Under the pieces are notes generated by a model that had not been told where the DNA came from, made no database searches, and saw nothing but the letters and a program-made list of their open reading frames with translations. 41,633 bases of DNA from the IMG/VR virus record IMGVR_UViG_3300048591_000794, positions 1 to 41,633 of that record. One strand, written 5' to 3'. The position numbers were made by a program, and so were the translations under genes. Position 1 is the first letter of the stretch. Every line of letters begins with the position of its first letter. The stretch is from a virus. This document shows, one piece after another, positions 1-41,633 of the stretch.

Positions 1-20
1 ATGTGGCCTGTGGGGGCCCG

Positions 21-282
21 AGCAAACCCCCCGGCACACCCCCGGGTACAGCTTTCGTCGAAACCGGGTGCTCCGGGGCGCCAGCAGAACGCTGGGAAAG
101 CCCCCTGGGTCCAGCGCGCAGAATCGGGCCCGAGCAAACCCCCCGGCACACCCCCGGGTACAGCTTTCGTCGGAACCGGGTGCTCCGGGGCGCCAGCAGA
201 ACGCTGGGAAAGCCCCCGGGGTCCAGCGCGCAGAATCGGGCCCGAGCAAACCCCCCGGCACACCCCCGGGTACAGCATCCTG
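21..282. repeat. 112-bp tandem direct repeat array, left part (2 full units plus a partial)
   Basis: Two full 112-bp units start at 21 and 133 (each at AGCAAACCCCCC). A third at 245 is truncated after GGGTACAGC at about 276. Units differ at only a few bases, for example TTTCGTCGAAA in the first and TTTCGTCGGAA in the second. The unit length is not a multiple of 3 and the unit has no stop codon in any of the six frames, so the open frames through it mean nothing. Each unit contains a small dyad CCAGC-N5-GCTGG. The array continues at the right end of the window and is cut only by linearisation. It lies between the 85-aa gene and the capsid promoter. Confidence 0.95.
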
Positions 283-292
283 CGGAACGCCG

Positions 293-550
293 TCAGCCGT
301 TCGGATCTTCGGTCTTGTCCTGCTTGGCTACCGCGGCCGGGTTGGTGATGGGATTGGCCTTGTGCGCCGTGGGGCGCGTGACCTGCTCGTCGCTCACTTT
401 GAGCACGGCGGCCTGGCGGTACGCGGTGCTCGCTGGGTCGCGGATGTAGGTCTTGCCGTTCCAGACGATGGCGCCGGGCGGGGGGCCGCCGTCGGTCCGG
501 TCGATCGTGCCCTCTCGTGTGCCGTCTGGGCCGAGCAGGTTGTGTCGCAT
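293..550 (-). CDS. hypothetical 85-aa protein between protease and capsid genes
   Basis: Not recognised. This is an 85-aa soluble protein with a central GAIVWNGKTYIRDP stretch that reads like a small beta-rich domain, and a Lys/Asp-rich C-terminus. A good ribosome binding site (AGGAG, 8-9 bases before the ATG) supports the start at 550. It is the last gene before the 112-bp repeat array and lies 63 bp after the prohead protease. Across the circular junction, the next gene is the major capsid protein. That position would fit a small head or scaffold-like protein, but nothing in the sequence proves it. Confidence 0.7.
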   Translation of the reverse strand: MRHNLLGPDGTREGTIDRTDGGPPPGAIVWNGKTYIRDPASTAYRQAAVLKVSDEQVTRPTAHKANPITNPAAVAKQDKTEDPNG

Positions 551-613
551 CTGGTGTTCTCCTGGGAATCAGATCGGGAATATTTTCGCACGCGTTGCGG
601 GTCGTGGACGCTC

Positions 614-1588
614 CTACTGGGCGTCCGCCGCGGCGGCGCGGGCCTTCCGCCGTGCCCGGTCGAGCCTCGGGGTGCCGCCGGGACTCCTGGCCTCGCGGAT
701 GGCGGCGGCGGCGGCCCTGGCCTCGGCGATGGTGTCGTCGAGCCGCTGCACGGCGTCGATGAGGCCCATGTCTTTGGCCTCGGCCGCGGTGTACATGCGT
801 CCGTCGGCGGCCGCCCGGACATCCTTGAGGGTCATCCCGGCGGCCTTGCGGCCCGCGGCGACGGCCTGGATGAAGAACTCGCCGTGGGTGTCGACGATGT
901 GCTGCGCGTACTCGAGGTGCTCTTTCGGGATCTCGGCGCCGCTGGCGAAGGCCCCCTTGTAGGCGCCGGTGGAGACGACGAAGGTCTTGATGCCCTCGGC
1001 GGTGAACTGCTCGCTCTGGTCGTAGAGGACGATGAGCGTGCCGATGCTGCCGATCCAGCTCGTGGCCTGGGCGGCGATCTTGCCGGCCTGGCTGGCGGCG
1101 TAGTAGGCGGCGGACCCGGCGTCGTCGTCGACATGGGCCCACGAGGGCTTCTTCAGGCCGGCCTTGCGGATGTCCTCGGCGAGCTCGGGGGTGCCGGCGG
1201 CCATGCCCCCGGGGCTGTCGACGATGTACACCATGGTCTCCACATCGGCGTCGCGGAGGGCCGTGCGCACGGCGCGGCGGGTGCGCTGCGTGTTGGTGAC
1301 GCCGGCGAAGCTGCTCTCGCCCTTGACCATGACGCCGGTGATGTTGATGACCCCGACGCCGGTCTCGTCTTTGGTGTAGAGCAGCTCCTGGACGTCCGGG
1401 TTGTCCCCGGGCTCGGTGACTGCCATCGGCCCCGTGATGGAGAGGGGGCGGCTGGTGCGGAGGCGGCCCGCGGCGTGCTCGGTGACCAGGGCGCGGCCGA
1501 CCTCGGGCCGGATGAGCCATGGCCCCATGTGGTGGGAGTGGCAGGCCGGGGTGTGCGGCTCGTCGTCAAGGATTCGGGTCTGGGGCAT
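614..1588 (-). CDS. S49 (SppA/ClpP-fold) prohead protease
   Basis: The 324-aa protein is of the S49 signal-peptide-peptidase type that phages use to cleave scaffold and capsid precursors inside the prohead. It shows YIVDSPGG (residues 121-128), the nucleophile segment DDAGSAAYYAA with probable catalytic Ser159, the SIGTLIVLYD strand, and VSTGAYKGAF with probable catalytic Lys211, the usual Ser-Lys dyad spacing. The start at 1588 is preceded by GGAGAC and overlaps the portal stop by 23 bases; a longer in-frame opening has no such support. The C-terminus is Ala/Arg-rich. No separate scaffold gene was seen; the capsid protein's N-terminal delta-like region probably serves, as in HK97. Confidence 0.92.
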   Translation of the reverse strand: MPQTRILDDEPHTPACHSHHMGPWLIRPEVGRALVTEHAAGRLRTSRPLSITGPMAVTEPGDNPDVQELLYTKDETGVGVINITGVMVKGESSFAGVTNTQRTRRAVRTALRDADVETMVYIVDSPGGMAAGTPELAEDIRKAGLKKPSWAHVDDDAGSAAYYAASQAGKIAAQATSWIGSIGTLIVLYDQSEQFTAEGIKTFVVSTGAYKGAFASGAEIPKEHLEYAQHIVDTHGEFFIQAVAAGRKAAGMTLKDVRAAADGRMYTAAEAKDMGLIDAVQRLDDTIAEARAAAAAIREARSPGGTPRLDRARRKARAAAADAQ

Positions 1589-3287
1589 GGTCGGTCTCCA
1601 TCTCGGTAAACAGGAGCCCGGTGAGTGTACGGGCGGCGTCGACCGCGCGGCTCCGCGCCCAGGTGTCGGGCAGGTTCGCCGTGGCGTTGTGGTCGGTGTC
1701 GTCGGCAATGGCCTTCATGCCGGTGGTGACCCACCAGGCGGCGAAGGCGGCGGCGACGCGCGGCGCGTCGATGGCGGGCGGCGGCTTCCCGGCGGCGGCG
1801 GCGATCATCGCGCTGGCGGCCCTGACGGTGGTTTCGGTGTGCTCGGCGAGCTGGGCCTCGAGGCGCGGGTAGAAGTCGGAGGCCCATTCGCTCATCTTGG
1901 TGCGGCCGCCGGCGGCGGCCCGCCTGACGGCGTTGAGCTCCTTCGCGGCGGCCCATGCGCAGCTGGTTTCGAAGAGCTCGGTCGCGCTCGCCCGCAGGGA
2001 TGTCTCGTCGGGGCCCAGGGGTGGCCCGCCCTTCTTTCGCTCGTCCTTCGGGCCCTGGCGGCCCTCCGCGGCCAGGTGGCTCGGGACGAGGGCTCGGTTG
2101 ACGTAGTAGACGTCGCCCACATCACCGATCCCGTTCTCGTTCTCGGCCTCGCGTATGTCGTTCTGGCTCATCGAGCCGGCGAAGAACCGCTTGGTGTAGT
2201 AGTCGCTCCTCGCGCGCTGGTCGCCCCGCATGTACCCGTTCACCAGGTGCTCGAGGTAGACGGTTCCCCAGAGGCGCGGGTCGATGAGCTTGCGGGTGGC
2301 TTCCTGCTCCCACCGGCGGAGCCAGGCGCCGAGGGTGCTCACGACGTGGTCGATGCCCTGCGCCTCGATGTTGTTGTTCGTCATCCGGTCGAGGTGGCCG
2401 ACCTTGTGGGGCGCGACGCGGAACCATCGGCAGATGTCCTCGACGGCGAACTTGCCGCTCTGGATCATCTGGGCGTCCTCGGGTTTGATGCTGATGGACT
2501 CGAACTCGAGGCCGTGCTCCAGGACGCCGACCTGGTGTGCCTTGTCCGGCCCGTCGGCGTAGAGGGTGCGCCACTGCTCGCGGAGCTGGGCTTTGGCTTC
2601 CGGGGTGAGTTTGTTGGCGGTCTTGAGGAGGCCGGTGAGCTTGGTGCCCTGCCCGAAGTAGCTGGACTCGAACTTCTGGATGGCGAGGGCCTTGCCCAGG
2701 CTTTCGCGGGCCTTCTGGGCGACGGACCAACCCTGGATGCCGTCGGGCCCGAGGCCGTGCAGGTGGAACATGTCCTGCGGCTCGAAGTACATCGGCTTGA
2801 AGCCCAGGTCGGATGCTTCCACCAGGTACCAGAGCTTGCCGCTGATGCGTTTGGGGTGGCACCGGGAGGCGTGGATCGGCCAGAGGTTGACCGGCCGGCC
2901 GGCGCCGTCGCGCTCGATCTCGGCGAACCCCCCGCCCCACCCGAGGGCGGACGCGGTGGTGGTCTCGCGGAACGACATCGGCCCCATCTCGTGGTTGGGC
3001 TCGATGTTAAAGATCCGGTAGGTCGGGAGGTTGTCGAGCCGGCGCTTGCCCCGCGGCTTGGTGCGTTCGTAGGTGTGGAACGGCAGCTGGGCGACGTCCT
3101 CGGCGATGACGCGGATGCACGCGAAGTACGCGGAGAGGGCCAGGGCGGATTCCGGGGTGACGCGGGTGCCGGCGGCGGTCCGCGGCCCCACCCAGCTGTC
3201 CAGCATCCAGGTGTGCGGGTCGTGGATGCCGCTCTCGCTGCTGGAGGTCGCGTGTGGCGTGGGCAGGAGGTTGCCGAGGAGGCTCAT
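1566..3287 (-). CDS. phage portal protein (HK97 family)
   Basis: The 573-aa protein forms the dodecameric portal at the capsid vertex through which DNA is packaged. Recognisable family segments are SAYFACIRVIAEDVAQLPFH near residue 60, a central region with FHLHGLGPDGIQGWSVAQKA, and FAVEDICRWFRVAPHKVGHL, all typical of the Phage_portal (PF04860) family. Length is slightly above the usual 400-500 aa; the last ~150 residues are Ala-rich and variable. The start at 3287 has GGAG upstream and overlaps the preceding small membrane gene by ATGA. The order terL-portal-protease is canonical. Confidence 0.95.
   Translation of the reverse strand: MSLLGNLLPTPHATSSSESGIHDPHTWMLDSWVGPRTAAGTRVTPESALALSAYFACIRVIAEDVAQLPFHTYERTKPRGKRRLDNLPTYRIFNIEPNHEMGPMSFRETTTASALGWGGGFAEIERDGAGRPVNLWPIHASRCHPKRISGKLWYLVEASDLGFKPMYFEPQDMFHLHGLGPDGIQGWSVAQKARESLGKALAIQKFESSYFGQGTKLTGLLKTANKLTPEAKAQLREQWRTLYADGPDKAHQVGVLEHGLEFESISIKPEDAQMIQSGKFAVEDICRWFRVAPHKVGHLDRMTNNNIEAQGIDHVVSTLGAWLRRWEQEATRKLIDPRLWGTVYLEHLVNGYMRGDQRARSDYYTKRFFAGSMSQNDIREAENENGIGDVGDVYYVNRALVPSHLAAEGRQGPKDERKKGGPPLGPDETSLRASATELFETSCAWAAAKELNAVRRAAAGGRTKMSEWASDFYPRLEAQLAEHTETTVRAASAMIAAAAGKPPPAIDAPRVAAAFAAWWVTTGMKAIADDTDHNATANLPDTWARSRAVDAARTLTGLLFTEMETDHAPDPNP
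1638..1650. repeat. 13-bp oriented motif family GTCGACCGCGCGG, 17 copies (this is copy 1)
   Basis: Exact copies start at 1638, 3510, 7531, 8205, 9068, 11645, 12356, 20322, 23718, 38616 and 41349. One-mismatch copies start at 16821, 27052, 29834, 31265, 37154 and 39596. All are on the plus strand, that is CCGCGCGGTCGAC on the coding strand. The motif joins two palindromes, CCGCGCGG and GTCGAC. In genes it is read in two different frames (R-A-V-D and A-R-S-T), so a protein motif does not explain it. Confidence 0.85.
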
Positions 3288-3529
3288 GGCCTGCTCCGTC
3301 TGTAGGCGTACGCGCTGCTGTCGATCCAGAGCAGGGCGCCGACGGCGATCGGGGCGGCGGCGCGGTGGATCTGGGACGTCCCCCACCATATCAGCGCGAG
3401 GGCCCCCGCGGCTTGGGTGACCCTGGTTGCGGCGCCGGCGGTCTTGCCCAGCCCGGCCGCGGCGGCGCGGAGCCGGTGCCGCGTGTGGGGGCCGTGGTGC
3501 TGGGGGTCGGTCGACCGCGCGGTTGGCAT
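3284..3529 (-). CDS. small membrane protein upstream of portal
   Basis: An 81-aa protein with a basic N-terminus followed by one or two hydrophobic segments (about residues 38-50 and 58-72, GALALIWWG and APIAVGALLWI). Function not recognised. It overlaps the portal start by ATGA, so it is translationally coupled. GGGAG lies upstream of its ATG. A copy of the 13-bp motif falls at codons 3-7, and a promoter-like sequence sits just upstream. Phages often carry a tiny membrane protein here; a holin role is conceivable but unsupported. Confidence 0.65.
   Translation of the reverse strand: MPTARSTDPQHHGPHTRHRLRAAAAGLGKTAGAATRVTQAAGALALIWWGTSQIHRAAAPIAVGALLWIDSSAYAYRRSRP
3510..3522. repeat. 13-bp motif copy GTCGACCGCGCGG
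   Basis: Exact copy of the genome-wide oriented motif. It lies inside codons 3-7 of the 81-aa gene and 27 bases downstream of the putative -10 box at 3549-3554. Confidence 0.8.
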
Positions 3530-3548
3530 GGGGTGGCTCCCTGCCCCT

Positions 3549-3576
3549 AGTCTATCCGGGTTCAGAGCACGGTGAA
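3549..3576 (-). promoter_or_regulatory. putative promoter for the 81-aa gene, portal and protease
   Basis: Reading leftward, TTCACC (3576-3571) and TAGACT (3554-3549) are separated by 16 bp, 20 bases before the ATG at 3529. The -35 lies inside the end of terL. The -10 region GGATAGACTAG closely matches the one at 18433-18438. Confidence 0.45.
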
Positions 3577-5208
3577 CGGGCTTTCCTCGATGTCGCCGGC
3601 GTCCTCGTCGAGCATCAGGCGGCCCAGGGCCATCAGCAGGGCGACGATCATGTCGATTTTCCTGGCGTCCTGCCGCTCCGCCTTGACCGGGCGGATGTCC
3701 TCGTTTTCGTTGACCCTAACCTGGACGTTGCCCGCCTGCCAGTTGGCGACGGGGTGGCCGCCGTGGCGGATGCCGCCCTCGCTGAGGAGCCTCTCGAGAT
3801 ACTTGCATGGCCCGGTGAAGTTGACGATCGTCTGGGTGAACGGGGTGATGTTGATGCCCTCTTTCATGAGGGTGGTGATCGTGTGGACGGCGTTGTGGGG
3901 GTCGCAGGCGATGCTCCGGAACGGGGTAACCTCGTGGACGGCCATGATGTGGGCGAGGATGCAGTCGTAGTCGATGATCGACCCCTCGGTGGCGTAGATG
4001 GCCCCCTCGGCGTGCCACTGGCTGTAGGGGACGAAGTCGCGTGTTTCCCGCTCCCGCATCCCCTCCTCCGGGATCCAGACGTCCCAAAGGACGTCGATGG
4101 TGCCGTCCTCGAGCCGGAACACCCGTGTCAGGGCCGCGGTGTCGCGGGTGCTCGCGAGGTCGAGCCCGGCCCAGCACTCGTGGCCTGCGTGGTCCTCGGG
4201 CTGGCCCCCGCAGGCGTCCCACTGCTCGCGCTTGATCCAGACGGTCTCGCTCTGCGTCCAGATGTTCAACCTGTACCGCTTGAAGGTGTTGGTCTTGGAC
4301 GGGGTGTTCTCGGCCTCGATGAAGTCCTGGCGGAAGTCCTCGAGGGCGATGGTGTGCCCAAGGCTCGGGTTCGCCTTGAACCACGTGGCTTCGGCCTTCC
4401 AGTCGTCGTCGGTCCCGGCGGCGCGGATGTACGGGAAGAAGGCGAGGTCGTGGTACTGGCCGTCGGCGACCCGTTCGGCGTACTGGTGCTGTTCCCAGCA
4501 GATGGAGTTGCGGTCCCATCCGGCGGTGGTGATCGCGACCAGGAGGGGCTGGCGCCTGGCGGAGCCGGCGTACCGGAGCACGTCCCACATGAGGCGGCTC
4601 TTGTGGGCGTGCAGCTCGTCGATCACGGTCGCGCTGGCGTCGAGGCCCTCCGAGGTAAAGGTCTCTCTGGAGAGGGCGACGAGGCTGCTGCCGGTGGCCT
4701 CGAAGGTGATGGTCTTGGTGCTCTTGTAGGGCCTGGTGACGGCGGCCAGGTCCGGCTGTGCGGCGCAGAAGGCCGCGGCTTCCTCCCAGACGATGCCCGC
4801 TTGTTTCCGGTCGGTGGCGGCAAGGAAGACGCGGGCCCGCTGCTCGCCGTCGCCGATCAGCATGAAGTTGGCGATCGCGGCGGCGAGGGTGGACTTGCCG
4901 TTTTTCTTCGGGATCTCGATGTACGCGACGCGGAACCGCCGGGTGCCGTTCGGTCGTTTCCATCCGAAGAGGGGGCCGAGGACGTCCTCCCGCTGCCAGT
5001 CGAGGGGGTCGAATGGTTGGCCGGCGAGCTCGCCCTTGGTGTGGCGGAGGAACTGCCGGCAGAAGAGGATCGGGCGGTCGGCGGCGGCCCGGTCGAAGTA
5101 GTAGCCCTGGCAGGCCGCCCTCTCGTCGTTCTCGCTCTTGATCTGGTCGAGCCATCCCTCGTCGCGCGCGCGGCGGCGTGCGGCCTGGGGCGTGAGTTTG
5201 TCTGCCAT
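3562..5208 (-). CDS. terL: terminase large subunit
   Basis: The 548-aa DNA-packaging motor has both expected halves. The ATPase has the Walker A variant PKKNGKST (residues 100-107) and Walker B with catalytic Glu in TVIDELH (194-200). The RNase H-like nuclease has acidic residues D350 in GLDLAS, D436 in ACDPHN and D519 in KIDM. It matches the Terminase_1 (PF03354) layout seen in HK97-type phages and is full length. It starts 4 bases after terS ends and precedes the portal operon, as usual. The nuclease active site looks intact. Confidence 0.97.
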   Translation of the reverse strand: MADKLTPQAARRRARDEGWLDQIKSENDERAACQGYYFDRAAADRPILFCRQFLRHTKGELAGQPFDPLDWQREDVLGPLFGWKRPNGTRRFRVAYIEIPKKNGKSTLAAAIANFMLIGDGEQRARVFLAATDRKQAGIVWEEAAAFCAAQPDLAAVTRPYKSTKTITFEATGSSLVALSRETFTSEGLDASATVIDELHAHKSRLMWDVLRYAGSARRQPLLVAITTAGWDRNSICWEQHQYAERVADGQYHDLAFFPYIRAAGTDDDWKAEATWFKANPSLGHTIALEDFRQDFIEAENTPSKTNTFKRYRLNIWTQSETVWIKREQWDACGGQPEDHAGHECWAGLDLASTRDTAALTRVFRLEDGTIDVLWDVWIPEEGMRERETRDFVPYSQWHAEGAIYATEGSIIDYDCILAHIMAVHEVTPFRSIACDPHNAVHTITTLMKEGINITPFTQTIVNFTGPCKYLERLLSEGGIRHGGHPVANWQAGNVQVRVNENEDIRPVKAERQDARKIDMIVALLMALGRLMLDEDAGDIEESPFTVL

Positions 5209-5212
5209 GGGG

Positions 5213-5728
5213 TCAGCCTGCCGAGGTCGCCGGTGCCGGCTTGCCGTTGATCCGCAGGAAGCCCTCGAGCGGGCTCTGCGGGCTCAGTGTAGGGGCGACG
5301 GCGATCCTGGTCCTGGCGCTCGGGGTGAGGCCGTACTCGAGCTCGATGCGGAGGAGCTGGTCGGCCAGCTTGGCGGCGATGTTGACCTGGGGCCATTGCT
5401 GGACGTACTTCGGCTGGCCCTTCTCGTCCTTAATGGTGTAGACCTCGCCGTTGGTCTGGAGGAACTCCTGGACCCGGCGCCACCTGGCGTGGATGGAGCA
5501 GTAGCGGGCGATGATGGCGGCGTCGGCCTTGGTGGCCAGGCCCATGCGGTCCAGCAGCCTGAAGGTGCGGTGCCAGCACTCGACGGCAATCTCGTCGGTG
5601 AGCCAGGTCGGGATCTGCGGCTTCCCCTCGGGCGGCTGGGGCTCCGCGGGGTTCATGGCCCGCTTCCGAGGGTTGCCCCGCAGCTCTCGCAGGGTGCTCG
5701 GGGCCGGCTTCGGACCTCGTGGTGCCAT
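5213..5728 (-). CDS. terS: terminase small subunit (P27 family)
   Basis: The 171-aa DNA-recognition component of the packaging terminase begins with the typical P27-family MAPRGPKP and LRGNPRKR, followed by Pro-rich LTDEIAVECWHR and a helical central domain (DAAIIARYCSIHARWRRVQEFL). The C-terminal half carries the LRIELEYGLTPSARTRIAV segment shared by the family (PF05119). The ATG at 5728 has no ribosome binding site, but a TATAGT box ends 6 bases before it, so the mRNA is probably leaderless. The pac/cos site should be nearby but cannot be located by eye. Confidence 0.93.
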   Translation of the reverse strand: MAPRGPKPAPSTLRELRGNPRKRAMNPAEPQPPEGKPQIPTWLTDEIAVECWHRTFRLLDRMGLATKADAAIIARYCSIHARWRRVQEFLQTNGEVYTIKDEKGQPKYVQQWPQVNIAAKLADQLLRIELEYGLTPSARTRIAVAPTLSPQSPLEGFLRINGKPAPATSAG

Positions 5729-5734
5729 GGGGAG

Positions 5735-5740
5735 ACTATA
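5735..5740 (-). promoter_or_regulatory. -10 box giving a probably leaderless terS transcript
   Basis: TATAGT (5740-5735 on the minus strand) is one base from the TATAAT consensus and sits 6 bases before the terS ATG. The expected transcription start therefore falls on or next to the A of ATG. No purine-rich ribosome site lies between. The -35 is weak (CCGACG). Confidence 0.55.
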
Positions 5741-5805
5741 CGCGGGGCCGGGATGGCCGTCGGCGTCGGCCCGACGCGGGCTTTACCTACGACCTCTTCT
5801 CGGAC

Positions 5806-6138
5806 CTACGCTGCCATCTGCACCGCGAAGATCGCCCACGCAACCTTGCAGATTACATGCAGTACCTGATCGGTGTGGTAGCCGTACCACTTCTCGCACT
5901 TGCCAAAGTCGATCGCGGCGTGAATGGCGATCTCGAAGACCCCAAGCAGGACGCTCCCGGTCACCAAAGCAACGCCCCCGCCGTGGATGATCGCGTGCGA
6001 CAGCAAGCAGTGAGGCCACACCCGCACCTGGAGGTTGAGTGCCGAGTGCCGGTCTTTGCCGACAGCGAGGTAGTCTCCTTGGAGCGGGTAGTCAGCGAGG
6101 GCGTGGCCCACAAGAAGCCAGAAGAACATCGTCATCAT
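5806..6138 (-). CDS. DUF3307-type integral membrane protein
   Basis: The 110-aa protein has several hydrophobic segments and the features of DUF3307 proteins: LLVGHALADYPLQGDYLAVGK at the N-terminus (conserved His12 and Asp16), LLSHAIIHGG in the middle and IHAAIDFGKCEKWY then HTDQVLHV near the C-terminus. The biochemical role of the family is unknown; it occurs in bacteria and in phages. It starts at 6138, overlapping the previous gene's stop. Its base composition is visibly less GC-rich than the genome average, as in the next two genes upstream, which suggests later acquisition. It is separated from terS by 77 bp. Confidence 0.75.
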   Translation of the reverse strand: MMTMFFWLLVGHALADYPLQGDYLAVGKDRHSALNLQVRVWPHCLLSHAIIHGGGVALVTGSVLLGVFEIAIHAAIDFGKCEKWYGYHTDQVLHVICKVAWAIFAVQMAA

Positions 6139-6401
6139 GGGGTGCTCCTCCCTTCGAGGCGGTTCCTGAGGTCGTCGATGTTGACACGGATGGACTTGTC
6201 GGCTTGGAGCCTCATCACAAGCGAGTGCAGAACCTCGTATAGCATCTGCGTGGACGGGTTGGTCTCCTTTCTGTTGATGTTCTTTTCGCACTGGTCGATG
6301 TGATCGGCGGCATCTTCGGCGAGCTTGACCACCTCGTCGAGGCCGTGCGCCGTGCTGAGCCAGCGAACATCCCGAAGCCGATCTGAAAGAGTCTTGCTCA
6401 C
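6135..6401 (-). CDS. hypothetical 88-aa protein
   Basis: Not recognised. The start is GTG at 6401, overlapping the previous stop as GTGA. The protein looks all-helical and highly charged (LDEVVKLAEDAADHIDQCEK, then MLYEVLHSLVMRLQADKS). It overlaps the DUF3307 start by four bases, so the three genes 6805-5806 form one coupled cluster of lower GC content. Confidence 0.6.
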   Translation of the reverse strand: MSKTLSDRLRDVRWLSTAHGLDEVVKLAEDAADHIDQCEKNINRKETNPSTQMLYEVLHSLVMRLQADKSIRVNIDDLRNRLEGRSTP

Positions 6402-6805
6402 TCCGTCTCTCCCTTCGCAGCGTCGGTGTTGCGAGGCGCGTGCTTGAGGTCGTACATGGCGTCCTCGATGTCCTCGATCGCGTCCTTGTGCCCCCAGTAG
6501 TTCGACCACTCCGGTTCCTTGCCGACGACGATTTGGTATGCCCGGGACAGAGCATCCTCGGCGCGGTCCCGCTCCGCAAGCACCTGGAGGTCAGCCTGTT
6601 CCTTGAGGGTCGGCAACTTTGGATCGACCCATCGGATTACCAGATCATCGTCGATCAGGGCCACGCTCTCCGGCTGCTCGGTGCCGTCGTAGTCGTCGCC
6701 CCACTCGATCTGCATTGCCTCGTGCCACGCCTCGATCGCCTCGGTGAATCCGGGCGCATCGACCACGCGAGTCTGCCCGTCAAACTGGATCATGTACGCG
6801 CTCAT
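6398..6805 (-). CDS. hypothetical 135-aa acidic protein
   Basis: Not recognised. The N-terminus MSAYMIQFDGQTRVVDAPGFTE and EAWHEAMQIEWGDDYDGTEQPESVALIDDDLV read as a small alpha/beta domain; the C-terminal half is helical and acidic. AAGGAG precedes the ATG at 6805. Immediately upstream is an AT-rich imperfect palindrome. Codon use is less GC-biased than in most of the genome. Confidence 0.65.
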   Translation of the reverse strand: MSAYMIQFDGQTRVVDAPGFTEAIEAWHEAMQIEWGDDYDGTEQPESVALIDDDLVIRWVDPKLPTLKEQADLQVLAERDRAEDALSRAYQIVVGKEPEWSNYWGHKDAIEDIEDAMYDLKHAPRNTDAAKGETE

Positions 6806-6818
6806 CGTCGCTCCTTTT

Positions 6819-6834
6819 CATAACGATCATTATC
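6819..6834. promoter_or_regulatory. AT-rich imperfect palindrome, possible operator
   Basis: CATAACGATCATTATC is symmetric at 12 of 16 positions and unusually AT-rich for this genome. It overlaps the stop of the upstream 173-aa gene and lies 14 bases before the ATG at 6805. On the coding strand it contains GATAAT, which could act as a -10 box. A plausible ligand is the ribbon-helix-helix protein at 7348-7575, but this is inference only. Confidence 0.35.
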
Positions 6835-7351
6835 GGTCGTCCGTCGCCCGTGCGTTGATGGCGTCGGCTGCCAGGCCGAGCAGGATCGTCGGCATGTCTC
6901 CAGACTCCTCGCACCCGATCGCGTCCAGATATTGCTCGACCGCCTCGGCCAGCCGCTGGTGTTCTGTGGGGTCTTGGCTCGTGGCCTCGGCCGCCGCGGC
7001 GTCGGCCAGGCGGAGGGTGTCACGGGCCCTGCTCTGGGCCCACTCGCGGAACTGATCCCGCATGTCGCCCCATTTCTCCGGCGTCGCGTTGGCGATGTTC
7101 CTCAGCTCCGCTTCCGCCCGCTCGGCACGATCGCGGATGGCGTCTGCCTCCCCTGCGGCGGCGATCGGGCCGGGGGCGGCGTTGCGGAGGGCCTCGTCGA
7201 TCTTCACCACTGTCGTGTGTGTCGTCGGGTCGAAGCCCGGGATGTCTACGGCCTGTTCGACGGCGGCGATGATGATGCTGCGCGCCTCTCTCAGAACCTC
7301 CCGCATCCGCCTGGCCTCATGCTCAAGGACCCGCTCGGTCGCCATCGTCAT
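6830..7351 (-). CDS. hypothetical 173-aa helical protein
   Basis: Not recognised. It is predicted to be almost entirely alpha-helical, with coiled-coil-like stretches (EHEARRMREVLREARSII; GEADAIRDRAERAEAELRNI) and a C-terminal LAEAVEQYLDAIG segment. The start at 7351 overlaps the stop of the ribbon-helix-helix gene by ATGA; an alternative ATG lies two codons in. Many phages carry such accessory coiled-coil proteins of unknown role. Confidence 0.65.
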   Translation of the reverse strand: MTMATERVLEHEARRMREVLREARSIIIAAVEQAVDIPGFDPTTHTTVVKIDEALRNAAPGPIAAAGEADAIRDRAERAEAELRNIANATPEKWGDMRDQFREWAQSRARDTLRLADAAAAEATSQDPTEHQRLAEAVEQYLDAIGCEESGDMPTILLGLAADAINARATDDR

Positions 7352-7575
7352 CCTCCCCGCCCGTCGTGGGCGTTTGCCCTGGTGTGTTTGCGTACCGCCC
7401 GGCCGATGTAGTCGCTGACTGCCGCCCTGATCATGTCGCTCCTGCTGACCCCCGCGGCGGCGGCGGCGGTGTCGAGGATGTCGGCCTCGTCGGCGTCCAT
7501 CCGGACGCTGATCATGGTGGCCCGGGGTCGGTCGACCGCGCGGCTCCGCGGCTCGAATCTGGCTGTCGTGGTCAC
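7348..7575 (-). CDS. ribbon-helix-helix DNA-binding protein
   Basis: This 75-aa putative repressor or partition-like regulator has MISVRMDADEADILDTAAAA (beta strand plus helix 1) followed by GVSRSDMIRAAVSDYIGRAV, the classic MetJ/Arc/CopG ribbon-helix-helix pattern with G-S/T-R-S in the turn. The start is GTG at 7575 with AGGAG 6 bases upstream. A copy of the 13-bp motif lies inside its own 5' coding region (7531-7543), where autoregulation would be easy. As the clearest DNA-binding regulator in the genome, it is the first candidate to bind the 13-bp motif or the 6819 palindrome. Confidence 0.8.
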   Translation of the reverse strand: MTTTARFEPRSRAVDRPRATMISVRMDADEADILDTAAAAAGVSRSDMIRAAVSDYIGRAVRKHTRANAHDGRGG

Positions 7576-7583
7576 TGGCGCTC

Positions 7584-7724
7584 CTATCGGAATAGCCTGC
7601 GGATGGCCCGGCCCGCGGCCTTGCCCGAGGCCCGGCGTGCGGTGCGTCGGCCGACGCGGTTGCGGCGGACGGCGTTGATGTCCCCGAGGATCCTGGCGAT
7701 GGTGTAGAGGGCCCGCCTCATCAT
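7584..7724 (-). CDS. very basic 46-aa protein
   Basis: A 46-aa Arg-rich protein starting MMRRALYTIARILGDINAV and ending in an Arg/Lys/Ala-rich tail. Function not recognised; nucleic-acid binding is suggested by charge alone. It is supported by an ATGA overlap with the preceding gene and an 8-bp gap to the ribbon-helix-helix gene. Confidence 0.55.
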   Translation of the reverse strand: MMRRALYTIARILGDINAVRRNRVGRRTARRASGKAAGRAIRRLFR

Positions 7725-8155
7725 CGGCCCCGGCACGGCAGTCCGCCCTTGGTGTGGTGTGGTGTCGGCGCCCCGTGGGCGTCGGTGCTGACGATGCGCC
7801 TGCAGGACCCGCACCGGCACAGGCCGGTGCGGAGCATGCGCTCTCTCGTCGCCAGGCCCTCATCGGTCAGGTACCATCGGTCGAGGAGCGTGGCGGGGAT
7901 CCTCGCCATCTTCCGGTCCATGTCGTCGGTGAGTTCCTTGGCGGCTGTCCCGAACTTCTCGAGGTCAGTCAGGGCCATGTAGATGTTGTAGATGTCCGGG
8001 GCGCCGTCCATGATCTCATGGATGCCCTGGATGTCGGTCGGCCCGTGCTCGGCAAGATGGTGCACCAGGATGCGGTGTGCGGGGCTCTGGAGGATGGCGT
8101 TGGCCTTGGCGAGGGTTTGGTCGATGTCGTGGGCGAGCTGATCGGTCGGTGTCAT
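7721..8155 (-). CDS. winged-helix-like protein with C-terminal Cys cluster
   Basis: The 144-aa protein has a first half (AHRILVHHLAEHGPTDIQGIHEIM, then IYMALTDLEKFGTA, then RWYLTDEGL) that reads like a winged-helix DNA-binding domain of the MarR/ArsR general type. The C-terminus has CRCGSCRRIV (about residues 113-122), a small metal-binding knuckle. A regulatory role is inferred. It is one of two genes preceded by the duplicated 89-bp leader (the other is 8242-9018), so the two are probably co-regulated. ATG at 8155 with AAAGGAA upstream. Confidence 0.65.
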   Translation of the reverse strand: MTPTDQLAHDIDQTLAKANAILQSPAHRILVHHLAEHGPTDIQGIHEIMDGAPDIYNIYMALTDLEKFGTAAKELTDDMDRKMARIPATLLDRWYLTDEGLATRERMLRTGLCRCGSCRRIVSTDAHGAPTPHHTKGGLPCRGR

Positions 8156-8241
8156 GTTCGGTTCCTTTGTGCTCCGGCCGGCCTATCCCGGCCCGGGCCC
8201 TCGGGTCGACCGCGCGGGCTCGGCCCTCGGGCGCGGGTCGG
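8153..8241. repeat. 89-bp duplicated leader, copy 1
   Basis: Matches 9016-9104 at 88 of 89 positions. It spans the whole intergenic region from the stop of the 258-aa gene to the ATG of the 144-aa gene. It contains a 13-bp motif copy (8205-8217), the self-complementary tracts GGCCGGCC and GGCCCGGGCC, and the ribosome-binding leader GAGCACAAAGGAACCGAACATG shortened (coding strand, ending at the ATG). Confidence 0.92.
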
Positions 8242-9018
8242 TTACCGCCGGCGGTGGATCGAGCAGGTCCCGTCGCAGTAGGTGGTCTGGCCCATCTGGT
8301 CGTGGGGGCCGGCGGGGTGGCCGTCGCACTGGCTGGCGAGCCATGCCCGCGCCGCTTCTCGACCGTCGCGGGCGGCGTCGCCTCCGGCGGCGGCTTCGAC
8401 GATCCTTTCGAGCAGGCCGCCGCTGTCGGGCCCGTTGTAGATCTGGTCGTGCGTCATCCCTCGCCCGAGGAGGTAGTCGGCGGCGGCGTTCACGACGGCC
8501 CTGGCGGCTGGCGTTTGGGCCGCGGGGAGCACGGTCTTGGGCGCGCACACCCCGCCGGTCGCCCCCTCCTCGTACTCCTCGCGCTCCGCCATGGGCATGG
8601 CAATCCACGCCGACCAGTCGCCGGTGAATCCCTGATCGCGGCGAGCGTACTCGTAGGCGGCTCGGTCGTCGCTTCCGCCGCGGGTGATGGTCTCGGCCGC
8701 GTCGAGCAGCGCGTCTCGCATGCGCGGACACTCGGCGATGTCGGCGGAGCAGGCCGCATTCTCAACCGTGTGGGCCGAGTTGGGCATGCCGCAGTGTGGG
8801 CAGTCCTCCTGGTGCTCGTCGGCGGCGGCGGATGCGGCCAACTGCCTCGCGTTCCGCTGCTCCTCCAGCTCGGCGTCGGGGTCGAACGCCAGTCGCACAC
8901 GCCGCGCGGCGCACTCCTCGCAGTACACGCCGGTCCCCCGCTCGTGCGTGCAGTGGGTCTCGTGCTCGCAGCTGGCCGAGTCGCACTGGGTTGTCATGTC
9001 ATGCTTCACGGTTTTCAT
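8242..9018 (-). CDS. hypothetical 258-aa zinc-finger protein
   Basis: Not assigned to a family. The N-terminal third holds a dense set of Cys/His residues (CDSASCEHETHCTHERG, then YCEECAARR, then CPHCGMPNSAH), consistent with two or more zinc sites. Another CDGTCSIH cluster is at the C-terminus. The middle is helical and Ala/Glu-rich. The gene is flanked on both sides by the 89-bp duplicated leader, whose copy 2 supplies its ribosome binding site (AAAGGAA). Confidence 0.65.
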   Translation of the reverse strand: MKTVKHDMTTQCDSASCEHETHCTHERGTGVYCEECAARRVRLAFDPDAELEEQRNARQLAASAAADEHQEDCPHCGMPNSAHTVENAACSADIAECPRMRDALLDAAETITRGGSDDRAAYEYARRDQGFTGDWSAWIAMPMAEREEYEEGATGGVCAPKTVLPAAQTPAARAVVNAAADYLLGRGMTHDQIYNGPDSGGLLERIVEAAAGGDAARDGREAARAWLASQCDGHPAGPHDQMGQTTYCDGTCSIHRRR

Positions 9019-9104
9019 GTTCGGTTCCTTTGTGCTCCGGCCGGCCTATCCCGGCCCGGGCCCTCGGGTCGACCGCGCGGGGTCGGCCCTCGGGCGCGGG
9101 TCGG
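9016..9104. repeat. 89-bp duplicated leader, copy 2
   Basis: Same element as 8153-8241 with a single C/G difference. It runs from the ATG of the 258-aa gene to one base before the stop of the 107-aa gene. It includes the 13-bp motif at 9068-9080 and AAAGGAA before the start. Confidence 0.92.
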
Positions 9105-9105
9105 C

Positions 9106-9429
9106 TTAGCTGGCGGCGGCGACGATCGTCCATCGCTGGGTCGTGGCGGGGGTGGCGTCGAGGTCAAGGGTGTTGGTGGCGGCGAGGCGTCGGAAGAGCC
9201 GGCCGTCCAGCTCGGCAAGGTCGAGGCGGGCGGCCTTGACGGCCTCGTAGACCTCGCGGGCTTGGATCTGGCTGCTCTCTGCACCGCGCATCAGGACCTC
9301 GGTCCTGGCGTCGATCTGCTCGTCGATCTCGCGGACATGGCGGGCGGCGTCCTCGAGGACCTCGGCCTTGCGGGCCTCGAGGGCGGCGATCTTCTGGGCG
9401 GCGTCGGTGATCTCGCGGGTGGTGGTCAT
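9106..9429 (-). CDS. hypothetical 107-aa coiled-coil protein
   Basis: Not recognised. MTTTREITDAAQKIAALEARK followed by DAARHVREIDEQIDARTEVL gives a strong heptad-like helical region; the C-terminus is more beta-like. The start at 9429 is chosen because GAGCACAAAGGAACC sits just upstream; a longer opening to 9480 would begin inside the promoter's transcribed leader. It is the first gene after the promoter at 9490-9518. Confidence 0.6.
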   Translation of the reverse strand: MTTTREITDAAQKIAALEARKAEVLEDAARHVREIDEQIDARTEVLMRGAESSQIQAREVYEAVKAARLDLAELDGRLFRRLAATNTLDLDATPATTQRWTIVAAAS

Positions 9430-9489
9430 CGTCTGGGTTCCTTTGTGCTCGGTGGTCCGGTTGGTCGCGGTGTTCCTCATCTGTCATAC

Positions 9490-9518
9490 AGTATCGTCCT
9501 ACGGGGCGGGTTTGTCGA
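9490..9518 (-). promoter_or_regulatory. sigma70-like promoter for the leftward small-gene cluster
   Basis: On the minus strand TCGACA (9518-9513) and GATACT (9495-9490) are separated by exactly 17 bp. Both boxes are close to consensus, in a 93-bp intergenic region. The expected start is near 9483, giving a leader of about 50 bases that includes GAGCACAAAGGAACC before the 107-aa gene. Confidence 0.6.
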
Positions 9519-9535
9519 GCCCTTCGGCGCGGAAT

Positions 9536-9560
9536 CCCGAAAGAACCCAAGATTTTCGGG
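9536..9560 (-). terminator. weak hairpin after the ParB-methyltransferase gene
   Basis: CCCGAAA (9536-9542) pairs with TTTCGGG (9554-9560) across an 11-base loop, just downstream of the stop at 9574. There is no T-tract after it, so intrinsic termination is uncertain. Confidence 0.35.
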
Positions 9561-9573
9561 GGCGGGTCGGCGC

Positions 9574-10863
9574 CTACTCGAGGCGGACCCCGGGCTGGCG
9601 CTCGCCGTCGGCGTTGCACCGCTCGGCCTCGACCGCCGTCAGGGCCTGGTAGCGGCGGACGATCACGTCGCAGTAGCCCGGGTCGATCTCGAACCCCCAG
9701 CACCGGCGGCTCATCTGGTCGGCGGCGATCAGGGTGCTCCCGCTGCCCAGGAAGGGGTCGAGAACGATGTCGCCCGGTCTGGTGCTCCTGGCCATGAGCT
9801 CGGCGAGCATGCCGACGGGCTTCATCGTGGGGTGGTCCCGCGAGGCCTGGGGCCTGTCGAAGAGCAGGACGCTGTCGGTGGTCGGCGGCGGCGCGAGGTG
9901 GGTCTGGCCCCGTTCCTCGGGCGTCCAGCCGTAGAACACGGTCTCGTGCTGGTAGTGGTAGTCGGTGCGCCCGAGCACCAGGGCTTGTTTCTTCCAGACG
10001 AGGGTTTGCTGCCAGACGCCCTGGTCGCGCAGGGCCCGGGCGAAGGTGAGCATGGTGGTGCCGCTGGGCGCGAAGACGTACCAGACCGCCCCGGGGCGGG
10101 TGTAGGTCTTGGCCAGGTCGAACGCCGTGCGGAGGAGGGTGTCGAGGCCCTCGGGGCTGTCCCCAGCGATCGTCAGGGCGTCCTCGGTGCCGCCCTTGTA
10201 GTTGATCCCGTACGGGGGGTCGGTGATCACGGCGGCCGGTCGCGCCTGGTCGGCGGGGTCGGCGTGCACCAGGCGTATCCATGGGTGGCAGTCGTCGGCG
10301 CACGACGCGCACAGCAGGCGGTGCCGCCCGAGCCTCCAGAAATCCCCCGCCCTGGTGGTTGGTTTCTTCGGGCGCTTCGGCGTTTCCCCCTCGGTGGTGT
10401 CCGCCGGCGCCGGCGGGGCGGGCGGGCCGCGGAGGGCCTCGGCCTCCGCCGCGGTGAACCCGAGGGCCTCGAGGCCGGTGCTCTCGGCGGCGAGCTGCTC
10501 GAGCTGGTGGGCGAGGACCTGGATGTCCCAGGAGCTCAGCTCGGCGGTGCGGTTGCTGGCGATGGCGTAGGCCGCGGCGTCGACGTTGGCCTCGTCGACG
10601 ATGACGGCGGCGATGTACCTCCACCCCAGGTTCCGCGCGGCGTCGAGGCGGGCGTTCCCGGCCCTGACCACCATGCCGGCCTTCTGCACGATGATCGGCA
10701 CCCGCTGGCCGTACCGCTTCAGGGTGGCCTCGACGGCCTCGAGGCTCCGCTCGTCGTGGCTCCTGGCGTTCTCGGGGTCCTCGTTCAGGAGGTCGGTTTC
10801 GACGGCGAACTGCCGCAGGGGCGCGGCGATGTGGCTCAGGTCTTTCGTGGGTGTGGTGGGCAT
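9574..10863 (-). CDS. ParB-N domain fused to DNA methyltransferase (DPPY)
   Basis: The 429-aa protein has an N-terminal ParB/Srx-like domain (residues ~10-110, with the signature AGNARLDAA at 68-76 and IASNRTAELSSW). After a Pro-rich linker comes a beta-class amino-methyltransferase. Catalytic motif IV is TDPPYG (214-219), the SAM-binding motif LDPFLGSGST lies near 368-377, and GFEIDPGY near 390-397 supplies the acidic residue contacting SAM. DPPY points to N6-adenine methylation. Such fusions are common in phages, where they may protect DNA from host restriction. All key residues look intact. A paralogue with lost motifs lies 3 bp upstream. Confidence 0.92.
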   Translation of the reverse strand: MPTTPTKDLSHIAAPLRQFAVETDLLNEDPENARSHDERSLEAVEATLKRYGQRVPIIVQKAGMVVRAGNARLDAARNLGWRYIAAVIVDEANVDAAAYAIASNRTAELSSWDIQVLAHQLEQLAAESTGLEALGFTAAEAEALRGPPAPPAPADTTEGETPKRPKKPTTRAGDFWRLGRHRLLCASCADDCHPWIRLVHADPADQARPAAVITDPPYGINYKGGTEDALTIAGDSPEGLDTLLRTAFDLAKTYTRPGAVWYVFAPSGTTMLTFARALRDQGVWQQTLVWKKQALVLGRTDYHYQHETVFYGWTPEERGQTHLAPPPTTDSVLLFDRPQASRDHPTMKPVGMLAELMARSTRPGDIVLDPFLGSGSTLIAADQMSRRCWGFEIDPGYCDVIVRRYQALTAVEAERCNADGERQPGVRLE

Positions 10864-10866
10864 GGC

Positions 10867-12114
10867 TCAGCCGGGGTGGATGGCGGTGGTCTGGCCGGCG
10901 GTGGTGGCCTGCGCTGTGGACCTGGTGAGGGCCTGCCATCTGGCGACGATGGCCTCGGCCTCGCCGGGGCTCGGGGTGATGCCCAGGGCCCTGGCCCCGA
11001 GCTGTTCCGCGGCGATGAAGACCCCGCCGGCCCCCGCGAATGGGTCGAGGACCAAGTCCCCGCGCGCGGCGCTGTTGCGGATGGCCTTGGCGTAAAACTC
11101 GACGGGCGTGGCCCCGTCGGGCTCGCCGATCCGTGGGGAGAGCTCCCAGGTGCTCGTCTGCTTTCGGTCCGGAGGCTCCCGGCGGTCGGCGCCGGGCTTC
11201 CAGCCGTAGAGGATCGGCCGGTGGCGGTAGTGGTGGTCCTCGTGGCCTAGGTCGAGCTTCTGGCTGATCAGGGCGAGGGTCTGCCGCCAGATGTCGCCGA
11301 GCTCGCTGGCGGTGTCGATGAAGGCCGGGCCTGGTGGCGCGGTGAGGTACCAGCAGGCGCCCGCGGCGGAGTGCTCCGCGGCCAGGGCGATCGCCAGGGC
11401 GAGCACGGTGGCGGCCGGCTCGGTGTCGCCGTCGGCGTTGACCTGCAGCCGGTTCTGTTGGGGCGGGTCGCTGACCAGGAGCCTGGCCAGGTCCTCGCCC
11501 ATAAGGGCCTGGTAGGTGCCGCGGTGCGATGGGCTCCCGATCACGAGCCGGTGGTCGCCCATGGTGACGACGGAGCCGGTGCGGAGGGTGGGTTTCTCGG
11601 GCTGGGGCTGCGGGCCGGGGGTCTCTCTCTCCTCCCGGGCGGCTGTCGACCGCGCGGCCTTCGGGCGTGGGGCCGCCGGCCGGGATGCGGCGATGATCTG
11701 GTCCATCTCCGCGGCGGTGTACCCGGGGACTGAGGCCTGCCCGGCGTCGCGGAGGGTGGTCATGGTGGCGCCGAGCCTGGACTCGTCCCACCCGCTCAGC
11801 TCGGCGACGCGGTTGTCGGCGATGGCGAACCCGCGGGCGGTCTGCTCGTCGTCGTCGAGGACGGCGGCGGCGACGTGGGTCCACCCCAGGCGTCTGGCGG
11901 CCTCGAGCCTGGCGTTGCCGGCGGAGACGGTCATCGTGTCCCGCCTCACGACGAGGGTCTCCCGCTGGCCGAACCGCTTGAGGCTGGCCATGGCCTGCTC
12001 GATGCTGTGCTCGTCGTGGCGCCTGGCGTTGTTCGGGTCGGGCTTGATCGTGCCGATCTCGACCGCGAGGGCGCGGAGGGGTTCGGCGATGTGGCTGAGG
12101 TCGGGGGCGGTCAT
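10867..12114 (-). CDS. degenerate paralogue of the ParB-methyltransferase (probable pseudoenzyme)
   Basis: The 415-aa protein parallels the 9574-10863 product along its length: DLSHIAEPLRALAVEIGTI, AGNARLEAARRLGW, an Ala/Pro linker, then a methyltransferase fold. The ParB-like part is well kept, but catalytic motif IV reads SDPPQQ (215-220) instead of DPPY. The SAM-contacting acidic position in the GFEIDP equivalent reads GITPSP (378-383), replacing Glu by Thr; LDPFAGAGG (from 356) survives. The frame is fully open and tightly spaced, so the gene is maintained. It may have become a DNA-binding or regulatory partner of the active copy. A 13-bp motif copy lies in the linker at 11645. Confidence 0.85.
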   Translation of the reverse strand: MTAPDLSHIAEPLRALAVEIGTIKPDPNNARRHDEHSIEQAMASLKRFGQRETLVVRRDTMTVSAGNARLEAARRLGWTHVAAAVLDDDEQTARGFAIADNRVAELSGWDESRLGATMTTLRDAGQASVPGYTAAEMDQIIAASRPAAPRPKAARSTAAREERETPGPQPQPEKPTLRTGSVVTMGDHRLVIGSPSHRGTYQALMGEDLARLLVSDPPQQNRLQVNADGDTEPAATVLALAIALAAEHSAAGACWYLTAPPGPAFIDTASELGDIWRQTLALISQKLDLGHEDHHYRHRPILYGWKPGADRREPPDRKQTSTWELSPRIGEPDGATPVEFYAKAIRNSAARGDLVLDPFAGAGGVFIAAEQLGARALGITPSPGEAEAIVARWQALTRSTAQATTAGQTTAIHPG

Positions 12115-12130
12115 GTGGTCTCCGGCCTGC

Positions 12131-12403
12131 TCAGATGCCTCTCACCCGCTCGAGGATCTCCTGGAAGTCGTCGTCGCTGCCGTCGTCGGCGACGGCGACG
12201 ATCCATGCCGCGTGCCGCAGGGCCTCGAGGCGGCCCATCTGGGTCTGGGGGGCCAGGACGGTGATGTCGTCGCCGTTGCGCCCGACCAGCTGCTCGTTGG
12301 CGAGCCCGAAGTCCGCCGGCACCGAGTGCTCCCGTGGCGTCGGTGGCGGGGTGGCGTCGACCGCGCGGGGCGGCGCTTCGGGCTTGGGTTTCCTCTGGCT
12401 CAT
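12131..12403 (-). CDS. hypothetical 90-aa protein
   Basis: Not recognised. Pro/Lys-rich N-terminus (MSQRKPKPEAPPRAVDATPP), then a compact region GLANEQLVGRNGDDITVLAPQ and an acidic C-terminus DDGSDDDFQEILERVRGI. The start at 12403 has GGAGA upstream and overlaps the preceding gene's stop by ATGA. The 13-bp motif at 12356-12368 lies in the 5' coding region. Confidence 0.6.
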   Translation of the reverse strand: MSQRKPKPEAPPRAVDATPPPTPREHSVPADFGLANEQLVGRNGDDITVLAPQTQMGRLEALRHAAWIVAVADDGSDDDFQEILERVRGI

Positions 12404-12675
12404 GGCGGTCTCCGGAACAGGGGCGGCGTGCTCAGGCGGTGGTACAGGGCCGCCGCGTTGGGGTCGATCTGGTCGGGCCCGACCTCGAACTCGGCGCCGG
12501 TCTCGTGCCCGCTCACGCCCCGGCACCGGACGTTCCCGGTCGGCAGGACCCCGAGGACATCGGCCGGTCCGATGTGCGGGGTCCTGCCCACCGAAACCGG
12601 GATGACTGCGGCGACGCGCTCGCCGGGGCGTGCCTGGTGGTGGGTGGTCGGGGTGAGGTGCTTGTCGGGAGCCAT
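12400..12675 (-). CDS. hypothetical 91-aa protein
   Basis: Not recognised. A 91-aa, mostly beta- and loop-rich sequence (ERVAAVIPVSVGRTPHIGPADVLG). It is coupled to the next gene by ATGA. Upstream is the large inverted repeat at 12688-12773, so this gene may begin a transcript or depend on read-through. Confidence 0.55.
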   Translation of the reverse strand: MAPDKHLTPTTHHQARPGERVAAVIPVSVGRTPHIGPADVLGVLPTGNVRCRGVSGHETGAEFEVGPDQIDPNAAALYHRLSTPPLFRRPP

Positions 12676-12687
12676 TCGGTGGTTTCA

Positions 12688-12773
12688 GGGGGGGGGCCTG
12701 GAAACTCGCGGATTTGCGCGCACTGCCGACGTGGTGGTCAGCAGTCGATCACTCCGCAGTTTCAGACCCCCCC
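12688..12773. repeat. long inverted repeat with G/C homopolymer arms
   Basis: Left arm 12688-12711 (nine G then CCTGGAAACTCGCGG) and right arm 12754-12773 (CCGCAGTTTCAGA then seven C) are complementary apart from a few mismatches, around a loop of about 42 bases. It lies between the 91-aa gene and the 324-aa gene and overlaps the latter's last codons and stop. It could be a terminator or structured RNA, though no T-tract follows, or a protein-binding cruciform. The C-rich edge resembles the spacers of the iteron array at 22535. Confidence 0.7.
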
Positions 12774-13736
12774 TCCCCCCGCCGGCCCCGCGCCGCTGGC
12801 CCCGTCGGCCTGCGTGCCGTCCGTGGCCCCGCCGTCGTCGCTGGTGTCGGTCTGGGCCTGCCCGGCGGCCTCGGGGTCGCCAGCGGTGTCGGGCTCTCCT
12901 GCGGGCTCCTGGCCCTCCTGCCTGGCGAAGCGCAGGGATGTCCCGGCCGGGACGAACACGACCGTCTGGTCGGGGAACGCGGACTGGAGGATGTCCTTGG
13001 CGATCGCCCGGTGCGCGGCTGTCATCGGTTCCTCCTGCTCGACGAGGACCATGTCCCCGGGCCGCAGGTGGGTGATGGGCATGGGCATCAGGTCGGAGAT
13101 GTTCCCGAGGATCTCCGCGGCGAGCATGGTGGTGTCGGTGGCGTGGGCGTCCCTGATGTTCTGCAGGGTGTCCCCGTCGATGAGGCCCCTGCTCACGGCC
13201 TCGGCGTATGCCATGGCGGTGTCGCGGGCCTTGTGCTCGCCGATGCTCTCGCAGAGTCGGCATCGCCCGTTGCGGCGCACTTCGCTGGCCAGGACGAGGC
13301 TGTTGTGGTAGTTGACGCCGCAGCCGGGGCAGGTCGTGAACTCGGTCCGCAGGATCTCGGCTTCAACCGCGGGGTCTGCCTGGTATTCCTCCCGGCGCCT
13401 CGTCTTGCGTGCCTCGATCCGCGCTGCGGTGGCCCGTACCGCGGCCTCGGGGTCGCTGGTGGCGTCCAGGTCGCCCATGGTTCCCTCTCGGATGGCTTCG
13501 GCCTTGACGCCGATGCGGCCCGCCTCTGCCCGCGCCAGCTTGGACGCCGGGACGCCGAGCTCGTCGCAGAGGGTGCACTGGCCGGCCGTGCGCACGCTCT
13601 CGCCCTCTGCGCTGCCCTCGATGAACCGGGCCCCGCAGCCCGGGCATACGCGTGTCCCGGGGGCCCGCTTGGCGCCGGGGTGCCCGACGGGCGCGTGCGT
13701 GATGACGGGCCCGGCCTGTTCGTTCTGCTCGCTCAT
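12762..13736 (-). CDS. 324-aa protein with two duplicated zinc ribbons
   Basis: Not in a family I can name. Two homologous zinc-ribbon modules are visible: VCPGCGARFIEGS...GQCTLCDELG (about residues 30-60) and TCPGCGVNYHNSL...GRCRLCESIG (about 134-165). Each has CPxCG then CxxC, separated by an Arg/Glu-rich helix. The C-terminal ~60 residues are low-complexity Gly/Ala/Asp/Gln. Nucleic-acid binding is plausible. Its stop lies inside the inverted repeat at 12688-12773. Confidence 0.7.
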   Translation of the reverse strand: MSEQNEQAGPVITHAPVGHPGAKRAPGTRVCPGCGARFIEGSAEGESVRTAGQCTLCDELGVPASKLARAEAGRIGVKAEAIREGTMGDLDATSDPEAAVRATAARIEARKTRRREEYQADPAVEAEILRTEFTTCPGCGVNYHNSLVLASEVRRNGRCRLCESIGEHKARDTAMAYAEAVSRGLIDGDTLQNIRDAHATDTTMLAAEILGNISDLMPMPITHLRPGDMVLVEQEEPMTAAHRAIAKDILQSAFPDQTVVFVPAGTSLRFARQEGQEPAGEPDTAGDPEAAGQAQTDTSDDGGATDGTQADGASGAGPAGGGGV

Positions 13737-13766
13737 GGTGTGCCTCCGGTGTGGTCGTGCGCCTGG

Positions 13767-14006
13767 TCACCCGTTCGGGTGGTCGGGCGCTGGTGCGTTC
13801 CCGCCGTGCTCGGCGGGTGGTTCGGCGGGTTTCTCGGTGCGTGGCCGGCGCTGGGCCTTCGAGGCTTGGGCGAGGGCCTTGCGTTCGGCGCGTTCAACCT
13901 GGGCGCTGGCGCAGGCCTCGCACATGCCCTCGAAGATGCCGGCGTCGGCGCCGAGGGCGTGGTTGGCGTGGCACTCGCTGCAGGGCGTGGTGGTCTGGTC
14001 GCTCAT
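13767..14006 (-). CDS. 79-aa zinc-finger protein
   Basis: A small protein with CSECHANHALGADAGIFEGMCEAC near the N-terminus (a CxxC-CxxC zinc site) and a Lys/Ala/Pro-rich tail. The start at 14006 overlaps the stop of the HNH gene by ATGA. Function unknown; its place next to HNH and zinc-ribbon genes suggests nucleic-acid binding. Confidence 0.6.
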   Translation of the reverse strand: MSDQTTTPCSECHANHALGADAGIFEGMCEACASAQVERAERKALAQASKAQRRPRTEKPAEPPAEHGGNAPAPDHPNG

Positions 14007-14338
14007 GGGCGTGGGCTCCGGTTGGCCGTCCCGTTCTCGGCGGCCGTCTTGCGGCTGTGGCAGCTGTGGCAGAGGGACTGCAGGTTGCTGGTGTCGTTGG
14101 TGCCGCCCCGGCGGAGGGGGAGGATGTGGTCCACCTGGGTCGCCGGGGTGATGCGGCCCCGCTTGCGGCAGTGCCGGCAGAGGGGCTCCTCGCGGAGCTT
14201 CCAGGCCCGCAGCCGTTGCCAGGCGCGGTCGTAGCCCCGTTCGTTGCTGGTCGGTCGGTTCTTCGGGCGGTGCCGCCGCTCGAGCCATCCGAGCAGGCCC
14301 ATGCGTTCGGACTCGTGCGTGGGGGGCATGGATGGCAT
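14003..14338 (-). CDS. HNH endonuclease
   Basis: The 111-aa HNH nuclease has the zinc pair LCRHC (about residues 54-58), the catalytic strand VDHILPLRRGGTNDTSNLQSL with His as general base, and the second zinc pair CHSCHSRKT. The GYDRAWQRLRAWKL helix before it is typical of phage HNH proteins that assist terminase during packaging. Here it is far from terS/terL in linear order, so a packaging role is less certain; homing or recombination is an alternative. The start at 14338 lies just after the upstream stop (14341). An ATG three codons later is possible. Confidence 0.88.
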   Translation of the reverse strand: MPSMPPTHESERMGLLGWLERRHRPKNRPTSNERGYDRAWQRLRAWKLREEPLCRHCRKRGRITPATQVDHILPLRRGGTNDTSNLQSLCHSCHSRKTAAENGTANRSPRP

Positions 14339-14340
14339 GG

Positions 14341-14913
14341 CTACATCGGGGCGATGAAGACGCGGACGGCGGCGGCGACGCCGTCGGTCGAGGTTTCGAT
14401 CTCGATCAGCTCGAACCCGCAGGCGTCCATGGTGATGAACAGGTGGCCGTTGCCCGCCGACACCCCGCCGTTGGCCTCGATGCTCGCGTTGCGTGTGGTG
14501 TCGGTGTTGATGGTGATCGTGTCGGGGAGGAACCAGGTGTTGTCGGGGCCGTTCTCGGCGGCCGCGGCGCCCGTCCTGCTCCCGGCGGTGAGGTCGAGGT
14601 CGGAGAGCAGCTGGGCGATCCAGACATCGCCGAACTTCCTCCAGCCCCAGAGGCGCACGCTGTAGGTCTCGTTCGCGGCGTCCTGCGAGGCGAACCCGAT
14701 GGCCAGGTGCACCGGCTCGTCCTTCGGTCCGTCCTCGTCGTCGGGGACGGGGTGGAGGTCGACGATGTGGCGGCCGTTGGCGAGGTCGGTGACGGGCCTG
14801 GTGAGGGTGCTGGCCTGGGCGCTCTCCGCGGTGAGGCCGTTGTTCGTCGATCCGACGCCCGCGGCGTCCCAAGGGGCCGACCACTGGCGGATGCGGGTGC
14901 GTGCGTATGACAT
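14341..14913 (-). CDS. hypothetical 190-aa beta-rich protein
   Basis: Not recognised. The sequence looks like a secreted or virion beta-structure: DTITINTDTTRNASIEANGG, HLFITMDACGFELIEIETS, SVRLWGWRKFGDVWIAQLLS. It could be an accessory virion protein or host-surface-interacting protein, although it lies outside the main structural operon. It is followed closely by HNH and preceded by the similar-looking 176-aa gene. Confidence 0.6.
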   Translation of the reverse strand: MSYARTRIRQWSAPWDAAGVGSTNNGLTAESAQASTLTRPVTDLANGRHIVDLHPVPDDEDGPKDEPVHLAIGFASQDAANETYSVRLWGWRKFGDVWIAQLLSDLDLTAGSRTGAAAAENGPDNTWFLPDTITINTDTTRNASIEANGGVSAGNGHLFITMDACGFELIEIETSTDGVAAAVRVFIAPM

Positions 14914-14925
14914 CGGTGGCTCCTG

Positions 14926-15456
14926 CTATCGGCCTCTGGTGCGCGAGAACTCGCGCTGGCGGGCGTGGCGTTCCGGTCGGTGGTGGACGGTGAGCCAGAC
15001 CCGGAACACGCGGATGGTGGCGGTGCTCGCTGTGCACTCGGCCCCGAACTGGGCGCCGAAGGTCGCGGCCCTGACGATGGCTGGCGTGAGCGTGGCGCCC
15101 ATGGTGTCCCGCGGGCCGCCCCACTTCGAAACCGCCTTCGATGCCCCAACGCTGCCGGCGGCGCTCTGGTCGCTGCCGATCGCCGACCCTCCGTGCACGA
15201 GCTGGGCGGCCCGGTGGACGATGGTGCCCAAGCCGACCCGGAGGTGCTCCGCCCACATGGTGACGCCGTGGACCCTGGCGGTGGCCGGTGGTTTGCGGAC
15301 GGGCCCGGTGACGACGAGGAGCTGGGTGTCGGGGGTCAGGGCGAGGGCGATGTCGGCCGATGCGTAGGTGGCCGTGTCGAGCAGGCAGTTGGAGGGGTTG
15401 CTCCAGGCGACGTCGCCGGGTGCGGAGCTCGCTGCTTGGGTGAGGTGTGTGTCCAT
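14926..15456 (-). CDS. hypothetical 176-aa protein
   Basis: Not recognised. A mixed sequence with LALTPDTQLLVVTGPVRKPP, GVTMWAEHLRVGLGTIVHRAAQLVHGGSA and a beta-like C-terminal half ending in a basic tail. No transmembrane segment or signal peptide. With the neighbouring 190-aa gene it may form a pair of accessory virion or carbohydrate-binding proteins; this is inference from composition and position only. Confidence 0.55.
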   Translation of the reverse strand: MDTHLTQAASSAPGDVAWSNPSNCLLDTATYASADIALALTPDTQLLVVTGPVRKPPATARVHGVTMWAEHLRVGLGTIVHRAAQLVHGGSAIGSDQSAAGSVGASKAVSKWGGPRDTMGATLTPAIVRAATFGAQFGAECTASTATIRVFRVWLTVHHRPERHARQREFSRTRGR

Positions 15457-15496
15457 GGCGTTCTGCGGGCCTGCCGATGATACCCGGCCCCGGGCG

Positions 15497-15811
15497 TCAG
15501 AGGCTGGCGATCAGCCCCGCGGTGATCCGCAGGGCCGATGTGAGGCCGGACACCCAGGCCTCGCGGGCGATCGAGTCGACCTCGTCGGCGAGGCCGACGG
15601 CGGTCAGGGCGGCGAACCCGGCGGCGTTCAGGGCCGCCGCTCTGGCGGCGAGGGCGAAGCCCGGTTGGCCCGCGGCCTCGCTCAGCATGAGGGCCTGGTT
15701 GGCCGCGTAGTCGCGGACCTCGGCGAGGGATTTCTCGTGCTCCCCGCCCATCTCGGCCAGGCGGTCGGCGAGGGCGTCGATTTCGGCGTCGAGGAGTGCT
15801 TTCCAGCCCAT
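15497..15811 (-). CDS. hypothetical 104-aa helical protein
   Basis: Not recognised. All-helical and Ala-rich: MGWKALLDAEIDALADRLAEM, then YAANQALMLSEAAGQPGFALAARAAAL, ending in moderately hydrophobic GLTSALRITAGLIASL. The start overlaps the preceding stop by one base (TGATG). It follows the holin/lipobox gene and so could be a lysis accessory, without direct proof. Confidence 0.55.
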   Translation of the reverse strand: MGWKALLDAEIDALADRLAEMGGEHEKSLAEVRDYAANQALMLSEAAGQPGFALAARAAALNAAGFAALTAVGLADEVDSIAREAWVSGLTSALRITAGLIASL

Positions 15812-16245
15812 CACTCTGCTCCCAGCTGGTGCACGGCCTCGCCGAAGAGGCGGACGGTCTCGGCGGGGAACGCCGCGGTCTGGTCTGTCAGCTCGCCGTC
15901 GGCCACCATGTCCTCGATGCCGCGCCGGGCGAGGGCCTCGACCTCGGGCCAGGCTTGCTGGGCCCATGGGCTCAGCAGGTCGGTCCTGGCCGTCTGGCCC
16001 GCCGACCCGCACCCGCCGACCAGGAGGAGGGCCAGGAGGCACGGGAGGATGGTCAGGGCCTTGGAGGCGGATACACGCCCAAAGGCGGCCAGGATGACCC
16101 CGGCGATGAAGACGGCCTTCCCGCCCCACTCCACACCGAGAAGCTCGTGGATCATCGGTGCGCTGTCGGCGACGAAGCCGGCGATAACGACGAGCAAGCC
16201 CCACATGGTCTTGCTGGTGAACACGGTCTTGGTGCCGGATTCCAT
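15811..16245 (-). CDS. membrane protein with lipobox, possible lysis protein
   Basis: In the 144-aa protein, KTMWGLLVVIAGFVADSA (about residues 12-29) and KAVFIAGVILAAFGRV (about 43-58) look like two transmembrane helices of a small holin. These are followed by LTILPCLLALLLVGGCGSAG (about 64-83), which has the form of a lipoprotein signal with lipobox LVGGC. The periplasm-compatible C-terminal ~60 residues are acidic. A holin-like start fused to a spanin- or lipoprotein-like end would be unusual. Alternatively translation could also start internally to give a separate lipoprotein. No endolysin gene is recognised nearby. Confidence 0.6.
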   Translation of the reverse strand: MESGTKTVFTSKTMWGLLVVIAGFVADSAPMIHELLGVEWGGKAVFIAGVILAAFGRVSASKALTILPCLLALLLVGGCGSAGQTARTDLLSPWAQQAWPEVEALARRGIEDMVADGELTDQTAAFPAETVRLFGEAVHQLGAE

Positions 16246-16287
16246 GGTCGTTCTCCCTGTGGCTCTCGTGGGTCGTGGGTGTGGGGG

Positions 16288-16593
16288 TCAGCCCCGTGCG
16301 GCGGTGGTGGCGTTGTGCTCTGTGATCTGGGCGGCGGTCATGGGCCGGCTGGCCCCGACGAGGTGCGCGTCCCTCTTTCTGGCGGCGTCGGGGCTCATCT
16401 CGCGGCGCCCGCGCCGGAATATCGGCCTCGGTGGTCCGTGGTTCACGGTCGCGGCGTTGGGCCTCGCGGCCATCTTGGGGTCGATGAACACGGCCGGGGG
16501 CGCCGGTGTCGCGTTGAGCGCGACGGTGAAGCCGGCGATGGCGGCGACCTCCGGCCTACTGAACCTGCGGATCTCGCCTGTCTGGGGGTTCAT
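16288..16593 (-). CDS. hypothetical 101-aa protein
   Basis: Not recognised. The N-terminus MNPQTGEIRRFSRPEVAAIAG includes the MNxxTGEI opening often seen in small phage accessory proteins. The remainder is basic and Ala/Pro-rich. Its start lies inside the end of the previous gene (38-base overlap), implying coupled translation. Confidence 0.5.
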   Translation of the reverse strand: MNPQTGEIRRFSRPEVAAIAGFTVALNATPAPPAVFIDPKMAARPNAATVNHGPPRPIFRRGRREMSPDAARKRDAHLVGASRPMTAAQITEHNATTAARG

Positions 16594-16966
16594 GGTGCTC
16601 TCCGTGGTGCGTGGGTGCGGCGGCCCTGGTCAGGGCCGAGACCTGGTCCGGCGTGGGGAAGCTCCCCGCCTCGATCATCGGCGCGAGGTAGTCCCAGCAG
16701 AGGGCCGCGGCGTCCTCGATGGTGTCCGCGGTGCCTATCTCGTGGTTGGTGATGGCCCTTGCGCCGTTGGCGGCGACGGCGATCTGGAGGTTGCGGACGC
16801 CGACGCTCCATCCAGCCTCGGTCGACCGCGCGATGAACGCGATGCGGCGGGTCTGGCCCGGGCAGTCGTGGGGCGGGTAGATGGCGACCTTCGCGGGTCC
16901 GGGCGTGGCGCCGCCCATGACCTTGGCGTCGAGGAACCGCAGGTGCTGTGCGGCGGTGGCGTTCAC
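16556..16966 (-). CDS. hypothetical 136-aa protein
   Basis: Not recognised. GTG start at 16966, five bases after the previous stop. The middle (VAIYPPHDCPGQTRRIAFIA, then WSVGVRNLQIAVAANGARAI, then EDAAALCWDYLAPMIEAGSF) reads as a compact alpha/beta domain. The last 20 residues overlap the next gene. A variant 13-bp motif is at 16821. Confidence 0.5.
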   Translation of the reverse strand: MNATAAQHLRFLDAKVMGGATPGPAKVAIYPPHDCPGQTRRIAFIARSTEAGWSVGVRNLQIAVAANGARAITNHEIGTADTIEDAAALCWDYLAPMIEAGSFPTPDQVSALTRAAAPTHHGEHHEPPDRRDPQVQ

Positions 16967-16971
16967 GGGGT

Positions 16972-17679
16972 TCAGGCCTGCTCCGGGAAGCTTTCGAGGG
17001 GCTGTGCGACGGTGGCGCCGCGGTTCTCGCACATGATGGCCAGGGTTTCGTTCATGGCGTTGGCGTCGGTGCCGCTGTGGAACGGGACGATGTCGCCGGC
17101 GAACCGCTGGCCGCGCGGGATCAGGGCTTTGACCCTCGCGGGCATGGTCGCGTACATGGCGTCGGCGTGGGTCGGCGCGCCGACGGGGCGGCTCTCGAGC
17201 CGGTGGCCCGTGCCGGTCCGGGTGCAGAGCTCGCGCACGGCGTCGATCCGGCTGTCGGTGTTGGCCCCGGACGCGTCGAAGACGAGCTCGATCTTCCCTC
17301 CCCGGATCCTGGCGCACTCGTCGCGGAGGGCGTTCAGCCCGGCGAAATCCGCCGGCAGCCCGATCGATGTGACGACGGGCATCAACTCGGCGAACCTGTA
17401 CACCAGCTCGTGCATCGGTCCCTGGCTGTGGCCTGCCCAGCAGGTCGTTGCCTGCTGGCCGTTGGCCTTGGCCCCGCAGGGGATGAGGCTGGGGAGCATG
17501 CCGCACCCGCCGACGAGGTAGACGCCGGAGATCTGTTCGGCGGCGAGCAGCTTGGCGGCCCTGGTGAGCTTGCCGATGACCTGGGCCTCGTCGTTCACCC
17601 ATGTGTGCCATCCGAGCTCGTTCTCGGGGCTGCACCGGCTGATGTGGCCGAGGCTGAGGTTGGCGAGTCTGGTGCTCAT
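16972..17679 (-). CDS. hypothetical 235-aa alpha/beta protein
   Basis: Family not recognised. Alternating strands and helices (LLAAEQISGVYLVGGCGMLPSL; GKIELVFDASGANTDSRIDAV; ALRDECARIRGG) suggest a Rossmann-like or nucleotide-related fold, but no decisive motif is visible. GAAGGAA precedes the ATG at 17679. Nine cysteines are scattered without CxxC pairs. Confidence 0.6.
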   Translation of the reverse strand: MSTRLANLSLGHISRCSPENELGWHTWVNDEAQVIGKLTRAAKLLAAEQISGVYLVGGCGMLPSLIPCGAKANGQQATTCWAGHSQGPMHELVYRFAELMPVVTSIGLPADFAGLNALRDECARIRGGKIELVFDASGANTDSRIDAVRELCTRTGTGHRLESRPVGAPTHADAMYATMPARVKALIPRGQRFAGDIVPFHSGTDANAMNETLAIMCENRGATVAQPLESFPEQA

Positions 17680-17700
17680 GGTCGGTTCCTTCGGGGTCTG

Positions 17701-18078
17701 TTACGCCGCGCCGTGCCCGTCCGACAGGCTCAGGGTACGCGGTGGCTCGGCGCGACGCAAGGCGCTGGATCGGTCCGGGAACGTCCTCGCCCAGCCCGTG
17801 CTGGCCTCGCTGGTGCTGGCGCGGATCAGGCCCATGTCGCCGAGGGCGGCCAGTGGCCACTCCGGCCCCATGGCGTGGTGCCCCGGTGTGTCGGTCTGCA
17901 TGACCAGGACCTTGTGGCCGTTGAGGTACAGGGCTGTTTGGCGGCGGTGGGGGTGCTCGACGACGATCTCGACGGTGGGGATGGGCAGCCGGCACGCCGA
18001 GCACTGGGGCGGGCTGGCGGCGTGGTCGATCGCCCCCCCGCAGTAGCCGCAGAACCGGATCTGTGCCGTTTGGCTCAT
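17701..18078 (-). CDS. 125-aa zinc-ribbon protein
   Basis: The N-terminal MSQTAQIRFCGYCGGAIDH...PQCSACRLPIP forms a CxxC-CxxC zinc ribbon within the first 32 residues. A beta-like segment VEIVVEHPHRRQTALYLNG and a variable C-terminus follow. Function unknown. It follows the tRNA and a pair of hairpins in transcription order. Confidence 0.6.
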   Translation of the reverse strand: MSQTAQIRFCGYCGGAIDHAASPPQCSACRLPIPTVEIVVEHPHRRQTALYLNGHKVLVMQTDTPGHHAMGPEWPLAALGDMGLIRASTSEASTGWARTFPDRSSALRRAEPPRTLSLSDGHGAA

Positions 18079-18090
18079 GGCGGGGTTCAG

Positions 18091-18146
18091 AAGGGCCGGG
18101 CCGGTGAAGAGGCCGGCCTGGCCTTGCGGCGGCGACGGGCCGTCGC
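18091..18146 (-). terminator. two GC hairpins just downstream of the tRNA
   Basis: GCGACG-GGC-CGTCGC (18132-18146) forms a 6-bp stem with a 3-base loop. AAGGGCCGGGCCGG (18091-18104) pairs imperfectly with CCGGCCTGGCCTT (18113-18125). Both follow the 3' end of the tRNA in its transcription direction. They may mark the transcript end or help tRNA 3' maturation; no T-tract is present. Confidence 0.45.
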
Positions 18147-18157
18147 GGGAGGTGGAA

Positions 18158-18230
18158 TTGCGGGGGCGGGAATCGAACCCGCGACCTCCGGATTATGAGT
18201 CCGGTGGGCTGACCGCTGCCCTACCCCGCT
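18158..18230 (-). tRNA. tRNA with CAT anticodon (Met, initiator Met or Ile2)
   Basis: A 73-base cloverleaf: acceptor AGCGGGG with CCCCGCA, D stem GGGC/GCCC, anticodon stem CCGGA/TCCGG with loop CTCATAA, five-base variable loop AGGTC, T stem GCGGG/CCCGC with loop TTCGATT, discriminator A. Position 1-72 is an A-A mismatch. An unpaired 1-72 is an initiator hallmark, but the anticodon stem lacks the initiator's three G-C pairs, so the identity is ambiguous. No CCA is encoded (TTC follows). Confidence 0.93.
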
Positions 18231-18417
18231 CCTGATCGCTGGGCGTCGCCTCGTGGGCGCCGTCCTGGCCCTCGGGGGCCTGTTGGTCGCGTGTGGCCGT
18301 TCTCACGGCGCCGGGTGGCGGCTTGCGGATCGTCCCCGGCGTGGGGCCGTCGTCCCGGAAGGCCGGGAGCTCGAGCTCCCGCACGGGCTGGCCGAAGATG
18401 CCGTTGTGGTGGTTCAT
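18193..18417 (-). CDS. hypothetical 74-aa protein overlapping the tRNA
   Basis: Starts MNHHNGIFGQPVRELELPAF with GGGGAG upstream, just after a promoter-like sequence. The C-terminal third is low-complexity and polar, and its last 38 bases lie inside the tRNA gene. The first half looks like real coding; the end may be incidental. Function unknown. Alternatively the whole region is an untranslated leader of the tRNA transcript. Confidence 0.4.
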   Translation of the reverse strand: MNHHNGIFGQPVRELELPAFRDDGPTPGTIRKPPPGAVRTATRDQQAPEGQDGAHEATPSDQERGRAAVSPPDS

Positions 18418-18432
18418 GCGCCGCTCCCCTCT

Positions 18433-18462
18433 AGTCTACCCGCCGGCGAGCCTGGCGATCAA
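18433..18462 (-). promoter_or_regulatory. putative promoter upstream of the 74-aa gene and tRNA
   Basis: TTGATC (18462-18457) and TAGACT (18438-18433) on the minus strand are 18 bp apart and lie 16 bases before the ATG at 18417. The -35 falls in the last codons of the helicase gene. The GGGTAGACTAGAGGGG context closely resembles the promoter at 3549-3576. Confidence 0.5.
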
Positions 18463-20178
18463 CTCCCCGATCCGCCGCTCGCCCTGTCTGAGGGCCTCGT
18501 CCTGGTCCTCGGTGCTCTCGGCCTCGTCGCCCATCAGGCCGATGAACTGCCCCACCTTGAGCCCCAGGGCCGACATCATGGTGGCGTCGGTGCCGGTGCT
18601 GCAGACGAGGTAGTAGCACAGGGTGGAGTCGGCGTCCTCGGCGATGCCCATGCGGTTCAGGCGGTCCTCGCACTGGGCGTGGATTGCGGGTGACCAGTCG
18701 AGCTCGGCGAAGACGACGACGGTGCCGTTGCGCTGGAGGCCGTCGATGCCGGCGGCGGTGCGGAGGGCGAGGATGATGGCCCTGGCTTTGCCCTCCGAGA
18801 ACTCCCGGACCGCCTCGTCTTTCTGGGCCTTGGTTTCCTCGCCGGTGACGAGGCGGGCGTTGATCGTCCCGTCGTGGTCGTGGTTCTTGAGGGCCTGGAG
18901 GATCGTCTGGTGCACGGTGTGGTGGTGCGCGAAGACGATCGGCCGCTCCCCGGCGTCGAGCAGGCTCATGATGAACGCCGCGGCCGACGGGGCCTTGGCG
19001 ATGCCGGTGGCCTGCCGGGCCTCTTGCTCGATCATCCTCGCCGTCCGGCCGCGTTCGAGGTGGTCCTTGATCGATGCGTATCCCCTGGCCATGGTGGCGA
19101 CGCGTTCGATCAGGCGGTCGAAGGTCGAGCCGTCGTGGTCGATGTACTGAACGACCCGCCGCTTTCTTGGGAGCTCGGTGAGGACCTCCCCCTTGCGGCG
19201 GCGCAGCAGGAGTCCCTCGCGCTTGAGGTAGTTGCCGAGGGCTGGCGGGTCGGCGATCATCTTGCCCATGTACCCGTCGCACCACTCGCGGGTGAAACCC
19301 TCGAGGCTGCCCAGGCAGTAGGGGTCGATGGCGTTGAGCACCCACCAGATTTCCTCGCCGTAGTTGTAGATCGGCGTGCCCGAGGCGCCCCAGCAGATCT
19401 CGGCCTGCTCCGAGACGCGGTGGCATGCGCTGTACTTCTGGCTCTCCCCGCGCCTGAGCTCCTGGCACTCGTCGAATATCACCGTGCGTGGCGCGAGGGC
19501 TAGGAGGCGGTCCTGCCAGTAGCGCACCAGGCCGTAGTGGATGATGTAGAACGGCGCCGTGGGGATGGCCGTGTGCGTCCTCGTCCCGGAGAGGGTCTGG
19601 CTCCAGCTGCCCATCTTGGGTTTGAGGAAGGCGTCGATCATCCTCGCCCACTGGCTCGTGACGCTGTTCGGCACGACGCAGAGCACCGGCCATCTGCCCG
19701 CGGCGGCGGCGGCGGCGATGAGCTGGACGGTCTTGCCCAGGCCCATGTCGTCGGCCAGGATGGTCCTCGGGTTGTCCAGCAGGAATCCCAGGCCGGTGCT
19801 CTGGAATGGCTTGAGGGTCCCGGTGAACTTGGCCGGCGCCTGCGCCTGGCGCTCCTGCCGGCTCTCGCGGTTCTCTGCCAGCGCGACGGCGGCGTGGCGT
19901 TGCTGCTCGAGGGCCTCCCTGGTCTCCGTGCTCATCTCGAGCGGGTACCTGGTCATGAGCCAGAGCAGGTCCTCGATCTGCCGGCGGGTCCCGCTGAAAT
20001 AGATCCCGTCGCGGTCTCTGGTGTTGGCGCCGGGGAACACCCGCCTGGCCAGCACCTGCACGGCGGGCTCGGCCTCGATCACCCATCGCTCCGTGCCGTC
20101 TTTCGCCCGCCGGTGCGTGAGCATGCCGTGGGTGCGCTGCGCTGGGTCCGGCATGGTGAGGTGGCCGGCGATCGTCAT
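18436..20178 (-). CDS. SNF2-family DEAD/DEAH-box helicase
   Basis: The 580-aa ATP-dependent translocase is of the SNF2 superfamily 2 type common in phage replication and recombination modules. The Q-like segment LKPFQSTGLGFLL precedes Walker A ADDMGLGKT (142-150). Motif II reads IFDECQE (234-240), DECQ in place of DEAH. Motif III is GASGTPIYN, and the second RecA domain ends with motif VI QCEDRLNRMG. The N-terminal ~110 residues are specific to phage members. The start at 20178 overlaps the nuclease stop by ATGA; an ATG five codons earlier is less likely. The coupling suggests a helicase-nuclease pair. Confidence 0.92.
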   Translation of the reverse strand: MTIAGHLTMPDPAQRTHGMLTHRRAKDGTERWVIEAEPAVQVLARRVFPGANTRDRDGIYFSGTRRQIEDLLWLMTRYPLEMSTETREALEQQRHAAVALAENRESRQERQAQAPAKFTGTLKPFQSTGLGFLLDNPRTILADDMGLGKTVQLIAAAAAAGRWPVLCVVPNSVTSQWARMIDAFLKPKMGSWSQTLSGTRTHTAIPTAPFYIIHYGLVRYWQDRLLALAPRTVIFDECQELRRGESQKYSACHRVSEQAEICWGASGTPIYNYGEEIWWVLNAIDPYCLGSLEGFTREWCDGYMGKMIADPPALGNYLKREGLLLRRRKGEVLTELPRKRRVVQYIDHDGSTFDRLIERVATMARGYASIKDHLERGRTARMIEQEARQATGIAKAPSAAAFIMSLLDAGERPIVFAHHHTVHQTILQALKNHDHDGTINARLVTGEETKAQKDEAVREFSEGKARAIILALRTAAGIDGLQRNGTVVVFAELDWSPAIHAQCEDRLNRMGIAEDADSTLCYYLVCSTGTDATMMSALGLKVGQFIGLMGDEAESTEDQDEALRQGERRIGELIARLAGG

Positions 20179-20543
20179 GTCCCGACCCCCCACTGTTCGG
20201 CGGCGAAGACGACGCTCACCGGCTTCGCGTGTCCGGTCTCGCCGACGACGAAGACGGCGCGCTCGGCGTAGAGGATGAGGCTGGTGATCTGGTCGCTCCC
20301 GAGGTACCCGCGGACCTGGCGGTCGACCGCGCGGCCCCAGGTCTTGCCGCGCTTGACCTCGATGCCGACGCCGTCGTCGGTCAGGAAGTCGACGCGCATC
20401 CGCGGCCCGATCTTGACCTCGTGCCGGTGGGTGATGCCCGCGGCGTCGAGGGCCGCGGCGACGAGCCGGTGGAGCTCCCGCTCGTCGGGGGCCGCGTAGA
20501 CGCGGATCCCCCGGATGGCGGCGACGGTGCGGTCGTGGCTCAC
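20175..20543 (-). CDS. PD-(D/E)XK-like nuclease
   Basis: The 122-aa protein contains RVDFLTDDGVGIEVKRGKTW, with D52 and the E62-x-K64 triad in the correct strand context for a PD-(D/E)XK nuclease. ERELHRLVAAALDAAGI forms the preceding helix. GTG start at 20543 with GAGGAG upstream. Translation is coupled to the SNF2 helicase, a pairing that phages commonly use (VRR-NUC or RecB-like nuclease plus SNF2) in replication or Holliday-junction processing. The exact subfamily is not clear. Confidence 0.75.
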   Translation of the reverse strand: MSHDRTVAAIRGIRVYAAPDERELHRLVAAALDAAGITHRHEVKIGPRMRVDFLTDDGVGIEVKRGKTWGRAVDRQVRGYLGSDQITSLILYAERAVFVVGETGHAKPVSVVFAAEQWGVGT

Positions 20544-20554
20544 TCGGAGGCTCC

Positions 20555-21859
20555 TCAGAAGAGTCGGTTGGTTTCGGCCCCGACCCGCCTCGCGGCGAGG
20601 CTGATGTACTCGGGTTTCAGCTCGATGCCGACGAATGCCCTGTCCCACTTGCAGGCGACGGCCCCGGTGGTGCCCGATCCCGTGAAGGGGTCGAGGACGG
20701 TGTCGCCCGGCGCGGAGCCCGCGAGGATGCATGGCGTTATCAACGCGGGCGGGTAGGTGGCGAAGTGGGCCTCGGGGTAGGGGGCGGTGGCGACGGTCCA
20801 GACGGATCGTCGGTTGCGGGTCTCCCTTGGACCGATGTTCGCCAGTCCCGCTTTGGTGCGCATCCTCTCGTCGCCCCTTGAGTGGGCGTCGGCATATTTG
20901 TTCGAGTCCAACAGCCCAGAACCCTCGGGGAAACGTGCTGGCTCGGCGATCGCCTCGGCGTCGTAGTAGTAATCGAATCCCCGCCATCGCGCTACGGTCG
21001 CGTCGGGGTCGTCGTCGGTAGGTGCCGGCAGGCGCTCGGACAGATCTGGGGTGCGCGACCACTCCGCGGTGTCTCTCGCCCGCCAGACTTTCGCGTTGCC
21101 GGACTTGCTCAGCAGGAACATGTACTCGTGCGCCTTCGTGCATCGGTCGGTTACGCTCTCGGGCATGGGGTTGGGCTTGTGCCAGATGATGTCCTGCCGC
21201 AGCCACCAGCCGTCGGCCTGGAGGGCGAGCGCGACCCGCCACGGGATGCCGACCAGATCCTTCGCCTTGAGCCACGGCGTGTTCTTGAGCGAGCCGGTCT
21301 GCGTCCCCTTCGGGTGCGCGAGGATCTGCCTGGCGCTCAGGCATGTTTCCTCACTCGACGCGCCTTCAAGAGTGCCGGGGGTGAAGTCGCCGCGGCTCTG
21401 TGCGCCCCACGACCCCGCGTAGCTATCCCCCAGGTTCAGCCACAGCGTCCCGTCGTCCGCCAGCACCCGCCGCACCTCGCGGAACACCTCGACCATCGAC
21501 GCGATGTACGCATCGGGCGTGGGCTCCAGGCCGAGCTGCGCGTCGATCCGGCGGGCTCCGCACTTGCCGCAGGTGCCGCGGTATGGCACGACGATCGAGC
21601 GTTCGTAGTTGTTCGATCCAGGGTTCGGGCGTCCGTCGTTTTTGAGGGTGGATGTCGCGCTTGCAGCCGTTCCCTTCACATGATCGCACCCATCATCCCC
21701 ACCCTCCCACTTCGCCGTGCCGTAATCCCGCAGCCCCCAGTACGGCGGGCTCGTCACGCAGCACCGGGCCAGCCCGTCTGGGAGCTGACGCAGGGTGGCC
21801 AGCGCGTCGCCCTGGTAGATCGTGGCCATACCGTCCGCGCTCTGCCACCTGTGGTTCAT
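20555..21859 (-). CDS. site-specific DNA methyltransferase (SPPY type)
   Basis: The 434-aa beta-class amino-methyltransferase has catalytic motif TSPPYWGLRDYG (36-47), the SAM site DTVLDPFTGSGTTGAVA (387-403) and FVGIELKPEY. S/TPPY motifs usually mean N4-cytosine, sometimes N6-adenine, methylation. An insertion of about 50 residues after motif IV carries DGCDHVKG and TCGKCGARR, which could bind zinc. All motifs look intact. No cognate restriction gene is present, so it is an orphan methylase, probably protecting the phage genome or affecting gene expression. Confidence 0.93.
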   Translation of the reverse strand: MNHRWQSADGMATIYQGDALATLRQLPDGLARCCVTSPPYWGLRDYGTAKWEGGDDGCDHVKGTAASATSTLKNDGRPNPGSNNYERSIVVPYRGTCGKCGARRIDAQLGLEPTPDAYIASMVEVFREVRRVLADDGTLWLNLGDSYAGSWGAQSRGDFTPGTLEGASSEETCLSARQILAHPKGTQTGSLKNTPWLKAKDLVGIPWRVALALQADGWWLRQDIIWHKPNPMPESVTDRCTKAHEYMFLLSKSGNAKVWRARDTAEWSRTPDLSERLPAPTDDDPDATVARWRGFDYYYDAEAIAEPARFPEGSGLLDSNKYADAHSRGDERMRTKAGLANIGPRETRNRRSVWTVATAPYPEAHFATYPPALITPCILAGSAPGDTVLDPFTGSGTTGAVACKWDRAFVGIELKPEYISLAARRVGAETNRLF

Positions 21860-22035
21860 CGTGTCCTCCGCCGGATCTCGGCGTTGATGCGGTCGCGTGT
21901 TTCCGCGGTGAGCCGCACGGTCTTGCCGCGGAGGGTGATCTCGATGGCGGTGGTGCTGCCCTTCTTCGTGGGGCAGAGGTCCCTCATCAGCCGGAGGGTC
22001 TCGGTGTCGATCCGGTCCGTGTCTGGCTGGCTCAT
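21856..22035 (-). CDS. 59-aa protein, paralogue of 25435-25620
   Basis: MSQPDTDRIDTETLRLMRDL then CPTKKGSTTAIEITLRGKTV then RLTAETRDRINAEIRRRTR. It shares the pattern RDLCP..., (A)IEI, T-AETR-INAE-RR with the 61-aa product at 25435-25620. No known family recognised; likely a small helix-strand-helix nucleic-acid-binding protein. It is coupled by ATGA to the replication initiator before it and to the methyltransferase after it. Having one copy at each edge of the replication block suggests duplication. Confidence 0.7.
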   Translation of the reverse strand: MSQPDTDRIDTETLRLMRDLCPTKKGSTTAIEITLRGKTVRLTAETRDRINAEIRRRTR

Positions 22036-22946
22036 CCCGCGCGCTCCCGCACCTGGTTGGGGTCGATGAGGCATGTGAGGCTCCTTCTGCGCTTGCGGCC
22101 CTCGGGGCCGGGGTCGGCGAGGACGGCCTCGAGGGTCATCCACCCGGGCGCTGCCCCGGTCCGCTTCAGGGTGCGATCCCGCCAGTGGGCCATGGCCCGG
22201 GTGGCGTCGGCGGCCCTGTCCCGGAGGAAGGCGGTGAGCCTGGCGTCGTCGGCGGCCTGCCGGCGCCAGGTGCGGGCCCAGGCATCTGGTGGCTCCACCT
22301 GCTGCCGGATGCACTCGGCGATGTAGCCGGCCGGTCTGGTCTTGGCGGAGGCGAGGGCCTCGTAGTGGTCGAGCCGCATCAGGTCGGTTCTGTCCGCCAG
22401 GGGCCCGGGGTTGTTGACCCCGAGCTGGGTCAGGCGGTCCATGATCTGCTCTGGGGTTCCCTCTGGGTGGTTCTTCTCGTCGTCTTCGCGCGCGACGACG
22501 ACGTGTTTCTGGGATGGATCAAGGACGGATCCCCTGACATAGCTATGGCACCCCCCCCCTGACATAGCTATGTCACCCCCCCCTGACAACTTGTCACCCC
22601 CCACCCCTGACAACTTGTCACCCCCCCCCTGACAAGATGTCACCCCCACCCCTGACAACTTGTCTGGGGTGTTTTGCCTAGCTTCGGTGTCCATGATGGT
22701 CAGACGGTAGCGGTTTGATCGGCCCTCCCGCTCGGTGATCTCGAGCATCCCGGCGGCCTCGAGGTCGCCCAGGAGGCGGGTGGTCTGGCGCTCGGACATG
22801 CGGATCTTCCTGGCCAGGCTCTGGACCGAGGGCCAGATGTCGCCCCCCTCGTCGTTGGCGTAGTCGGCGAGGGCGAGGAGGAGCAGCAGGGCGCTCCCCT
22901 TGGCGTCCGCCCGGTCCCAGACGGTGCTCATCACGCGGATGCTCAT
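22032..22946 (-). CDS. replication initiator (O-like, winged-helix) with internal origin
   Basis: The 304-aa protein opens with VMSTVWDRADAKGSALLLLL then IWPSVQSLARKIRMSERQTTRLLGDLEAAGML, the HTH_36-type winged helix of phage and plasmid replication initiators. The central part (residues ~94-138) is low-complexity DKLSGVG repeats because it is encoded by the iteron array 22535-22665, exactly the lambda gene O arrangement. The C-terminal part (PAGYIAECIRQQVEPPDAWA) resembles the helicase-loading tails of such proteins. It probably binds the iterons and recruits the host replisome. No phage helicase loader or polymerase was recognised. Confidence 0.85.
   Translation of the reverse strand: MSIRVMSTVWDRADAKGSALLLLLALADYANDEGGDIWPSVQSLARKIRMSERQTTRLLGDLEAAGMLEITEREGRSNRYRLTIMDTEARQNTPDKLSGVGVTSCQGGGDKLSGVGGDKLSGGGDIAMSGGGCHSYVRGSVLDPSQKHVVVAREDDEKNHPEGTPEQIMDRLTQLGVNNPGPLADRTDLMRLDHYEALASAKTRPAGYIAECIRQQVEPPDAWARTWRRQAADDARLTAFLRDRAADATRAMAHWRDRTLKRTGAAPGWMTLEAVLADPGPEGRKRRRSLTCLIDPNQVRERAG
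22535..22665. other. replication origin: six palindromic iterons separated by C-tracts
   Basis: Six sites at 22535-22550, 22560-22575, 22584-22596, 22608-22620, 22630-22642 and 22653-22665, spaced 22-25 bp. The first two are TGACATAGCTATGTCA (16-bp palindrome, one base off in the first). The other four are TGACAACTTGTCA (13-bp palindrome) or close variants. Spacers are runs of C with an occasional A. The array lies within the initiator gene. Confidence 0.88.
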
Positions 22947-24667
22947 ATACGGTCTCCGAACAGGGTGGGGGCCGCTCGTACCTCCCCCATCCTGGGTTCG
23001 ATCAGGCTGCGGGCGGCGAGCCGCTGGAGGTAGGTGTCCCGGCTGCTCCGCTTGTACCCGGTCTGCTCGCTGAGTTGCTCTTTCGTCACAAGGTCGGGGT
23101 AGGCGTCCAGAAGTGCCCGGAGAATCTTCGCCTCGCCGGCGCCGAGGCGGGCGAGCCAGTATTCCTGCAGCTCGGTCCCGGTCGGGAGGGCTCTGGCGTC
23201 GGGCATGGCCTGGCGGCCGGCGTCGGTGGCGAAGACTCTGATGGCGTCCGTCCCGGCGTACCCCCTCGCGGCGAGGCGCTGGATGTAGGTGTCCCGGCTC
23301 GATCGCTTGTAGCCGGTGAGGACGGTGAGCTGCGCCCTGGAGAGGCCGTCGGGGTGCTGGATCAGGGCCTCGAGCACCTTCCTCTCCCCCCCGCGGAGGC
23401 CGGGCGGGTCCCATGTGATATGGAGGGTTCTCGGTGGGTTCCCGGCGGGCTCGGGATCGCGCGGCATGAGCTCCGCGGTCCGCCCGGGCCTCCGCGGGAG
23501 CTCGACGAACCCGGGGGGCAGGCCGGCGTTCCTGGCCTTGTCCGGGCCGGGTGTGGCCAGCCCGTTGAGGTCGGCCTCGATCTTGGCCAGCTCGGCGGTG
23601 GCGGCCCGGATGGACTTCGACACCATCTGGGCGATGGCGCCGAGCCTGGCGTGTTCCTCGGCCCGTCCCCGTTCCTCGGCCTGGCGCAGGGCCGCCGGGT
23701 CTGGTGGCTTGGGCGCGGTCGACCGCGCGGCGCCGCGCTCGAGCTCTGCGATCCTCGCCCGGAGCTTGGCGGGGTCGTTGGCGTCCGCGGTTTCCTTGGC
23801 CCTCAGCATGGCCTTGGTGACGGCGGCGATGTCCACCTGGGCGACGGTGCGCACGGGCGTGGCGTGGGCGTCGGGCTGCCCGGAGGTGTCGGCGGTCTTG
23901 ATCCTGGGGAACTTGCGGCGCTCGAGGTAGTCGTGCTCGGGGAACCATGCCCAGGCCTCGCCGGTGTCGAGCTTGGCGAGGCTGGCGAGGACCTTGGCCC
24001 CGGTTTCGGGGTCCCCGCACCCGTCGATCCAGGCCTTGACGGCGTTGCGGTCGAGGGGGTGCACGACCCGGTGGGCGATGAGGCCGTCGCACTGCGTGAG
24101 GCTGTCTTTGTGGACCTTGGCGGGCCGCTGGCTGATGAGCAGGATCCTCCATCCCCGGGCCCTGCCGCCGCTCACGAGGGTGTTGGCGGCGTTGATCATC
24201 TCGTTCCTGGCGACGCCCCCGGTGGCGCCCTGGCTGCTCTGGGGCATGAACAGGTGGGCCTCGTCGATCACCAGGTGGATCGGCGATCGGTTGACCCGGA
24301 AGGCCTCGGCCAGGAAGTCCCTGGCGAACTCGGTCCTGGCGGTGACGCTCATGCCGAGGGTGTCGATGATGGCGTTGACGCCGTCTTTCGCGACGAGGTT
24401 TGCGGCCTCGGCGCCGCAGTGGGCGTCGATCGGGATGTCGGCGTGGTCGCCCCCGAAGATGGTGATCGGGTACCCCGCGCGGCCGGCCGCGGTGGTGCGC
24501 AGGCCGTACCAGACGCCGGTGGGGTCGAGGATGCAGACCCGCCGGTCCTTGTCGAGGAACCCCTCGACGAGGCCCTTGGCGGTGTAGGTCTTGCCGCTGC
24601 CGGTCTTGCCGAGGATGGCGGCGTGGGAGAGGAACGCCCCGTCGGGGATGCGCCCGGCCCCGCTCAC
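22943..24667 (-). CDS. HerA/FtsK-like ATPase with duplicated winged-helix tail
   Basis: The 574-aa P-loop ATPase starts GTG at 24667. It has Walker A ILGKTGSGKT (18-27) close to the N-terminus, Walker B HLVIDEAH (131-138) and the SQRPAKVHKD sensor segment, typical of HerA/DUF87 DNA translocases. A central coiled coil (about 300-360) leads to two C-terminal winged-helix modules sharing TGYKRSSRDTY-I/L-QRLAAR at about 451 and 536. HerA proteins pump DNA and often pair with NurA-type nucleases; here the nearest nuclease is at 20175-20543. A role in replication or recombination is inferred. It is GTGA-coupled to the zinc-finger protein upstream. Confidence 0.88.
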   Translation of the reverse strand: MSGAGRIPDGAFLSHAAILGKTGSGKTYTAKGLVEGFLDKDRRVCILDPTGVWYGLRTTAAGRAGYPITIFGGDHADIPIDAHCGAEAANLVAKDGVNAIIDTLGMSVTARTEFARDFLAEAFRVNRSPIHLVIDEAHLFMPQSSQGATGGVARNEMINAANTLVSGGRARGWRILLISQRPAKVHKDSLTQCDGLIAHRVVHPLDRNAVKAWIDGCGDPETGAKVLASLAKLDTGEAWAWFPEHDYLERRKFPRIKTADTSGQPDAHATPVRTVAQVDIAAVTKAMLRAKETADANDPAKLRARIAELERGAARSTAPKPPDPAALRQAEERGRAEEHARLGAIAQMVSKSIRAATAELAKIEADLNGLATPGPDKARNAGLPPGFVELPRRPGRTAELMPRDPEPAGNPPRTLHITWDPPGLRGGERKVLEALIQHPDGLSRAQLTVLTGYKRSSRDTYIQRLAARGYAGTDAIRVFATDAGRQAMPDARALPTGTELQEYWLARLGAGEAKILRALLDAYPDLVTKEQLSEQTGYKRSSRDTYLQRLAARSLIEPRMGEVRAAPTLFGDRI

Positions 24668-25398
24668 GCGGTGATCTCCCCGCGGGCGTTGAGGAATGTC
24701 CCCGGGTGCTGGTAGTAGCAGGCGTCGTCCGGCGCTTCCAGGGCCCCGGTCCTGCACATGACCACCCCCCAGATTCCGTCGTCGCACTCGGCGGCGAGCT
24801 GTTCCTTCGCGACCCTGGCGTGCGCCCCGGCGTGCGTCGCGCCCGCCGTGCGGAGGGTGTTGAGGTTGCGCTCCGGCACCCACCTGTCGCCGATGTCGCC
24901 CCCGAACCTGATCCTGGTGCTGATGTTGGCCGCGGTGCCTGACCCGTAGCACGCGGGGCATCGGCGCTCGGTTTCGCCGTGTGTGTGCCCGCTCCCGTCG
25001 CAGGTCCGGCATCTCATGTCCCCTTCGCAGCACGGGCAGGTCTCGTACCCGGACGCGTCGCATGTGGTGCAGTGGGCCTTCATGGTTCGGCCGAGGCCGG
25101 CGCAGAACCCGCACCGGGTTTCCTTCGTCTGTGGCGGCGGCGGCGGGATCTCGGCCTTGGTCTCGCCTTCGCGGTCCCACCCCATCAGCAGGCCCGGGGA
25201 GAGGTTCGCCGGGCGTGTCTCCGTCGGCCTCTCGGTGGCGGCGAAGTCTGGCCCGACCCTGGCGCGGAGGCAGAGGTGGCCGTTGGTGGCGTAGGCGTGC
25301 TCGCCCTCGAGGAAAACGCCCAACGATGTGTATTTGCTCTGGGCCGCCCCGACGGCGAGGCTGAGAATGGCGTGGATTTTCTGGTCCTTTGTGCTCAT
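24664..25398 (-). CDS. DnaJ-type cysteine-rich zinc-finger protein
   Basis: The 244-aa protein has five CxxC pairs (CGFC 96-99, CTTC 110-113, CPCC 121-124, CRTC 130-133, CPAC 147-150), each followed by Gly/Ser, reproducing the central zinc domain of DnaJ without a J domain. The N-terminal part includes EGEHAYATNGHLCLRARVG, which faintly recalls the ATDGHRL loop of sliding clamps; that is speculative. The C-terminus (DDACYYQHPGTFLNARGEIT) is unassigned. Translational coupling to the HerA ATPase suggests a functional pair. Confidence 0.82.
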   Translation of the reverse strand: MSTKDQKIHAILSLAVGAAQSKYTSLGVFLEGEHAYATNGHLCLRARVGPDFAATERPTETRPANLSPGLLMGWDREGETKAEIPPPPPQTKETRCGFCAGLGRTMKAHCTTCDASGYETCPCCEGDMRCRTCDGSGHTHGETERRCPACYGSGTAANISTRIRFGGDIGDRWVPERNLNTLRTAGATHAGAHARVAKEQLAAECDDGIWGVVMCRTGALEAPDDACYYQHPGTFLNARGEITA

Positions 25399-25434
25399 CG
25401 GCGGTCTCCTACTGGCTGGTTGGCTTCGTGGCGC

Positions 25435-25620
25435 TCACGGTGTGGCCTTGCGCCGCGTGAGCTCGGCGTTGATGGCTCGTCTGGTCTCGGCGGTGACCTT
25501 CGCGGTGCCGCCCGCGTGGCTGATTTCGACGGCGCGGGTGGCGTCGCCGTGCTTTGGGCAGAGGTCCCGGATCTCGCGGAGCTCCGGGGTGCTGATGCGT
25601 TTGAGGTCGGTGATGGTCAT
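25435..25620 (-). CDS. 61-aa protein, paralogue of 21856-22035
   Basis: MTITDLKRISTPELREIRDL then CPKHGDATRAVEISHAGGTA then KVTAETRRAINAELTRRKATP. It shares the same skeleton as the 59-aa protein beside the initiator gene: RDLCP, a V/IEI strand, then TAETR-INAEL-RR. The start overlaps the sulfotransferase-like stop by ATGA. Function unknown. Confidence 0.68.
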   Translation of the reverse strand: MTITDLKRISTPELREIRDLCPKHGDATRAVEISHAGGTAKVTAETRRAINAELTRRKATP

Positions 25621-26237
25621 CGCGCGGCGGCCCCCTCTTTGGCTTCGAGCTCCCACATGGTGGGGCGGAGGCCGTGCGTGCGGGCGTGGATCTTGGCCGC
25701 CATAGCCTCGGCGTCGCCCGGCCTGCAGAACCCCAGGGTGTGGTGGAGGACCTTGCTTGCGGTGCGCTCGGGCCGCTGGATCATGTCCTCGAACCAGACG
25801 GTCAGGGGCGCGATGCCGGTGGATCGTTGTATCGCCCGGGCCGCGCTGCCGCCGTCGGCCTCGATGCTCATGGCCAGGGCCTTTGGGTGCGGCGTTGGGC
25901 GGAACCCGGCCGCGTGCATGAACCTGATCTGGCTCTCGGCCTGGGTGGGCGCGTAGCGTCGCATCAGGATGATCGCGGTCTGGAGGTCGTTTCGGCCCGG
26001 GAACCGGCTGTGCGGCCTGGTGCAGTTGGGGTGGAAGTCGATGATCTTGACGGCGCAGGAGGCGGCCTCGGGCCACCAGCTCCAGTCGTTGACGAGGGCC
26101 CGGACGCCCCCGGTTCCCTCGTGGGAGTCGGGGTCGGTCCCGGGGATGGTCGGCCATCCCCCGGCGACGAGCATGCTCATCATGGCCGTGGTCCCGCTCC
26201 TGGCGGCGCCGGTGACTACGACGGTGGGTCTGCGCAT
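25617..26237 (-). CDS. sulfotransferase-like P-loop protein
   Basis: The 206-aa protein begins VVVTGAARSGTTAMMSMLVA (residues 6-25), the phosphosulfate-binding loop typical of sulfotransferases (GxxRSGTT) rather than a Walker A. KIIDFHPN and LQTAIILMRRYAPTQAESQIR match the region with the 3'-phosphate-binding Arg and Ser in that family. LTVWFEDMIQRPERTASKVL corresponds to the usual late conserved RP segment. It might modify a cell-surface sugar, a virion glycan or a small molecule; the substrate is not deducible. The start at 26237 overlaps the upstream gene by 22 bases. Confidence 0.75.
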   Translation of the reverse strand: MRRPTVVVTGAARSGTTAMMSMLVAGGWPTIPGTDPDSHEGTGGVRALVNDWSWWPEAASCAVKIIDFHPNCTRPHSRFPGRNDLQTAIILMRRYAPTQAESQIRFMHAAGFRPTPHPKALAMSIEADGGSAARAIQRSTGIAPLTVWFEDMIQRPERTASKVLHHTLGFCRPGDAEAMAAKIHARTHGLRPTMWELEAKEGAAAR

Positions 26238-26611
26238 GGCTCCTCCTCGCCTTCGCCCTCGTCGCCCGGCGGCTCCATGAGCATGTCTTCGTATCTGTCC
26301 TCGATGATCTGGGCGGCCAGGGCTGCGTACATCGCCCCGGCCCGGCGTGGCTCGGCCTCTGGTGTCCCTGTCGGTCGTTCCTCGGCCAGCTCGGCGGCGA
26401 TGAAGTGTCCCCTCGCCTGCACGAACGCCGCGAACTCTGTGCGTTGATTGGGGTCCTCTGTGCACATCGAGAACATCGCGTCGATGCCCATGCTGGCCAG
26501 GTTCACCAGGAACCAGATGTCCATGGCGGGTACCTCGACGGTCTTTGCGGCGTCACGGCACATGGCGCTCACCTGGTCGAGGGCGTGCTCGATGCTGAAC
26601 CTGCGGGTCAT
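26216..26611 (-). CDS. hypothetical 131-aa helical protein
   Basis: Not recognised. Predominantly helical (SIEHALDQVSAMCRDAAKTV; IWFLVNLASMGIDAMFSMCT) with a very acidic tail (PPGDEGEGEEEP). It is coupled to the gene on each side. Possibly a small regulatory or anti-host protein; no motif supports that. Confidence 0.55.
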   Translation of the reverse strand: MTRRFSIEHALDQVSAMCRDAAKTVEVPAMDIWFLVNLASMGIDAMFSMCTEDPNQRTEFAAFVQARGHFIAAELAEERPTGTPEAEPRRAGAMYAALAAQIIEDRYEDMLMEPPGDEGEGEEEPCADPPS

Positions 26612-26892
26612 GCTCGGCTCCCGGCGGCGGGGATCGGGTAGGACCCCAGGTTGAGGCGTTCGACCAGGCACGCGACGAGGACGGCGTCGTCGTCGCGGGT
26701 CATGTCCTCGCACCCGCCGGCGGCCTGGTCCCGGGCCATCCGGCCGAAGAACTCGCGGAGGTGTTGCCCGGGGATCCGCGCGACCCCGACGGCCCCGTGC
26801 CCGTCGTGCTGGACGATCTCGACCTCCCCGGACAGGTCGCCGTTGTAGTGGATGTGGGTGCGGTGGTCGCGGCTGATGTATGTGCGGCTCAT
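26608..26892 (-). CDS. hypothetical 94-aa protein
   Basis: Not recognised. Starts MSRTYISRDHRTHIHYNGDL with a strand-rich first half (EVEIVQHDGHGAVGVARIPG), then a helical acidic part. ATGA coupling on both sides supports the frame. Confidence 0.58.
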   Translation of the reverse strand: MSRTYISRDHRTHIHYNGDLSGEVEIVQHDGHGAVGVARIPGQHLREFFGRMARDQAAGGCEDMTRDDDAVLVACLVERLNLGSYPIPAAGSRA

Positions 26893-27356
26893 TGGTGGGC
26901 CCTCTCGAGGTCTCTCATGTGGTCGGCGACGGCGGCGTGCACGTCCCCGCACGGTGTGCTCCTGTAGGTGTTGCCGCATCCGCTGCAGCAGTCGTCGAGG
27001 CTCCGGACCCGCCGGTTGCAGGCGGTGCAGATGGTGCCCCTGGTTCGGTGGGTCGACCGCGCCGGCTTCTCGCAGTCGCAGATGTCCTCCTTGACGCGGT
27101 TTTTGAGGGCGTCCATCTGGGCCTCGGTGCGGGCCTGCTCGGCGGCGGCCTTGGTGTCGCGGGCCTCGGCCGCTTTCTGCCGCTGGGTGCAGGTGACCCA
27201 ATGGTTGAGGTGGACCTGGATGGGCTCGCCGAGCTCGGGCCCCGTCCGTCGGAAGGCGGTGGTGGGGCGGGCGTCGAGGGGGATGGGCTTGGTGGATTTC
27301 GGGTCGGTGGATCTGACCCAGATGATCTCGCGCTGGCAGAATCGGCACTTCGGCAT
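26889..27356 (-). CDS. 155-aa zinc-binding protein
   Basis: The N-terminal MPKCRFCQREIIWVRST...HLNHWVTC gives a CxxC-H-C zinc site of a kind common in small phage proteins. A charged helix follows (EARDTKAAAEQARTEAQMDA), then a C-terminal Cys cluster CDCEKP...CTACNRR...CCSGCGNTYRS...CGD. The start at 27356 is preceded by GAGCACAGAGGAAC. Nucleic-acid binding is plausible. A variant 13-bp motif is at 27052. Confidence 0.62.
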   Translation of the reverse strand: MPKCRFCQREIIWVRSTDPKSTKPIPLDARPTTAFRRTGPELGEPIQVHLNHWVTCTQRQKAAEARDTKAAAEQARTEAQMDALKNRVKEDICDCEKPARSTHRTRGTICTACNRRVRSLDDCCSGCGNTYRSTPCGDVHAAVADHMRDLERAHQ

Positions 27357-27546
27357 CGCCGTTCCTCTGTGCTCGGTCCCCGCTCGGAATCCCCCGGGGC
27401 GGCCCGTGCCGTTCCCGGGGGGAGGAGTTGCCGGGGTTGTTCCCGGTGGAATCCCGGCCGCGGCTGTGGGCCGTGGCCAGGTGAAGCCGGGGGCGGAGCT
27501 GTCGTGGGTGTTAGGCACGAGCACGCCCCGCCCCGAGCACAAAGGC
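27357..27546. other. 190-bp intergenic region with opposed leader motifs
   Basis: No gene seen. The minus-strand leader CCGAGCACAGAGGAAC (27376-27361) precedes the 155-aa gene. A plus-strand copy CCGAGCACAAAGG (27533-27545) faces it at the far end, so the two form an inverted pair. GGGATTCC-like elements occur at about 27385 and 27448. No convincing promoter. Confidence 0.5.
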
Positions 27547-28260
27547 TCAGGTGCTCCCGTGGGCGGCGTCGGGCTCGCTGGCGGGCGTCTGGGCCCCGCC
27601 GTGGTGCCCGGGCCCCTCGGGGCCGGCGTTGGCCGGGGCGGGGCTCGTGGGGGTCGTGGGGCTGGTGGGGGTCGTGGTGGTCGTGGGGGTTTCGGTCTTG
27701 GCCATGGTTCGGCGGATGCTGGCCATGGAGTAGGGGACGCCCGGGGTGCCGTGCTTTTCGACGAACCGGCGGAGCCTGTTGGGGGTGTTCGGCACCTGGC
27801 CGTCGAAGGCGATGGCGCGGAAGATTTCCTCGCCGTCGACGGTGGGGATCTGGACGAGGACCATGTCCCTTGAGGCGTTGCTGTCGCGGATCTCGATGGA
27901 TTTCTGCATGCCGGTCTGCTCCTGCTCGACCCTGGTGATCGCTGCCCTGATCGTGGTGGCGTCGTGCCCGGCCCGCTCGATGGCGGCGGCGAGCCCGCCG
28001 AGGACGGCGGTGCGGTTGGCCGGGCTCTGGTTCGGCGTGTCGGGCTCGTCGGCGCCGGGGTTGGTGGTGTACTTCAGGAACAGGTCGTGCTCCGGGCCGG
28101 GCCGGAAGCACCGGCATGGTTGCCCGTTGATGTCCCGCTGGCCGTCCTCGATCGCCTGCCTGGCGAAGTGGAAGTCGAGGATGCCGGCGCGGCCGTCCTC
28201 GATCATGGCGGCGTGGCTTCGGAGGGCGTTGGCGATCTGCTGTCGCGCGGTCTGGTTCAT
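27547..28260 (-). CDS. hypothetical 237-aa protein with Thr/Pro-rich tail
   Basis: Not recognised. The N-terminal ~70 residues are helical and include GQPCRCFRPGPEH. The middle has an alpha/beta segment (IEIRDSNASRDMVLVQIPTV then EEIFRAIAFDGQVPNTPNRL). The last ~50 residues are Thr/Pro/Ala/Gly low complexity (TPTTTTTPTSPTTPTS). It overlaps the preceding 40-aa ORF by ATGA. It marks the start of the accessory region after the virion genes. Confidence 0.6.
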   Translation of the reverse strand: MNQTARQQIANALRSHAAMIEDGRAGILDFHFARQAIEDGQRDINGQPCRCFRPGPEHDLFLKYTTNPGADEPDTPNQSPANRTAVLGGLAAAIERAGHDATTIRAAITRVEQEQTGMQKSIEIRDSNASRDMVLVQIPTVDGEEIFRAIAFDGQVPNTPNRLRRFVEKHGTPGVPYSMASIRRTMAKTETPTTTTTPTSPTTPTSPAPANAGPEGPGHHGGAQTPASEPDAAHGST

Positions 28261-28379
28261 GAGCTGCTCCGGTGTGCGTGGAAAAGGAGCCCGAGGGCCT
28301 CGCCGGTCCTCGGGCCCATCTCGTGGGGGTCCATGGTGTGTGGTGCTGTCTGGGGCCGCTCCGCCGGTTGGCCTGACAT
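28257..28379 (-). CDS. short 40-aa ORF
   Basis: MSGQPAERPQTAPHTMDPHE then MGPRTGEALGLLFHAHRSSS. It has the leader CACAAAGGAACC just before its ATG, and its stop overlaps the next start as ATGA. Those two features are the main support, since length alone is unconvincing. It may be a leader peptide that couples translation of the 237-aa gene. Confidence 0.45.
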   Translation of the reverse strand: MSGQPAERPQTAPHTMDPHEMGPRTGEALGLLFHAHRSSS

Positions 28380-28404
28380 GCTGGTTCCTTTGTGCTGTCA
28401 GAAG

Positions 28405-28845
28405 CTAGCTCGGTCGTGGGTCCTTGTCAAGCGCGGCGGCGACCTGGCGGCCGGCCTCGACGGAGATCATGCGGTCGAACGCGTGGCGGTGGGCTTCCTC
28501 GATGCGGCCGGCCATCTGCATCGAGTTGGTGATCGCGCCGATCGCCATCTTGGTCAGGTCGGCGTTCTGGGTGGCGATGGTGGTGAGCTGGGTCTCGCAC
28601 TGCTCGTGGGCGGCGCGGAGGGTTTGCTCGTGGAGGCGTCGCATTTCCTCGAACCGCTTGTCCGTGGCCTCGCCCCGCTTGTCCATGCTGCGCAGGAAGA
28701 ACCAGACGACGCCGGCGAGGACGGCCATGCCGGGTACCTGCGCGGCGATGACGGCGGGGTCGACGCCCGCGATGGTCTGGGCGCCGGTGGCTGACGCGAT
28801 GGCTGCGAGGACGATGAGCTTCATGGTGATCACGTCTGGCCCCAT
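28405..28845 (-). CDS. membrane-anchored coiled-coil protein, possible holin or spanin
   Basis: The 146-aa protein has an N-terminal signal-like MKLIVLAAIASATGA and a second hydrophobic stretch PGMAVLAGVVWFFLRSM (about residues 38-54). A long charged helix follows (EATDKRFEEMRRLHEQTLRAAHEQCETQL and beyond). This arrangement, at the end of the tail operon, is common for phage membrane proteins annotated as holin-like or i-spanin-like. A strong AGGAGG precedes ATG 28845; an in-frame ATG 24 codons upstream lacks one. Function inferred only. Confidence 0.65.
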   Translation of the reverse strand: MGPDVITMKLIVLAAIASATGAQTIAGVDPAVIAAQVPGMAVLAGVVWFFLRSMDKRGEATDKRFEEMRRLHEQTLRAAHEQCETQLTTIATQNADLTKMAIGAITNSMQMAGRIEEAHRHAFDRMISVEAGRQVAAALDKDPRPS

Positions 28846-28860
28846 GCTGTGGCCCTCCTG

Positions 28861-28894
28861 GCAGGGCCGGGGGGCGGGTGTCAGAGGGCCCTGC
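28861..28894 (-). terminator. possible hairpin after the 277-aa tail protein gene
   Basis: GCAGGGCC (28861-28868) pairs with GGCCCTGC (28887-28894), an 8-bp stem with an 18-base loop, in the 116-bp gap between the tail operon's last structural gene and the membrane protein gene. No T-tract. Confidence 0.3.
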
Positions 28895-28961
28895 GGCCCA
28901 AACATACCCTGGAACATCCGCGGGGGTGTTTGCCCGGGGGTGATGGCTGTTTGGCGTGTCG

Positions 28962-29795
28962 TCAGGCGGCCATCCCGCCGCTGAACCCGCTGGGGTACTT
29001 CGTGGGTGTGCCCATGGTGACGAGCTCCGTGCTGTCGGGGATCTTGCGGTTGTGGAACACATTGAACGCCGTGCCGCCGAGGGTGAGCGCTTCCTCGGCG
29101 TGGTTGAGGTCGATCTCCCCATCGTACCAGTTGACGGTGTTGAAGGTGCCCGCGATCGGCCGGTAGACGCCCCCGTAGAGGTTGAGCGTGGTCCCGGCGG
29201 TCCCGGTGCGGTTGTCGAGGCGCAGGAGCCCGGCGCGGACGATGGCGCTCTCGACGACGCGCTTGATGTAGGCGTGGGGTTGGCCGTGCGTCATGCGCAG
29301 GTCGGGGAGCGTGTAGCCCCCGGCGGCGTCGATCTCGAGGTAGCCCTGTCCCTGGAGGACGGCGAGGGCGGCGCCGAAGTCGCATCCCGCTTGGACCTTG
29401 ATGGAGTTGGTGCCGGCGACGACTGCGTTGGTGAAGACGCCCCCGGTGAGGAAGCAGGCGCCCCCGCCGATGAGGTCGGCCCTGGTGCATGTGCTCGTGC
29501 CGGTGTCGAGGTAGAGCACGCCCCCCCTCGCCCGCCAGATGAAGTTGGGCTTGCTGGTGTAGGTGGAGTCGAATTCCGCCTTGAGGCGTCCGTTCGCCGG
29601 CCCGAACTGCGGCATGCCCCCGCGGATGTGCAGGTAGTCGATGCCGGTGATGGTGTCCCCGCTGCGGTCGAGGTTCTCGTGGATGGCGTAGCTGTCGACG
29701 ATCGCCAGCTGGCCGTTGTCGGCGAACCCCGTGGCGTCCTCCCAGTTTGCGGCGTTGAGGCTGGCGGCGCCCTTGATCAGTCTGGTTTCTGCCAT
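28962..29795 (-). CDS. tail-associated beta-helix-like protein
   Basis: The 277-aa protein begins MAETRLIKGAASLNAANWED and continues with short repeating strands and turns (LDTGTSTCTRADLIGGGACF, AGTTLNLYGGVYRPIAGTFN, ALTLGGTAFNVFHNRKIPDS), consistent with a right-handed beta-helix or fibre-like virion protein. Last structural-looking gene of the tail block; could be a tail fibre, tip or adhesion accessory. Preceded by a promoter-like sequence at 29826-29855. Confidence 0.65.
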   Translation of the reverse strand: MAETRLIKGAASLNAANWEDATGFADNGQLAIVDSYAIHENLDRSGDTITGIDYLHIRGGMPQFGPANGRLKAEFDSTYTSKPNFIWRARGGVLYLDTGTSTCTRADLIGGGACFLTGGVFTNAVVAGTNSIKVQAGCDFGAALAVLQGQGYLEIDAAGGYTLPDLRMTHGQPHAYIKRVVESAIVRAGLLRLDNRTGTAGTTLNLYGGVYRPIAGTFNTVNWYDGEIDLNHAEEALTLGGTAFNVFHNRKIPDSTELVTMGTPTKYPSGFSGGMAA

Positions 29796-29825
29796 CGGTG
29801 GGCTCCCTGTCCGGCGTCTGGGCGC

Positions 29826-29855
29826 ATTCTACGGTCGGCCGCGCGGGGCGGTCAT
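29826..29855 (-). promoter_or_regulatory. putative promoter with 13-bp motif in its spacer
   Basis: ATGACC (29855-29850) and TAGAAT (29831-29826) on the minus strand, spacer 18 bp, 31 bases before the ATG at 29795. The one-mismatch motif GTCGGCCGCGCGG (29834-29846) lies wholly inside the spacer, where a bound protein would block RNA polymerase. Confidence 0.5.
29834..29846. repeat. 13-bp motif variant between -35 and -10
   Basis: GTCGGCCGCGCGG, one base from the family consensus and in the same orientation as the other copies, in the short gap between two tail genes. Confidence 0.6.
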
Positions 29856-30148
29856 GCCGAGAACTCTGCGTACACCCGCTCCCTGGTCTGGTCGATCCTC
29901 GTGTGCTGGAAGTTGGTGACGGTGAGCTGGTCGAGGCCCAGGGCGGTCTGGAGGGCCTGCCAGTTGGGGTTGGCCGGGAGGACGGCGACCCCGCCGGCGT
30001 TGTGGAGGACCTCCAGGTCCATGGTGATCCACCGGCCCTGGTAGCTCCAGTAGGTGTCCCTGGCGCGGATGCGGTAGCCCCCGACGGTGATGACCTTGTC
30101 CATCATGCCGCAGAGGATGGCGTCGGCTTGGGCGCGCGTCAGGCTCAT
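29852..30148 (-). CDS. hypothetical 98-aa tail-region protein
   Basis: Not recognised. MSLTRAQADAILCGMMDKVI then YRIRARDTYWSYQGRWITMDLEVLHN suggest a compact alpha/beta domain. Coupled by ATGA to the 291-aa virion protein. Possibly a small tail-tip or assembly factor; position is the only evidence. Confidence 0.55.
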   Translation of the reverse strand: MSLTRAQADAILCGMMDKVITVGGYRIRARDTYWSYQGRWITMDLEVLHNAGGVAVLPANPNWQALQTALGLDQLTVTNFQHTRIDQTRERVYAEFSA

Positions 30149-31020
30149 GGGGCGATCGCTCGTCTGAGGGTGAAGGAGCAGATGAACGCCGCGGGTGTGC
30201 CGGCGCTGGCGGTGATGTATCCGCTGAGGATGTCGTCGGCCGAGAACGGGATGTTGAGGCCGGTGGCTTTGCCCTTGAGGGCGGCGGCGACGGAGACGGC
30301 GACGGTGCCCGTCCCGTTGATCCGCATCTCGAGGTCCCCGGTGATGCTCGCCGTGTTCGAGAAGCTCGCCTCGGTGCAGACGCCGTCCCACATCGCCACT
30401 GCGCCCGTGGTGGTGCCGCCGATCTGGTTGCCGTACCGCGCGTACATCGGGTTTGCTGTGCTCGAGTTGCCGCCGGTGAGGAGCCTGGCCTCTCCGAGCC
30501 ACTTGCCGATGGTCGCGCTGTAGTGGAAGGATTCCTCGAGGTCCGTGCGGTAGAAGGCCTGGCCGTGCGCCGGGTCGGAGGGGAACGCGGACCCGTAGGC
30601 GGCGTCCGGTGTGGCGGTGGGGTCGCTGGCGTCCGCGGAGATCAGGACGGCGGCGATGCCCGCCGTGCCGCTCTGGTCGGTGGTGACGGCGCCGCGGAGG
30701 TAGCTGTACCCCCGGCAGTCGATCACCCCCGTCATGCCCTCGGCGATAATCTGGGTGTTGGTATCGTTCCAATGGTTCCCGTCCATCGAGCCCTGGATGG
30801 TGACCGTCGTCGGGGTGCCGCCCCCTGTCCATGTGTAGGTGTCGTCGTCGATGAGGAAGGTCTGGCACCTGGCTGAGCTCAGCCCTCTGACGTCGATGGG
30901 GCTGGTGGCGTCCCCGGCGGCCTCGAGGTCGACGGCGTTGTGGTGGAGCGTGTACCCGCCGTGGTCAGGGTCCAGGGTGTCCTGCGGCGTCGGCTTGGGT
31001 GCGTTGGTGGCGTTGAGCAT
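30145..31020 (-). CDS. hypothetical 291-aa virion protein
   Basis: A beta-rich sequence typical of phage receptor-binding or baseplate-periphery proteins: YTWTGGGTPTTVTIQGSMDG, YLRGAVTTDQSGTAGIAAVL, EMRINGTGTVAVSVAAALKG. No catalytic motif. The start at 31020 lies 56 bases inside the previous gene, with a weak ribosome site, so expression probably depends on coupling. Confidence 0.62.
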   Translation of the reverse strand: MLNATNAPKPTPQDTLDPDHGGYTLHHNAVDLEAAGDATSPIDVRGLSSARCQTFLIDDDTYTWTGGGTPTTVTIQGSMDGNHWNDTNTQIIAEGMTGVIDCRGYSYLRGAVTTDQSGTAGIAAVLISADASDPTATPDAAYGSAFPSDPAHGQAFYRTDLEESFHYSATIGKWLGEARLLTGGNSSTANPMYARYGNQIGGTTTGAVAMWDGVCTEASFSNTASITGDLEMRINGTGTVAVSVAAALKGKATGLNIPFSADDILSGYITASAGTPAAFICSFTLRRAIAP

Positions 31021-31408
31021 GGCGGATGGCCCGGGCCAGGGCGGCCTTCATGGCCGAGTATATGTCTTTGAGGGGCCGGATGCACCCGCAGCCCGCGAAG
31101 CCCTCGGGGTGTTTCGGGTGGGTCCGCTTGAGCCAGACCCGGATGGGGAACGGGACGCCGTACCACTCCAGGCCGGCCCACTCGAGGGCCCCGTCGCCGT
31201 CCGGGTGGCGGCGGTCGGGGCAGGGCTCGTCGCCGAGGATGTGGTGCACGATATCGGTGGGTGGGTCGACCGCGCCGCAGGCGATGGCGGCCCCCTCGAC
31301 GGTGAGCCCCTGGCCCCGTATGGCGTGCGGGCAGGTCGCGCACATGGCCGCTTTGGTCCGGACGGTTTCGTTTGGGCCCTCGCCCGCCCCGCAGGTGTTG
31401 CAGCTCAC
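30965..31408 (-). CDS. 147-aa Cys-rich protein in the tail operon
   Basis: Not recognised. MSCNTCGAGEGPNETVRTKA then AMCATCPHAIRGQ gives a CxxC...CxxC zinc-ribbon-like start; further Cys at DEPCPD and GCGCIRP. The middle (ALEWAGLEWYGVPFPIRVWL) is hydrophobic-aromatic. It is coupled by ATGA to the 461-aa Cys-rich tail protein, so the two may act together, for example as a metal-binding tip. A variant 13-bp motif is at 31265. Confidence 0.6.
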   Translation of the reverse strand: MSCNTCGAGEGPNETVRTKAAMCATCPHAIRGQGLTVEGAAIACGAVDPPTDIVHHILGDEPCPDRRHPDGDGALEWAGLEWYGVPFPIRVWLKRTHPKHPEGFAGCGCIRPLKDIYSAMKAALARAIRHAQRHQRTQADAAGHPGP

Positions 31409-32790
31409 AGGAAGTCCTCCGCGCCGACGCGGCGGGTGGTCGGCGGTGGGGCGGCTCCCCCGCCGATCTGGCTCCCGGCGCCGCTGGGGATCGGCTGCTT
31501 GCCCGGGCAGCCCCCGCCGCAGCCCGGGGGCTGCTCACGGATGATCACGGAGGTGTGGACGCTCAGGCGCTTGTCCTCCTCGGTGCGGGCGCCCTGGCTG
31601 TTCGACCATCGGTACTTCCAGTCGATGAAGATGGTGCTGTGGTAGCAGCCCGCGGAGACCTTCCATATGCCCGTGCACGCCGATGGTTCGCATGTCTCGT
31701 AGGTGCCCTGGCACGCGTTCCTCTCGTACCCCGCCGTTTGCGACCAGGTCTCGGGCGCGTCCCCGTGGAAGAAGCACGGCCCCCGGTCCCATGCCCGCAT
31801 CAGGCATCCCGGGTCGCCCCGGCCGGTGACGCTGTTGTAGTCGGGGTGGCCGCAGTCGTCGACGACGTACTCGGTTCTGACGGTGACGAGCTCGCCGTGG
31901 AGCATGTACCGTTCTATCTTGGTGACGAGGCTGCTGATGGAGACGCACCCGGCGTAGATCGGGCCCTTGGCCCACTCGACGATCGAGGCGGACCTGCCGA
32001 TGGTCGTGAACTCGCTGATGTTGCCGTTGGAGTCGATGCTGTAGTTCCGGTGCTTGCCGGCGGTGTAGCTGACGGTCCACCACCTGCTCCCGCAGCAGCA
32101 GGTGACGGCCTCGCCGTTGTTGTCCCGGTTCCAGCAGTAGGGGTACCCGGGCGTGTTGTGGTTGGCGGGGACGATGTTGTAGTCGCACCCGCCGGCGCAG
32201 CTGTAGCAGCACTCGCAGCAGGCGGCCTGGGGCGTCCAGGCCTGGTGCCAGTCGTAGATGTCGAGGTCGGCGACGGTCCAGCCGTCGGTCGATCCCTGGT
32301 GGTAGCGGCTGTGGGGCCCGACGATGATGCACCCGCACCCGGCGCCGAAGTGGGCCCACCAGCACTTGGTCAGGTCCATCTCCGGGGGCGGGCAGACGAG
32401 GATCTTGTCGGTCGGGTTCCCGCACGGGGTCTGGCATGTGTCGGCGACGAGGTAGCGGCCTTCCCTCGCGCACCTGGGGTCGGAGCACGTGCCGATGCAC
32501 TCGACGCCGTCGTCGACGAGGATGGCCCCGTCGGGCAGCTCGCACCGGCCCGGGGGGGGCGGCCCGGGCTCGCTGTGGTACTTGCACTGGTCGGTGTTGA
32601 GCCAGCAGCCCTCGAGCTCCGGGTGGTCGAGGAGGATGATCTGGTACCAGAGTTGGGCGCCGTTGGCGCACCGGAGCGTGCCCTTCACGTAGATGTCTGG
32701 CCCGCGGTCCTGGCACTGGCTGTTTGCCGGGCAGGGGACGAAGTGGATGTAGTAGGCCCCCTTGCAGCAGCAGGCCCGGTGGAGGCTCAC
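31405..32790 (-). CDS. very Cys-rich 461-aa distal tail protein
   Basis: GTG start at 32790. I count about 38 Cys (8%), with clusters such as ACCCKGAYY at the N-terminus, CECCYSCAGGC, TCCCGSRWWTV and the C-terminal GCGGGCPGKQ. Trp, Tyr, Gly and Asn are also abundant, as in extracellular or carbohydrate-binding domains. No known family recognised. It sits where a tail-tip or receptor-binding protein would be expected. Cytoplasmic assembly of so many cysteines suggests several bound zinc or iron ions, or disulfide formation after release. Its GTGA overlap with the 175-aa gene supports the frame. Confidence 0.7.
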   Translation of the reverse strand: MSLHRACCCKGAYYIHFVPCPANSQCQDRGPDIYVKGTLRCANGAQLWYQIILLDHPELEGCWLNTDQCKYHSEPGPPPPGRCELPDGAILVDDGVECIGTCSDPRCAREGRYLVADTCQTPCGNPTDKILVCPPPEMDLTKCWWAHFGAGCGCIIVGPHSRYHQGSTDGWTVADLDIYDWHQAWTPQAACCECCYSCAGGCDYNIVPANHNTPGYPYCWNRDNNGEAVTCCCGSRWWTVSYTAGKHRNYSIDSNGNISEFTTIGRSASIVEWAKGPIYAGCVSISSLVTKIERYMLHGELVTVRTEYVVDDCGHPDYNSVTGRGDPGCLMRAWDRGPCFFHGDAPETWSQTAGYERNACQGTYETCEPSACTGIWKVSAGCYHSTIFIDWKYRWSNSQGARTEEDKRLSVHTSVIIREQPPGCGGGCPGKQPIPSGAGSQIGGGAAPPPTTRRVGAEDFL

Positions 32791-33314
32791 GGCGGTTCCT
32801 CGCAGGTCCCGTCGACGGGGTTCTCCCACGAGAACCAGGCCTCCTTGGCGCTTGCGTCGGCCAGCGTAACGATGGTGAGCAGCACCGGGGTGCCGTCCGG
32901 GCATGGGCGGAGTGTGAACCCGTCGGGGAAGTCCTCGCCGTCTAGGTCGATGCCGTTGCCCTCGACGCCGGACCCGTCGTTGATGTCCTCGGTGAGGTTG
33001 AAGCAGACGCCGGTCCTGCCGGCCGGTTTGTCCGTCCATCCTCCGTAGCCCGTGGCGGTCTTGGCGGCCTCGGTGTAGTTGTACCGGTATCGGTTCGGGC
33101 CGTCCTCGGTGTGGCCGGTGATCGTGGCCCAGAAGGTCTGGCGGGGGAGGGGGGATCGGGCGGCCAGGCCGATGACGATCCGGCCGCGGTGCTCGGAGAT
33201 CTCGATGCCGGGCCCGGCGTCAAAGGCCGGGATCATGCTCACGATGGTGTTGAGGTCCTCGGCGAGGAGGAGGTCGCCGGTGCGGAACTTGGGGAGCTCG
33301 GTGGTCGGTGGCAT
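32787..33314 (-). CDS. hypothetical 175-aa tail protein
   Basis: A beta-rich protein: PKFRTGDLLLAEDLNTIVSM, then ISEHRGRIVIGLAARSPLPR, FWATITGHTEDGPNRYRYNY. The early segment resembles the N-terminal attachment regions of phage tail-tip or fibre proteins. Only three Cys, in contrast to the next gene. Located between the tape-measure-distal protein and the Cys-rich protein. Confidence 0.62.
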   Translation of the reverse strand: MPPTTELPKFRTGDLLLAEDLNTIVSMIPAFDAGPGIEISEHRGRIVIGLAARSPLPRQTFWATITGHTEDGPNRYRYNYTEAAKTATGYGGWTDKPAGRTGVCFNLTEDINDGSGVEGNGIDLDGEDFPDGFTLRPCPDGTPVLLTIVTLADASAKEAWFSWENPVDGTCEEPP

Positions 33315-33317
33315 GGG

Positions 33318-34085
33318 TCACCCCGGGAACTTGCTCGAGAAACTCTTGGTCGGGTAGACGGTGACGGTCTTGTACCCCTCGCCGAGCACCAGGTCGGGCG
33401 GCGGCTCCCCGGTCTCGGGGTCGGTGAAGATGATGTCGGGGTCCCACCCCTCCCGCTGGAACTCGAACTCGTAGTTCATGCGCCAGCGCTTCGGCGTGGT
33501 GGTGGTGTCGGCCGGTTCGAAGGTGACGCTGGTGCAGAGCCATGTGCCGGGTGGGCCGCCGTTCCAGAGGGCCTGGTTGACGAACCCGGCCCAGAGCAGG
33601 GTGGTGACGCCGGGGCTGTTGGTGGCCTCGATGATGCTGGCGCGGAGGGTGCTGTGGGGGCCCAGGGCGTCGACCGTCCCGCCCTGCGTGACGCCGTTGT
33701 GCGTGACGGTGATCTGGGCCCCGCCGATGTCGAGCTGCGTGGAGAGCTGGCGGAGGGCGGTGCCGCCGCTATAGGTGATGTCGCTGCCGGGCGGGTCGTC
33801 GGGGTCGGAGAACTCCTGCCGGCGGTACTCGATGGTGACGATGGCCTTGCGTTTGTCGGTGAGCCTCGGCCGCCGGCGCTCGAGCACGATGGTCTGGCCG
33901 TTGATGGTGAGGGTGTCGCCGACCTCGGGGAGCCCGGCGTCCTTGAGGCAGTACTCGAGGGCCTCATCGATGGTCTTGTCGGTGTCCCAGGTCACCAGGG
34001 CCTCCCTGGTGGCCCCGACGATGAGGCCGGCGATCTCGTCGCAGGTCATCGTGCCTTCGAGGATGTCGATGGTGGTTTCTGCCAT
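33318..34085 (-). CDS. distal tail-region protein, 255 aa
   Basis: Not assignable to a named family. Directly downstream of the tape measure, where distal-tail (Dit-like or lambda M/L-like) proteins usually lie. Sequence is mixed alpha/beta (TIDEALEYCLKDAGLPEVGD; KAIVTIEYRRQEF; ITVTHNGVTQGGTVDALGP; WRMNYEFEFQREGWDP). Three bases separate it from the tape measure gene. Confidence 0.65.
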   Translation of the reverse strand: MAETTIDILEGTMTCDEIAGLIVGATREALVTWDTDKTIDEALEYCLKDAGLPEVGDTLTINGQTIVLERRRPRLTDKRKAIVTIEYRRQEFSDPDDPPGSDITYSGGTALRQLSTQLDIGGAQITVTHNGVTQGGTVDALGPHSTLRASIIEATNSPGVTTLLWAGFVNQALWNGGPPGTWLCTSVTFEPADTTTTPKRWRMNYEFEFQREGWDPDIIFTDPETGEPPPDLVLGEGYKTVTVYPTKSFSSKFPG

Positions 34086-34088
34086 GGT

Positions 34089-35591
34089 CTACCCCAGCCT
34101 GGCCGTCTGGCCGTCGCGGATGTTGCGGTCGATCGAGGCGAGGTGGTCGTTCGTGACCTTGAGCTGCGGGTCCTCGACCTTAGCGGGCTTGGAGGTTGCG
34201 CCCGGGGTGCCGCCGAGGGCCATCCGCTCGAGCTGGACCTGGCGGAAGCTCGCGGTCTTGGCCGGCTCGGTGGCGGTGGCGGACTCGAGGGCGTCGCGGG
34301 CCTGTTGGACGGCCCGCCCGTGGGTTTCGAAGTCGATGAGGTTCTGCTCGAGCAGCTTGTTGAGCTCGTCGATGGCCTGCTGGTACTTCTCCATCGGGGT
34401 GCGGGTGGCGTTGAAGACCCGCTCCGCGGCCGATTCCATGGTTCGGAGGGCGTCGGCGTGGGCCTCGGCGGCCTCCAGGGCGGCGTCGGCGTCCTCGTCG
34501 AATGTCCGCATGTTCTCGCTGGTGGCGGCGATCTGGTCGGCGGTCTCCTGGGCGGCGTCCTGGATGGCGTTCATGGCGTTGACGACGTTGGCGCCCCAGT
34601 CCTGGCCCTCGAGGCCCTCCAGCTCGCGCTCCAGCTTCTGGATCTGGCGGTTGAGCTCGAGCAGCTCCCGGGGGTCTTTCCAGAGCCCTTCGAGGCCCTC
34701 GCGGGCTTCCAGGGCGGCGATTTTCATTCTGAGCCAGGCCTTGACGACGGCCTGGATGGCGTTTGCCGCGGTCCCGGCGGCGACGGTGGCGGCGGTCATG
34801 GCCTGTTCGGCGATGCCCGCGGCGCCCTTGCCCTGGGTGGCCCAATCGATGAAGGCCTGGGCGCCCGCGGCGATGAAGGGGGCGACCTGGACGGCGATCT
34901 GCCTGGCGAGGCCGTTGAAGAGCTCGCGGAGCTCGCTCACGCGGTCGTTCGCGGCCTCGATCTTTGAGACGTCCGCCCGGTCCAGGGCGAGCCCGAAGAG
35001 CTCTGCTTTTTGCTGCGCGTCCTCGAACGCCCCCGCCCCGGCCTGGAGGGTGTTCAGCAGCGTGACGCCGCTGCGGCCGAAGAGGTCGAAGGCGGCGGTG
35101 ACCCGGTCGGCCTGGCTGGGGAGGGCGTTAAGCCGCTCGCCGATGAGGCGGAACTGCTCGTCGGGGCTCATCCGCTTGAGTTCCTCGACGGTGAGCCCGA
35201 GCCTGGCGAGGGCGTCGGCCTGGGCGCCCGTGCCCTTCTCGGCGTCGCCGATGCTCTTGAGCATCTTGGCGATGCCCTTCTCGAGGTCCTCGTTCGAGGC
35301 GCCGGCGAGGTTGGCGGCGAGCTGGAGGCCGGCGAGTTTCTCGGTCTGGATGCCCAGGCGGTCGCTCGTCTTGGCGATCGCGTCGGCGGCGTTGAGCTGC
35401 TGGATGGTGAGGGCGGTGAGGCCGGCGGCGGCGGCGAGCCCGGCGGCGGCGCCGATCGCGCCGAGGACCTTGCCAACGCGGAGGGCCGGCCCGGCGAAGT
35501 TTTTCAGGGTCTGGCCGGCGCTCATGAAGGCCTTCTGGAAGGCCGCGGTCCGTCCGACGAGGGCGACGCTCAGCTTGGCGATGGTGGTCAT
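34089..35591 (-). CDS. tape measure protein
   Basis: The 500-aa tail-length ruler has the common N-terminal tape-measure domain (LVGRTAAFQKAFMSAGQTLK; LQLAANLAGASNEDLEKGIA; ADRVTAAFDLFGRSGVTLLN), hydrophobic Gly/Ala segments near residues 36-62, and a second half of long charged coiled-coil helices (EGLWKDPRELLELNRQIQKL; DADAALEAAEAHADALRTME). At about 1.5 angstroms per residue it implies a tail of roughly 75 nm, at the short end for siphoviruses. The start overlaps the T-frame stop by ATGA. Its place after the G/GT chaperones is canonical. Confidence 0.93.
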   Translation of the reverse strand: MTTIAKLSVALVGRTAAFQKAFMSAGQTLKNFAGPALRVGKVLGAIGAAAGLAAAAGLTALTIQQLNAADAIAKTSDRLGIQTEKLAGLQLAANLAGASNEDLEKGIAKMLKSIGDAEKGTGAQADALARLGLTVEELKRMSPDEQFRLIGERLNALPSQADRVTAAFDLFGRSGVTLLNTLQAGAGAFEDAQQKAELFGLALDRADVSKIEAANDRVSELRELFNGLARQIAVQVAPFIAAGAQAFIDWATQGKGAAGIAEQAMTAATVAAGTAANAIQAVVKAWLRMKIAALEAREGLEGLWKDPRELLELNRQIQKLERELEGLEGQDWGANVVNAMNAIQDAAQETADQIAATSENMRTFDEDADAALEAAEAHADALRTMESAAERVFNATRTPMEKYQQAIDELNKLLEQNLIDFETHGRAVQQARDALESATATEPAKTASFRQVQLERMALGGTPGATSKPAKVEDPQLKVTNDHLASIDRNIRDGQTARLG

Positions 35592-35956
35592 GGTTTCGCC
35601 CCGCGGCCCCGCCTCTGGGCCTCAGCGTACTCGTGCATCCTGGCGTACTGCATGATAACCTCGCCGATCTCGACGGGGTCCATCTGCCGGGGCCGGGCCT
35701 CGCCCCACCAGTCGATGAGGAAGTCCCGCACCTTGAACGGCCGCTCGCGCTGCGGGTTGCGGTGGCGGTTGGCGATGGTGGCCGCCAGGTTGGCGGCGAG
35801 GATGTCGAGGCGGGCCGGTCCGATGGGGCTGATGGCGTCGTACGCCATCCAGTGGGCGAACTCGTCGGCGTCGATGTCCTGTTGCGCCCGGCGAACGCTT
35901 GTGCCCAGGGCGAGGGCGAGGGTGTACCAGAACCTCAGCCCCGGCCGGTTTCGGAG
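35588..35956 (-). CDS. tail assembly chaperone T extension (made by -1 frameshift)
   Basis: An open frame in the -1 phase relative to the G gene, with no good start or ribosome site of its own. Read after slippage at 35956-35962 it continues LRNRPGLRFWYTLALALGTS then ADEFAHWMAYDAISPIGP, which matches the lambda-T type (EFxxW-xxx-xxPxG) tail assembly protein. 122 residues would be added to the first 121 of G, giving a GT fusion of 243 aa. GT-type proteins guide tube polymerisation around the tape measure. The stop overlaps the tape measure start. Confidence 0.85.
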   Translation of the reverse strand, partial: LRNRPGLRFWYTLALALGTSVRRAQQDIDADEFAHWMAYDAISPIGPARLDILAANLAATIANRHRNPQRERPFKVRDFLIDWWGEARPRQMDPVEIGEVIMQYARMHEYAEAQRRGRGAKP

Positions 35957-36318
35957 TTTCCCTGCAGCTCGGCGATGGCGGTCTCGGTGAGGTGGTTGAT
36001 GCGGGCGGCGGCGTCGAAAATCCGGTTGATCGCCGACCCGTCCCGGGCTCCGAGTTTGTCGATGTCGCCGGGCTCGGTGAAGAGGCGGTTGCCCTCGGCG
36101 TCGCAGCATGTGTAGACGCAGACCCGCTGCTTCCCGCGGGCGATGTCGGGCTTGCCGTCGGCGCTCTTGGCGTAGTAGGTTTCTTCCTCGAACCGCCCGC
36201 GCTCGACGCCGTTCATGGTGCGCACGAACACGAACCCGTTCCACTCGGGGACCTCGACGCGCTCCATCTTGGCGTCGTCGGCCTCGAGGATGGCCTTGCG
36301 TGTCAGCTCGTTCGTCAT
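35935..36318 (-). CDS. tail assembly chaperone G
   Basis: The 127-aa protein begins MTNELTRKAILEADDAKMER; the middle FVFVRTMNGVERGRFEEETY and the C-terminal helix IDKLGARDGSAINRIFDAAARINHL are typical of siphovirus tail assembly chaperones upstream of the tape measure. Good ribosome site (GGAGGAA) before the ATG at 36318. The slippery heptamer near its end allows a minority GT product. Confidence 0.85.
   Translation of the reverse strand: MTNELTRKAILEADDAKMERVEVPEWNGFVFVRTMNGVERGRFEEETYYAKSADGKPDIARGKQRVCVYTCCDAEGNRLFTEPGDIDKLGARDGSAINRIFDAAARINHLTETAIAELQGNSETGRG
35956..35962 (-). promoter_or_regulatory. programmed -1 ribosomal frameshift site GGGAAAC
   Basis: On the coding strand the heptamer reads G-GGA-AAC in the G frame, the X-XXY-YYZ slippery form (lambda uses GGGAAAG). 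It lies seven codons before the G stop (35937-35935), and the -1 frame is open to 35588. A short GC-rich dyad (CCGGCCGG) follows within ten bases. Confidence 0.88.
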
Positions 36319-36334
36319 GGGTTCCTCCGGGGAA

Positions 36335-36362
36335 GGCGGGGGCGGGCGTTCCCGCCCCCGCC
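36335..36362 (-). terminator. 12-bp perfect GC hairpin after the tail tube gene
   Basis: GGCGGGGGCGGG (36335-36346) and CCCGCCCCCGCC (36351-36362) form a perfect 12-bp stem with a CGTT loop between the tube gene and the chaperone gene. The downstream side reads TTCCCC, a short T-run only. It could partly terminate transcription or stabilise the upstream mRNA 3' end. Confidence 0.7.
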
Positions 36363-36409
36363 TCGGCTCTGCCGGGCCCCGTGGCCCGTTCGCAAAAGGG
36401 GGTAGCGTG

Positions 36410-36823
36410 TTACGCCGCGGCGTTCGCGTAGGTGAGGCTGCCGCTGAACTTGATGCTCATCTGCCCCGTCATGCGGTCCTCAAACGGCGTGCCGTAGCTC
36501 CAGTCGGTGCAGAACCCGGAGCCGGCGACATTCGCGGCGGTGCCGAGCCTGGTGGGGAATGTGAGGGTGATGGTCTCGGCGGCGAGGTTGATCGGGATCT
36601 CGGTCCCGAGGGCGTCGTCGTCCGGCCGGAGCAGGTACTCGATGTCGAGTGTGCCCGGGTCGTAGAGGTCGCCCGGGATGAAGGTCATGCCCCCGGTGGT
36701 GCCCAGGTGGCTCGTCGGCACCGATGCCCGCGAGATCCCGCCGTGGCTGGCGGAGAGGATGTGGTACGCGAGGCCGCTCGTCCCGAAGGTGACGGTTGCG
36801 CCTGTTCCGACGTCGGCTCCCAT
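36410..36823 (-). CDS. probable major tail tube protein
   Basis: A 137-aa compact beta-rich protein (TVTFGTSGLAYHILSASHGG; TLDIEYLLRPDDDALGTEIP; QMSIKFSGSLTYANAAA) located immediately before the G chaperone. That is where the major tail protein lies in lambda- and HK97-type phages, and the ending in alternating strands fits a tube monomer. A strong GC hairpin follows, as after the capsid gene, consistent with high expression. Family assignment by position and character rather than by a diagnostic motif. Confidence 0.72.
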   Translation of the reverse strand: MGADVGTGATVTFGTSGLAYHILSASHGGISRASVPTSHLGTTGGMTFIPGDLYDPGTLDIEYLLRPDDDALGTEIPINLAAETITLTFPTRLGTAANVAGSGFCTDWSYGTPFEDRMTGQMSIKFSGSLTYANAAA

Positions 36824-36838
36824 GGTCGTGCTCCTGTG

Positions 36839-37387
36839 TCAGGCGGTGCGCGCTGCGATCCCGATATCGTAGACGACGGCGCCCCCGCTTGCCGCGGCGC
36901 GGAGCTTGTGGCTCGAGCCGTCCGTCACGGTCCATCCGGCCGCGGCGCCGGTGGCGAAGAATACGACGGAGTTGGGGGGGATGGGCCCGATGGTCGGGGC
37001 CGTGCCGCCGAGGAGCCCCGTCCAGGGGTTGCTGGCGGCGGCGCCGATGGTGATGCTCCCGACGCTGTCGGCGGTGTTGTGGATGTACAGGCCCACGACC
37101 TCTGCGACGGCGAGGTCCTGGCCGAGGTTGTCGCGCCCCGCCCCGGGCCCGATGTCGACCGCGCCGCCGTCGAAAATGTCCAGGTCCTCGTTCCCGCCGC
37201 TGGCCAGCGCGCGGCCTCTGGACCCCCAGAAGATGTCCGCCTGGCCCTCGCCGGTGCCGTTGGTGAGGCTGATGGTCTTGTTGAAGGCGTCGAGGGGGAA
37301 GTTGCTCACCCCGCCGGAGCTGGCGAACTCCAGCTTGTAGTTCCCGGAGAACCCTGCGGTCATCTTCGCGGTCAGAACGCTGCCCAT
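36839..37387 (-). CDS. tail protein, 182 aa
   Basis: A beta-rich sequence (MTAGFSGNYKLEFASSGGVS; NKTISLTNGTGEGQADIFWG; SITIGAAASNPWTGLLGGTA; VVYDIGIAARTA) between tail terminator and tube genes. It resembles virion decoration or tube-associated beta-sandwich proteins; it could be a second tube-like subunit. A variant 13-bp motif is at 37154. The start at 37387 is 9 bp from the preceding stop at 37397. Confidence 0.62.
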   Translation of the reverse strand: MGSVLTAKMTAGFSGNYKLEFASSGGVSNFPLDAFNKTISLTNGTGEGQADIFWGSRGRALASGGNEDLDIFDGGAVDIGPGAGRDNLGQDLAVAEVVGLYIHNTADSVGSITIGAAASNPWTGLLGGTAPTIGPIPPNSVVFFATGAAAGWTVTDGSSHKLRAAASGGAVVYDIGIAARTA

Positions 37388-37396
37388 GGGGTGCTC

Positions 37397-37816
37397 CTAG
37401 CTTGTGGCCGCCGAGTGGAAGAGTATAAACGACCTGGTGCACCTGTGCGTCCACCGGTCGCTGGCCTCGCCCCGTTCGCGGAAGGCGTCGTCCGCATCCC
37501 CCTCCATGCGGCAGTGGCGGATGTCCCGGCGGGCCCCCGCGGGGCCGGCTTTGTCCCTCCAGCCGTGCAGGGCGGCCCGCACGGCCTCGGCGGTGGCCTC
37601 GGCCTCGGCGTGCGTGGCGCCGTGGCAGTCGCAGTCGACGGTGTTCCGGGCGAGGCCGTCGGTGGCTCCCCCGAGGTGGAGGCCCTCGTCCCCGCTGGTC
37701 TTTGTGAGCACGATGTACGGGGTTGGTGCGCCCTGGGGGGCGCGCTGCACGAAGATCCGCCCGTCGGCGGCGCCGGCGCTGGTGAGCCGGTCGATGATGG
37801 CGAGCATGATGCTCAT
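37397..37816 (-). CDS. tail terminator / completion protein (DUF3168-like)
   Basis: The 139-aa protein has an N-terminal MSIMLAIIDRLTSAG, then IFVQRAPQGAPTPYIVLTKT (the PYI core strand of the family), HAEAEATAEAVRAALHGWRD helix and a C-terminal strand RSFILFHSA. This is the layout of gpU/DUF3168 proteins that cap the tail tube and join it to the head connector. ATGA overlap with the gp10-like gene. Position is canonical. Confidence 0.82.
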   Translation of the reverse strand: MSIMLAIIDRLTSAGAADGRIFVQRAPQGAPTPYIVLTKTSGDEGLHLGGATDGLARNTVDCDCHGATHAEAEATAEAVRAALHGWRDKAGPAGARRDIRHCRMEGDADDAFRERGEASDRWTHRCTRSFILFHSAATS

Positions 37817-38310
37817 CGGGCGGCCCTCCGGGCTTCCTCTTGCACCAGGGCTCTGAGCTTGTCCCGGATGATCCCCTCGAGGGCCTGGCGGCGGGATTCG
37901 AAGGCCTGGCGCACGAATGGGTGTTTGGTGTAGCCGTCCGTCCCTCGCTCCATGCGGTGGGCCCAGGCGCTGGCGGCCTCGCCGGATGGGAGCTCGGGGT
38001 CGTCCCGTGTGAAATTCCACCTGGGGCCCACGATCTCGACGACGGCGCCCGTGTTGGTGTAGGTCTTGCGGCGGCGGCCGATGCTCGCCTTGACGAGCCG
38101 CTGGATGGCGCGGTTCTGGCGCCGGGCGGCCTGGGCGGCCCGCCCGGAGGCTCCCGTGGCGTAGTCGGGGGTGGGGACGGCGGCCTTCATGGCCTTGTTG
38201 AGGTCCGCCGCGGCGGCGCCGATGACCTTCCTTGCGACCTGCCGCTGCACCCGCACCGGGAGTGCCTCGAGGGCGCGGATGGCTTCTCTGGTGCCCTCGA
38301 CGCGGATCAT
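37813..38310 (-). CDS. HK97 gp10-like head-tail protein
   Basis: The 165-aa protein shows MIRVEGTREAIRALEALPVR, the common opening helix of the HK97-gp10 family (PF04883). A basic region with YATGASGRAAQAARRQNR, the strand NTGAVVEIVGPRWNFTRDDP, and the family-typical HRMERGTDGYTKHPFVRQAF before a C-terminal helix follow. It joins head and tail. The start at 38310 has GGAGAG upstream and overlaps the previous stop by ATGA. Confidence 0.88.
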   Translation of the reverse strand: MIRVEGTREAIRALEALPVRVQRQVARKVIGAAAADLNKAMKAAVPTPDYATGASGRAAQAARRQNRAIQRLVKASIGRRRKTYTNTGAVVEIVGPRWNFTRDDPELPSGEAASAWAHRMERGTDGYTKHPFVRQAFESRRQALEGIIRDKLRALVQEEARRAAR

Positions 38311-38666
38311 GCTCTCTCCACGCACTGGAGCACGAGGGCGTCGTGGTCCTCGAGCTCGTCGCCGACGGCGGCGATGTCGAACAGGCGCTCGCGCTGGCCG
38401 TCGTGGTACCGTACCTGCATGTCGGTGGTGATGGTGATGCTGGGGATCCGTGGGGTGTGGACGCGGTGGGTGTGCATCGGTCGGGGCTGGTCCCCCTCGG
38501 TGGGCTCGGCGCCGGCGACGGGGGTGATCTTGGCGAAGGTGCGGGCCACGAGCTCGAACGGGCCGCCCTCGACGCGTTCGTTGAACGCGTTCGTGTCCGT
38601 CCCGGGCCGGATGAGGTCGACCGCGCGGTTGTAGTCGGCCCGGTTTCTTCTGCGGCGCCTGGCCAT
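38307..38666 (-). CDS. head-tail joining (head closure) protein
   Basis: The 119-aa protein has MARRRRRNRADYNRAVDLIR, then GPFELVARTFAKITPVAGAE and ITTDMQVRYHDGQRERLFDI, then DALVLQCVERA. This is the pattern of phage head-tail adaptors such as SPP1 gp16/PF05521, with the final short strand (IxxVxxxxxxxxxLxxxCxE). Located between the gp6-like connector and the gp10-like protein, as expected. A 13-bp motif copy lies in codons 13-17. Confidence 0.82.
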   Translation of the reverse strand: MARRRRRNRADYNRAVDLIRPGTDTNAFNERVEGGPFELVARTFAKITPVAGAEPTEGDQPRPMHTHRVHTPRIPSITITTDMQVRYHDGQRERLFDIAAVGDELEDHDALVLQCVERA

Positions 38667-38667
38667 G

Positions 38668-39255
38668 TCAGAGCCTCGGGATGGTCATCATGCCGACGAT
38701 CGATTCGTACGCTTGCGAGTAGGCCTGGGGCCCGGCGGCCGTGGCCTCGGGCTGCTGGTAGAGCTCGGCGGCGAGCATGGCGATGGCGGTGCGGTGCATT
38801 TCGTCGACGTCCGCGGCGGCGGCGCCCTCGCCGGCGGTGAAGGTGACGGTGACGGCGCGGGGCTGCTCCCTGGTCGACGGCCAGTCTTGGTTGTACGAGA
38901 GGCGGATCCGGCCGGGCAGGGTGTCGGTCTGCGCGGTGTAGGCCGAGGACGCGAGGGTCTGGCTGTCGCCGTTCTCGTCGACGTAGGCGATCGACGCGAC
39001 GGCGATCAGGGGGCTCCTGGGGGTGACGAGGTCCCCGTCCGGGAAGGCGTCGAGGGTCCATGTGTAGCTCGTCGTGACGAACGCGCGGAGGGTGCGCTCC
39101 TCGGTGAGCCTGGTGGCGGCCTGGATTTTCCTGGTGAGGAGGGCGTCCTGGTCGGGGTGGGGGATGCGCAGCTCGTCCCGCAGCTCCTGTGCGGTGAGCG
39201 GGTAGGTGACGGCCCCGGCGTAGGCGAGGCCCTGTCTGATGAGGTGCTGCTGCAT
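38668..39255 (-). CDS. head-tail connector (gp6-like)
   Basis: The 195-aa protein contains LTAQELRDELRIPHPDQDAL then LLTRKIQAATRLTEERTLRA, the helical signature of the gp6/gp15-type connector ring, followed by WTLDAFPDGDLVTPRSPLIAVASIAYVD shortened here to strands ending RIRLSYNQDWP. It forms a ring under the portal. I chose ATG 39255; an in-frame ATG at 39294 would place the hairpin at 39261-39290 inside the gene. Confidence 0.85.
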   Translation of the reverse strand: MQQHLIRQGLAYAGAVTYPLTAQELRDELRIPHPDQDALLTRKIQAATRLTEERTLRAFVTTSYTWTLDAFPDGDLVTPRSPLIAVASIAYVDENGDSQTLASSAYTAQTDTLPGRIRLSYNQDWPSTREQPRAVTVTFTAGEGAAAADVDEMHRTAIAMLAAELYQQPEATAAGPQAYSQAYESIVGMMTIPRL

Positions 39256-39260
39256 GAAGC

Positions 39261-39290
39261 CCCCCGGCCGGGCGGCGTCCCGGCCGGGGG
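39261..39290 (-). terminator. 12-bp perfect GC hairpin before the connector gene
   Basis: CCCCCGGCCGGG (39261-39272) and CCCGGCCGGGGG (39279-39290) form a perfect stem with a 6-base loop (CGGCGT) between the 145-aa head gene and the connector gene. No T-tract follows. Part of a set of three such hairpins in the structural operon. Confidence 0.68.
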
Positions 39291-39325
39291 TCACCGGAGG
39301 ATGCGGGCGTCAGCCCGCGGGGGTG

Positions 39326-39763
39326 CTAGGCGATGATGTCCGCGGTCAGGTCGTCGTGCGGGAACCTGGGCTGGCTGCAGATGTAGACGACGATCATCTC
39401 GTCCGTGCTCGTCGCCAGCTCGATCTGGGCGCTGGCGTAGCGGTAGCCCTCGCCCCCGCTGCGGATCTCCTCGGCGCTGGCCTCGAGGACGACGAAGTCG
39501 GCGATCGCGTCGGGCTCGGTGGCGGTGGCGTGGCTCTTGACTTCGAAGTCGGTGCCGCTGCCGTCGCTGGCGGTGTTGGCGAGGATCTTGAAGCCGTCGA
39601 CCGCGCCGGTGCCGATGGTGCGGATGGCGAGGACGGTCAGGGCGCCGTAGTCGCGCATATCCACCCATCCGACATCGGTGGCGTTCGCGCTGTCGGGGTC
39701 GAAGTCGTAGACGGTCACCAGGTTGTTGGATCTGAACCAGTTGTGGTCGGTCTGCGTGGCCAT
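39326..39763 (-). CDS. probable head decoration protein
   Basis: A 145-aa beta-rich protein (NNLVTVYDFDPDSANATDVG; YGALTVLAIRTIGTGAVDGF; FVVLEASAEEIRS; YRYASAQIELATSTDEMIVVYI) directly downstream of the major capsid gene and bracketed by strong GC hairpins on both sides, which suggests high expression and an abundant virion component. No diagnostic family motif. Good AGGAGG before ATG 39763. A variant 13-bp motif is at 39596. Capsid decoration is inferred from position and character. Confidence 0.68.
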   Translation of the reverse strand: MATQTDHNWFRSNNLVTVYDFDPDSANATDVGWVDMRDYGALTVLAIRTIGTGAVDGFKILANTASDGSGTDFEVKSHATATEPDAIADFVVLEASAEEIRSGGEGYRYASAQIELATSTDEMIVVYICSQPRFPHDDLTADIIA

Positions 39764-39810
39764 GGGGGCCTCCTGTGTCTGGGTTGTGGTGCTCGCGCTC
39801 CTGCTCGTGC

Positions 39811-39836
39811 GCCCCCGGCGCCGTGGCGCCGGGGGC
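39811..39836 (-). terminator. 12-bp perfect GC hairpin after the major capsid gene
   Basis: GCCCCCGGCGCC (39811-39822) and GGCGCCGGGGGC (39825-39836) form a perfect 12-bp stem around a 2-base spacer, 10 bases after the capsid stop. It is followed by GCACGAGC, without T-tract. Likely an mRNA 3'-end stabiliser or partial terminator. Confidence 0.7.
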
Positions 39837-39846
39837 CTGGTCTGCG

Positions 39847-41202
39847 TCAGGCGCGGGCGGCGATGCGCACGAAGGGGGACCGCTGCTTGGCGGAGTTGAC
39901 GGGGGTGAGGGCGCTCCGCCACCAGGGCGCGCCCGCGTTCCTCAACCAGAACTTGAAGGTTCGCTCGTGCTCGAGGAACCGGACATGGATGCTGGCGGCC
40001 TGGTTGAGGTTCTCGAGGGTGCCCTCGAGGTACTGGGTCCAGTTGCCGAGCATGATGTCGCCGGCGTCGCCGACGGTCTCGCAGTGGTCGGAGAAGGTGA
40101 TGGGGCGCCCGAGCAGCATGTCGGGGATGTCCTGCCCGGTGCTCGGGTGGAAGATCCCCGTGTCGGTGCCGCCGGCGGGGTTCTTCACGGCGGAGAGGGT
40201 CGGGATGCAGTCGGGGTTGGCGAGCCAGACGGCGTTCTGGTACCCGTAGCACTGGGCGCGGGCCTTGATCAGGTTCTCGTAGACGATCGTGTCCGCGGCC
40301 TGGCTACCTTCCTTGGCGATGGTGATCAGGCAGGGGCTGTTGTTGACGCCCAAAAACTCGCCGACGCCGGAGCCGTTGAGGTACTCGTAGATGAGGCGGC
40401 TGTTGAACTCGTCCTGGAAGCCGCTGGCGATCAGGGCGGAGAAGGAGATCGGGCTGTCGGCCAGCAGCTCCTCGCTGGCGTAGGCGGCGCCGAAGAGGCT
40501 GTAGGCGTGCAGGGTGACTTGCTCGAACTGCATGCGGCTGGCGGAGCCGGCCTTGGTCTCGAGGCGGCGGGCGACGGTCAGGCCGCCGCTGACGCTGGTG
40601 GAGTGGTCCTTGTCCACCCGCGCCGGGATGCGGACGATGGGCGTCGCCATGGGGATTTTGGTGGTGCCGAGGGTGAGGCCGGCGTCCTCGGGTCTGACCT
40701 GGAGCAGGGTGGGGGAGAATCCCTCGGGCAGGAGGAACCCGCCGTAGGCCTGGTCGCCCTCCTGCTGCTCGTCGCTGCCCGCGGCGGCGCTGACGCCCAG
40801 GCCCTGGAGGCGGTCGCTCATGCGGCCGGTGGTGCCGTAGGCGCGGACATCCTCGAGGAACTCGGCGTGGCTTCGGTACCCGCGGTTGGGGTCCTGGTCC
40901 CGGGCCTCGCCCAGAACCTTGACGCTGGGGTCCGCGCCCCTCGTGGTGGCGCTGGCGGGGCTGCCCGACGCGGGGTTGCTGCGGCGGCCGGTGGGCTCTC
41001 CGAGGCTCGTGGTGGCGGCCTCGGCGCGCTCGCGGCGCTTGATGTCGGCGGTCAGGGCCTCGGCCTGGTCGAGGGCCTGGTCGTGCTCGGTGGCCTCGGC
41101 CTCGGTGAGGTCTCTGGACTCGGCGTCGGCCTTGGCCTGGAGCTCGTTGGCCTTCGTGATGAGGGCCGCCCGCTGGTTGCGGAGTTTCTGCAGGGGGTTC
41201 AT
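39847..41202 (-). CDS. major capsid protein (HK97 fold)
   Basis: The 451-aa protein has an N-terminal ~110 residues of coiled-coil scaffold-like (delta) region (LRNQRAALITKANELQAKAD; DQALDQAEALTADIKRRE) that the S49 protease presumably removes. The capsid domain follows with YGGFLLPEGFSPTLLQ, KIPMATPIVRIPARVDK, YASEELLADSPISFSALI, GVNNSPCLITI, RPITFSDHCETVGDAGDIMLGNW shortened and a C-terminal VRFLEHERTFKFWLR. This is the PF05065-type major capsid layout and about the usual precursor length. ATG 41202 with AGGAGA. A promoter lies about 170 bp upstream, next to the repeat array. Confidence 0.95.
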   Translation of the reverse strand: MNPLQKLRNQRAALITKANELQAKADAESRDLTEAEATEHDQALDQAEALTADIKRRERAEAATTSLGEPTGRRSNPASGSPASATTRGADPSVKVLGEARDQDPNRGYRSHAEFLEDVRAYGTTGRMSDRLQGLGVSAAAGSDEQQEGDQAYGGFLLPEGFSPTLLQVRPEDAGLTLGTTKIPMATPIVRIPARVDKDHSTSVSGGLTVARRLETKAGSASRMQFEQVTLHAYSLFGAAYASEELLADSPISFSALIASGFQDEFNSRLIYEYLNGSGVGEFLGVNNSPCLITIAKEGSQAADTIVYENLIKARAQCYGYQNAVWLANPDCIPTLSAVKNPAGGTDTGIFHPSTGQDIPDMLLGRPITFSDHCETVGDAGDIMLGNWTQYLEGTLENLNQAASIHVRFLEHERTFKFWLRNAGAPWWRSALTPVNSAKQRSPFVRIAARA

Positions 41203-41348
41203 GGTGGTCTCCTGGGTTGGCCGGGGTGAACGCGGTCCTGGGCGCGCGGCCGCCGGCGTGTGTCGCTCGGTCTGCCTCGCGCCGGAGACTCTGCTCTGGT
41301 GCTGTGGCTGGTCCTCGCTGCGGGCGTTTGGCTCGGGCTCTGCGTGCC

Positions 41349-41361
41349 GTCGACCGCGCGG
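41349..41361. repeat. 13-bp motif copy at the capsid promoter
   Basis: Exact GTCGACCGCGCGG located 10 bases downstream of the capsid promoter's -10 box, overlapping or just after the expected transcription start (about 41364). Confidence 0.85.
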
Positions 41362-41370
41362 GTGTGCCTG

Positions 41371-41400
41371 ATGGTACATCGGCCCCAATACCGCGGTCAA
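41371..41400 (-). promoter_or_regulatory. putative late promoter of the capsid and tail operon
   Basis: TTGACC (41400-41395) and TACCAT (41376-41371) on the minus strand with an 18-bp spacer. The -35 lies 19 bases from the nearest repeat unit, so the tandem array occupies the upstream-activator position. The leader to ATG 41202 is about 160 bases and no ORF is apparent in it. Confidence 0.6.
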
Positions 41401-41418
41401 GAGGCCTGTCGCGGCCCG

Positions 41419-41629
41419 AGCAAACCCCCCGGCACACCCCCGGGTACAGCTTTCGTCGGAACCGGGTGCTCCGGGGCGCCAGCAGAACGCTGGGAAAGCC
41501 CCCTGGGTCCAGCGCGCAGAATCGGGCCCGAGCAAACCCCCCGGCACACCCCCGGGTACAGCTTTCGTCGAAACCGGGTGCTCCGGGGCGCCAGCAGAAC
41601 GCTGGGAAAGCCCCCTGGGTCCAGCGCGC
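41419..41629. repeat. 112-bp tandem direct repeat array, right part
   Basis: Units start at 41419 and 41531 (112 bp apart); the second runs to about 41629, four bases from the window end. The unit at 41531 is identical to the one at 21, and the unit at 41419 carries the TTTCGTCGGAA variant. With the left part there are five units in all, or four if the terminal ones are the same copy. Confidence 0.95.
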
Positions 41630-41633
41630 TCGG

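Follow-up and report, generated by a model that had tools for sequence, protein, structure and literature searches.

A near-invariant, single-orientation word dispersed through a high-GC viral genome

The polar dispersed words described so far are either regulatory sites that phages keep near genes or host signals for recombination and segregation. The latter include the KOPS/SRS of FtsK and SpoIIIE and the Chi of RecBCD, 8-bp words that reverse at the origin or occur at high density in the host genome. Among phages, those of mycobacteriophage cluster A encode a cognate monomeric repressor with two domains (HTH and Stoperator), and the known stoperators vary in sequence and lie mainly in short intergenic spaces. 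These asymmetric 13-bp sites are dispersed in 20-30 copies per phage (L5, Bxb1, Peaches), are oriented with transcription and in some cases lie inside promoters (PMC6550527, PMC9283540). The start-associated sequences of cluster K mycobacteriophages are likewise asymmetric 13-bp words in many copies, nearly all in one orientation, and sit immediately upstream of gene starts (PMC3203893). The motif described here resembles known polar phage sites, but it has the defining features of no single system in full.

The motif lies in IMG/VR record IMGVR_UViG_3300048591_000794, the whole of which (41,633 bases, 70% GC) is the window analysed in this study. All of its ~63 called genes are on the minus strand. 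By its PHROG and Pfam matches the virus is a tailed phage, with the following genes:

614-1528, minus strand, protease
1566-3287, minus strand, portal
3562-5208, minus strand, terminase large subunit (terL)
5213-5728, minus strand, terminase small subunit
34089-35591, minus strand, tape measure
38668-39294, minus strand, head-tail adaptor
39847-41202, minus strand, major capsid

Other genes encode a lambda O-like initiator, a Snf2-type helicase whose gene adjoins that of a PD-(D/E)XK-like nuclease, a HerA-like ATPase, a small ribbon-helix-helix protein and three DNA methyltransferases, two of them with ParB domains. Since the head genes span both record ends in their usual order, the record probably represents a nearly complete genome that is circularly permuted. 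Tandem repeats of 112 bp (98-99% alike), at 14-276 and 41413-41629 in the noncoding region before the capsid gene, probably explain where this permuted genome was broken. Imperfect tandem repeats inside the initiator gene (22531-22664, units TGTCAGGGG and CCCCTGACA) are probable iterons of a lambda-type origin. A tRNA with a CAT anticodon (18158-18230), called as tRNA-Met, may alternatively be Ile2 or initiator, and overlaps the end of a called small gene (18193-18417). Between the capsid and adaptor genes, the small protein encoded at 39326-39763 has no PHROG family and is, judging from its 42-54% identity to counterparts in the planctomycete contigs G169, G241 and G208, a conserved head-module protein.

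An earlier note on this DNA had counted 11 exact and six one-mismatch copies of the 13-mer GTCGACCGCGCGG, all on the plus strand and too many to be expected by chance. This count is exact, and neither perfect nor one-mismatch copies of the 13-mer occur on the minus strand; allowing two mismatches or fewer raises the number of matches to 33, when shuffles give 10.4 +/- 3.0. The orientation was also read correctly as opposite to the gene strand: with all called genes on the minus strand, the motif reads CCGCGCGGTCGAC in the transcription sense. Its core is the 11-mer GCGCGGTCGAC (transcription sense), found in 16 exact copies when Markov models of order 2 to 4 predict 0.05-0.08 (log10 P about -31 to -34), an excess stronger than that stated before. 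An unbiased ranking of k-mers (Markov order 3 and 4) places the same word at the top for lengths 10 to 13, and at length 9 the top words are its sub-words. The sites are listed below, with the strand of the transcription-sense reading:

1638-1650, minus strand, exact 13-mer in the portal gene (1566-3287) near its 3' end; SRAVD
3510-3522, minus strand, exact, codons 4-7 of a small ORF (3284-3529) between terL and portal; ARST
7531-7543, minus strand, exact, 34 nt into the ribbon-helix-helix gene
8205-8217, minus strand, exact, in the leader of gene 7721-8155, 50 bp before the gene; second copy of the leader at 9068
9068-9080, minus strand, exact, in the second copy of that leader, 50 bp before gene 8242-9018
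11645-11657, minus strand, exact, variable linker of the ParB-methyltransferase (10867-12114); ARST; absent from homologues
12356-12368, minus strand, exact, noncoding, 34 bp upstream of gene 12131-12322
16821-16833, minus strand, exact 11-mer core in gene 16556-16966; ARST
20322-20334, minus strand, exact, in the nuclease-like gene 20175-20543; RAVD
23718-23730, minus strand, exact, in the HerA-like gene; ARST; overlaps a reverse copy at 23713-23723
27052-27064, minus strand, exact 11-mer core in gene 26889-27356; ARST
29834-29846, minus strand, variant GCGCGGCCGAC with one core mismatch, in the -35/-10 spacer of a promoter-like sequence that precedes gene 28962-29795
31265-31277, minus strand, exact 11-mer core in gene 30965-31408; GAVD
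37154-37166, minus strand, exact 11-mer core in gene 36839-37387; GAVD
38616-38628, minus strand, exact, 40 nt into the head-closure-like gene 38307-38666; RAVD
39596-39608, minus strand, exact 11-mer core in gene 39326-39763; GAVD
41349-41361, minus strand, exact, noncoding, starting at ~+5 of a promoter-like sequence that precedes the major capsid gene

The motif is all-or-none in sequence. Five of the six one-mismatch 13-mers differ only outside the 11-mer core, and the copy at 29834 alone differs inside it; one-mismatch neighbours of the 11-mer are at background (1 vs 2.1 expected), and on the transcription-sense strand the sub-words GCGCGGTC and GCGGTCGAC never occur outside a full motif. 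Around the core, C is found at -2 in 14/15 copies and C or G at -1, and the flanks are otherwise unconserved except in one duplicated leader. Base composition would favour the reverse orientation (0.13 copies expected, vs 0.05), but the equal number of reversed copies that might have been missed by eye does not exist. The sole reverse 11-mer (23713-23723) overlaps the HerA-gene copy at 23718, with which it has the palindromic GTCGAC in common, in a perfect 16-bp palindrome (GCGCGGTCGACCGCGC), and is thus not an independent copy.

There is on average about one 11-mer per 2.6 kb, and the intervals between sites vary slightly less than random placement would give (coefficient of variation 0.58, P = 0.018). 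Most exact cores (12/16) are inside genes, many of them deep inside. Fully noncoding sites are over-represented (4/16 vs 7.3%, P = 0.025) and all of them precede genes. The proximity of several copies to start codons, to which the earlier note drew attention, is real but does not amount to an enrichment (7 sites within -150..+60 vs 5.0 expected, P = 0.21), and a start-associated or ribosome-binding element was dropped for this reason. The two leaders that carry one motif each (8156-8241 and 9019-9105, ~87 bp) are almost identical and precede genes 7721-8155 and 8242-9018. A distinct leader word with a Shine-Dalgarno-like AAAGGA, AGCACAAAGGA, occurs five times on the minus strand (8173, 9036, 9449, 25395 and 28396; 0.01 expected), at least two copies being just upstream of gene starts.

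The word is under selection as DNA. Its coding copies are indeed read in two codon phases, giving (R/G)AVD or ARST, and motif sites hold 12 of the 13 such peptides in the genome (7/7 RAVD/GAVD, 5/6 ARST), which are themselves in excess. When synonymous codons were shuffled across the genome (500 shuffles), a mean of 0.55 copies (maximum 4) was obtained, vs the 12 coding copies observed. In the methyltransferase, the nuclease and HerA, the sites map to variable linkers or indels in homologue alignments. The peptide at 39596, TIGTGAVDGFKI (GTGAVDGFKI), recurs unchanged in the planctomycete relative G208 but in other codons (GGC GCG GTC GAC in the phage, GGA GCC GTG GAC in G208), which argues for selection on DNA and not on protein; and because the two differ there by synonymous changes only, the word arose without any change of protein.

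Searches with TerL, helicase, HerA, ribbon-helix-helix or leader sequence gave no close relatives, and megablast of positions 1-20000 against phages gave no match. By terminase and capsid, the phage is closest to phage regions within Planctomycetota assemblies (G002 for TerL, 56%), which makes a high-GC planctomycete the likely host. The nearest syntenic relatives, G169, G241 and G208 (head modules syntenic, MCP 47-48%), are 70-74% GC and all fall in one order of 17 genomes. The motif series was not found in about 80 HerA-sharing phage loci, 75 TerL-sharing loci or these syntenic contigs (two copies in G169 vs about 0.5 expected, none in G241 and G208), and the word is in excess in none of the loci whose terminase, helicase or HerA is related to that of the phage. 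Scanning viral contigs twice for 14-mers around the word gave at least 237 stretches (2.1 Mb), and among the matches listed none had more than two copies per strand. Apparent repeats in three loci (L076, L032 and L077) turned out to be coding repeats or gene families. Among the loci compared, the motif is specific to this phage.

The looked-for signal in candidate hosts did not appear either. Across 199 Planctomycetota genomes the 11-mer reaches at most about 30 per Mb, when the phage has 385 per Mb, and the highest counts agree with what Markov models predict (191 vs about 231 in G141, 249 vs about 274-309 in G156). Each of the 17 genomes of the order containing the nearest relatives, the candidate host order, has 10-54 copies. 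A reversed-pattern control had suggested enrichment in some genomes (191 vs 1 in G141); since Markov expectation accounts for this excess, such a control is misleading for the motif word.

How the motif compares with described systems can be judged from controls run with the same detector, which recovered, at a strength similar to that of the motif, the promoters of T7 (12 exact copies of an 11-mer, two one-mismatch) and the stoperators of Bxb1 and Peaches (7-8 exact, five one-mismatch). Like stoperators, the motif is asymmetric, ~13 bp long, dispersed and in the transcription sense, with slightly fewer sites (16 and one variant). Unlike them, it is nearly invariant, has a different sequence and is mostly intragenic: in Bxb1, 25/32 stoperator-like sites are outside genes, one is more than 50 nt inside, and the sites flip with the direction of transcription. 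Its genome also differs from those of stoperator phages in having no lysogeny genes that we could find and, by inference, a host of another phylum, and the repressors Bxb1 gp69 and Peaches gp68 gave no significant hit in any of the six frames (phmmer, blastp). It is mainly the greater sharpness than in the T7 and stoperator controls, together with the intragenic placement, that sets the motif apart from stoperator systems. With cluster K start-associated sequences it shares asymmetry, orientation and multiple copies, without the enrichment at starts. T7 promoters also come in about a dozen exact copies of one orientation, but no phage RNA polymerase was found among the proteins scanned, and the motif is GC-rich as well as largely intragenic. 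As with KOPS/SRS and Chi, it is polar, location-independent, exact and tolerated in genes; it differs from them in its length (11-13 bp), its single orientation genome-wide and its lack of enrichment in candidate hosts. Of the analogies offered earlier, stoperator-like action thus survives as the most likely single reading although several stoperator traits are missing, whereas host Chi, KOPS or uptake sequences are disfavoured.

We therefore lean, at a probability of about 0.4, towards the motif sites being binding sites for a phage-encoded regulator that acts with polarity on RNA polymerase. The 16 sites (17 with the variant) would be specific polar sites for one phage-encoded DNA-binding protein, which, once bound, would act on polymerase arriving from one side. 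At 29834 and 41349, the two sites on promoter-like sequences, it may serve as an operator, and at the remaining sites as a roadblock to elongating polymerase, or a modulator of it, that works in one orientation; transcription could thereby be silenced or staged along the entire unidirectional genome. This is the best single reading because of the overlap with promoter-like sequences, the noncoding sites before genes, the copies around regulator genes and the uniform orientation. Of the four best sigma-70-like promoters on the coding strand, two have a motif site where an operator would lie (in the spacer and at ~+5), a coincidence with P about 0.004 against random placement that is post hoc and weak, the promoters being predictions of which about 0.7 are expected by chance per 20 kb. 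Three copies fall within 1.5 kb around the regulator genes at 7348-9018, including the copy near the beginning of the ribbon-helix-helix gene. Against operators and roadblocks, 12/16 sites are intragenic, many deep, unlike in Bxb1; sites are not enriched near gene starts; and their slightly even spacing also fits a genome-wide DNA signal. Moreover, since all genes are on one strand, co-orientation with transcription is inseparable from packaging or replication polarity. A lysogenic role is unsupported, because no integrase, cI-type repressor or cluster A repressor homologue was recognised among the proteins scanned.

That a protein reads the motif, which protein this is and that it affects transcription are what we infer, and three gene products come into question as the reader:

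7348-7575, minus strand, ribbon-helix-helix (CopG/Arc-like) protein, candidate reader (Pfam RHH_1 2e-10; PHROG transcriptional repressor 9e-8)
7721-8155, minus strand, orphan 144-aa protein, possibly HTH by eye, weak alternative candidate (no Pfam or PHROG family)
22943-24667, minus strand, HerA-like ATPase with two C-terminal winged-helix repeats, disfavoured

The ribbon-helix-helix protein would be the first candidate. A winged-helix reader was considered too; the HerA-like ATPase is the most evident motor candidate, and its two recognition helices are nearly identical (TGYKRSSRDTY[IL]QRL twice). Yet ten phage loci with the same helices (182 kb) hold two motif copies vs 0.94 expected, and a comparable oriented intragenic motif occurs in 0/77 HerA-encoding loci. 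With its same-helix counterparts at background, the ATPase is an unlikely reader and was discarded as the main idea.

The non-random count, single orientation, exactness and DNA-level selection of the motif and its confinement to this phage are real, and an artefact of statistics or coding (codon bias, protein repeats, recent duplication) is scarcely credible. CGC/GGC-GCG-GTC-GAC are, judging from composition, preferred codons in this GC-rich genome, but codon bias, repeats and duplication are refuted by the synonymous shuffles, the two reading phases and the homologue alignments; in addition, flanks are unconserved save in the duplicated leader and near-miss variants do not exceed background. 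It is hardly more tempting to invoke phage-specific promoters of the T7 kind, served by an RNA polymerase or sigma factor that the phage itself encodes. Copy number, sharpness and orientation would match, but the proteins scanned (PHROGs, Pfam, NCBIfam) include neither a recognisable single-subunit RNA polymerase nor a sigma factor, there is no second conserved box at a fixed distance, and most sites are deep in genes, in a word so GC-rich that it would be hard to melt. Somewhat less remote, though still improbable, is an element of RNA in which the 11-mer works in the transcript, through an RNA-binding protein, processing, pausing or antitermination. Every copy is transcript-sense, in coding and leader regions alike. 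Against this, folding energies around the sites resemble those of random windows, with no consistent structure (an RNA hairpin was dropped on this ground), and the 29834 copy lies between promoter hexamers, so that a transcript from the predicted promoter would not include it. We give a similarly low chance to the phage having taken over a polar signal of the host, be it Chi, KOPS or a DNA-uptake sequence. E. coli phages that have no recombinase of their own carry an excess of Chi sites (PMC3784561), and no phage recombinase was recognised here among the families scanned. The background counts in Planctomycetota, including the candidate host order, and the absence of more than two copies on one strand among the viral-contig matches listed speak against it.

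The strongest competitor, doubtful by itself but nearly as likely as operators and roadblocks, is a polar DNA-transaction signal of the phage (KOPS-, TRS- or Chi-like), in which the word would steer a phage motor, a nuclease-helicase or a packaging or segregation machine, or mark the phage's own DNA, independently of genes and transcription. Its standing comes from sites that are indifferent to gene boundaries and from an orientation that is equally compatible with it; exactness, polarity and fairly even spacing also fit. The phage encodes possible machinery, namely the HerA-like ATPase with its two winged helices and matching recognition helices, and the Snf2-type helicase beside the PD-(D/E)XK-like nuclease, and there is a precedent in Bacillus phages, where an FtsK-gamma domain is fused to the terminase small subunit (PMC8190038). 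However, the HerA loci with the same helices, and the 77 in all, lack such a motif. Replication is probably bidirectional at first, given the lambda O-like initiator with internal iterons, and a signal that guides it would be expected to flip at the putative origin (22531-22664) instead of keeping one orientation throughout. Known motor and Chi signals, finally, are only 5-8 bp. A wider form of this idea, in which the word would be a polar address code of the phage's own, spread along the genome and read by one of its proteins to give the DNA a direction, is a shade more doubtful, and so, jointly, are its suggested uses in packaging, segregation, end protection or self-recognition independent of genes and host. 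We know of no tailed phage with its own gene-independent polar word of such length and stringency.

Regardless of whether polymerase-directed operators and roadblocks prove to be the explanation, this motif is phage-specific, nearly invariant and largely placed in coding DNA through synonymous and permissive changes. Writing a near-invariant word into coding DNA implies strong DNA-level selection across the whole genome. Its reader, once found, would reveal a new mode of whole-genome silencing or a directional signal made by a phage. To our knowledge, few phages of Planctomycetota have been studied at all.

The HerA-like ATPases of phages have a pattern of their own. Most of the 29 homologues read have recognition helices that are nearly identical within a protein and differ between proteins (examples from the window and L304-L374: TGYKRSSRDTY twice; YSPSSSSFTNPLG/YSESSSSFTNPLG; AGLVHGSGTWSKY/AGLVYGSGTWSKY). 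This suggests that each of these ATPases may read a specific repeated site, and that the helix pairs undergo concerted evolution and serve sequence-specific loading. Strong dispersed words are also present in some other HerA phages: L366 has 14 copies of CTCCTGGTCGAACG, the complement of which contains AGGAG, L333 has TTTGGCCTC and L307 has TAGCGGCGAGGCCAA. These words differ from the phage motif, and their positions suggest start-associated sequences.

Follow-up and report, generated by a model that had tools for sequence, protein, structure and literature searches.

A pseudo-methyltransferase beside its active-looking ParB-methyltransferase paralogue in a viral genome record

The viral record IMGVR_UViG_3300048591_000794 (IMG/VR) encodes two successive ParB-methyltransferase (MTase) fusion proteins, and the presence of a pseudo-methyltransferase beside an active paralogue is confirmed, although this arrangement is known from one instance only. 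The window analyzed here is the whole record of 41,633 nt, which has a GC content of 0.70. It is plausible, if somewhat short of probable, that the pseudoenzyme arose as a ParB-MTase duplicate, was inactivated, and persists as a non-catalytic subunit, most likely as the heterodimeric partner of its active sister.

Gene layout and kinship of the two copies

The minus strand of the window carries terminase, portal, protease, major head, and tape-measure genes, as well as both MTase genes. The pseudoenzyme is the first of the pair in transcription order and is thus referred to as the upstream copy.

10867..12114, minus strand: upstream copy, pseudo-methyltransferase gene (ParB-like domain and degenerate N6/N4 MTase domain); 415 aa, phrog_498 E 9e-68
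10864..10866, minus strand: intergenic gap of the pair; 3 nt, from the stop codon TGA of the pseudoenzyme (10867-10869) to the ATG of the active copy (10863)
9574..10863, minus strand: downstream copy, active-looking ParB-MTase gene; 429 aa, phrog_498 E 4e-102, PF01555 E 2.8e-24
5213..5728, minus strand: terminase small subunit (Terminase_4), which puts the MTase pair in a ParB-terminase locus
3562..5208, minus strand: terminase large subunit (TerL)

The 3-nt gap contains no evident Shine-Dalgarno sequence, and translational coupling of the two cistrons is likely. Downstream of the pair, on the same strand, come small genes of no assigned function and then the terminase genes. This is the layout of the ParB-Tls locus (a ParB-like or MTase gene upstream of a same-strand terminase), in which ParB-fused methylases precede the terminase and have been proposed to direct DNA modification during packaging (PMC6536676). 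The pair shares its domain order, full-length homology, and pre-terminase position with the ParB-fused N6/N4 MTases of phages and prophages (phrog_498; ParB-Tls) (PMC6536676, PMC12704722). However, known phrog_498 ParB-MTases retain DPPY/W/F and the SAM pocket, whereas the upstream copy lacks these.

The two copies share 38% amino acid sequence identity over 429 columns (BLASTP, E 4e-76). Both are ParB-MTase fusions matched by phrog_498, a phage DNA methyltransferase family; PF02195 (ParB_N) is below its curated cut-off in both copies and ParB PHROGs match strongly. In the full-length tree the two are sisters (support 98/84), a grouping that could be artefactual, as both of the branches joined are long. 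Separate trees of the ParB and MTase domains place both copies in one small group and leave its inner branching open. The branch of the pseudoenzyme is longer than that of the active copy in both the MTase tree (2.15 vs. 1.23) and the ParB tree (1.14 vs. 0.88). These trees fit a putative ancient duplication in this lineage, after which one of the MTase domains changed faster.

Tandem ParB-MTase pairs are also found in AcaML1 (gp24/gp25), Roseicitreum pRA03, and locus L043, likewise as two genes in a row in a phage-like context. In these pairs, however, both copies look active, one being of the DPPY type and the other of the SPPY type. In a Phascolarctobacterium metagenome-assembled genome (L040, 4911-7048), a ParB-MTase gene is followed by two successive ParB-only ORFs.

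Active-site residues of the two copies

The alignment comprised 133 full-length homologues, of which 105 were left after those more than 80% identical had been dropped; because most were retrieved via patterns in the ParB part, their choice was independent of motif IV. Columns at least 90% conserved among the 105 homologues were taken as invariant. The main features are as follows.

11812..12063, minus strand: ParB_N-like domain of the pseudoenzyme, aa 18-101; PF02195 E 9e-5 (sub-cut-off), ParB PHROGs to E 2e-30
11458..11472, minus strand: degenerate motif IV SDPPQ (SDPPQQ) of the pseudoenzyme, aa 215-219; Q219, with Y in 93% of the column
11263..11265, minus strand: S284 of the pseudoenzyme, replacing the relay Lys (CcrM K118); alignment and CcrM mapping
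11218..11220, minus strand: R299 of the pseudoenzyme, replacing the relay Glu (CcrM E135; HxE); alignment and CcrM mapping
11104..11121, minus strand: lost HPTMKP of the pseudoenzyme, now PDGATP, aa 332-337; alignment
11026..11046, minus strand: motif I DPFAGAG of the pseudoenzyme, aa 357-363, mostly kept; alignment
10966..10983, minus strand: motif II GITPSP of the pseudoenzyme, aa 378-383; T380 replaces the SAM-binding acid, E in 98% of homologues
10207..10224, minus strand: motif IV TDPPYG of the active copy; alignment
9817..9834, minus strand: HPTMKP of the active copy; alignment
9736..9759, minus strand: motif I DPFLGSGS of the active copy; alignment
9673..9696, minus strand: motif II GFEIDPGY of the active copy; alignment

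The pseudoenzyme retains 16 of 17 invariant residues in the ParB part and 15 of 30 in the MTase part, compared with 15 of 17 and 28 of 30 in the active copy. Among the 105 homologues, the minimum share of MTase invariants kept is 74% and the 5th percentile is 87%. PF01555 (N6_N4_Mtase) spans aa 211-402 of the active copy and only aa 333-386 of the pseudoenzyme. The downstream copy has complete beta-class motifs (IV, HPTMKP, I, and II) and the corresponding fold, and is predicted to be active. In the pseudoenzyme, DPPQ departs from the motif IV pattern (D/N/S)PP(Y/F/W), and PDGATP and T380 depart from HPTxKP and the motif II acid. Also lost are two residues of the VWxK strand, the W (now L282) and the K (S284), as well as H, P, T, and K in HPTMKP, both S and T in motif I, and the motif II/III Y and D that come after the motif II E. 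DPP and the GxG of motif I are kept, as is H298, which is adjacent to R299 and is the counterpart of CcrM H134 at the dimer interface. By profile-alignment mapping, the lost residues include Y34, K118, E135, T191, and K193, with which CcrM holds the target adenine, T191 and K193 being within the HPTMKP-type motif (PMC6787082). A seemingly complementary loss at aa 309-331 was discarded because the alignment is ambiguous there.

The motif sequences of the preliminary description, namely SDPPQQ and GITPSP in the upstream copy and TDPPYG and GFEIDPGY in the downstream copy, were all verified. Its view that the upstream copy has lost catalysis along with the motif IV aromatic and the SAM-binding acid, while keeping its ParB-like domain, is borne out and extended by the additional active-site losses and the ParB residues retained. 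That the pseudoenzyme is catalytically dead is well supported by these substitutions and close to certain, and it would be expected to lack activity in vitro. Chance or sequencing error is an unlikely source of the substitutions, given the many in-frame changes at independent motifs, the intact frame, and the coding composition.

The motif IV aromatic is present in every surveyed homologue with a recognizable motif IV, the pseudoenzyme being the sole exception, so in this family, as far as sampled, DPPQ does not represent another working version of the motif. Conservation of DPPQ among homologues had been suggested as a check; none of those surveyed carries it, and conservation of the pseudoenzyme itself thus cannot be shown. 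Searches for an orthologue of the pseudoenzyme gave no relative with its protein as the query against viral contigs, only active or ParB-only relatives with alignment queries, nothing in one scan of genome contigs, and only active forms in about 790 genomes of two phyla. The flanking sequences examined for TerL relatives contain a single active ParB-MTase or none, and no pseudoenzyme. The hypothetical gene further upstream (12762-13736) also returned no relative as a query. A candidate second degenerate case from a pattern match (L058) was rejected, as it has GPPY and HPAVCP together with a complete motif I.

Predicted structures and candidate roles of the pseudoenzyme

AF2 models of the pseudoenzyme and the active copy have mean pLDDT values of 89.3 and 88.4, respectively. 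The MTase part of the pseudoenzyme model aligns to CcrM with a Z score of 21.2 (rmsd 2.8 over 204 residues; VIA-align), to M.BceJIV with 21.0, and to MboIIA with 20.6, and the best PDB match of the active-copy model is M.BceJIV (23.5, and 22.7 for CcrM). The MTase fold of the pseudoenzyme is thus predicted to be intact, in a model built from an alignment of active relatives, which favors the family fold. The central hairpin, the dimer interface element of this class, is kept in the pseudoenzyme no better than its other parts when compared with the family (ratio 0.76), and special conservation of this hairpin was dropped as a candidate feature.

For the proposed heterodimer, a ParB-MTase gene upstream of the terminase would have been duplicated long ago, and the upstream copy would have lost catalysis, retained its ParB-like domain and MTase fold, and stayed as a non-catalytic subunit. 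This subunit would pair with the active ParB-MTase from the next cistron. The active subunit would bind SAM and methylate, and the pseudo-subunit would supply the second dimer half for gripping DNA as well as a second ParB domain that would place the enzyme on phage DNA in an NTP-dependent manner. NTP binding by the ParB fold is known from several fusions, among them a bacterial methyltransferase fusion that binds ATP (PMC12704722), so the additional ParB domain may assist in this placement. Beta-class MTases dimerize, and the two chains of CcrM divide the work on DNA, with the target strand bound and methylated by one chain and the non-target strand held by the other (PMC6787082).

Both the formation of this heterodimer and its role in placing methylation are what we infer from several lines of evidence. 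The gene order, with the dead copy first and the active copy starting 3 nt later, matches the expectation for a coupled heterodimer. The adenine-holding residues and the motif II acid are lost while DPP, GxG, and the interface-equivalent H298 are kept, which speaks for it as well. The alignment of the pseudoenzyme model to the dimeric beta-class MTases CcrM and MboIIA points in the same direction, and the sister grouping (98/84), the 3-nt spacing, the ParB residues kept (16 of 17), and the GC content at third codon positions (GC3, 0.938) are consistent with it. Conversely, homologues as a rule are active single copies, so the family needs no pseudo-partner, and the searches yielded no second genome with the pseudoenzyme that would attest its maintenance or co-evolution with a partner by comparison. 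The hairpin result and the two long branches behind the sister grouping also count against the heterodimer.

More tentatively, the pair may constitute an asymmetric phage DNA MTase that evolved independently of METTL3-METTL14, with the dead ParB-fused subunit positioning the enzyme on phage DNA. METTL3-METTL14 and MTA1-MTA9 likewise combine an active and a degenerate paralogue; METTL14, in which the motif IV aromatic is lost (EPPL), and MTA9 are degenerate heterodimer partners that support the active sister, the partner role being structural (PMC5023411, PMC9174199). The pseudoenzyme resembles METTL14 in having a motif IV without the aromatic together with a fold predicted to be kept. However, these systems belong to the eukaryotic MT-A70 family, have no ParB domain, and share only the fold with the pseudoenzyme (Z about 14); their complexes are demonstrated, whereas that of the phage pair is proposed. 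CcrM, EcoP15I, and M.MboIIA have the same fold and motif order as the pair, and the identical chains of CcrM act unequally on DNA, but these enzymes are homodimers with two intact active sites, unlike the phage pair. If the heterodimer exists, viruses would have a counterpart of METTL3-METTL14 in a bacterial class whose homodimers use their chains unequally. The ParB part would then also be separated from catalysis by nature, which would help in probing the role of ParB in phage methylases.

The main rival explanation, which we regard as unlikely but worth serious consideration, is that the pseudoenzyme acts alone as a ParB-like DNA-binding or clamp protein (a regulator, nucleoid, or packaging factor), with the MTase part as a structural or dimerization remnant. 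The nearly intact ParB part agrees with this, as does its 50-55% identity to ParB-like ORFs without this MTase domain (L015, L045, L016, and L047), and short phage proteins that are almost wholly ParB fold are known (PMC12704722). However, the whole MTase fold is predicted with high confidence although ParB-only relatives exist, the gene directly precedes that of the active enzyme, and the ParB tree places the pseudoenzyme with the MTase fusions, if weakly (95/76), rather than with stand-alone forms. The heterodimer and the DNA-binding regulator had both been suggested in the preliminary description, and each is compatible with the data. Alternatively, the pseudoenzyme could be a negative regulator that, by dimerizing with its active sister, reduces or delays methylation. 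The dimer logic would be the same as for the heterodimer and coupled expression would fit, but coupling at equal dose does not favor timed inhibition, and this reading is improbable.

A recently inactivated, functionless passenger would explain why the gene is present in one genome only and has a long MTase branch, but this explanation is slightly more improbable still, given the coding properties of the gene. The frame of the pseudoenzyme is open and without a frameshift. Because another minus-strand frame is open over 906 codons, an open frame is weak evidence, and GC3 was used for the test. The GC contents by codon position are 0.70/0.55/0.94 in the eroded MTase domain and 0.67/0.52/0.95 in the active copy. 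In neutral simulations (300 runs per setting), the active copy, an approximate stand-in for the ancestor, was mutated until half of the invariant residues were lost. At equilibrium GC contents of 0.5-0.7, this required about 265-275 substitutions and gave three to five stop codons and a GC3 of 0.77-0.85. The observed GC3 was retained in none of 300 runs at 0.5, 0.6, or 0.7, in one of 300 at 0.8, and in 30% at 0.9. A passenger would thus be allowed only at an equilibrium near 0.9, which is absent from the intergenic DNA of the window (GC content of 0.62-0.74). Codon composition therefore backs the earlier claim that the reading frame is maintained, and the pseudoenzyme, which is very probably under selection, has probably been under coding constraint for most of the time since catalysis was lost. 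The dN/dS ratio between the copies was rejected as uninformative due to saturation and a GC3 near 0.95. Finally, an active enzyme with an unusual motif IV is very improbable, since despite the retained DPP and GxG, the motif IV aromatic found in all homologues with a recognizable motif, HPTMKP, the relay K/E, and the motif II acid were all lost together.

Repeats and a third methylase in the window

A 13-mer, GTCGACCGCGCGG, has 11 exact copies in the window and 17 copies with at most one mismatch, all on the plus strand.

1638, 3510, 7531, 8205, 9068, 11645, 12356, 20322, 23718, 38616, and 41349, plus strand: exact copies of GTCGACCGCGCGG

About 0.01 exact copies are expected from Markov models, and 0.64 copies with one mismatch from shuffled sequences. 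The 13-mer is absent from the 243 other loci searched. Because the codon phases of the copies differ, it appears to be a DNA-level feature, and the copies, being dispersed and one-directional, resemble the stoperators of mycobacteriophages. A 90-nt repeat (99% identical) is located at 8152-8241 and 9015-9104, each time before a minus-strand gene. It contains GTCGACCGCGCGG and a shared AGCACAAAGGAACC, which recurs at 9436 and 28383.

The window ends (5-343 and 41291-41629) both fall within copies of one 112-nt tandem repeat, with 98% identity over 227 nt. Because both ends share this repeat, the record may be a complete, circular, or permuted genome; no end repeat is registered for it. In or beside a replication gene, a cluster of short repeats with inner palindromes (CCTGACATAGCTATGTCA and CCTGACAACTTGTCA) is found at 22527-22664 and is perhaps an origin or operator. 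The replication region also contains a third methylase gene (20555-21859), of the TSPPYW type and without a ParB domain (phrog_67), with a 159-nt stretch that shows 84% identity to Bordetella phage PHB04.

Follow-up and report, generated by a model that had tools for sequence, protein, structure and literature searches.

What is a 461-amino acid (aa) protein carrying 38 cysteines doing among the tail genes of a bacteriophage? Phages rarely use binding proteins rich in disulfides, since their virion proteins fold in the reducing cytoplasm. The protein, referred to here as CYS (Cys-rich slot protein), is encoded in a stretch of 41,633 nucleotides, the window, that makes up the entire IMG/VR record IMGVR_UViG_3300048591_000794. 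A sequence-only reading of this DNA had named CYS a distal tail protein and had taken its clustered cysteines to suggest either metal binding or a disulfide-armoured receptor-binding domain.

The window encodes an HK97-type siphovirus, recognizable by the following genes:

3562-5208: terminase, with thousands of phage relatives
1566-3287: portal
614-1588: S49 protease
39847-41202: major capsid protein

The same 112-bp tandem repeat is found at both ends of the record (14-276 and 41413-41629), and the gene order continues across the contig ends; the genome is therefore probably circular or permuted, and nearly complete. In a circular genome, the repeat array would lie between the protease and capsid genes; it is probably within this array that the assembly broke. 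Elsewhere in the window, two adjacent genes (9574-10863 and 10867-12114) each encode both a ParB-N-like and an N6/N4 DNA methylase domain, and a single tRNA-Met(CAT) gene is located at 18158-18230 on the minus strand.

CYS is part of a run of tail genes, in which the tape measure is followed by the genes designated 33318, 32787, CYS, 30965, and 30145:

35935..36318, minus strand: tail assembly chaperone (phrog_344, E = 5.4e-23)
34089..35591, minus strand: tape-measure protein, 500 aa (phrog_9483, E = 1.4e-56)
33318..34085, minus strand: 33318 gene, 255 aa, first after the tape measure; a conserved family that anchors the synteny
32787..33314, minus strand: 32787 gene, 175 aa, directly upstream of CYS and overlapping it; likely docking partner
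32802..32804, minus strand: Cys codon of the 175-aa protein, five residues from its C-terminal end (...DGTCEEPP)
31405..32790, minus strand: CYS, 461 aa, 38 Cys; GTG start at 32790, stop codon at 31405-31407
32764..32772, minus strand: N-terminal Cys triplet (CCC) of CYS, residues 7-9; a hallmark common to the slot proteins of relatives
32206..32220, minus strand: CCECC cluster of CYS, residues 191-195
32092..32100, minus strand: CCC cluster of CYS, residues 231-233
30965..31408, minus strand: 30965 gene, 147 aa with 8 Cys, coupled to CYS by GTGA; occupies the position of the small Cys gene in relatives
30145..31020, minus strand: 30145 gene, 291 aa, overlapping the 147-aa gene; tail-fibre-like by eye

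The 291-aa protein had no significant match in family libraries, including PHROGs. At the other end of the run, the chaperone gene is followed by an 86-aa frame (together 35588-36318) that may be its frameshift extension.

The interval 31405-32790 had been correctly delimited by the sequence-only reading and only its strand needs correction: the gene lies on the minus strand, not the plus strand. The G+C content of CYS by codon position (0.56/0.55/0.95) is the same as that of this phage's other genes, so the frame is coding. All 38 Cys codons are TGC, and the earlier estimate of about 38 cysteines, or eight percent, proved exact: Cys accounts for 8.2% of CYS, as compared to a background of 0.99% across nine further ORFs from this part of the genome (the flanking tail genes plus 28405 and 27547), with a binomial probability of 6.6e-23 for at least 38 of 461 residues. 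The clusters are equally real, starting with the N-terminus MSLHRACCC, and the remainder of the protein is a long aromatic body with many Cys and His. GTGA overlaps join the CYS start to the upstream gene and its stop to the downstream gene, and Shine-Dalgarno-like GAGGA and GGAGGA sequences precede these coupled starts. Hydropathy analysis of CYS gave neither a signal peptide nor a transmembrane segment.

Remote homology searches and structure prediction, both proposed with the sequence-only reading, were run and left CYS without a family. CYS had no match in Pfam, PHROGs, NCBIfam, PADLOC, the PDB, INPHARED, viral contigs, or genome contigs, nor among 48 records whose terminase or tape measure is related, and family searches gave no Dit, gpL, rubredoxin, or zinc-ribbon match. 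An AlphaFold model of CYS alone, predicted without an alignment, had a pLDDT of 33 and is meaningless. For the 33318 family, AlphaFold reached a pLDDT of 59, and Foldseek searches with this model returned nothing significant (best E = 0.07); a likeness to SPP1 Dit, at rank 26 with a TM-score of 0.16, is not evidence. An all-frame scan for Cys-rich ORFs yielded mostly out-of-frame artefacts and was discarded.

Gene order proved more informative. Many IMG/VR phages share the gene that immediately follows the tape measure, and a profile of the 33318 family found 49 loci. In what follows, L-numbered loci are phage contigs from IMG/VR, the longer of which were reached through TerL relatives; the window's 33318 protein matches those of L175 (E = 1e-24), L213 (5e-11), L135 (3e-7, in a small set), and L078 (1e-6). 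A few genes on, most phages of this family encode, in order, a protein of roughly 110-200 aa with the motif F..xxAxRIAxxVRxxE (RIA), a very Cys-rich protein, and a small Cys-containing protein. In all 30 distinct RIA-bearing loci, the gene after RIA starts within -10 to +17 bp of it, and its product opens with a Cys cluster (CCC, CSPCC, or CxCC), followed in most, not all, by a Cys-rich body; we call this position the slot. For instance, L135, the closest relative by head genes, has RIA, a 152-aa protein starting MPIGPCLCNCDPCP, and a 108-aa Cys protein that overlaps it by ATGA. Slot frames in the 30 loci were chosen as those with the most Cys, and because this choice favours Cys, control frames were picked by the same criterion downstream of other gene families. 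The median number of Cys in the first 80 aa was nine after RIA versus one to three after the other families, and all chosen frames were coupled only after RIA. Choosing frames by codon-position G+C alone, blind to Cys, gave the same picture at most loci.

The slot proteins themselves are heterogeneous. Many have an odd number of Cys, those of L118, L110, and L078 contain only 1.6-3% Cys, and the bodies tested were absent from Pfam and PHROGs. In the nearly identical phages L129 (6480-7241) and L130 (8387-9148), the slot protein starts MTLVLKAGAIIVEGGLLGAGQDCCCG, with its CCC, and continues into a very long poly-Ser tract, in which the two phages differ. In L100 (5958-7358), L101 (7135-9465), and L125 (9390-11588), the Cys cluster is preceded by a conserved run of hydrophobic residues that may be a membrane or signal segment. 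L123 (11597-13369) has two Cys-rich genes in a row, with 18 Cys in the first and 26 in the second, which also contains GACC...GTTC-type repeats. Another slot type, in L213 (11388-14812) and L175 (6836-8571), starts RSPLGVFFRSPLGVRG or RSDLGAFTRSELDVRGD, which suggests that another short N-terminal anchor motif is used at this locus.

Comparing close relatives revealed that the start of the slot protein is kept while its body is exchanged. Between L079 and L123, identity is 98% for the 33318-family protein, 99% for RIA, and 100% for the slot N-terminus, but 16% for the slot body; among L089, L090, and L091, the N-terminus is 85-86% identical and the body 21-42%. L175, whose 33318 protein is nearest to that of the window, fills the slot with an unrelated 392-aa protein of few Cys that has the same GTGA start overlap. 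This exchange is seen for the slot in relatives, the window phage itself being without a close relative. A constant anchor, exchangeable bodies, and a tail-tip position would together mark slot products as receptor-binding proteins. The receptor-binding part of the earlier reading gains from the position of CYS in the tail operon and from the receptor-binding-like evolution of the same slot in relatives.

The upstream partner has a hallmark of its own. In 26 of 30 RIA proteins, Cys occurs within the last 20 residues (11.8 expected for random placement), and in 25 of these, within the last seven. After removal of similar tails, Cys was found in the last seven residues of 16 of 21 RIA proteins versus 3 of 96 proteins from seven other families. 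The partner ends in DGTCEEPP in the window, GGCS in L182, and DDCV in L168. Terminal Cys was absent in six loci with other slot types (Fisher's P = 1e-4, for classes assigned post hoc among related phages). In about half of the RIA proteins, the last Cys is preceded by another at a distance of 9-16 residues and could form an internal disulfide with it instead of docking.

The reading we favour, at somewhat better than even odds, is that CYS is a tail-tip adhesion protein of the receptor-binding type, held in an exchangeable slot, docked by terminal cysteines, and oxidised once it has left the cell. The slot, which closes the series of tail-tip genes, would be an exchangeable position for adhesins. 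The short N-terminal segment ending in the Cys cluster would dock CYS to the product of the preceding gene, which in most loci has a Cys at its C-terminus, and the long, aromatic, Cys-rich body would recognise the host surface. The cysteines would stay reduced in the cytoplasm, with disulfides forming once particles are released; these would harden the body and possibly cross-link chains and dock. For CYS, we infer its presence in the virion, receptor binding, disulfides, and the docking chemistry from these patterns.

The spacing of the cysteines bears indirectly on their chemistry. Across 22 Cys-rich slot proteins, CC and Cx5C occur more often than expected (z = 6.1 and 5.3, respectively), and CxxC does not (z = -0.3); CYS has three CxxC, where 3.1 are expected by chance. 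CC and Cx5C without an excess of CxxC is the pattern of disulfide-rich extracellular domains, unlike that of zinc ribbons. Of the two options raised at the outset, spacing favours disulfides over zinc in CYS and the slot proteins; with CxxC enriched in neither, metal binding is the less favoured option. This weighs, as does the lack of a gpL, rubredoxin, or zinc-ribbon match, against the possibility that CYS is a structural tail protein that folds in the reducing cytoplasm, its cysteines ligating Zn or Fe-S clusters as in λ gpL. Such tail tips do exist, as λ gpL has a Cys-ligated iron-sulfur cluster (PMC10721106), CYS has many Cys and His, and its coupled 147-aa neighbour contains CxxC motifs, yet we regard this account as unlikely.

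It is slightly less probable still that CYS is a late protein made for use outside the virion, acting on the host envelope or competing phages by superinfection exclusion or envelope disruption. Its location late in the run of tail genes would suit such a role, as would the hydrophobic starts before the Cys cluster in L100, L101, and L125. However, CYS itself lacks a hydrophobic signal or transmembrane stretch, is tightly coupled to the upstream tail genes and the downstream 147-aa gene, and has no PADLOC match, and body exchange behind an unchanging N-terminus is what tail adhesins typically show.

Whether CYS belongs with the slot proteins at all is a fair question. It is a translationally coupled gene, a few genes after the tape measure and a 33318-family gene, with a Cys cluster within its first ~45 residues and an upstream partner with Cys near its C-terminus. 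The N-terminal motif of this partner, FRTGDLLLAEDLN, resembles by eye the gene in the same place in L175, L213, and L141. By profile comparison (hhalign), the 147-aa and 175-aa proteins had no homology to the neighbours in relatives, the 175-aa protein aligning to the RIA family with a probability of 0.1%, and CYS had no detectable homology to slot proteins, whose bodies are also mostly non-homologous to one another. Membership consequently rests on position and hallmarks, which we consider the best reading, not on sequence homology. Should CYS instead be an orphan tail-region protein whose Cys content is a quirk of its lineage, as the lack of homology of CYS, 32787, and 30965 to the relatives' cassettes would allow, then the shared upstream family, gene order, coupling, N-terminal CCC, terminal Cys upstream, and small Cys gene would all have to coincide, which makes this account improbable.

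Some bacteria (Planctomycetota) have cell walls rich in Pro and Cys that are stabilised by disulfides (PMC3035269), and the repeat style of some slot bodies prompted the thought, and only that, of a planctomycete host. A thiol-reactive entry device, in which free or strained cysteines exchange disulfides with such a cross-linked protein wall and attach the phage covalently, would suit the unusual frequency of adjacent Cys (CC, CCC) in the slot family, but two scans of genome contigs gave no bacterial genome with the cassette that would identify the host, and we hold this to be the least probable account.

Returning to docked adhesins, a bolder generalization, which we put forward only tentatively and consider doubtful, is a ‘cysteine dock’ widespread in uncultured phages: the C-terminal Cys of one tail protein would capture the Cys cluster at the N-terminus of any of a set of interchangeable Cys-rich adhesins, allowing unrelated bodies to be swapped and covalently locked after release, with exposed thiols or disulfides perhaps also reacting with a disulfide-linked host wall. 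If true, the recurrent Cys-cluster slot, its exchanged Cys-rich bodies, and the partner's terminal Cys would amount to an undescribed way to attach and diversify tail adhesins, testable with recombinant proteins. The arrangement is absent from the family libraries searched, and a limited literature search on Cys-rich receptor-binding proteins and Cys-rich tail proteins of planctomycete phages found no description of it; the slot looks like an interchangeable, disulfide-hardened host-binding device new to that literature.

How does CYS compare with known tail proteins? Like siphophage Dit, it is encoded soon after the tape measure; unlike Dit, it is the third gene after it, not the first (33318 and 32787 lie between), and has no Dit domain match. 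The name distal tail protein, a label based on position, is not supported. Like λ gpL, CYS is a Cys-containing tail-region protein made in the cytoplasm; gpL-type proteins have four ligating Cys in a conserved domain, whereas CYS has 38 with different spacing and matches neither the family sequence nor its four-Cys cluster domain. In the Agrobacterium phage Milano, Cys15, Cys24, and Cys26 at the N-terminus of the tailspike form inter-chain and baseplate disulfides, the virion tails have extensive disulfides (PMC10811340), and reduction destabilises the particle (PMC10491603). The Milano tailspike and short tail fibre (gp124 and gp31) resemble slot proteins in having N-terminal Cys on a receptor-binding protein, a comparison that claims no sequence relation; Milano is a myophage with ~2% Cys across its virion proteins, whereas in the window, CYS alone has 8% and the other tail proteins ~1%. 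Finally, the modular receptor-binding proteins of siphophages resemble the relatives' slot proteins in combining a conserved N-terminus with an exchangeable body; the slot proteins differ in their very short anchor ending in a Cys cluster and in their unrelated, Cys-rich bodies.

Follow-up and report, generated by a model that had tools for sequence, protein, structure and literature searches.

Head genes and a tandem array at the two ends of the record

The window analysed here is the entire virus record IMGVR_UViG_3300048591_000794 (G000; 41,633 bases), in which the genes of a phage head module lie towards both ends. Gene limits were taken from open reading frames and third-position GC, and no gene finder was used. 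Near the left end, all on the minus strand, are genes for the small terminase subunit TerS (5213-5728; phrog_83, PF05119), the large subunit TerL (3562-5208; phrog_9, E 3e-153; PF03354 and PF20441), the portal protein (1566-3389; phrog_12, E 7e-103) and an S49-like head maturation protease (614-1708; phrog_53, E 5e-52), whose true start may be further inside. A small minus-strand gene of 85 codons with a third-position GC of 0.88 lies between the protease gene and the array described below (293-550); PHROG and Pfam searches with it returned no family match, and the gaps of the relatives hold no clear counterpart. The major capsid protein (MCP) gene is the first past the array at the other end of the record (39847-41202, minus strand; phrog_10, E 2e-32), with virus-contig relatives that are 39-50% identical. 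On the same strand, PHROG and Pfam assign a head-tail adaptor (38668-39294), a head closure protein (38307-38666), a tail terminator domain inside an open reading frame at 37397-39061, a tail assembly chaperone (35935-36318) and a tape measure protein (34089-35591).

Elsewhere the map holds an O-like replication initiator, an SNF2-type helicase, three methyltransferase genes and one tRNA-Met (CAT; 18158-18230, minus strand). Neither a lysis gene nor an integrase was recognised with PHROG and Pfam, and many genes are without a family match. Two of the methyltransferase genes (9574-10863 and 10867-12114) are adjacent and related, each matching ParB-like nuclease and DNA methyltransferase families, and their DNA copies are 69% identical over 300 nt; the third lies at 20555-21859. 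A 90-bp leader that includes a start-codon region is also present twice (8152-8241 and 9015-9104; 99% identical), before two neighbouring genes of unknown function.

Both ends of the record lie in tandem copies of a 112-bp unit, found in phase at 16, 128, 240 (partial), 41414 and 41526 in the register GCCCGAGC. The starts given by an earlier sequence-only reading (21, 133, 245 (partial), 41419 and 41531) are confirmed, each being the start in this register plus 5. The left part of the array (14-276) has two full units and a partial third that stops near 276 (TRF: 2.3 copies, 98% matches), and the right part (41413-41629) has 1.9 units of period 112 (TRF: 99% matches). The array is intergenic, between the 85-codon gene after the protease and the MCP gene, and direct reading of the sequence places a unique spacer (41203-41412) between array and MCP gene. 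A coding repeat was rejected, 112 not being a multiple of 3 and the array lying between genes. The full units vary at two sites only, G/A at 61, 173, 41459 and 41571 and T/G at 106, 218, 41504 and 41616. By these sites, the first and second right units are of types G,T and A,T, and the first and second left units of types A,T and G,G.

Alignment of the ends and gene order across the join

The two ends align at two offsets. At an offset of 41510, positions 14-119 are identical to 41524-41629, and with 106 nt exact a chance match is excluded; at this offset, the 13-nt left tail agrees with the unit at only 3 of 13 positions. At an offset of 41398, positions 1-231 align with 41399-41629, the flank of the right array included, with seven mismatches, so that the ends share 231 nt at 97%. 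Four of the seven fall in the first 14 nt and three where the units vary; these three argue against both ends being the very same units. Identity does not run exactly to the contig ends, as the outer 13 bases on the left and 4 on the right differ between them.

The sequence-only reading had described these outer bases as not matching the unit, as expected of a break in the repeat. This is literally true, but the left 13 bases are not arbitrary: the tail ATGTGGCCTGTGG (1-13) matches the unique flank of the right array, AAGAGGCCTGTCG (41399-41411), at 10 of 13 positions, with a p of about 2e-4 (the fraction of all 13-mers in the genome that do equally well; shuffling the tail gave an equal value). 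This resemblance weakens the view of the outer bases as arbitrary and strengthens the claim that the two ends belong together. Rather than break debris, the left tail is probably the flank of the array itself, in a version that has diverged or carries errors. At the right end, the last four bases (TCGG) read as the unit minus AGAA and are too short for a test.

If the left tail is a copy of the flank, some of the units at the two ends may have been counted twice. The ends may then be two versions of one array of ~2.35 units, with a map length of about 41,398. With a coincidental tail match and distinct copies at the two ends, the array would number at least 3.35 units and the map, with one unit shared, would be about 41,510 long. 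We lean slightly towards the single array of ~2.35 units, as a matter of judgement and not of a computed value.

In the unjoined linear piece the protease and capsid genes lie at opposite ends. Joining the ends restores the order TerS–TerL–portal–S49 protease–small gene–array–major capsid on one strand, and all assigned genes of the joined map lie on that strand. The sequence-only reading had proposed the part from protease through small gene and array to capsid, and that protease and capsid are neighbours is borne out by relatives. MCP or protease as a single query retrieved none; relatives were retrieved with a three-row MCP alignment. In 29 public loci with relatives of both proteins, a number that includes near-duplicates and is smaller in independent loci, the protease gene is directly upstream of the capsid gene and codirectional with it, with 72-1357 nt between the alignments. 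Examples are L080, L082, L084, L088 and L092 (MCP 39-50% identical), L041 and the annotated phage L078, and protease followed by capsid is the annotated order in phage OP596612. From protease stop to capsid start, the joined window measures 0.8-1.0 kb, within the range of the relatives. Since both order and distance fit, little or nothing would be missing at the join.

Completeness of the genome and origin of the contig ends

With the same sequence at both contig ends (1-231 and 41399-41629; 14-119 and 41524-41629) and a joined gene order that is unbroken in the 29 loci, the window is very probably a complete or near-complete phage genome. The earlier claim of one complete phage genome is thus well supported, by the gene order of relatives and by both ends lying in one array. 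We consider it highly likely that the record is the complete or all-but-complete genome of one tailed phage whose head is of the HK97 type, opened by the assembler inside the non-coding 112-bp array. The array would have been born of tandem duplication, by slippage or unequal recombination; the assembler would then have opened the contig within it, between the protease-side small gene and the major capsid gene, and both contig ends would be copies, possibly two alleles, of the one array. We infer that the repeat, rather than a physical DNA end, set the contig ends. The CheckV authors describe assemblers that break a circular template at an arbitrary point, so that a terminal repeat, often as long as the k-mer, is left behind (PMC8116208). 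In our models, an array with two identical neighbouring units had repeated k-mers at every tested k (55 to 141), and an array lacking the pair had them only up to a k of 99. Against the preferred explanation, this k-mer model suggests that the simplest de Bruijn break points fail to yield these exact contig ends.

The topology of the DNA is a separate matter, as circular replicative DNA, circularly permuted virion DNA and a circularising cos-ended genome would each give this contig. The circular or circularly permuted genome of the sequence-only reading therefore stands as one option, next to a linear genome with cos or pac ends that is assembled into a circle and gives an equal contig. The terminase families (PF03354/PF20441 and PF05119) alone were not taken as proof of headful, pac packaging.

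Two other accounts of the ends were weighed. The contig ends could be the physical ends of linear virion DNA with long direct terminal repeats, to which the 231 nt common to both ends at 97% would correspond. Physical ends of virion DNA normally lie beside the small terminase gene, and in this phage we presume them to be near TerS, away from the array. The contig ends lie ~5 kb downstream of the terminase genes, in the middle of the head module, and their repeat consists of tandem units, which together make physical ends extremely improbable. Alternatively, there could be two separate arrays flanking an unassembled segment of one or more genes, with the genome incomplete. Assemblies commonly lose stretches between repeats, and the outermost bases on both sides differ from the unit. 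We nevertheless hold a lost segment to be very unlikely: the protease and capsid genes are neighbours in the 29 relatives with at most 1357 nt between alignments, room for a small gene at most, and the left tail looks like the right array's flank rather than new sequence.

With an opening inside the array as the preferred reading, a record without exact terminal repeats becomes treatable as a complete genome, and closure fixes the phage map: transcription runs in one direction and the head module is complete. Tests for exact terminal repeats would probably overlook this record or flag it as a repetitive false positive. The trap is general: a tandem array that an assembler is unable to resolve opens a closed map and hides the closure from such tests.

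Possible role of the array and comparison with known systems

The predicted RNA fold of the array is no more stable than that of shuffles on either strand (z-scores +0.2 to +1.6), an Rfam search of it gave no family and no gathering match, and no promoter-like site was found in it. Among more distant relatives, the unit was absent from virus contigs (38- and 20-nt exact patterns), from species genomes (27-nt pattern) and from plasmids and phages, and the more distant relatives sampled have no comparable tandem array before the capsid gene. In 294 genomes from one phylum there were two 32-nt GC-rich matches to the unit, which look fortuitous. The array probably stems from a recent tandem duplication whose copies have had little time to diverge, and it probably has no specific role; we infer that it has no sequence-specific one. 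With the closure correct, it could still be functional, as a site that acts in cis within the leader of the capsid mRNA, be it for protein binding, regulation, recombination or packaging. Its place between the protease and capsid genes suits such a site, and the near identity of the units, with two variable sites, fits selection but also recent expansion. The fold, the lack of an Rfam family, of a promoter-like site and of an array in relatives, and a better origin candidate at 22531-22664 inside the O-like initiator gene make this functional reading unlikely. It is quite unlikely that the array serves as a phage-specific site of regulation or recombination ahead of the capsid gene, with unit number and type varying between virions and the contig ends as two alleles.

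The region at 22531-22664 has five to six iteron-like palindromic repeats of the GGGGTGACAnnnnTGTCAGGGG type, at intervals of 22-25 bp, inside the O-like initiator gene and directly after its DNA-binding domain, and is a likely candidate for the replication origin. Because this cluster sits in the initiator gene, the array was thought unlikely to be an origin.

The best match of TerL in cellular genomes is on a 3-kb contig binned in a Planctomycetota MAG (L158; 56% over 251 residues), which hints that the host is perhaps a member of the Planctomycetota. A separate motif, the 11-mer GCGCGGTCGAC, has 16 copies on the coding strand and a single one on the opposite strand, against 0.05 predicted by a third-order model. 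The minus-strand copies have their first bases at 1648, 3520, 7541, 8215, 9078, 11655, 12366, 16831, 20332, 23728, 27062, 31275, 37164, 38626, 39606 and 41359. The 13-mer CCGCGCGGTCGAC occurs 11 times on the coding strand and 0 times on the other. Since the 11-mer lies in different reading frames and between genes, it is more than a codon effect. Searched as a 12-mer, it is absent from the fetched relatives, and across the 7.3 Mb of the Planctomycetota MAG the pattern does not rise above background, with 23 matches vs 27 for a control pattern. It is an oriented, phage-wide DNA motif and possibly a regulator binding site, and may in this be comparable to the stoperators of mycobacteriophage L5, which are oriented binding sites.

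In gene order and strand, the joined window is like the HK97-type head module of Bradyrhizobium phage ppBdUSDA122-1 (OP596612; TerS-TerL-portal-S49 protease-capsid), whose capsid protein is 29% identical to that of the window. The tandem array and the 85-codon gene ahead of the capsid gene set the window apart from its relatives in the HK97-type head-module group, in which they were not found. The placement of the iteron-like repeats at 22531-22664 inside the initiator gene is like that at the lambda origin. As in CheckV DTR contigs (PMC8116208), repeated sequence at both contig ends is read as a sign of a closed genome; unlike in those contigs, the repeat of the window is inexact at the contig ends and consists of tandem units.
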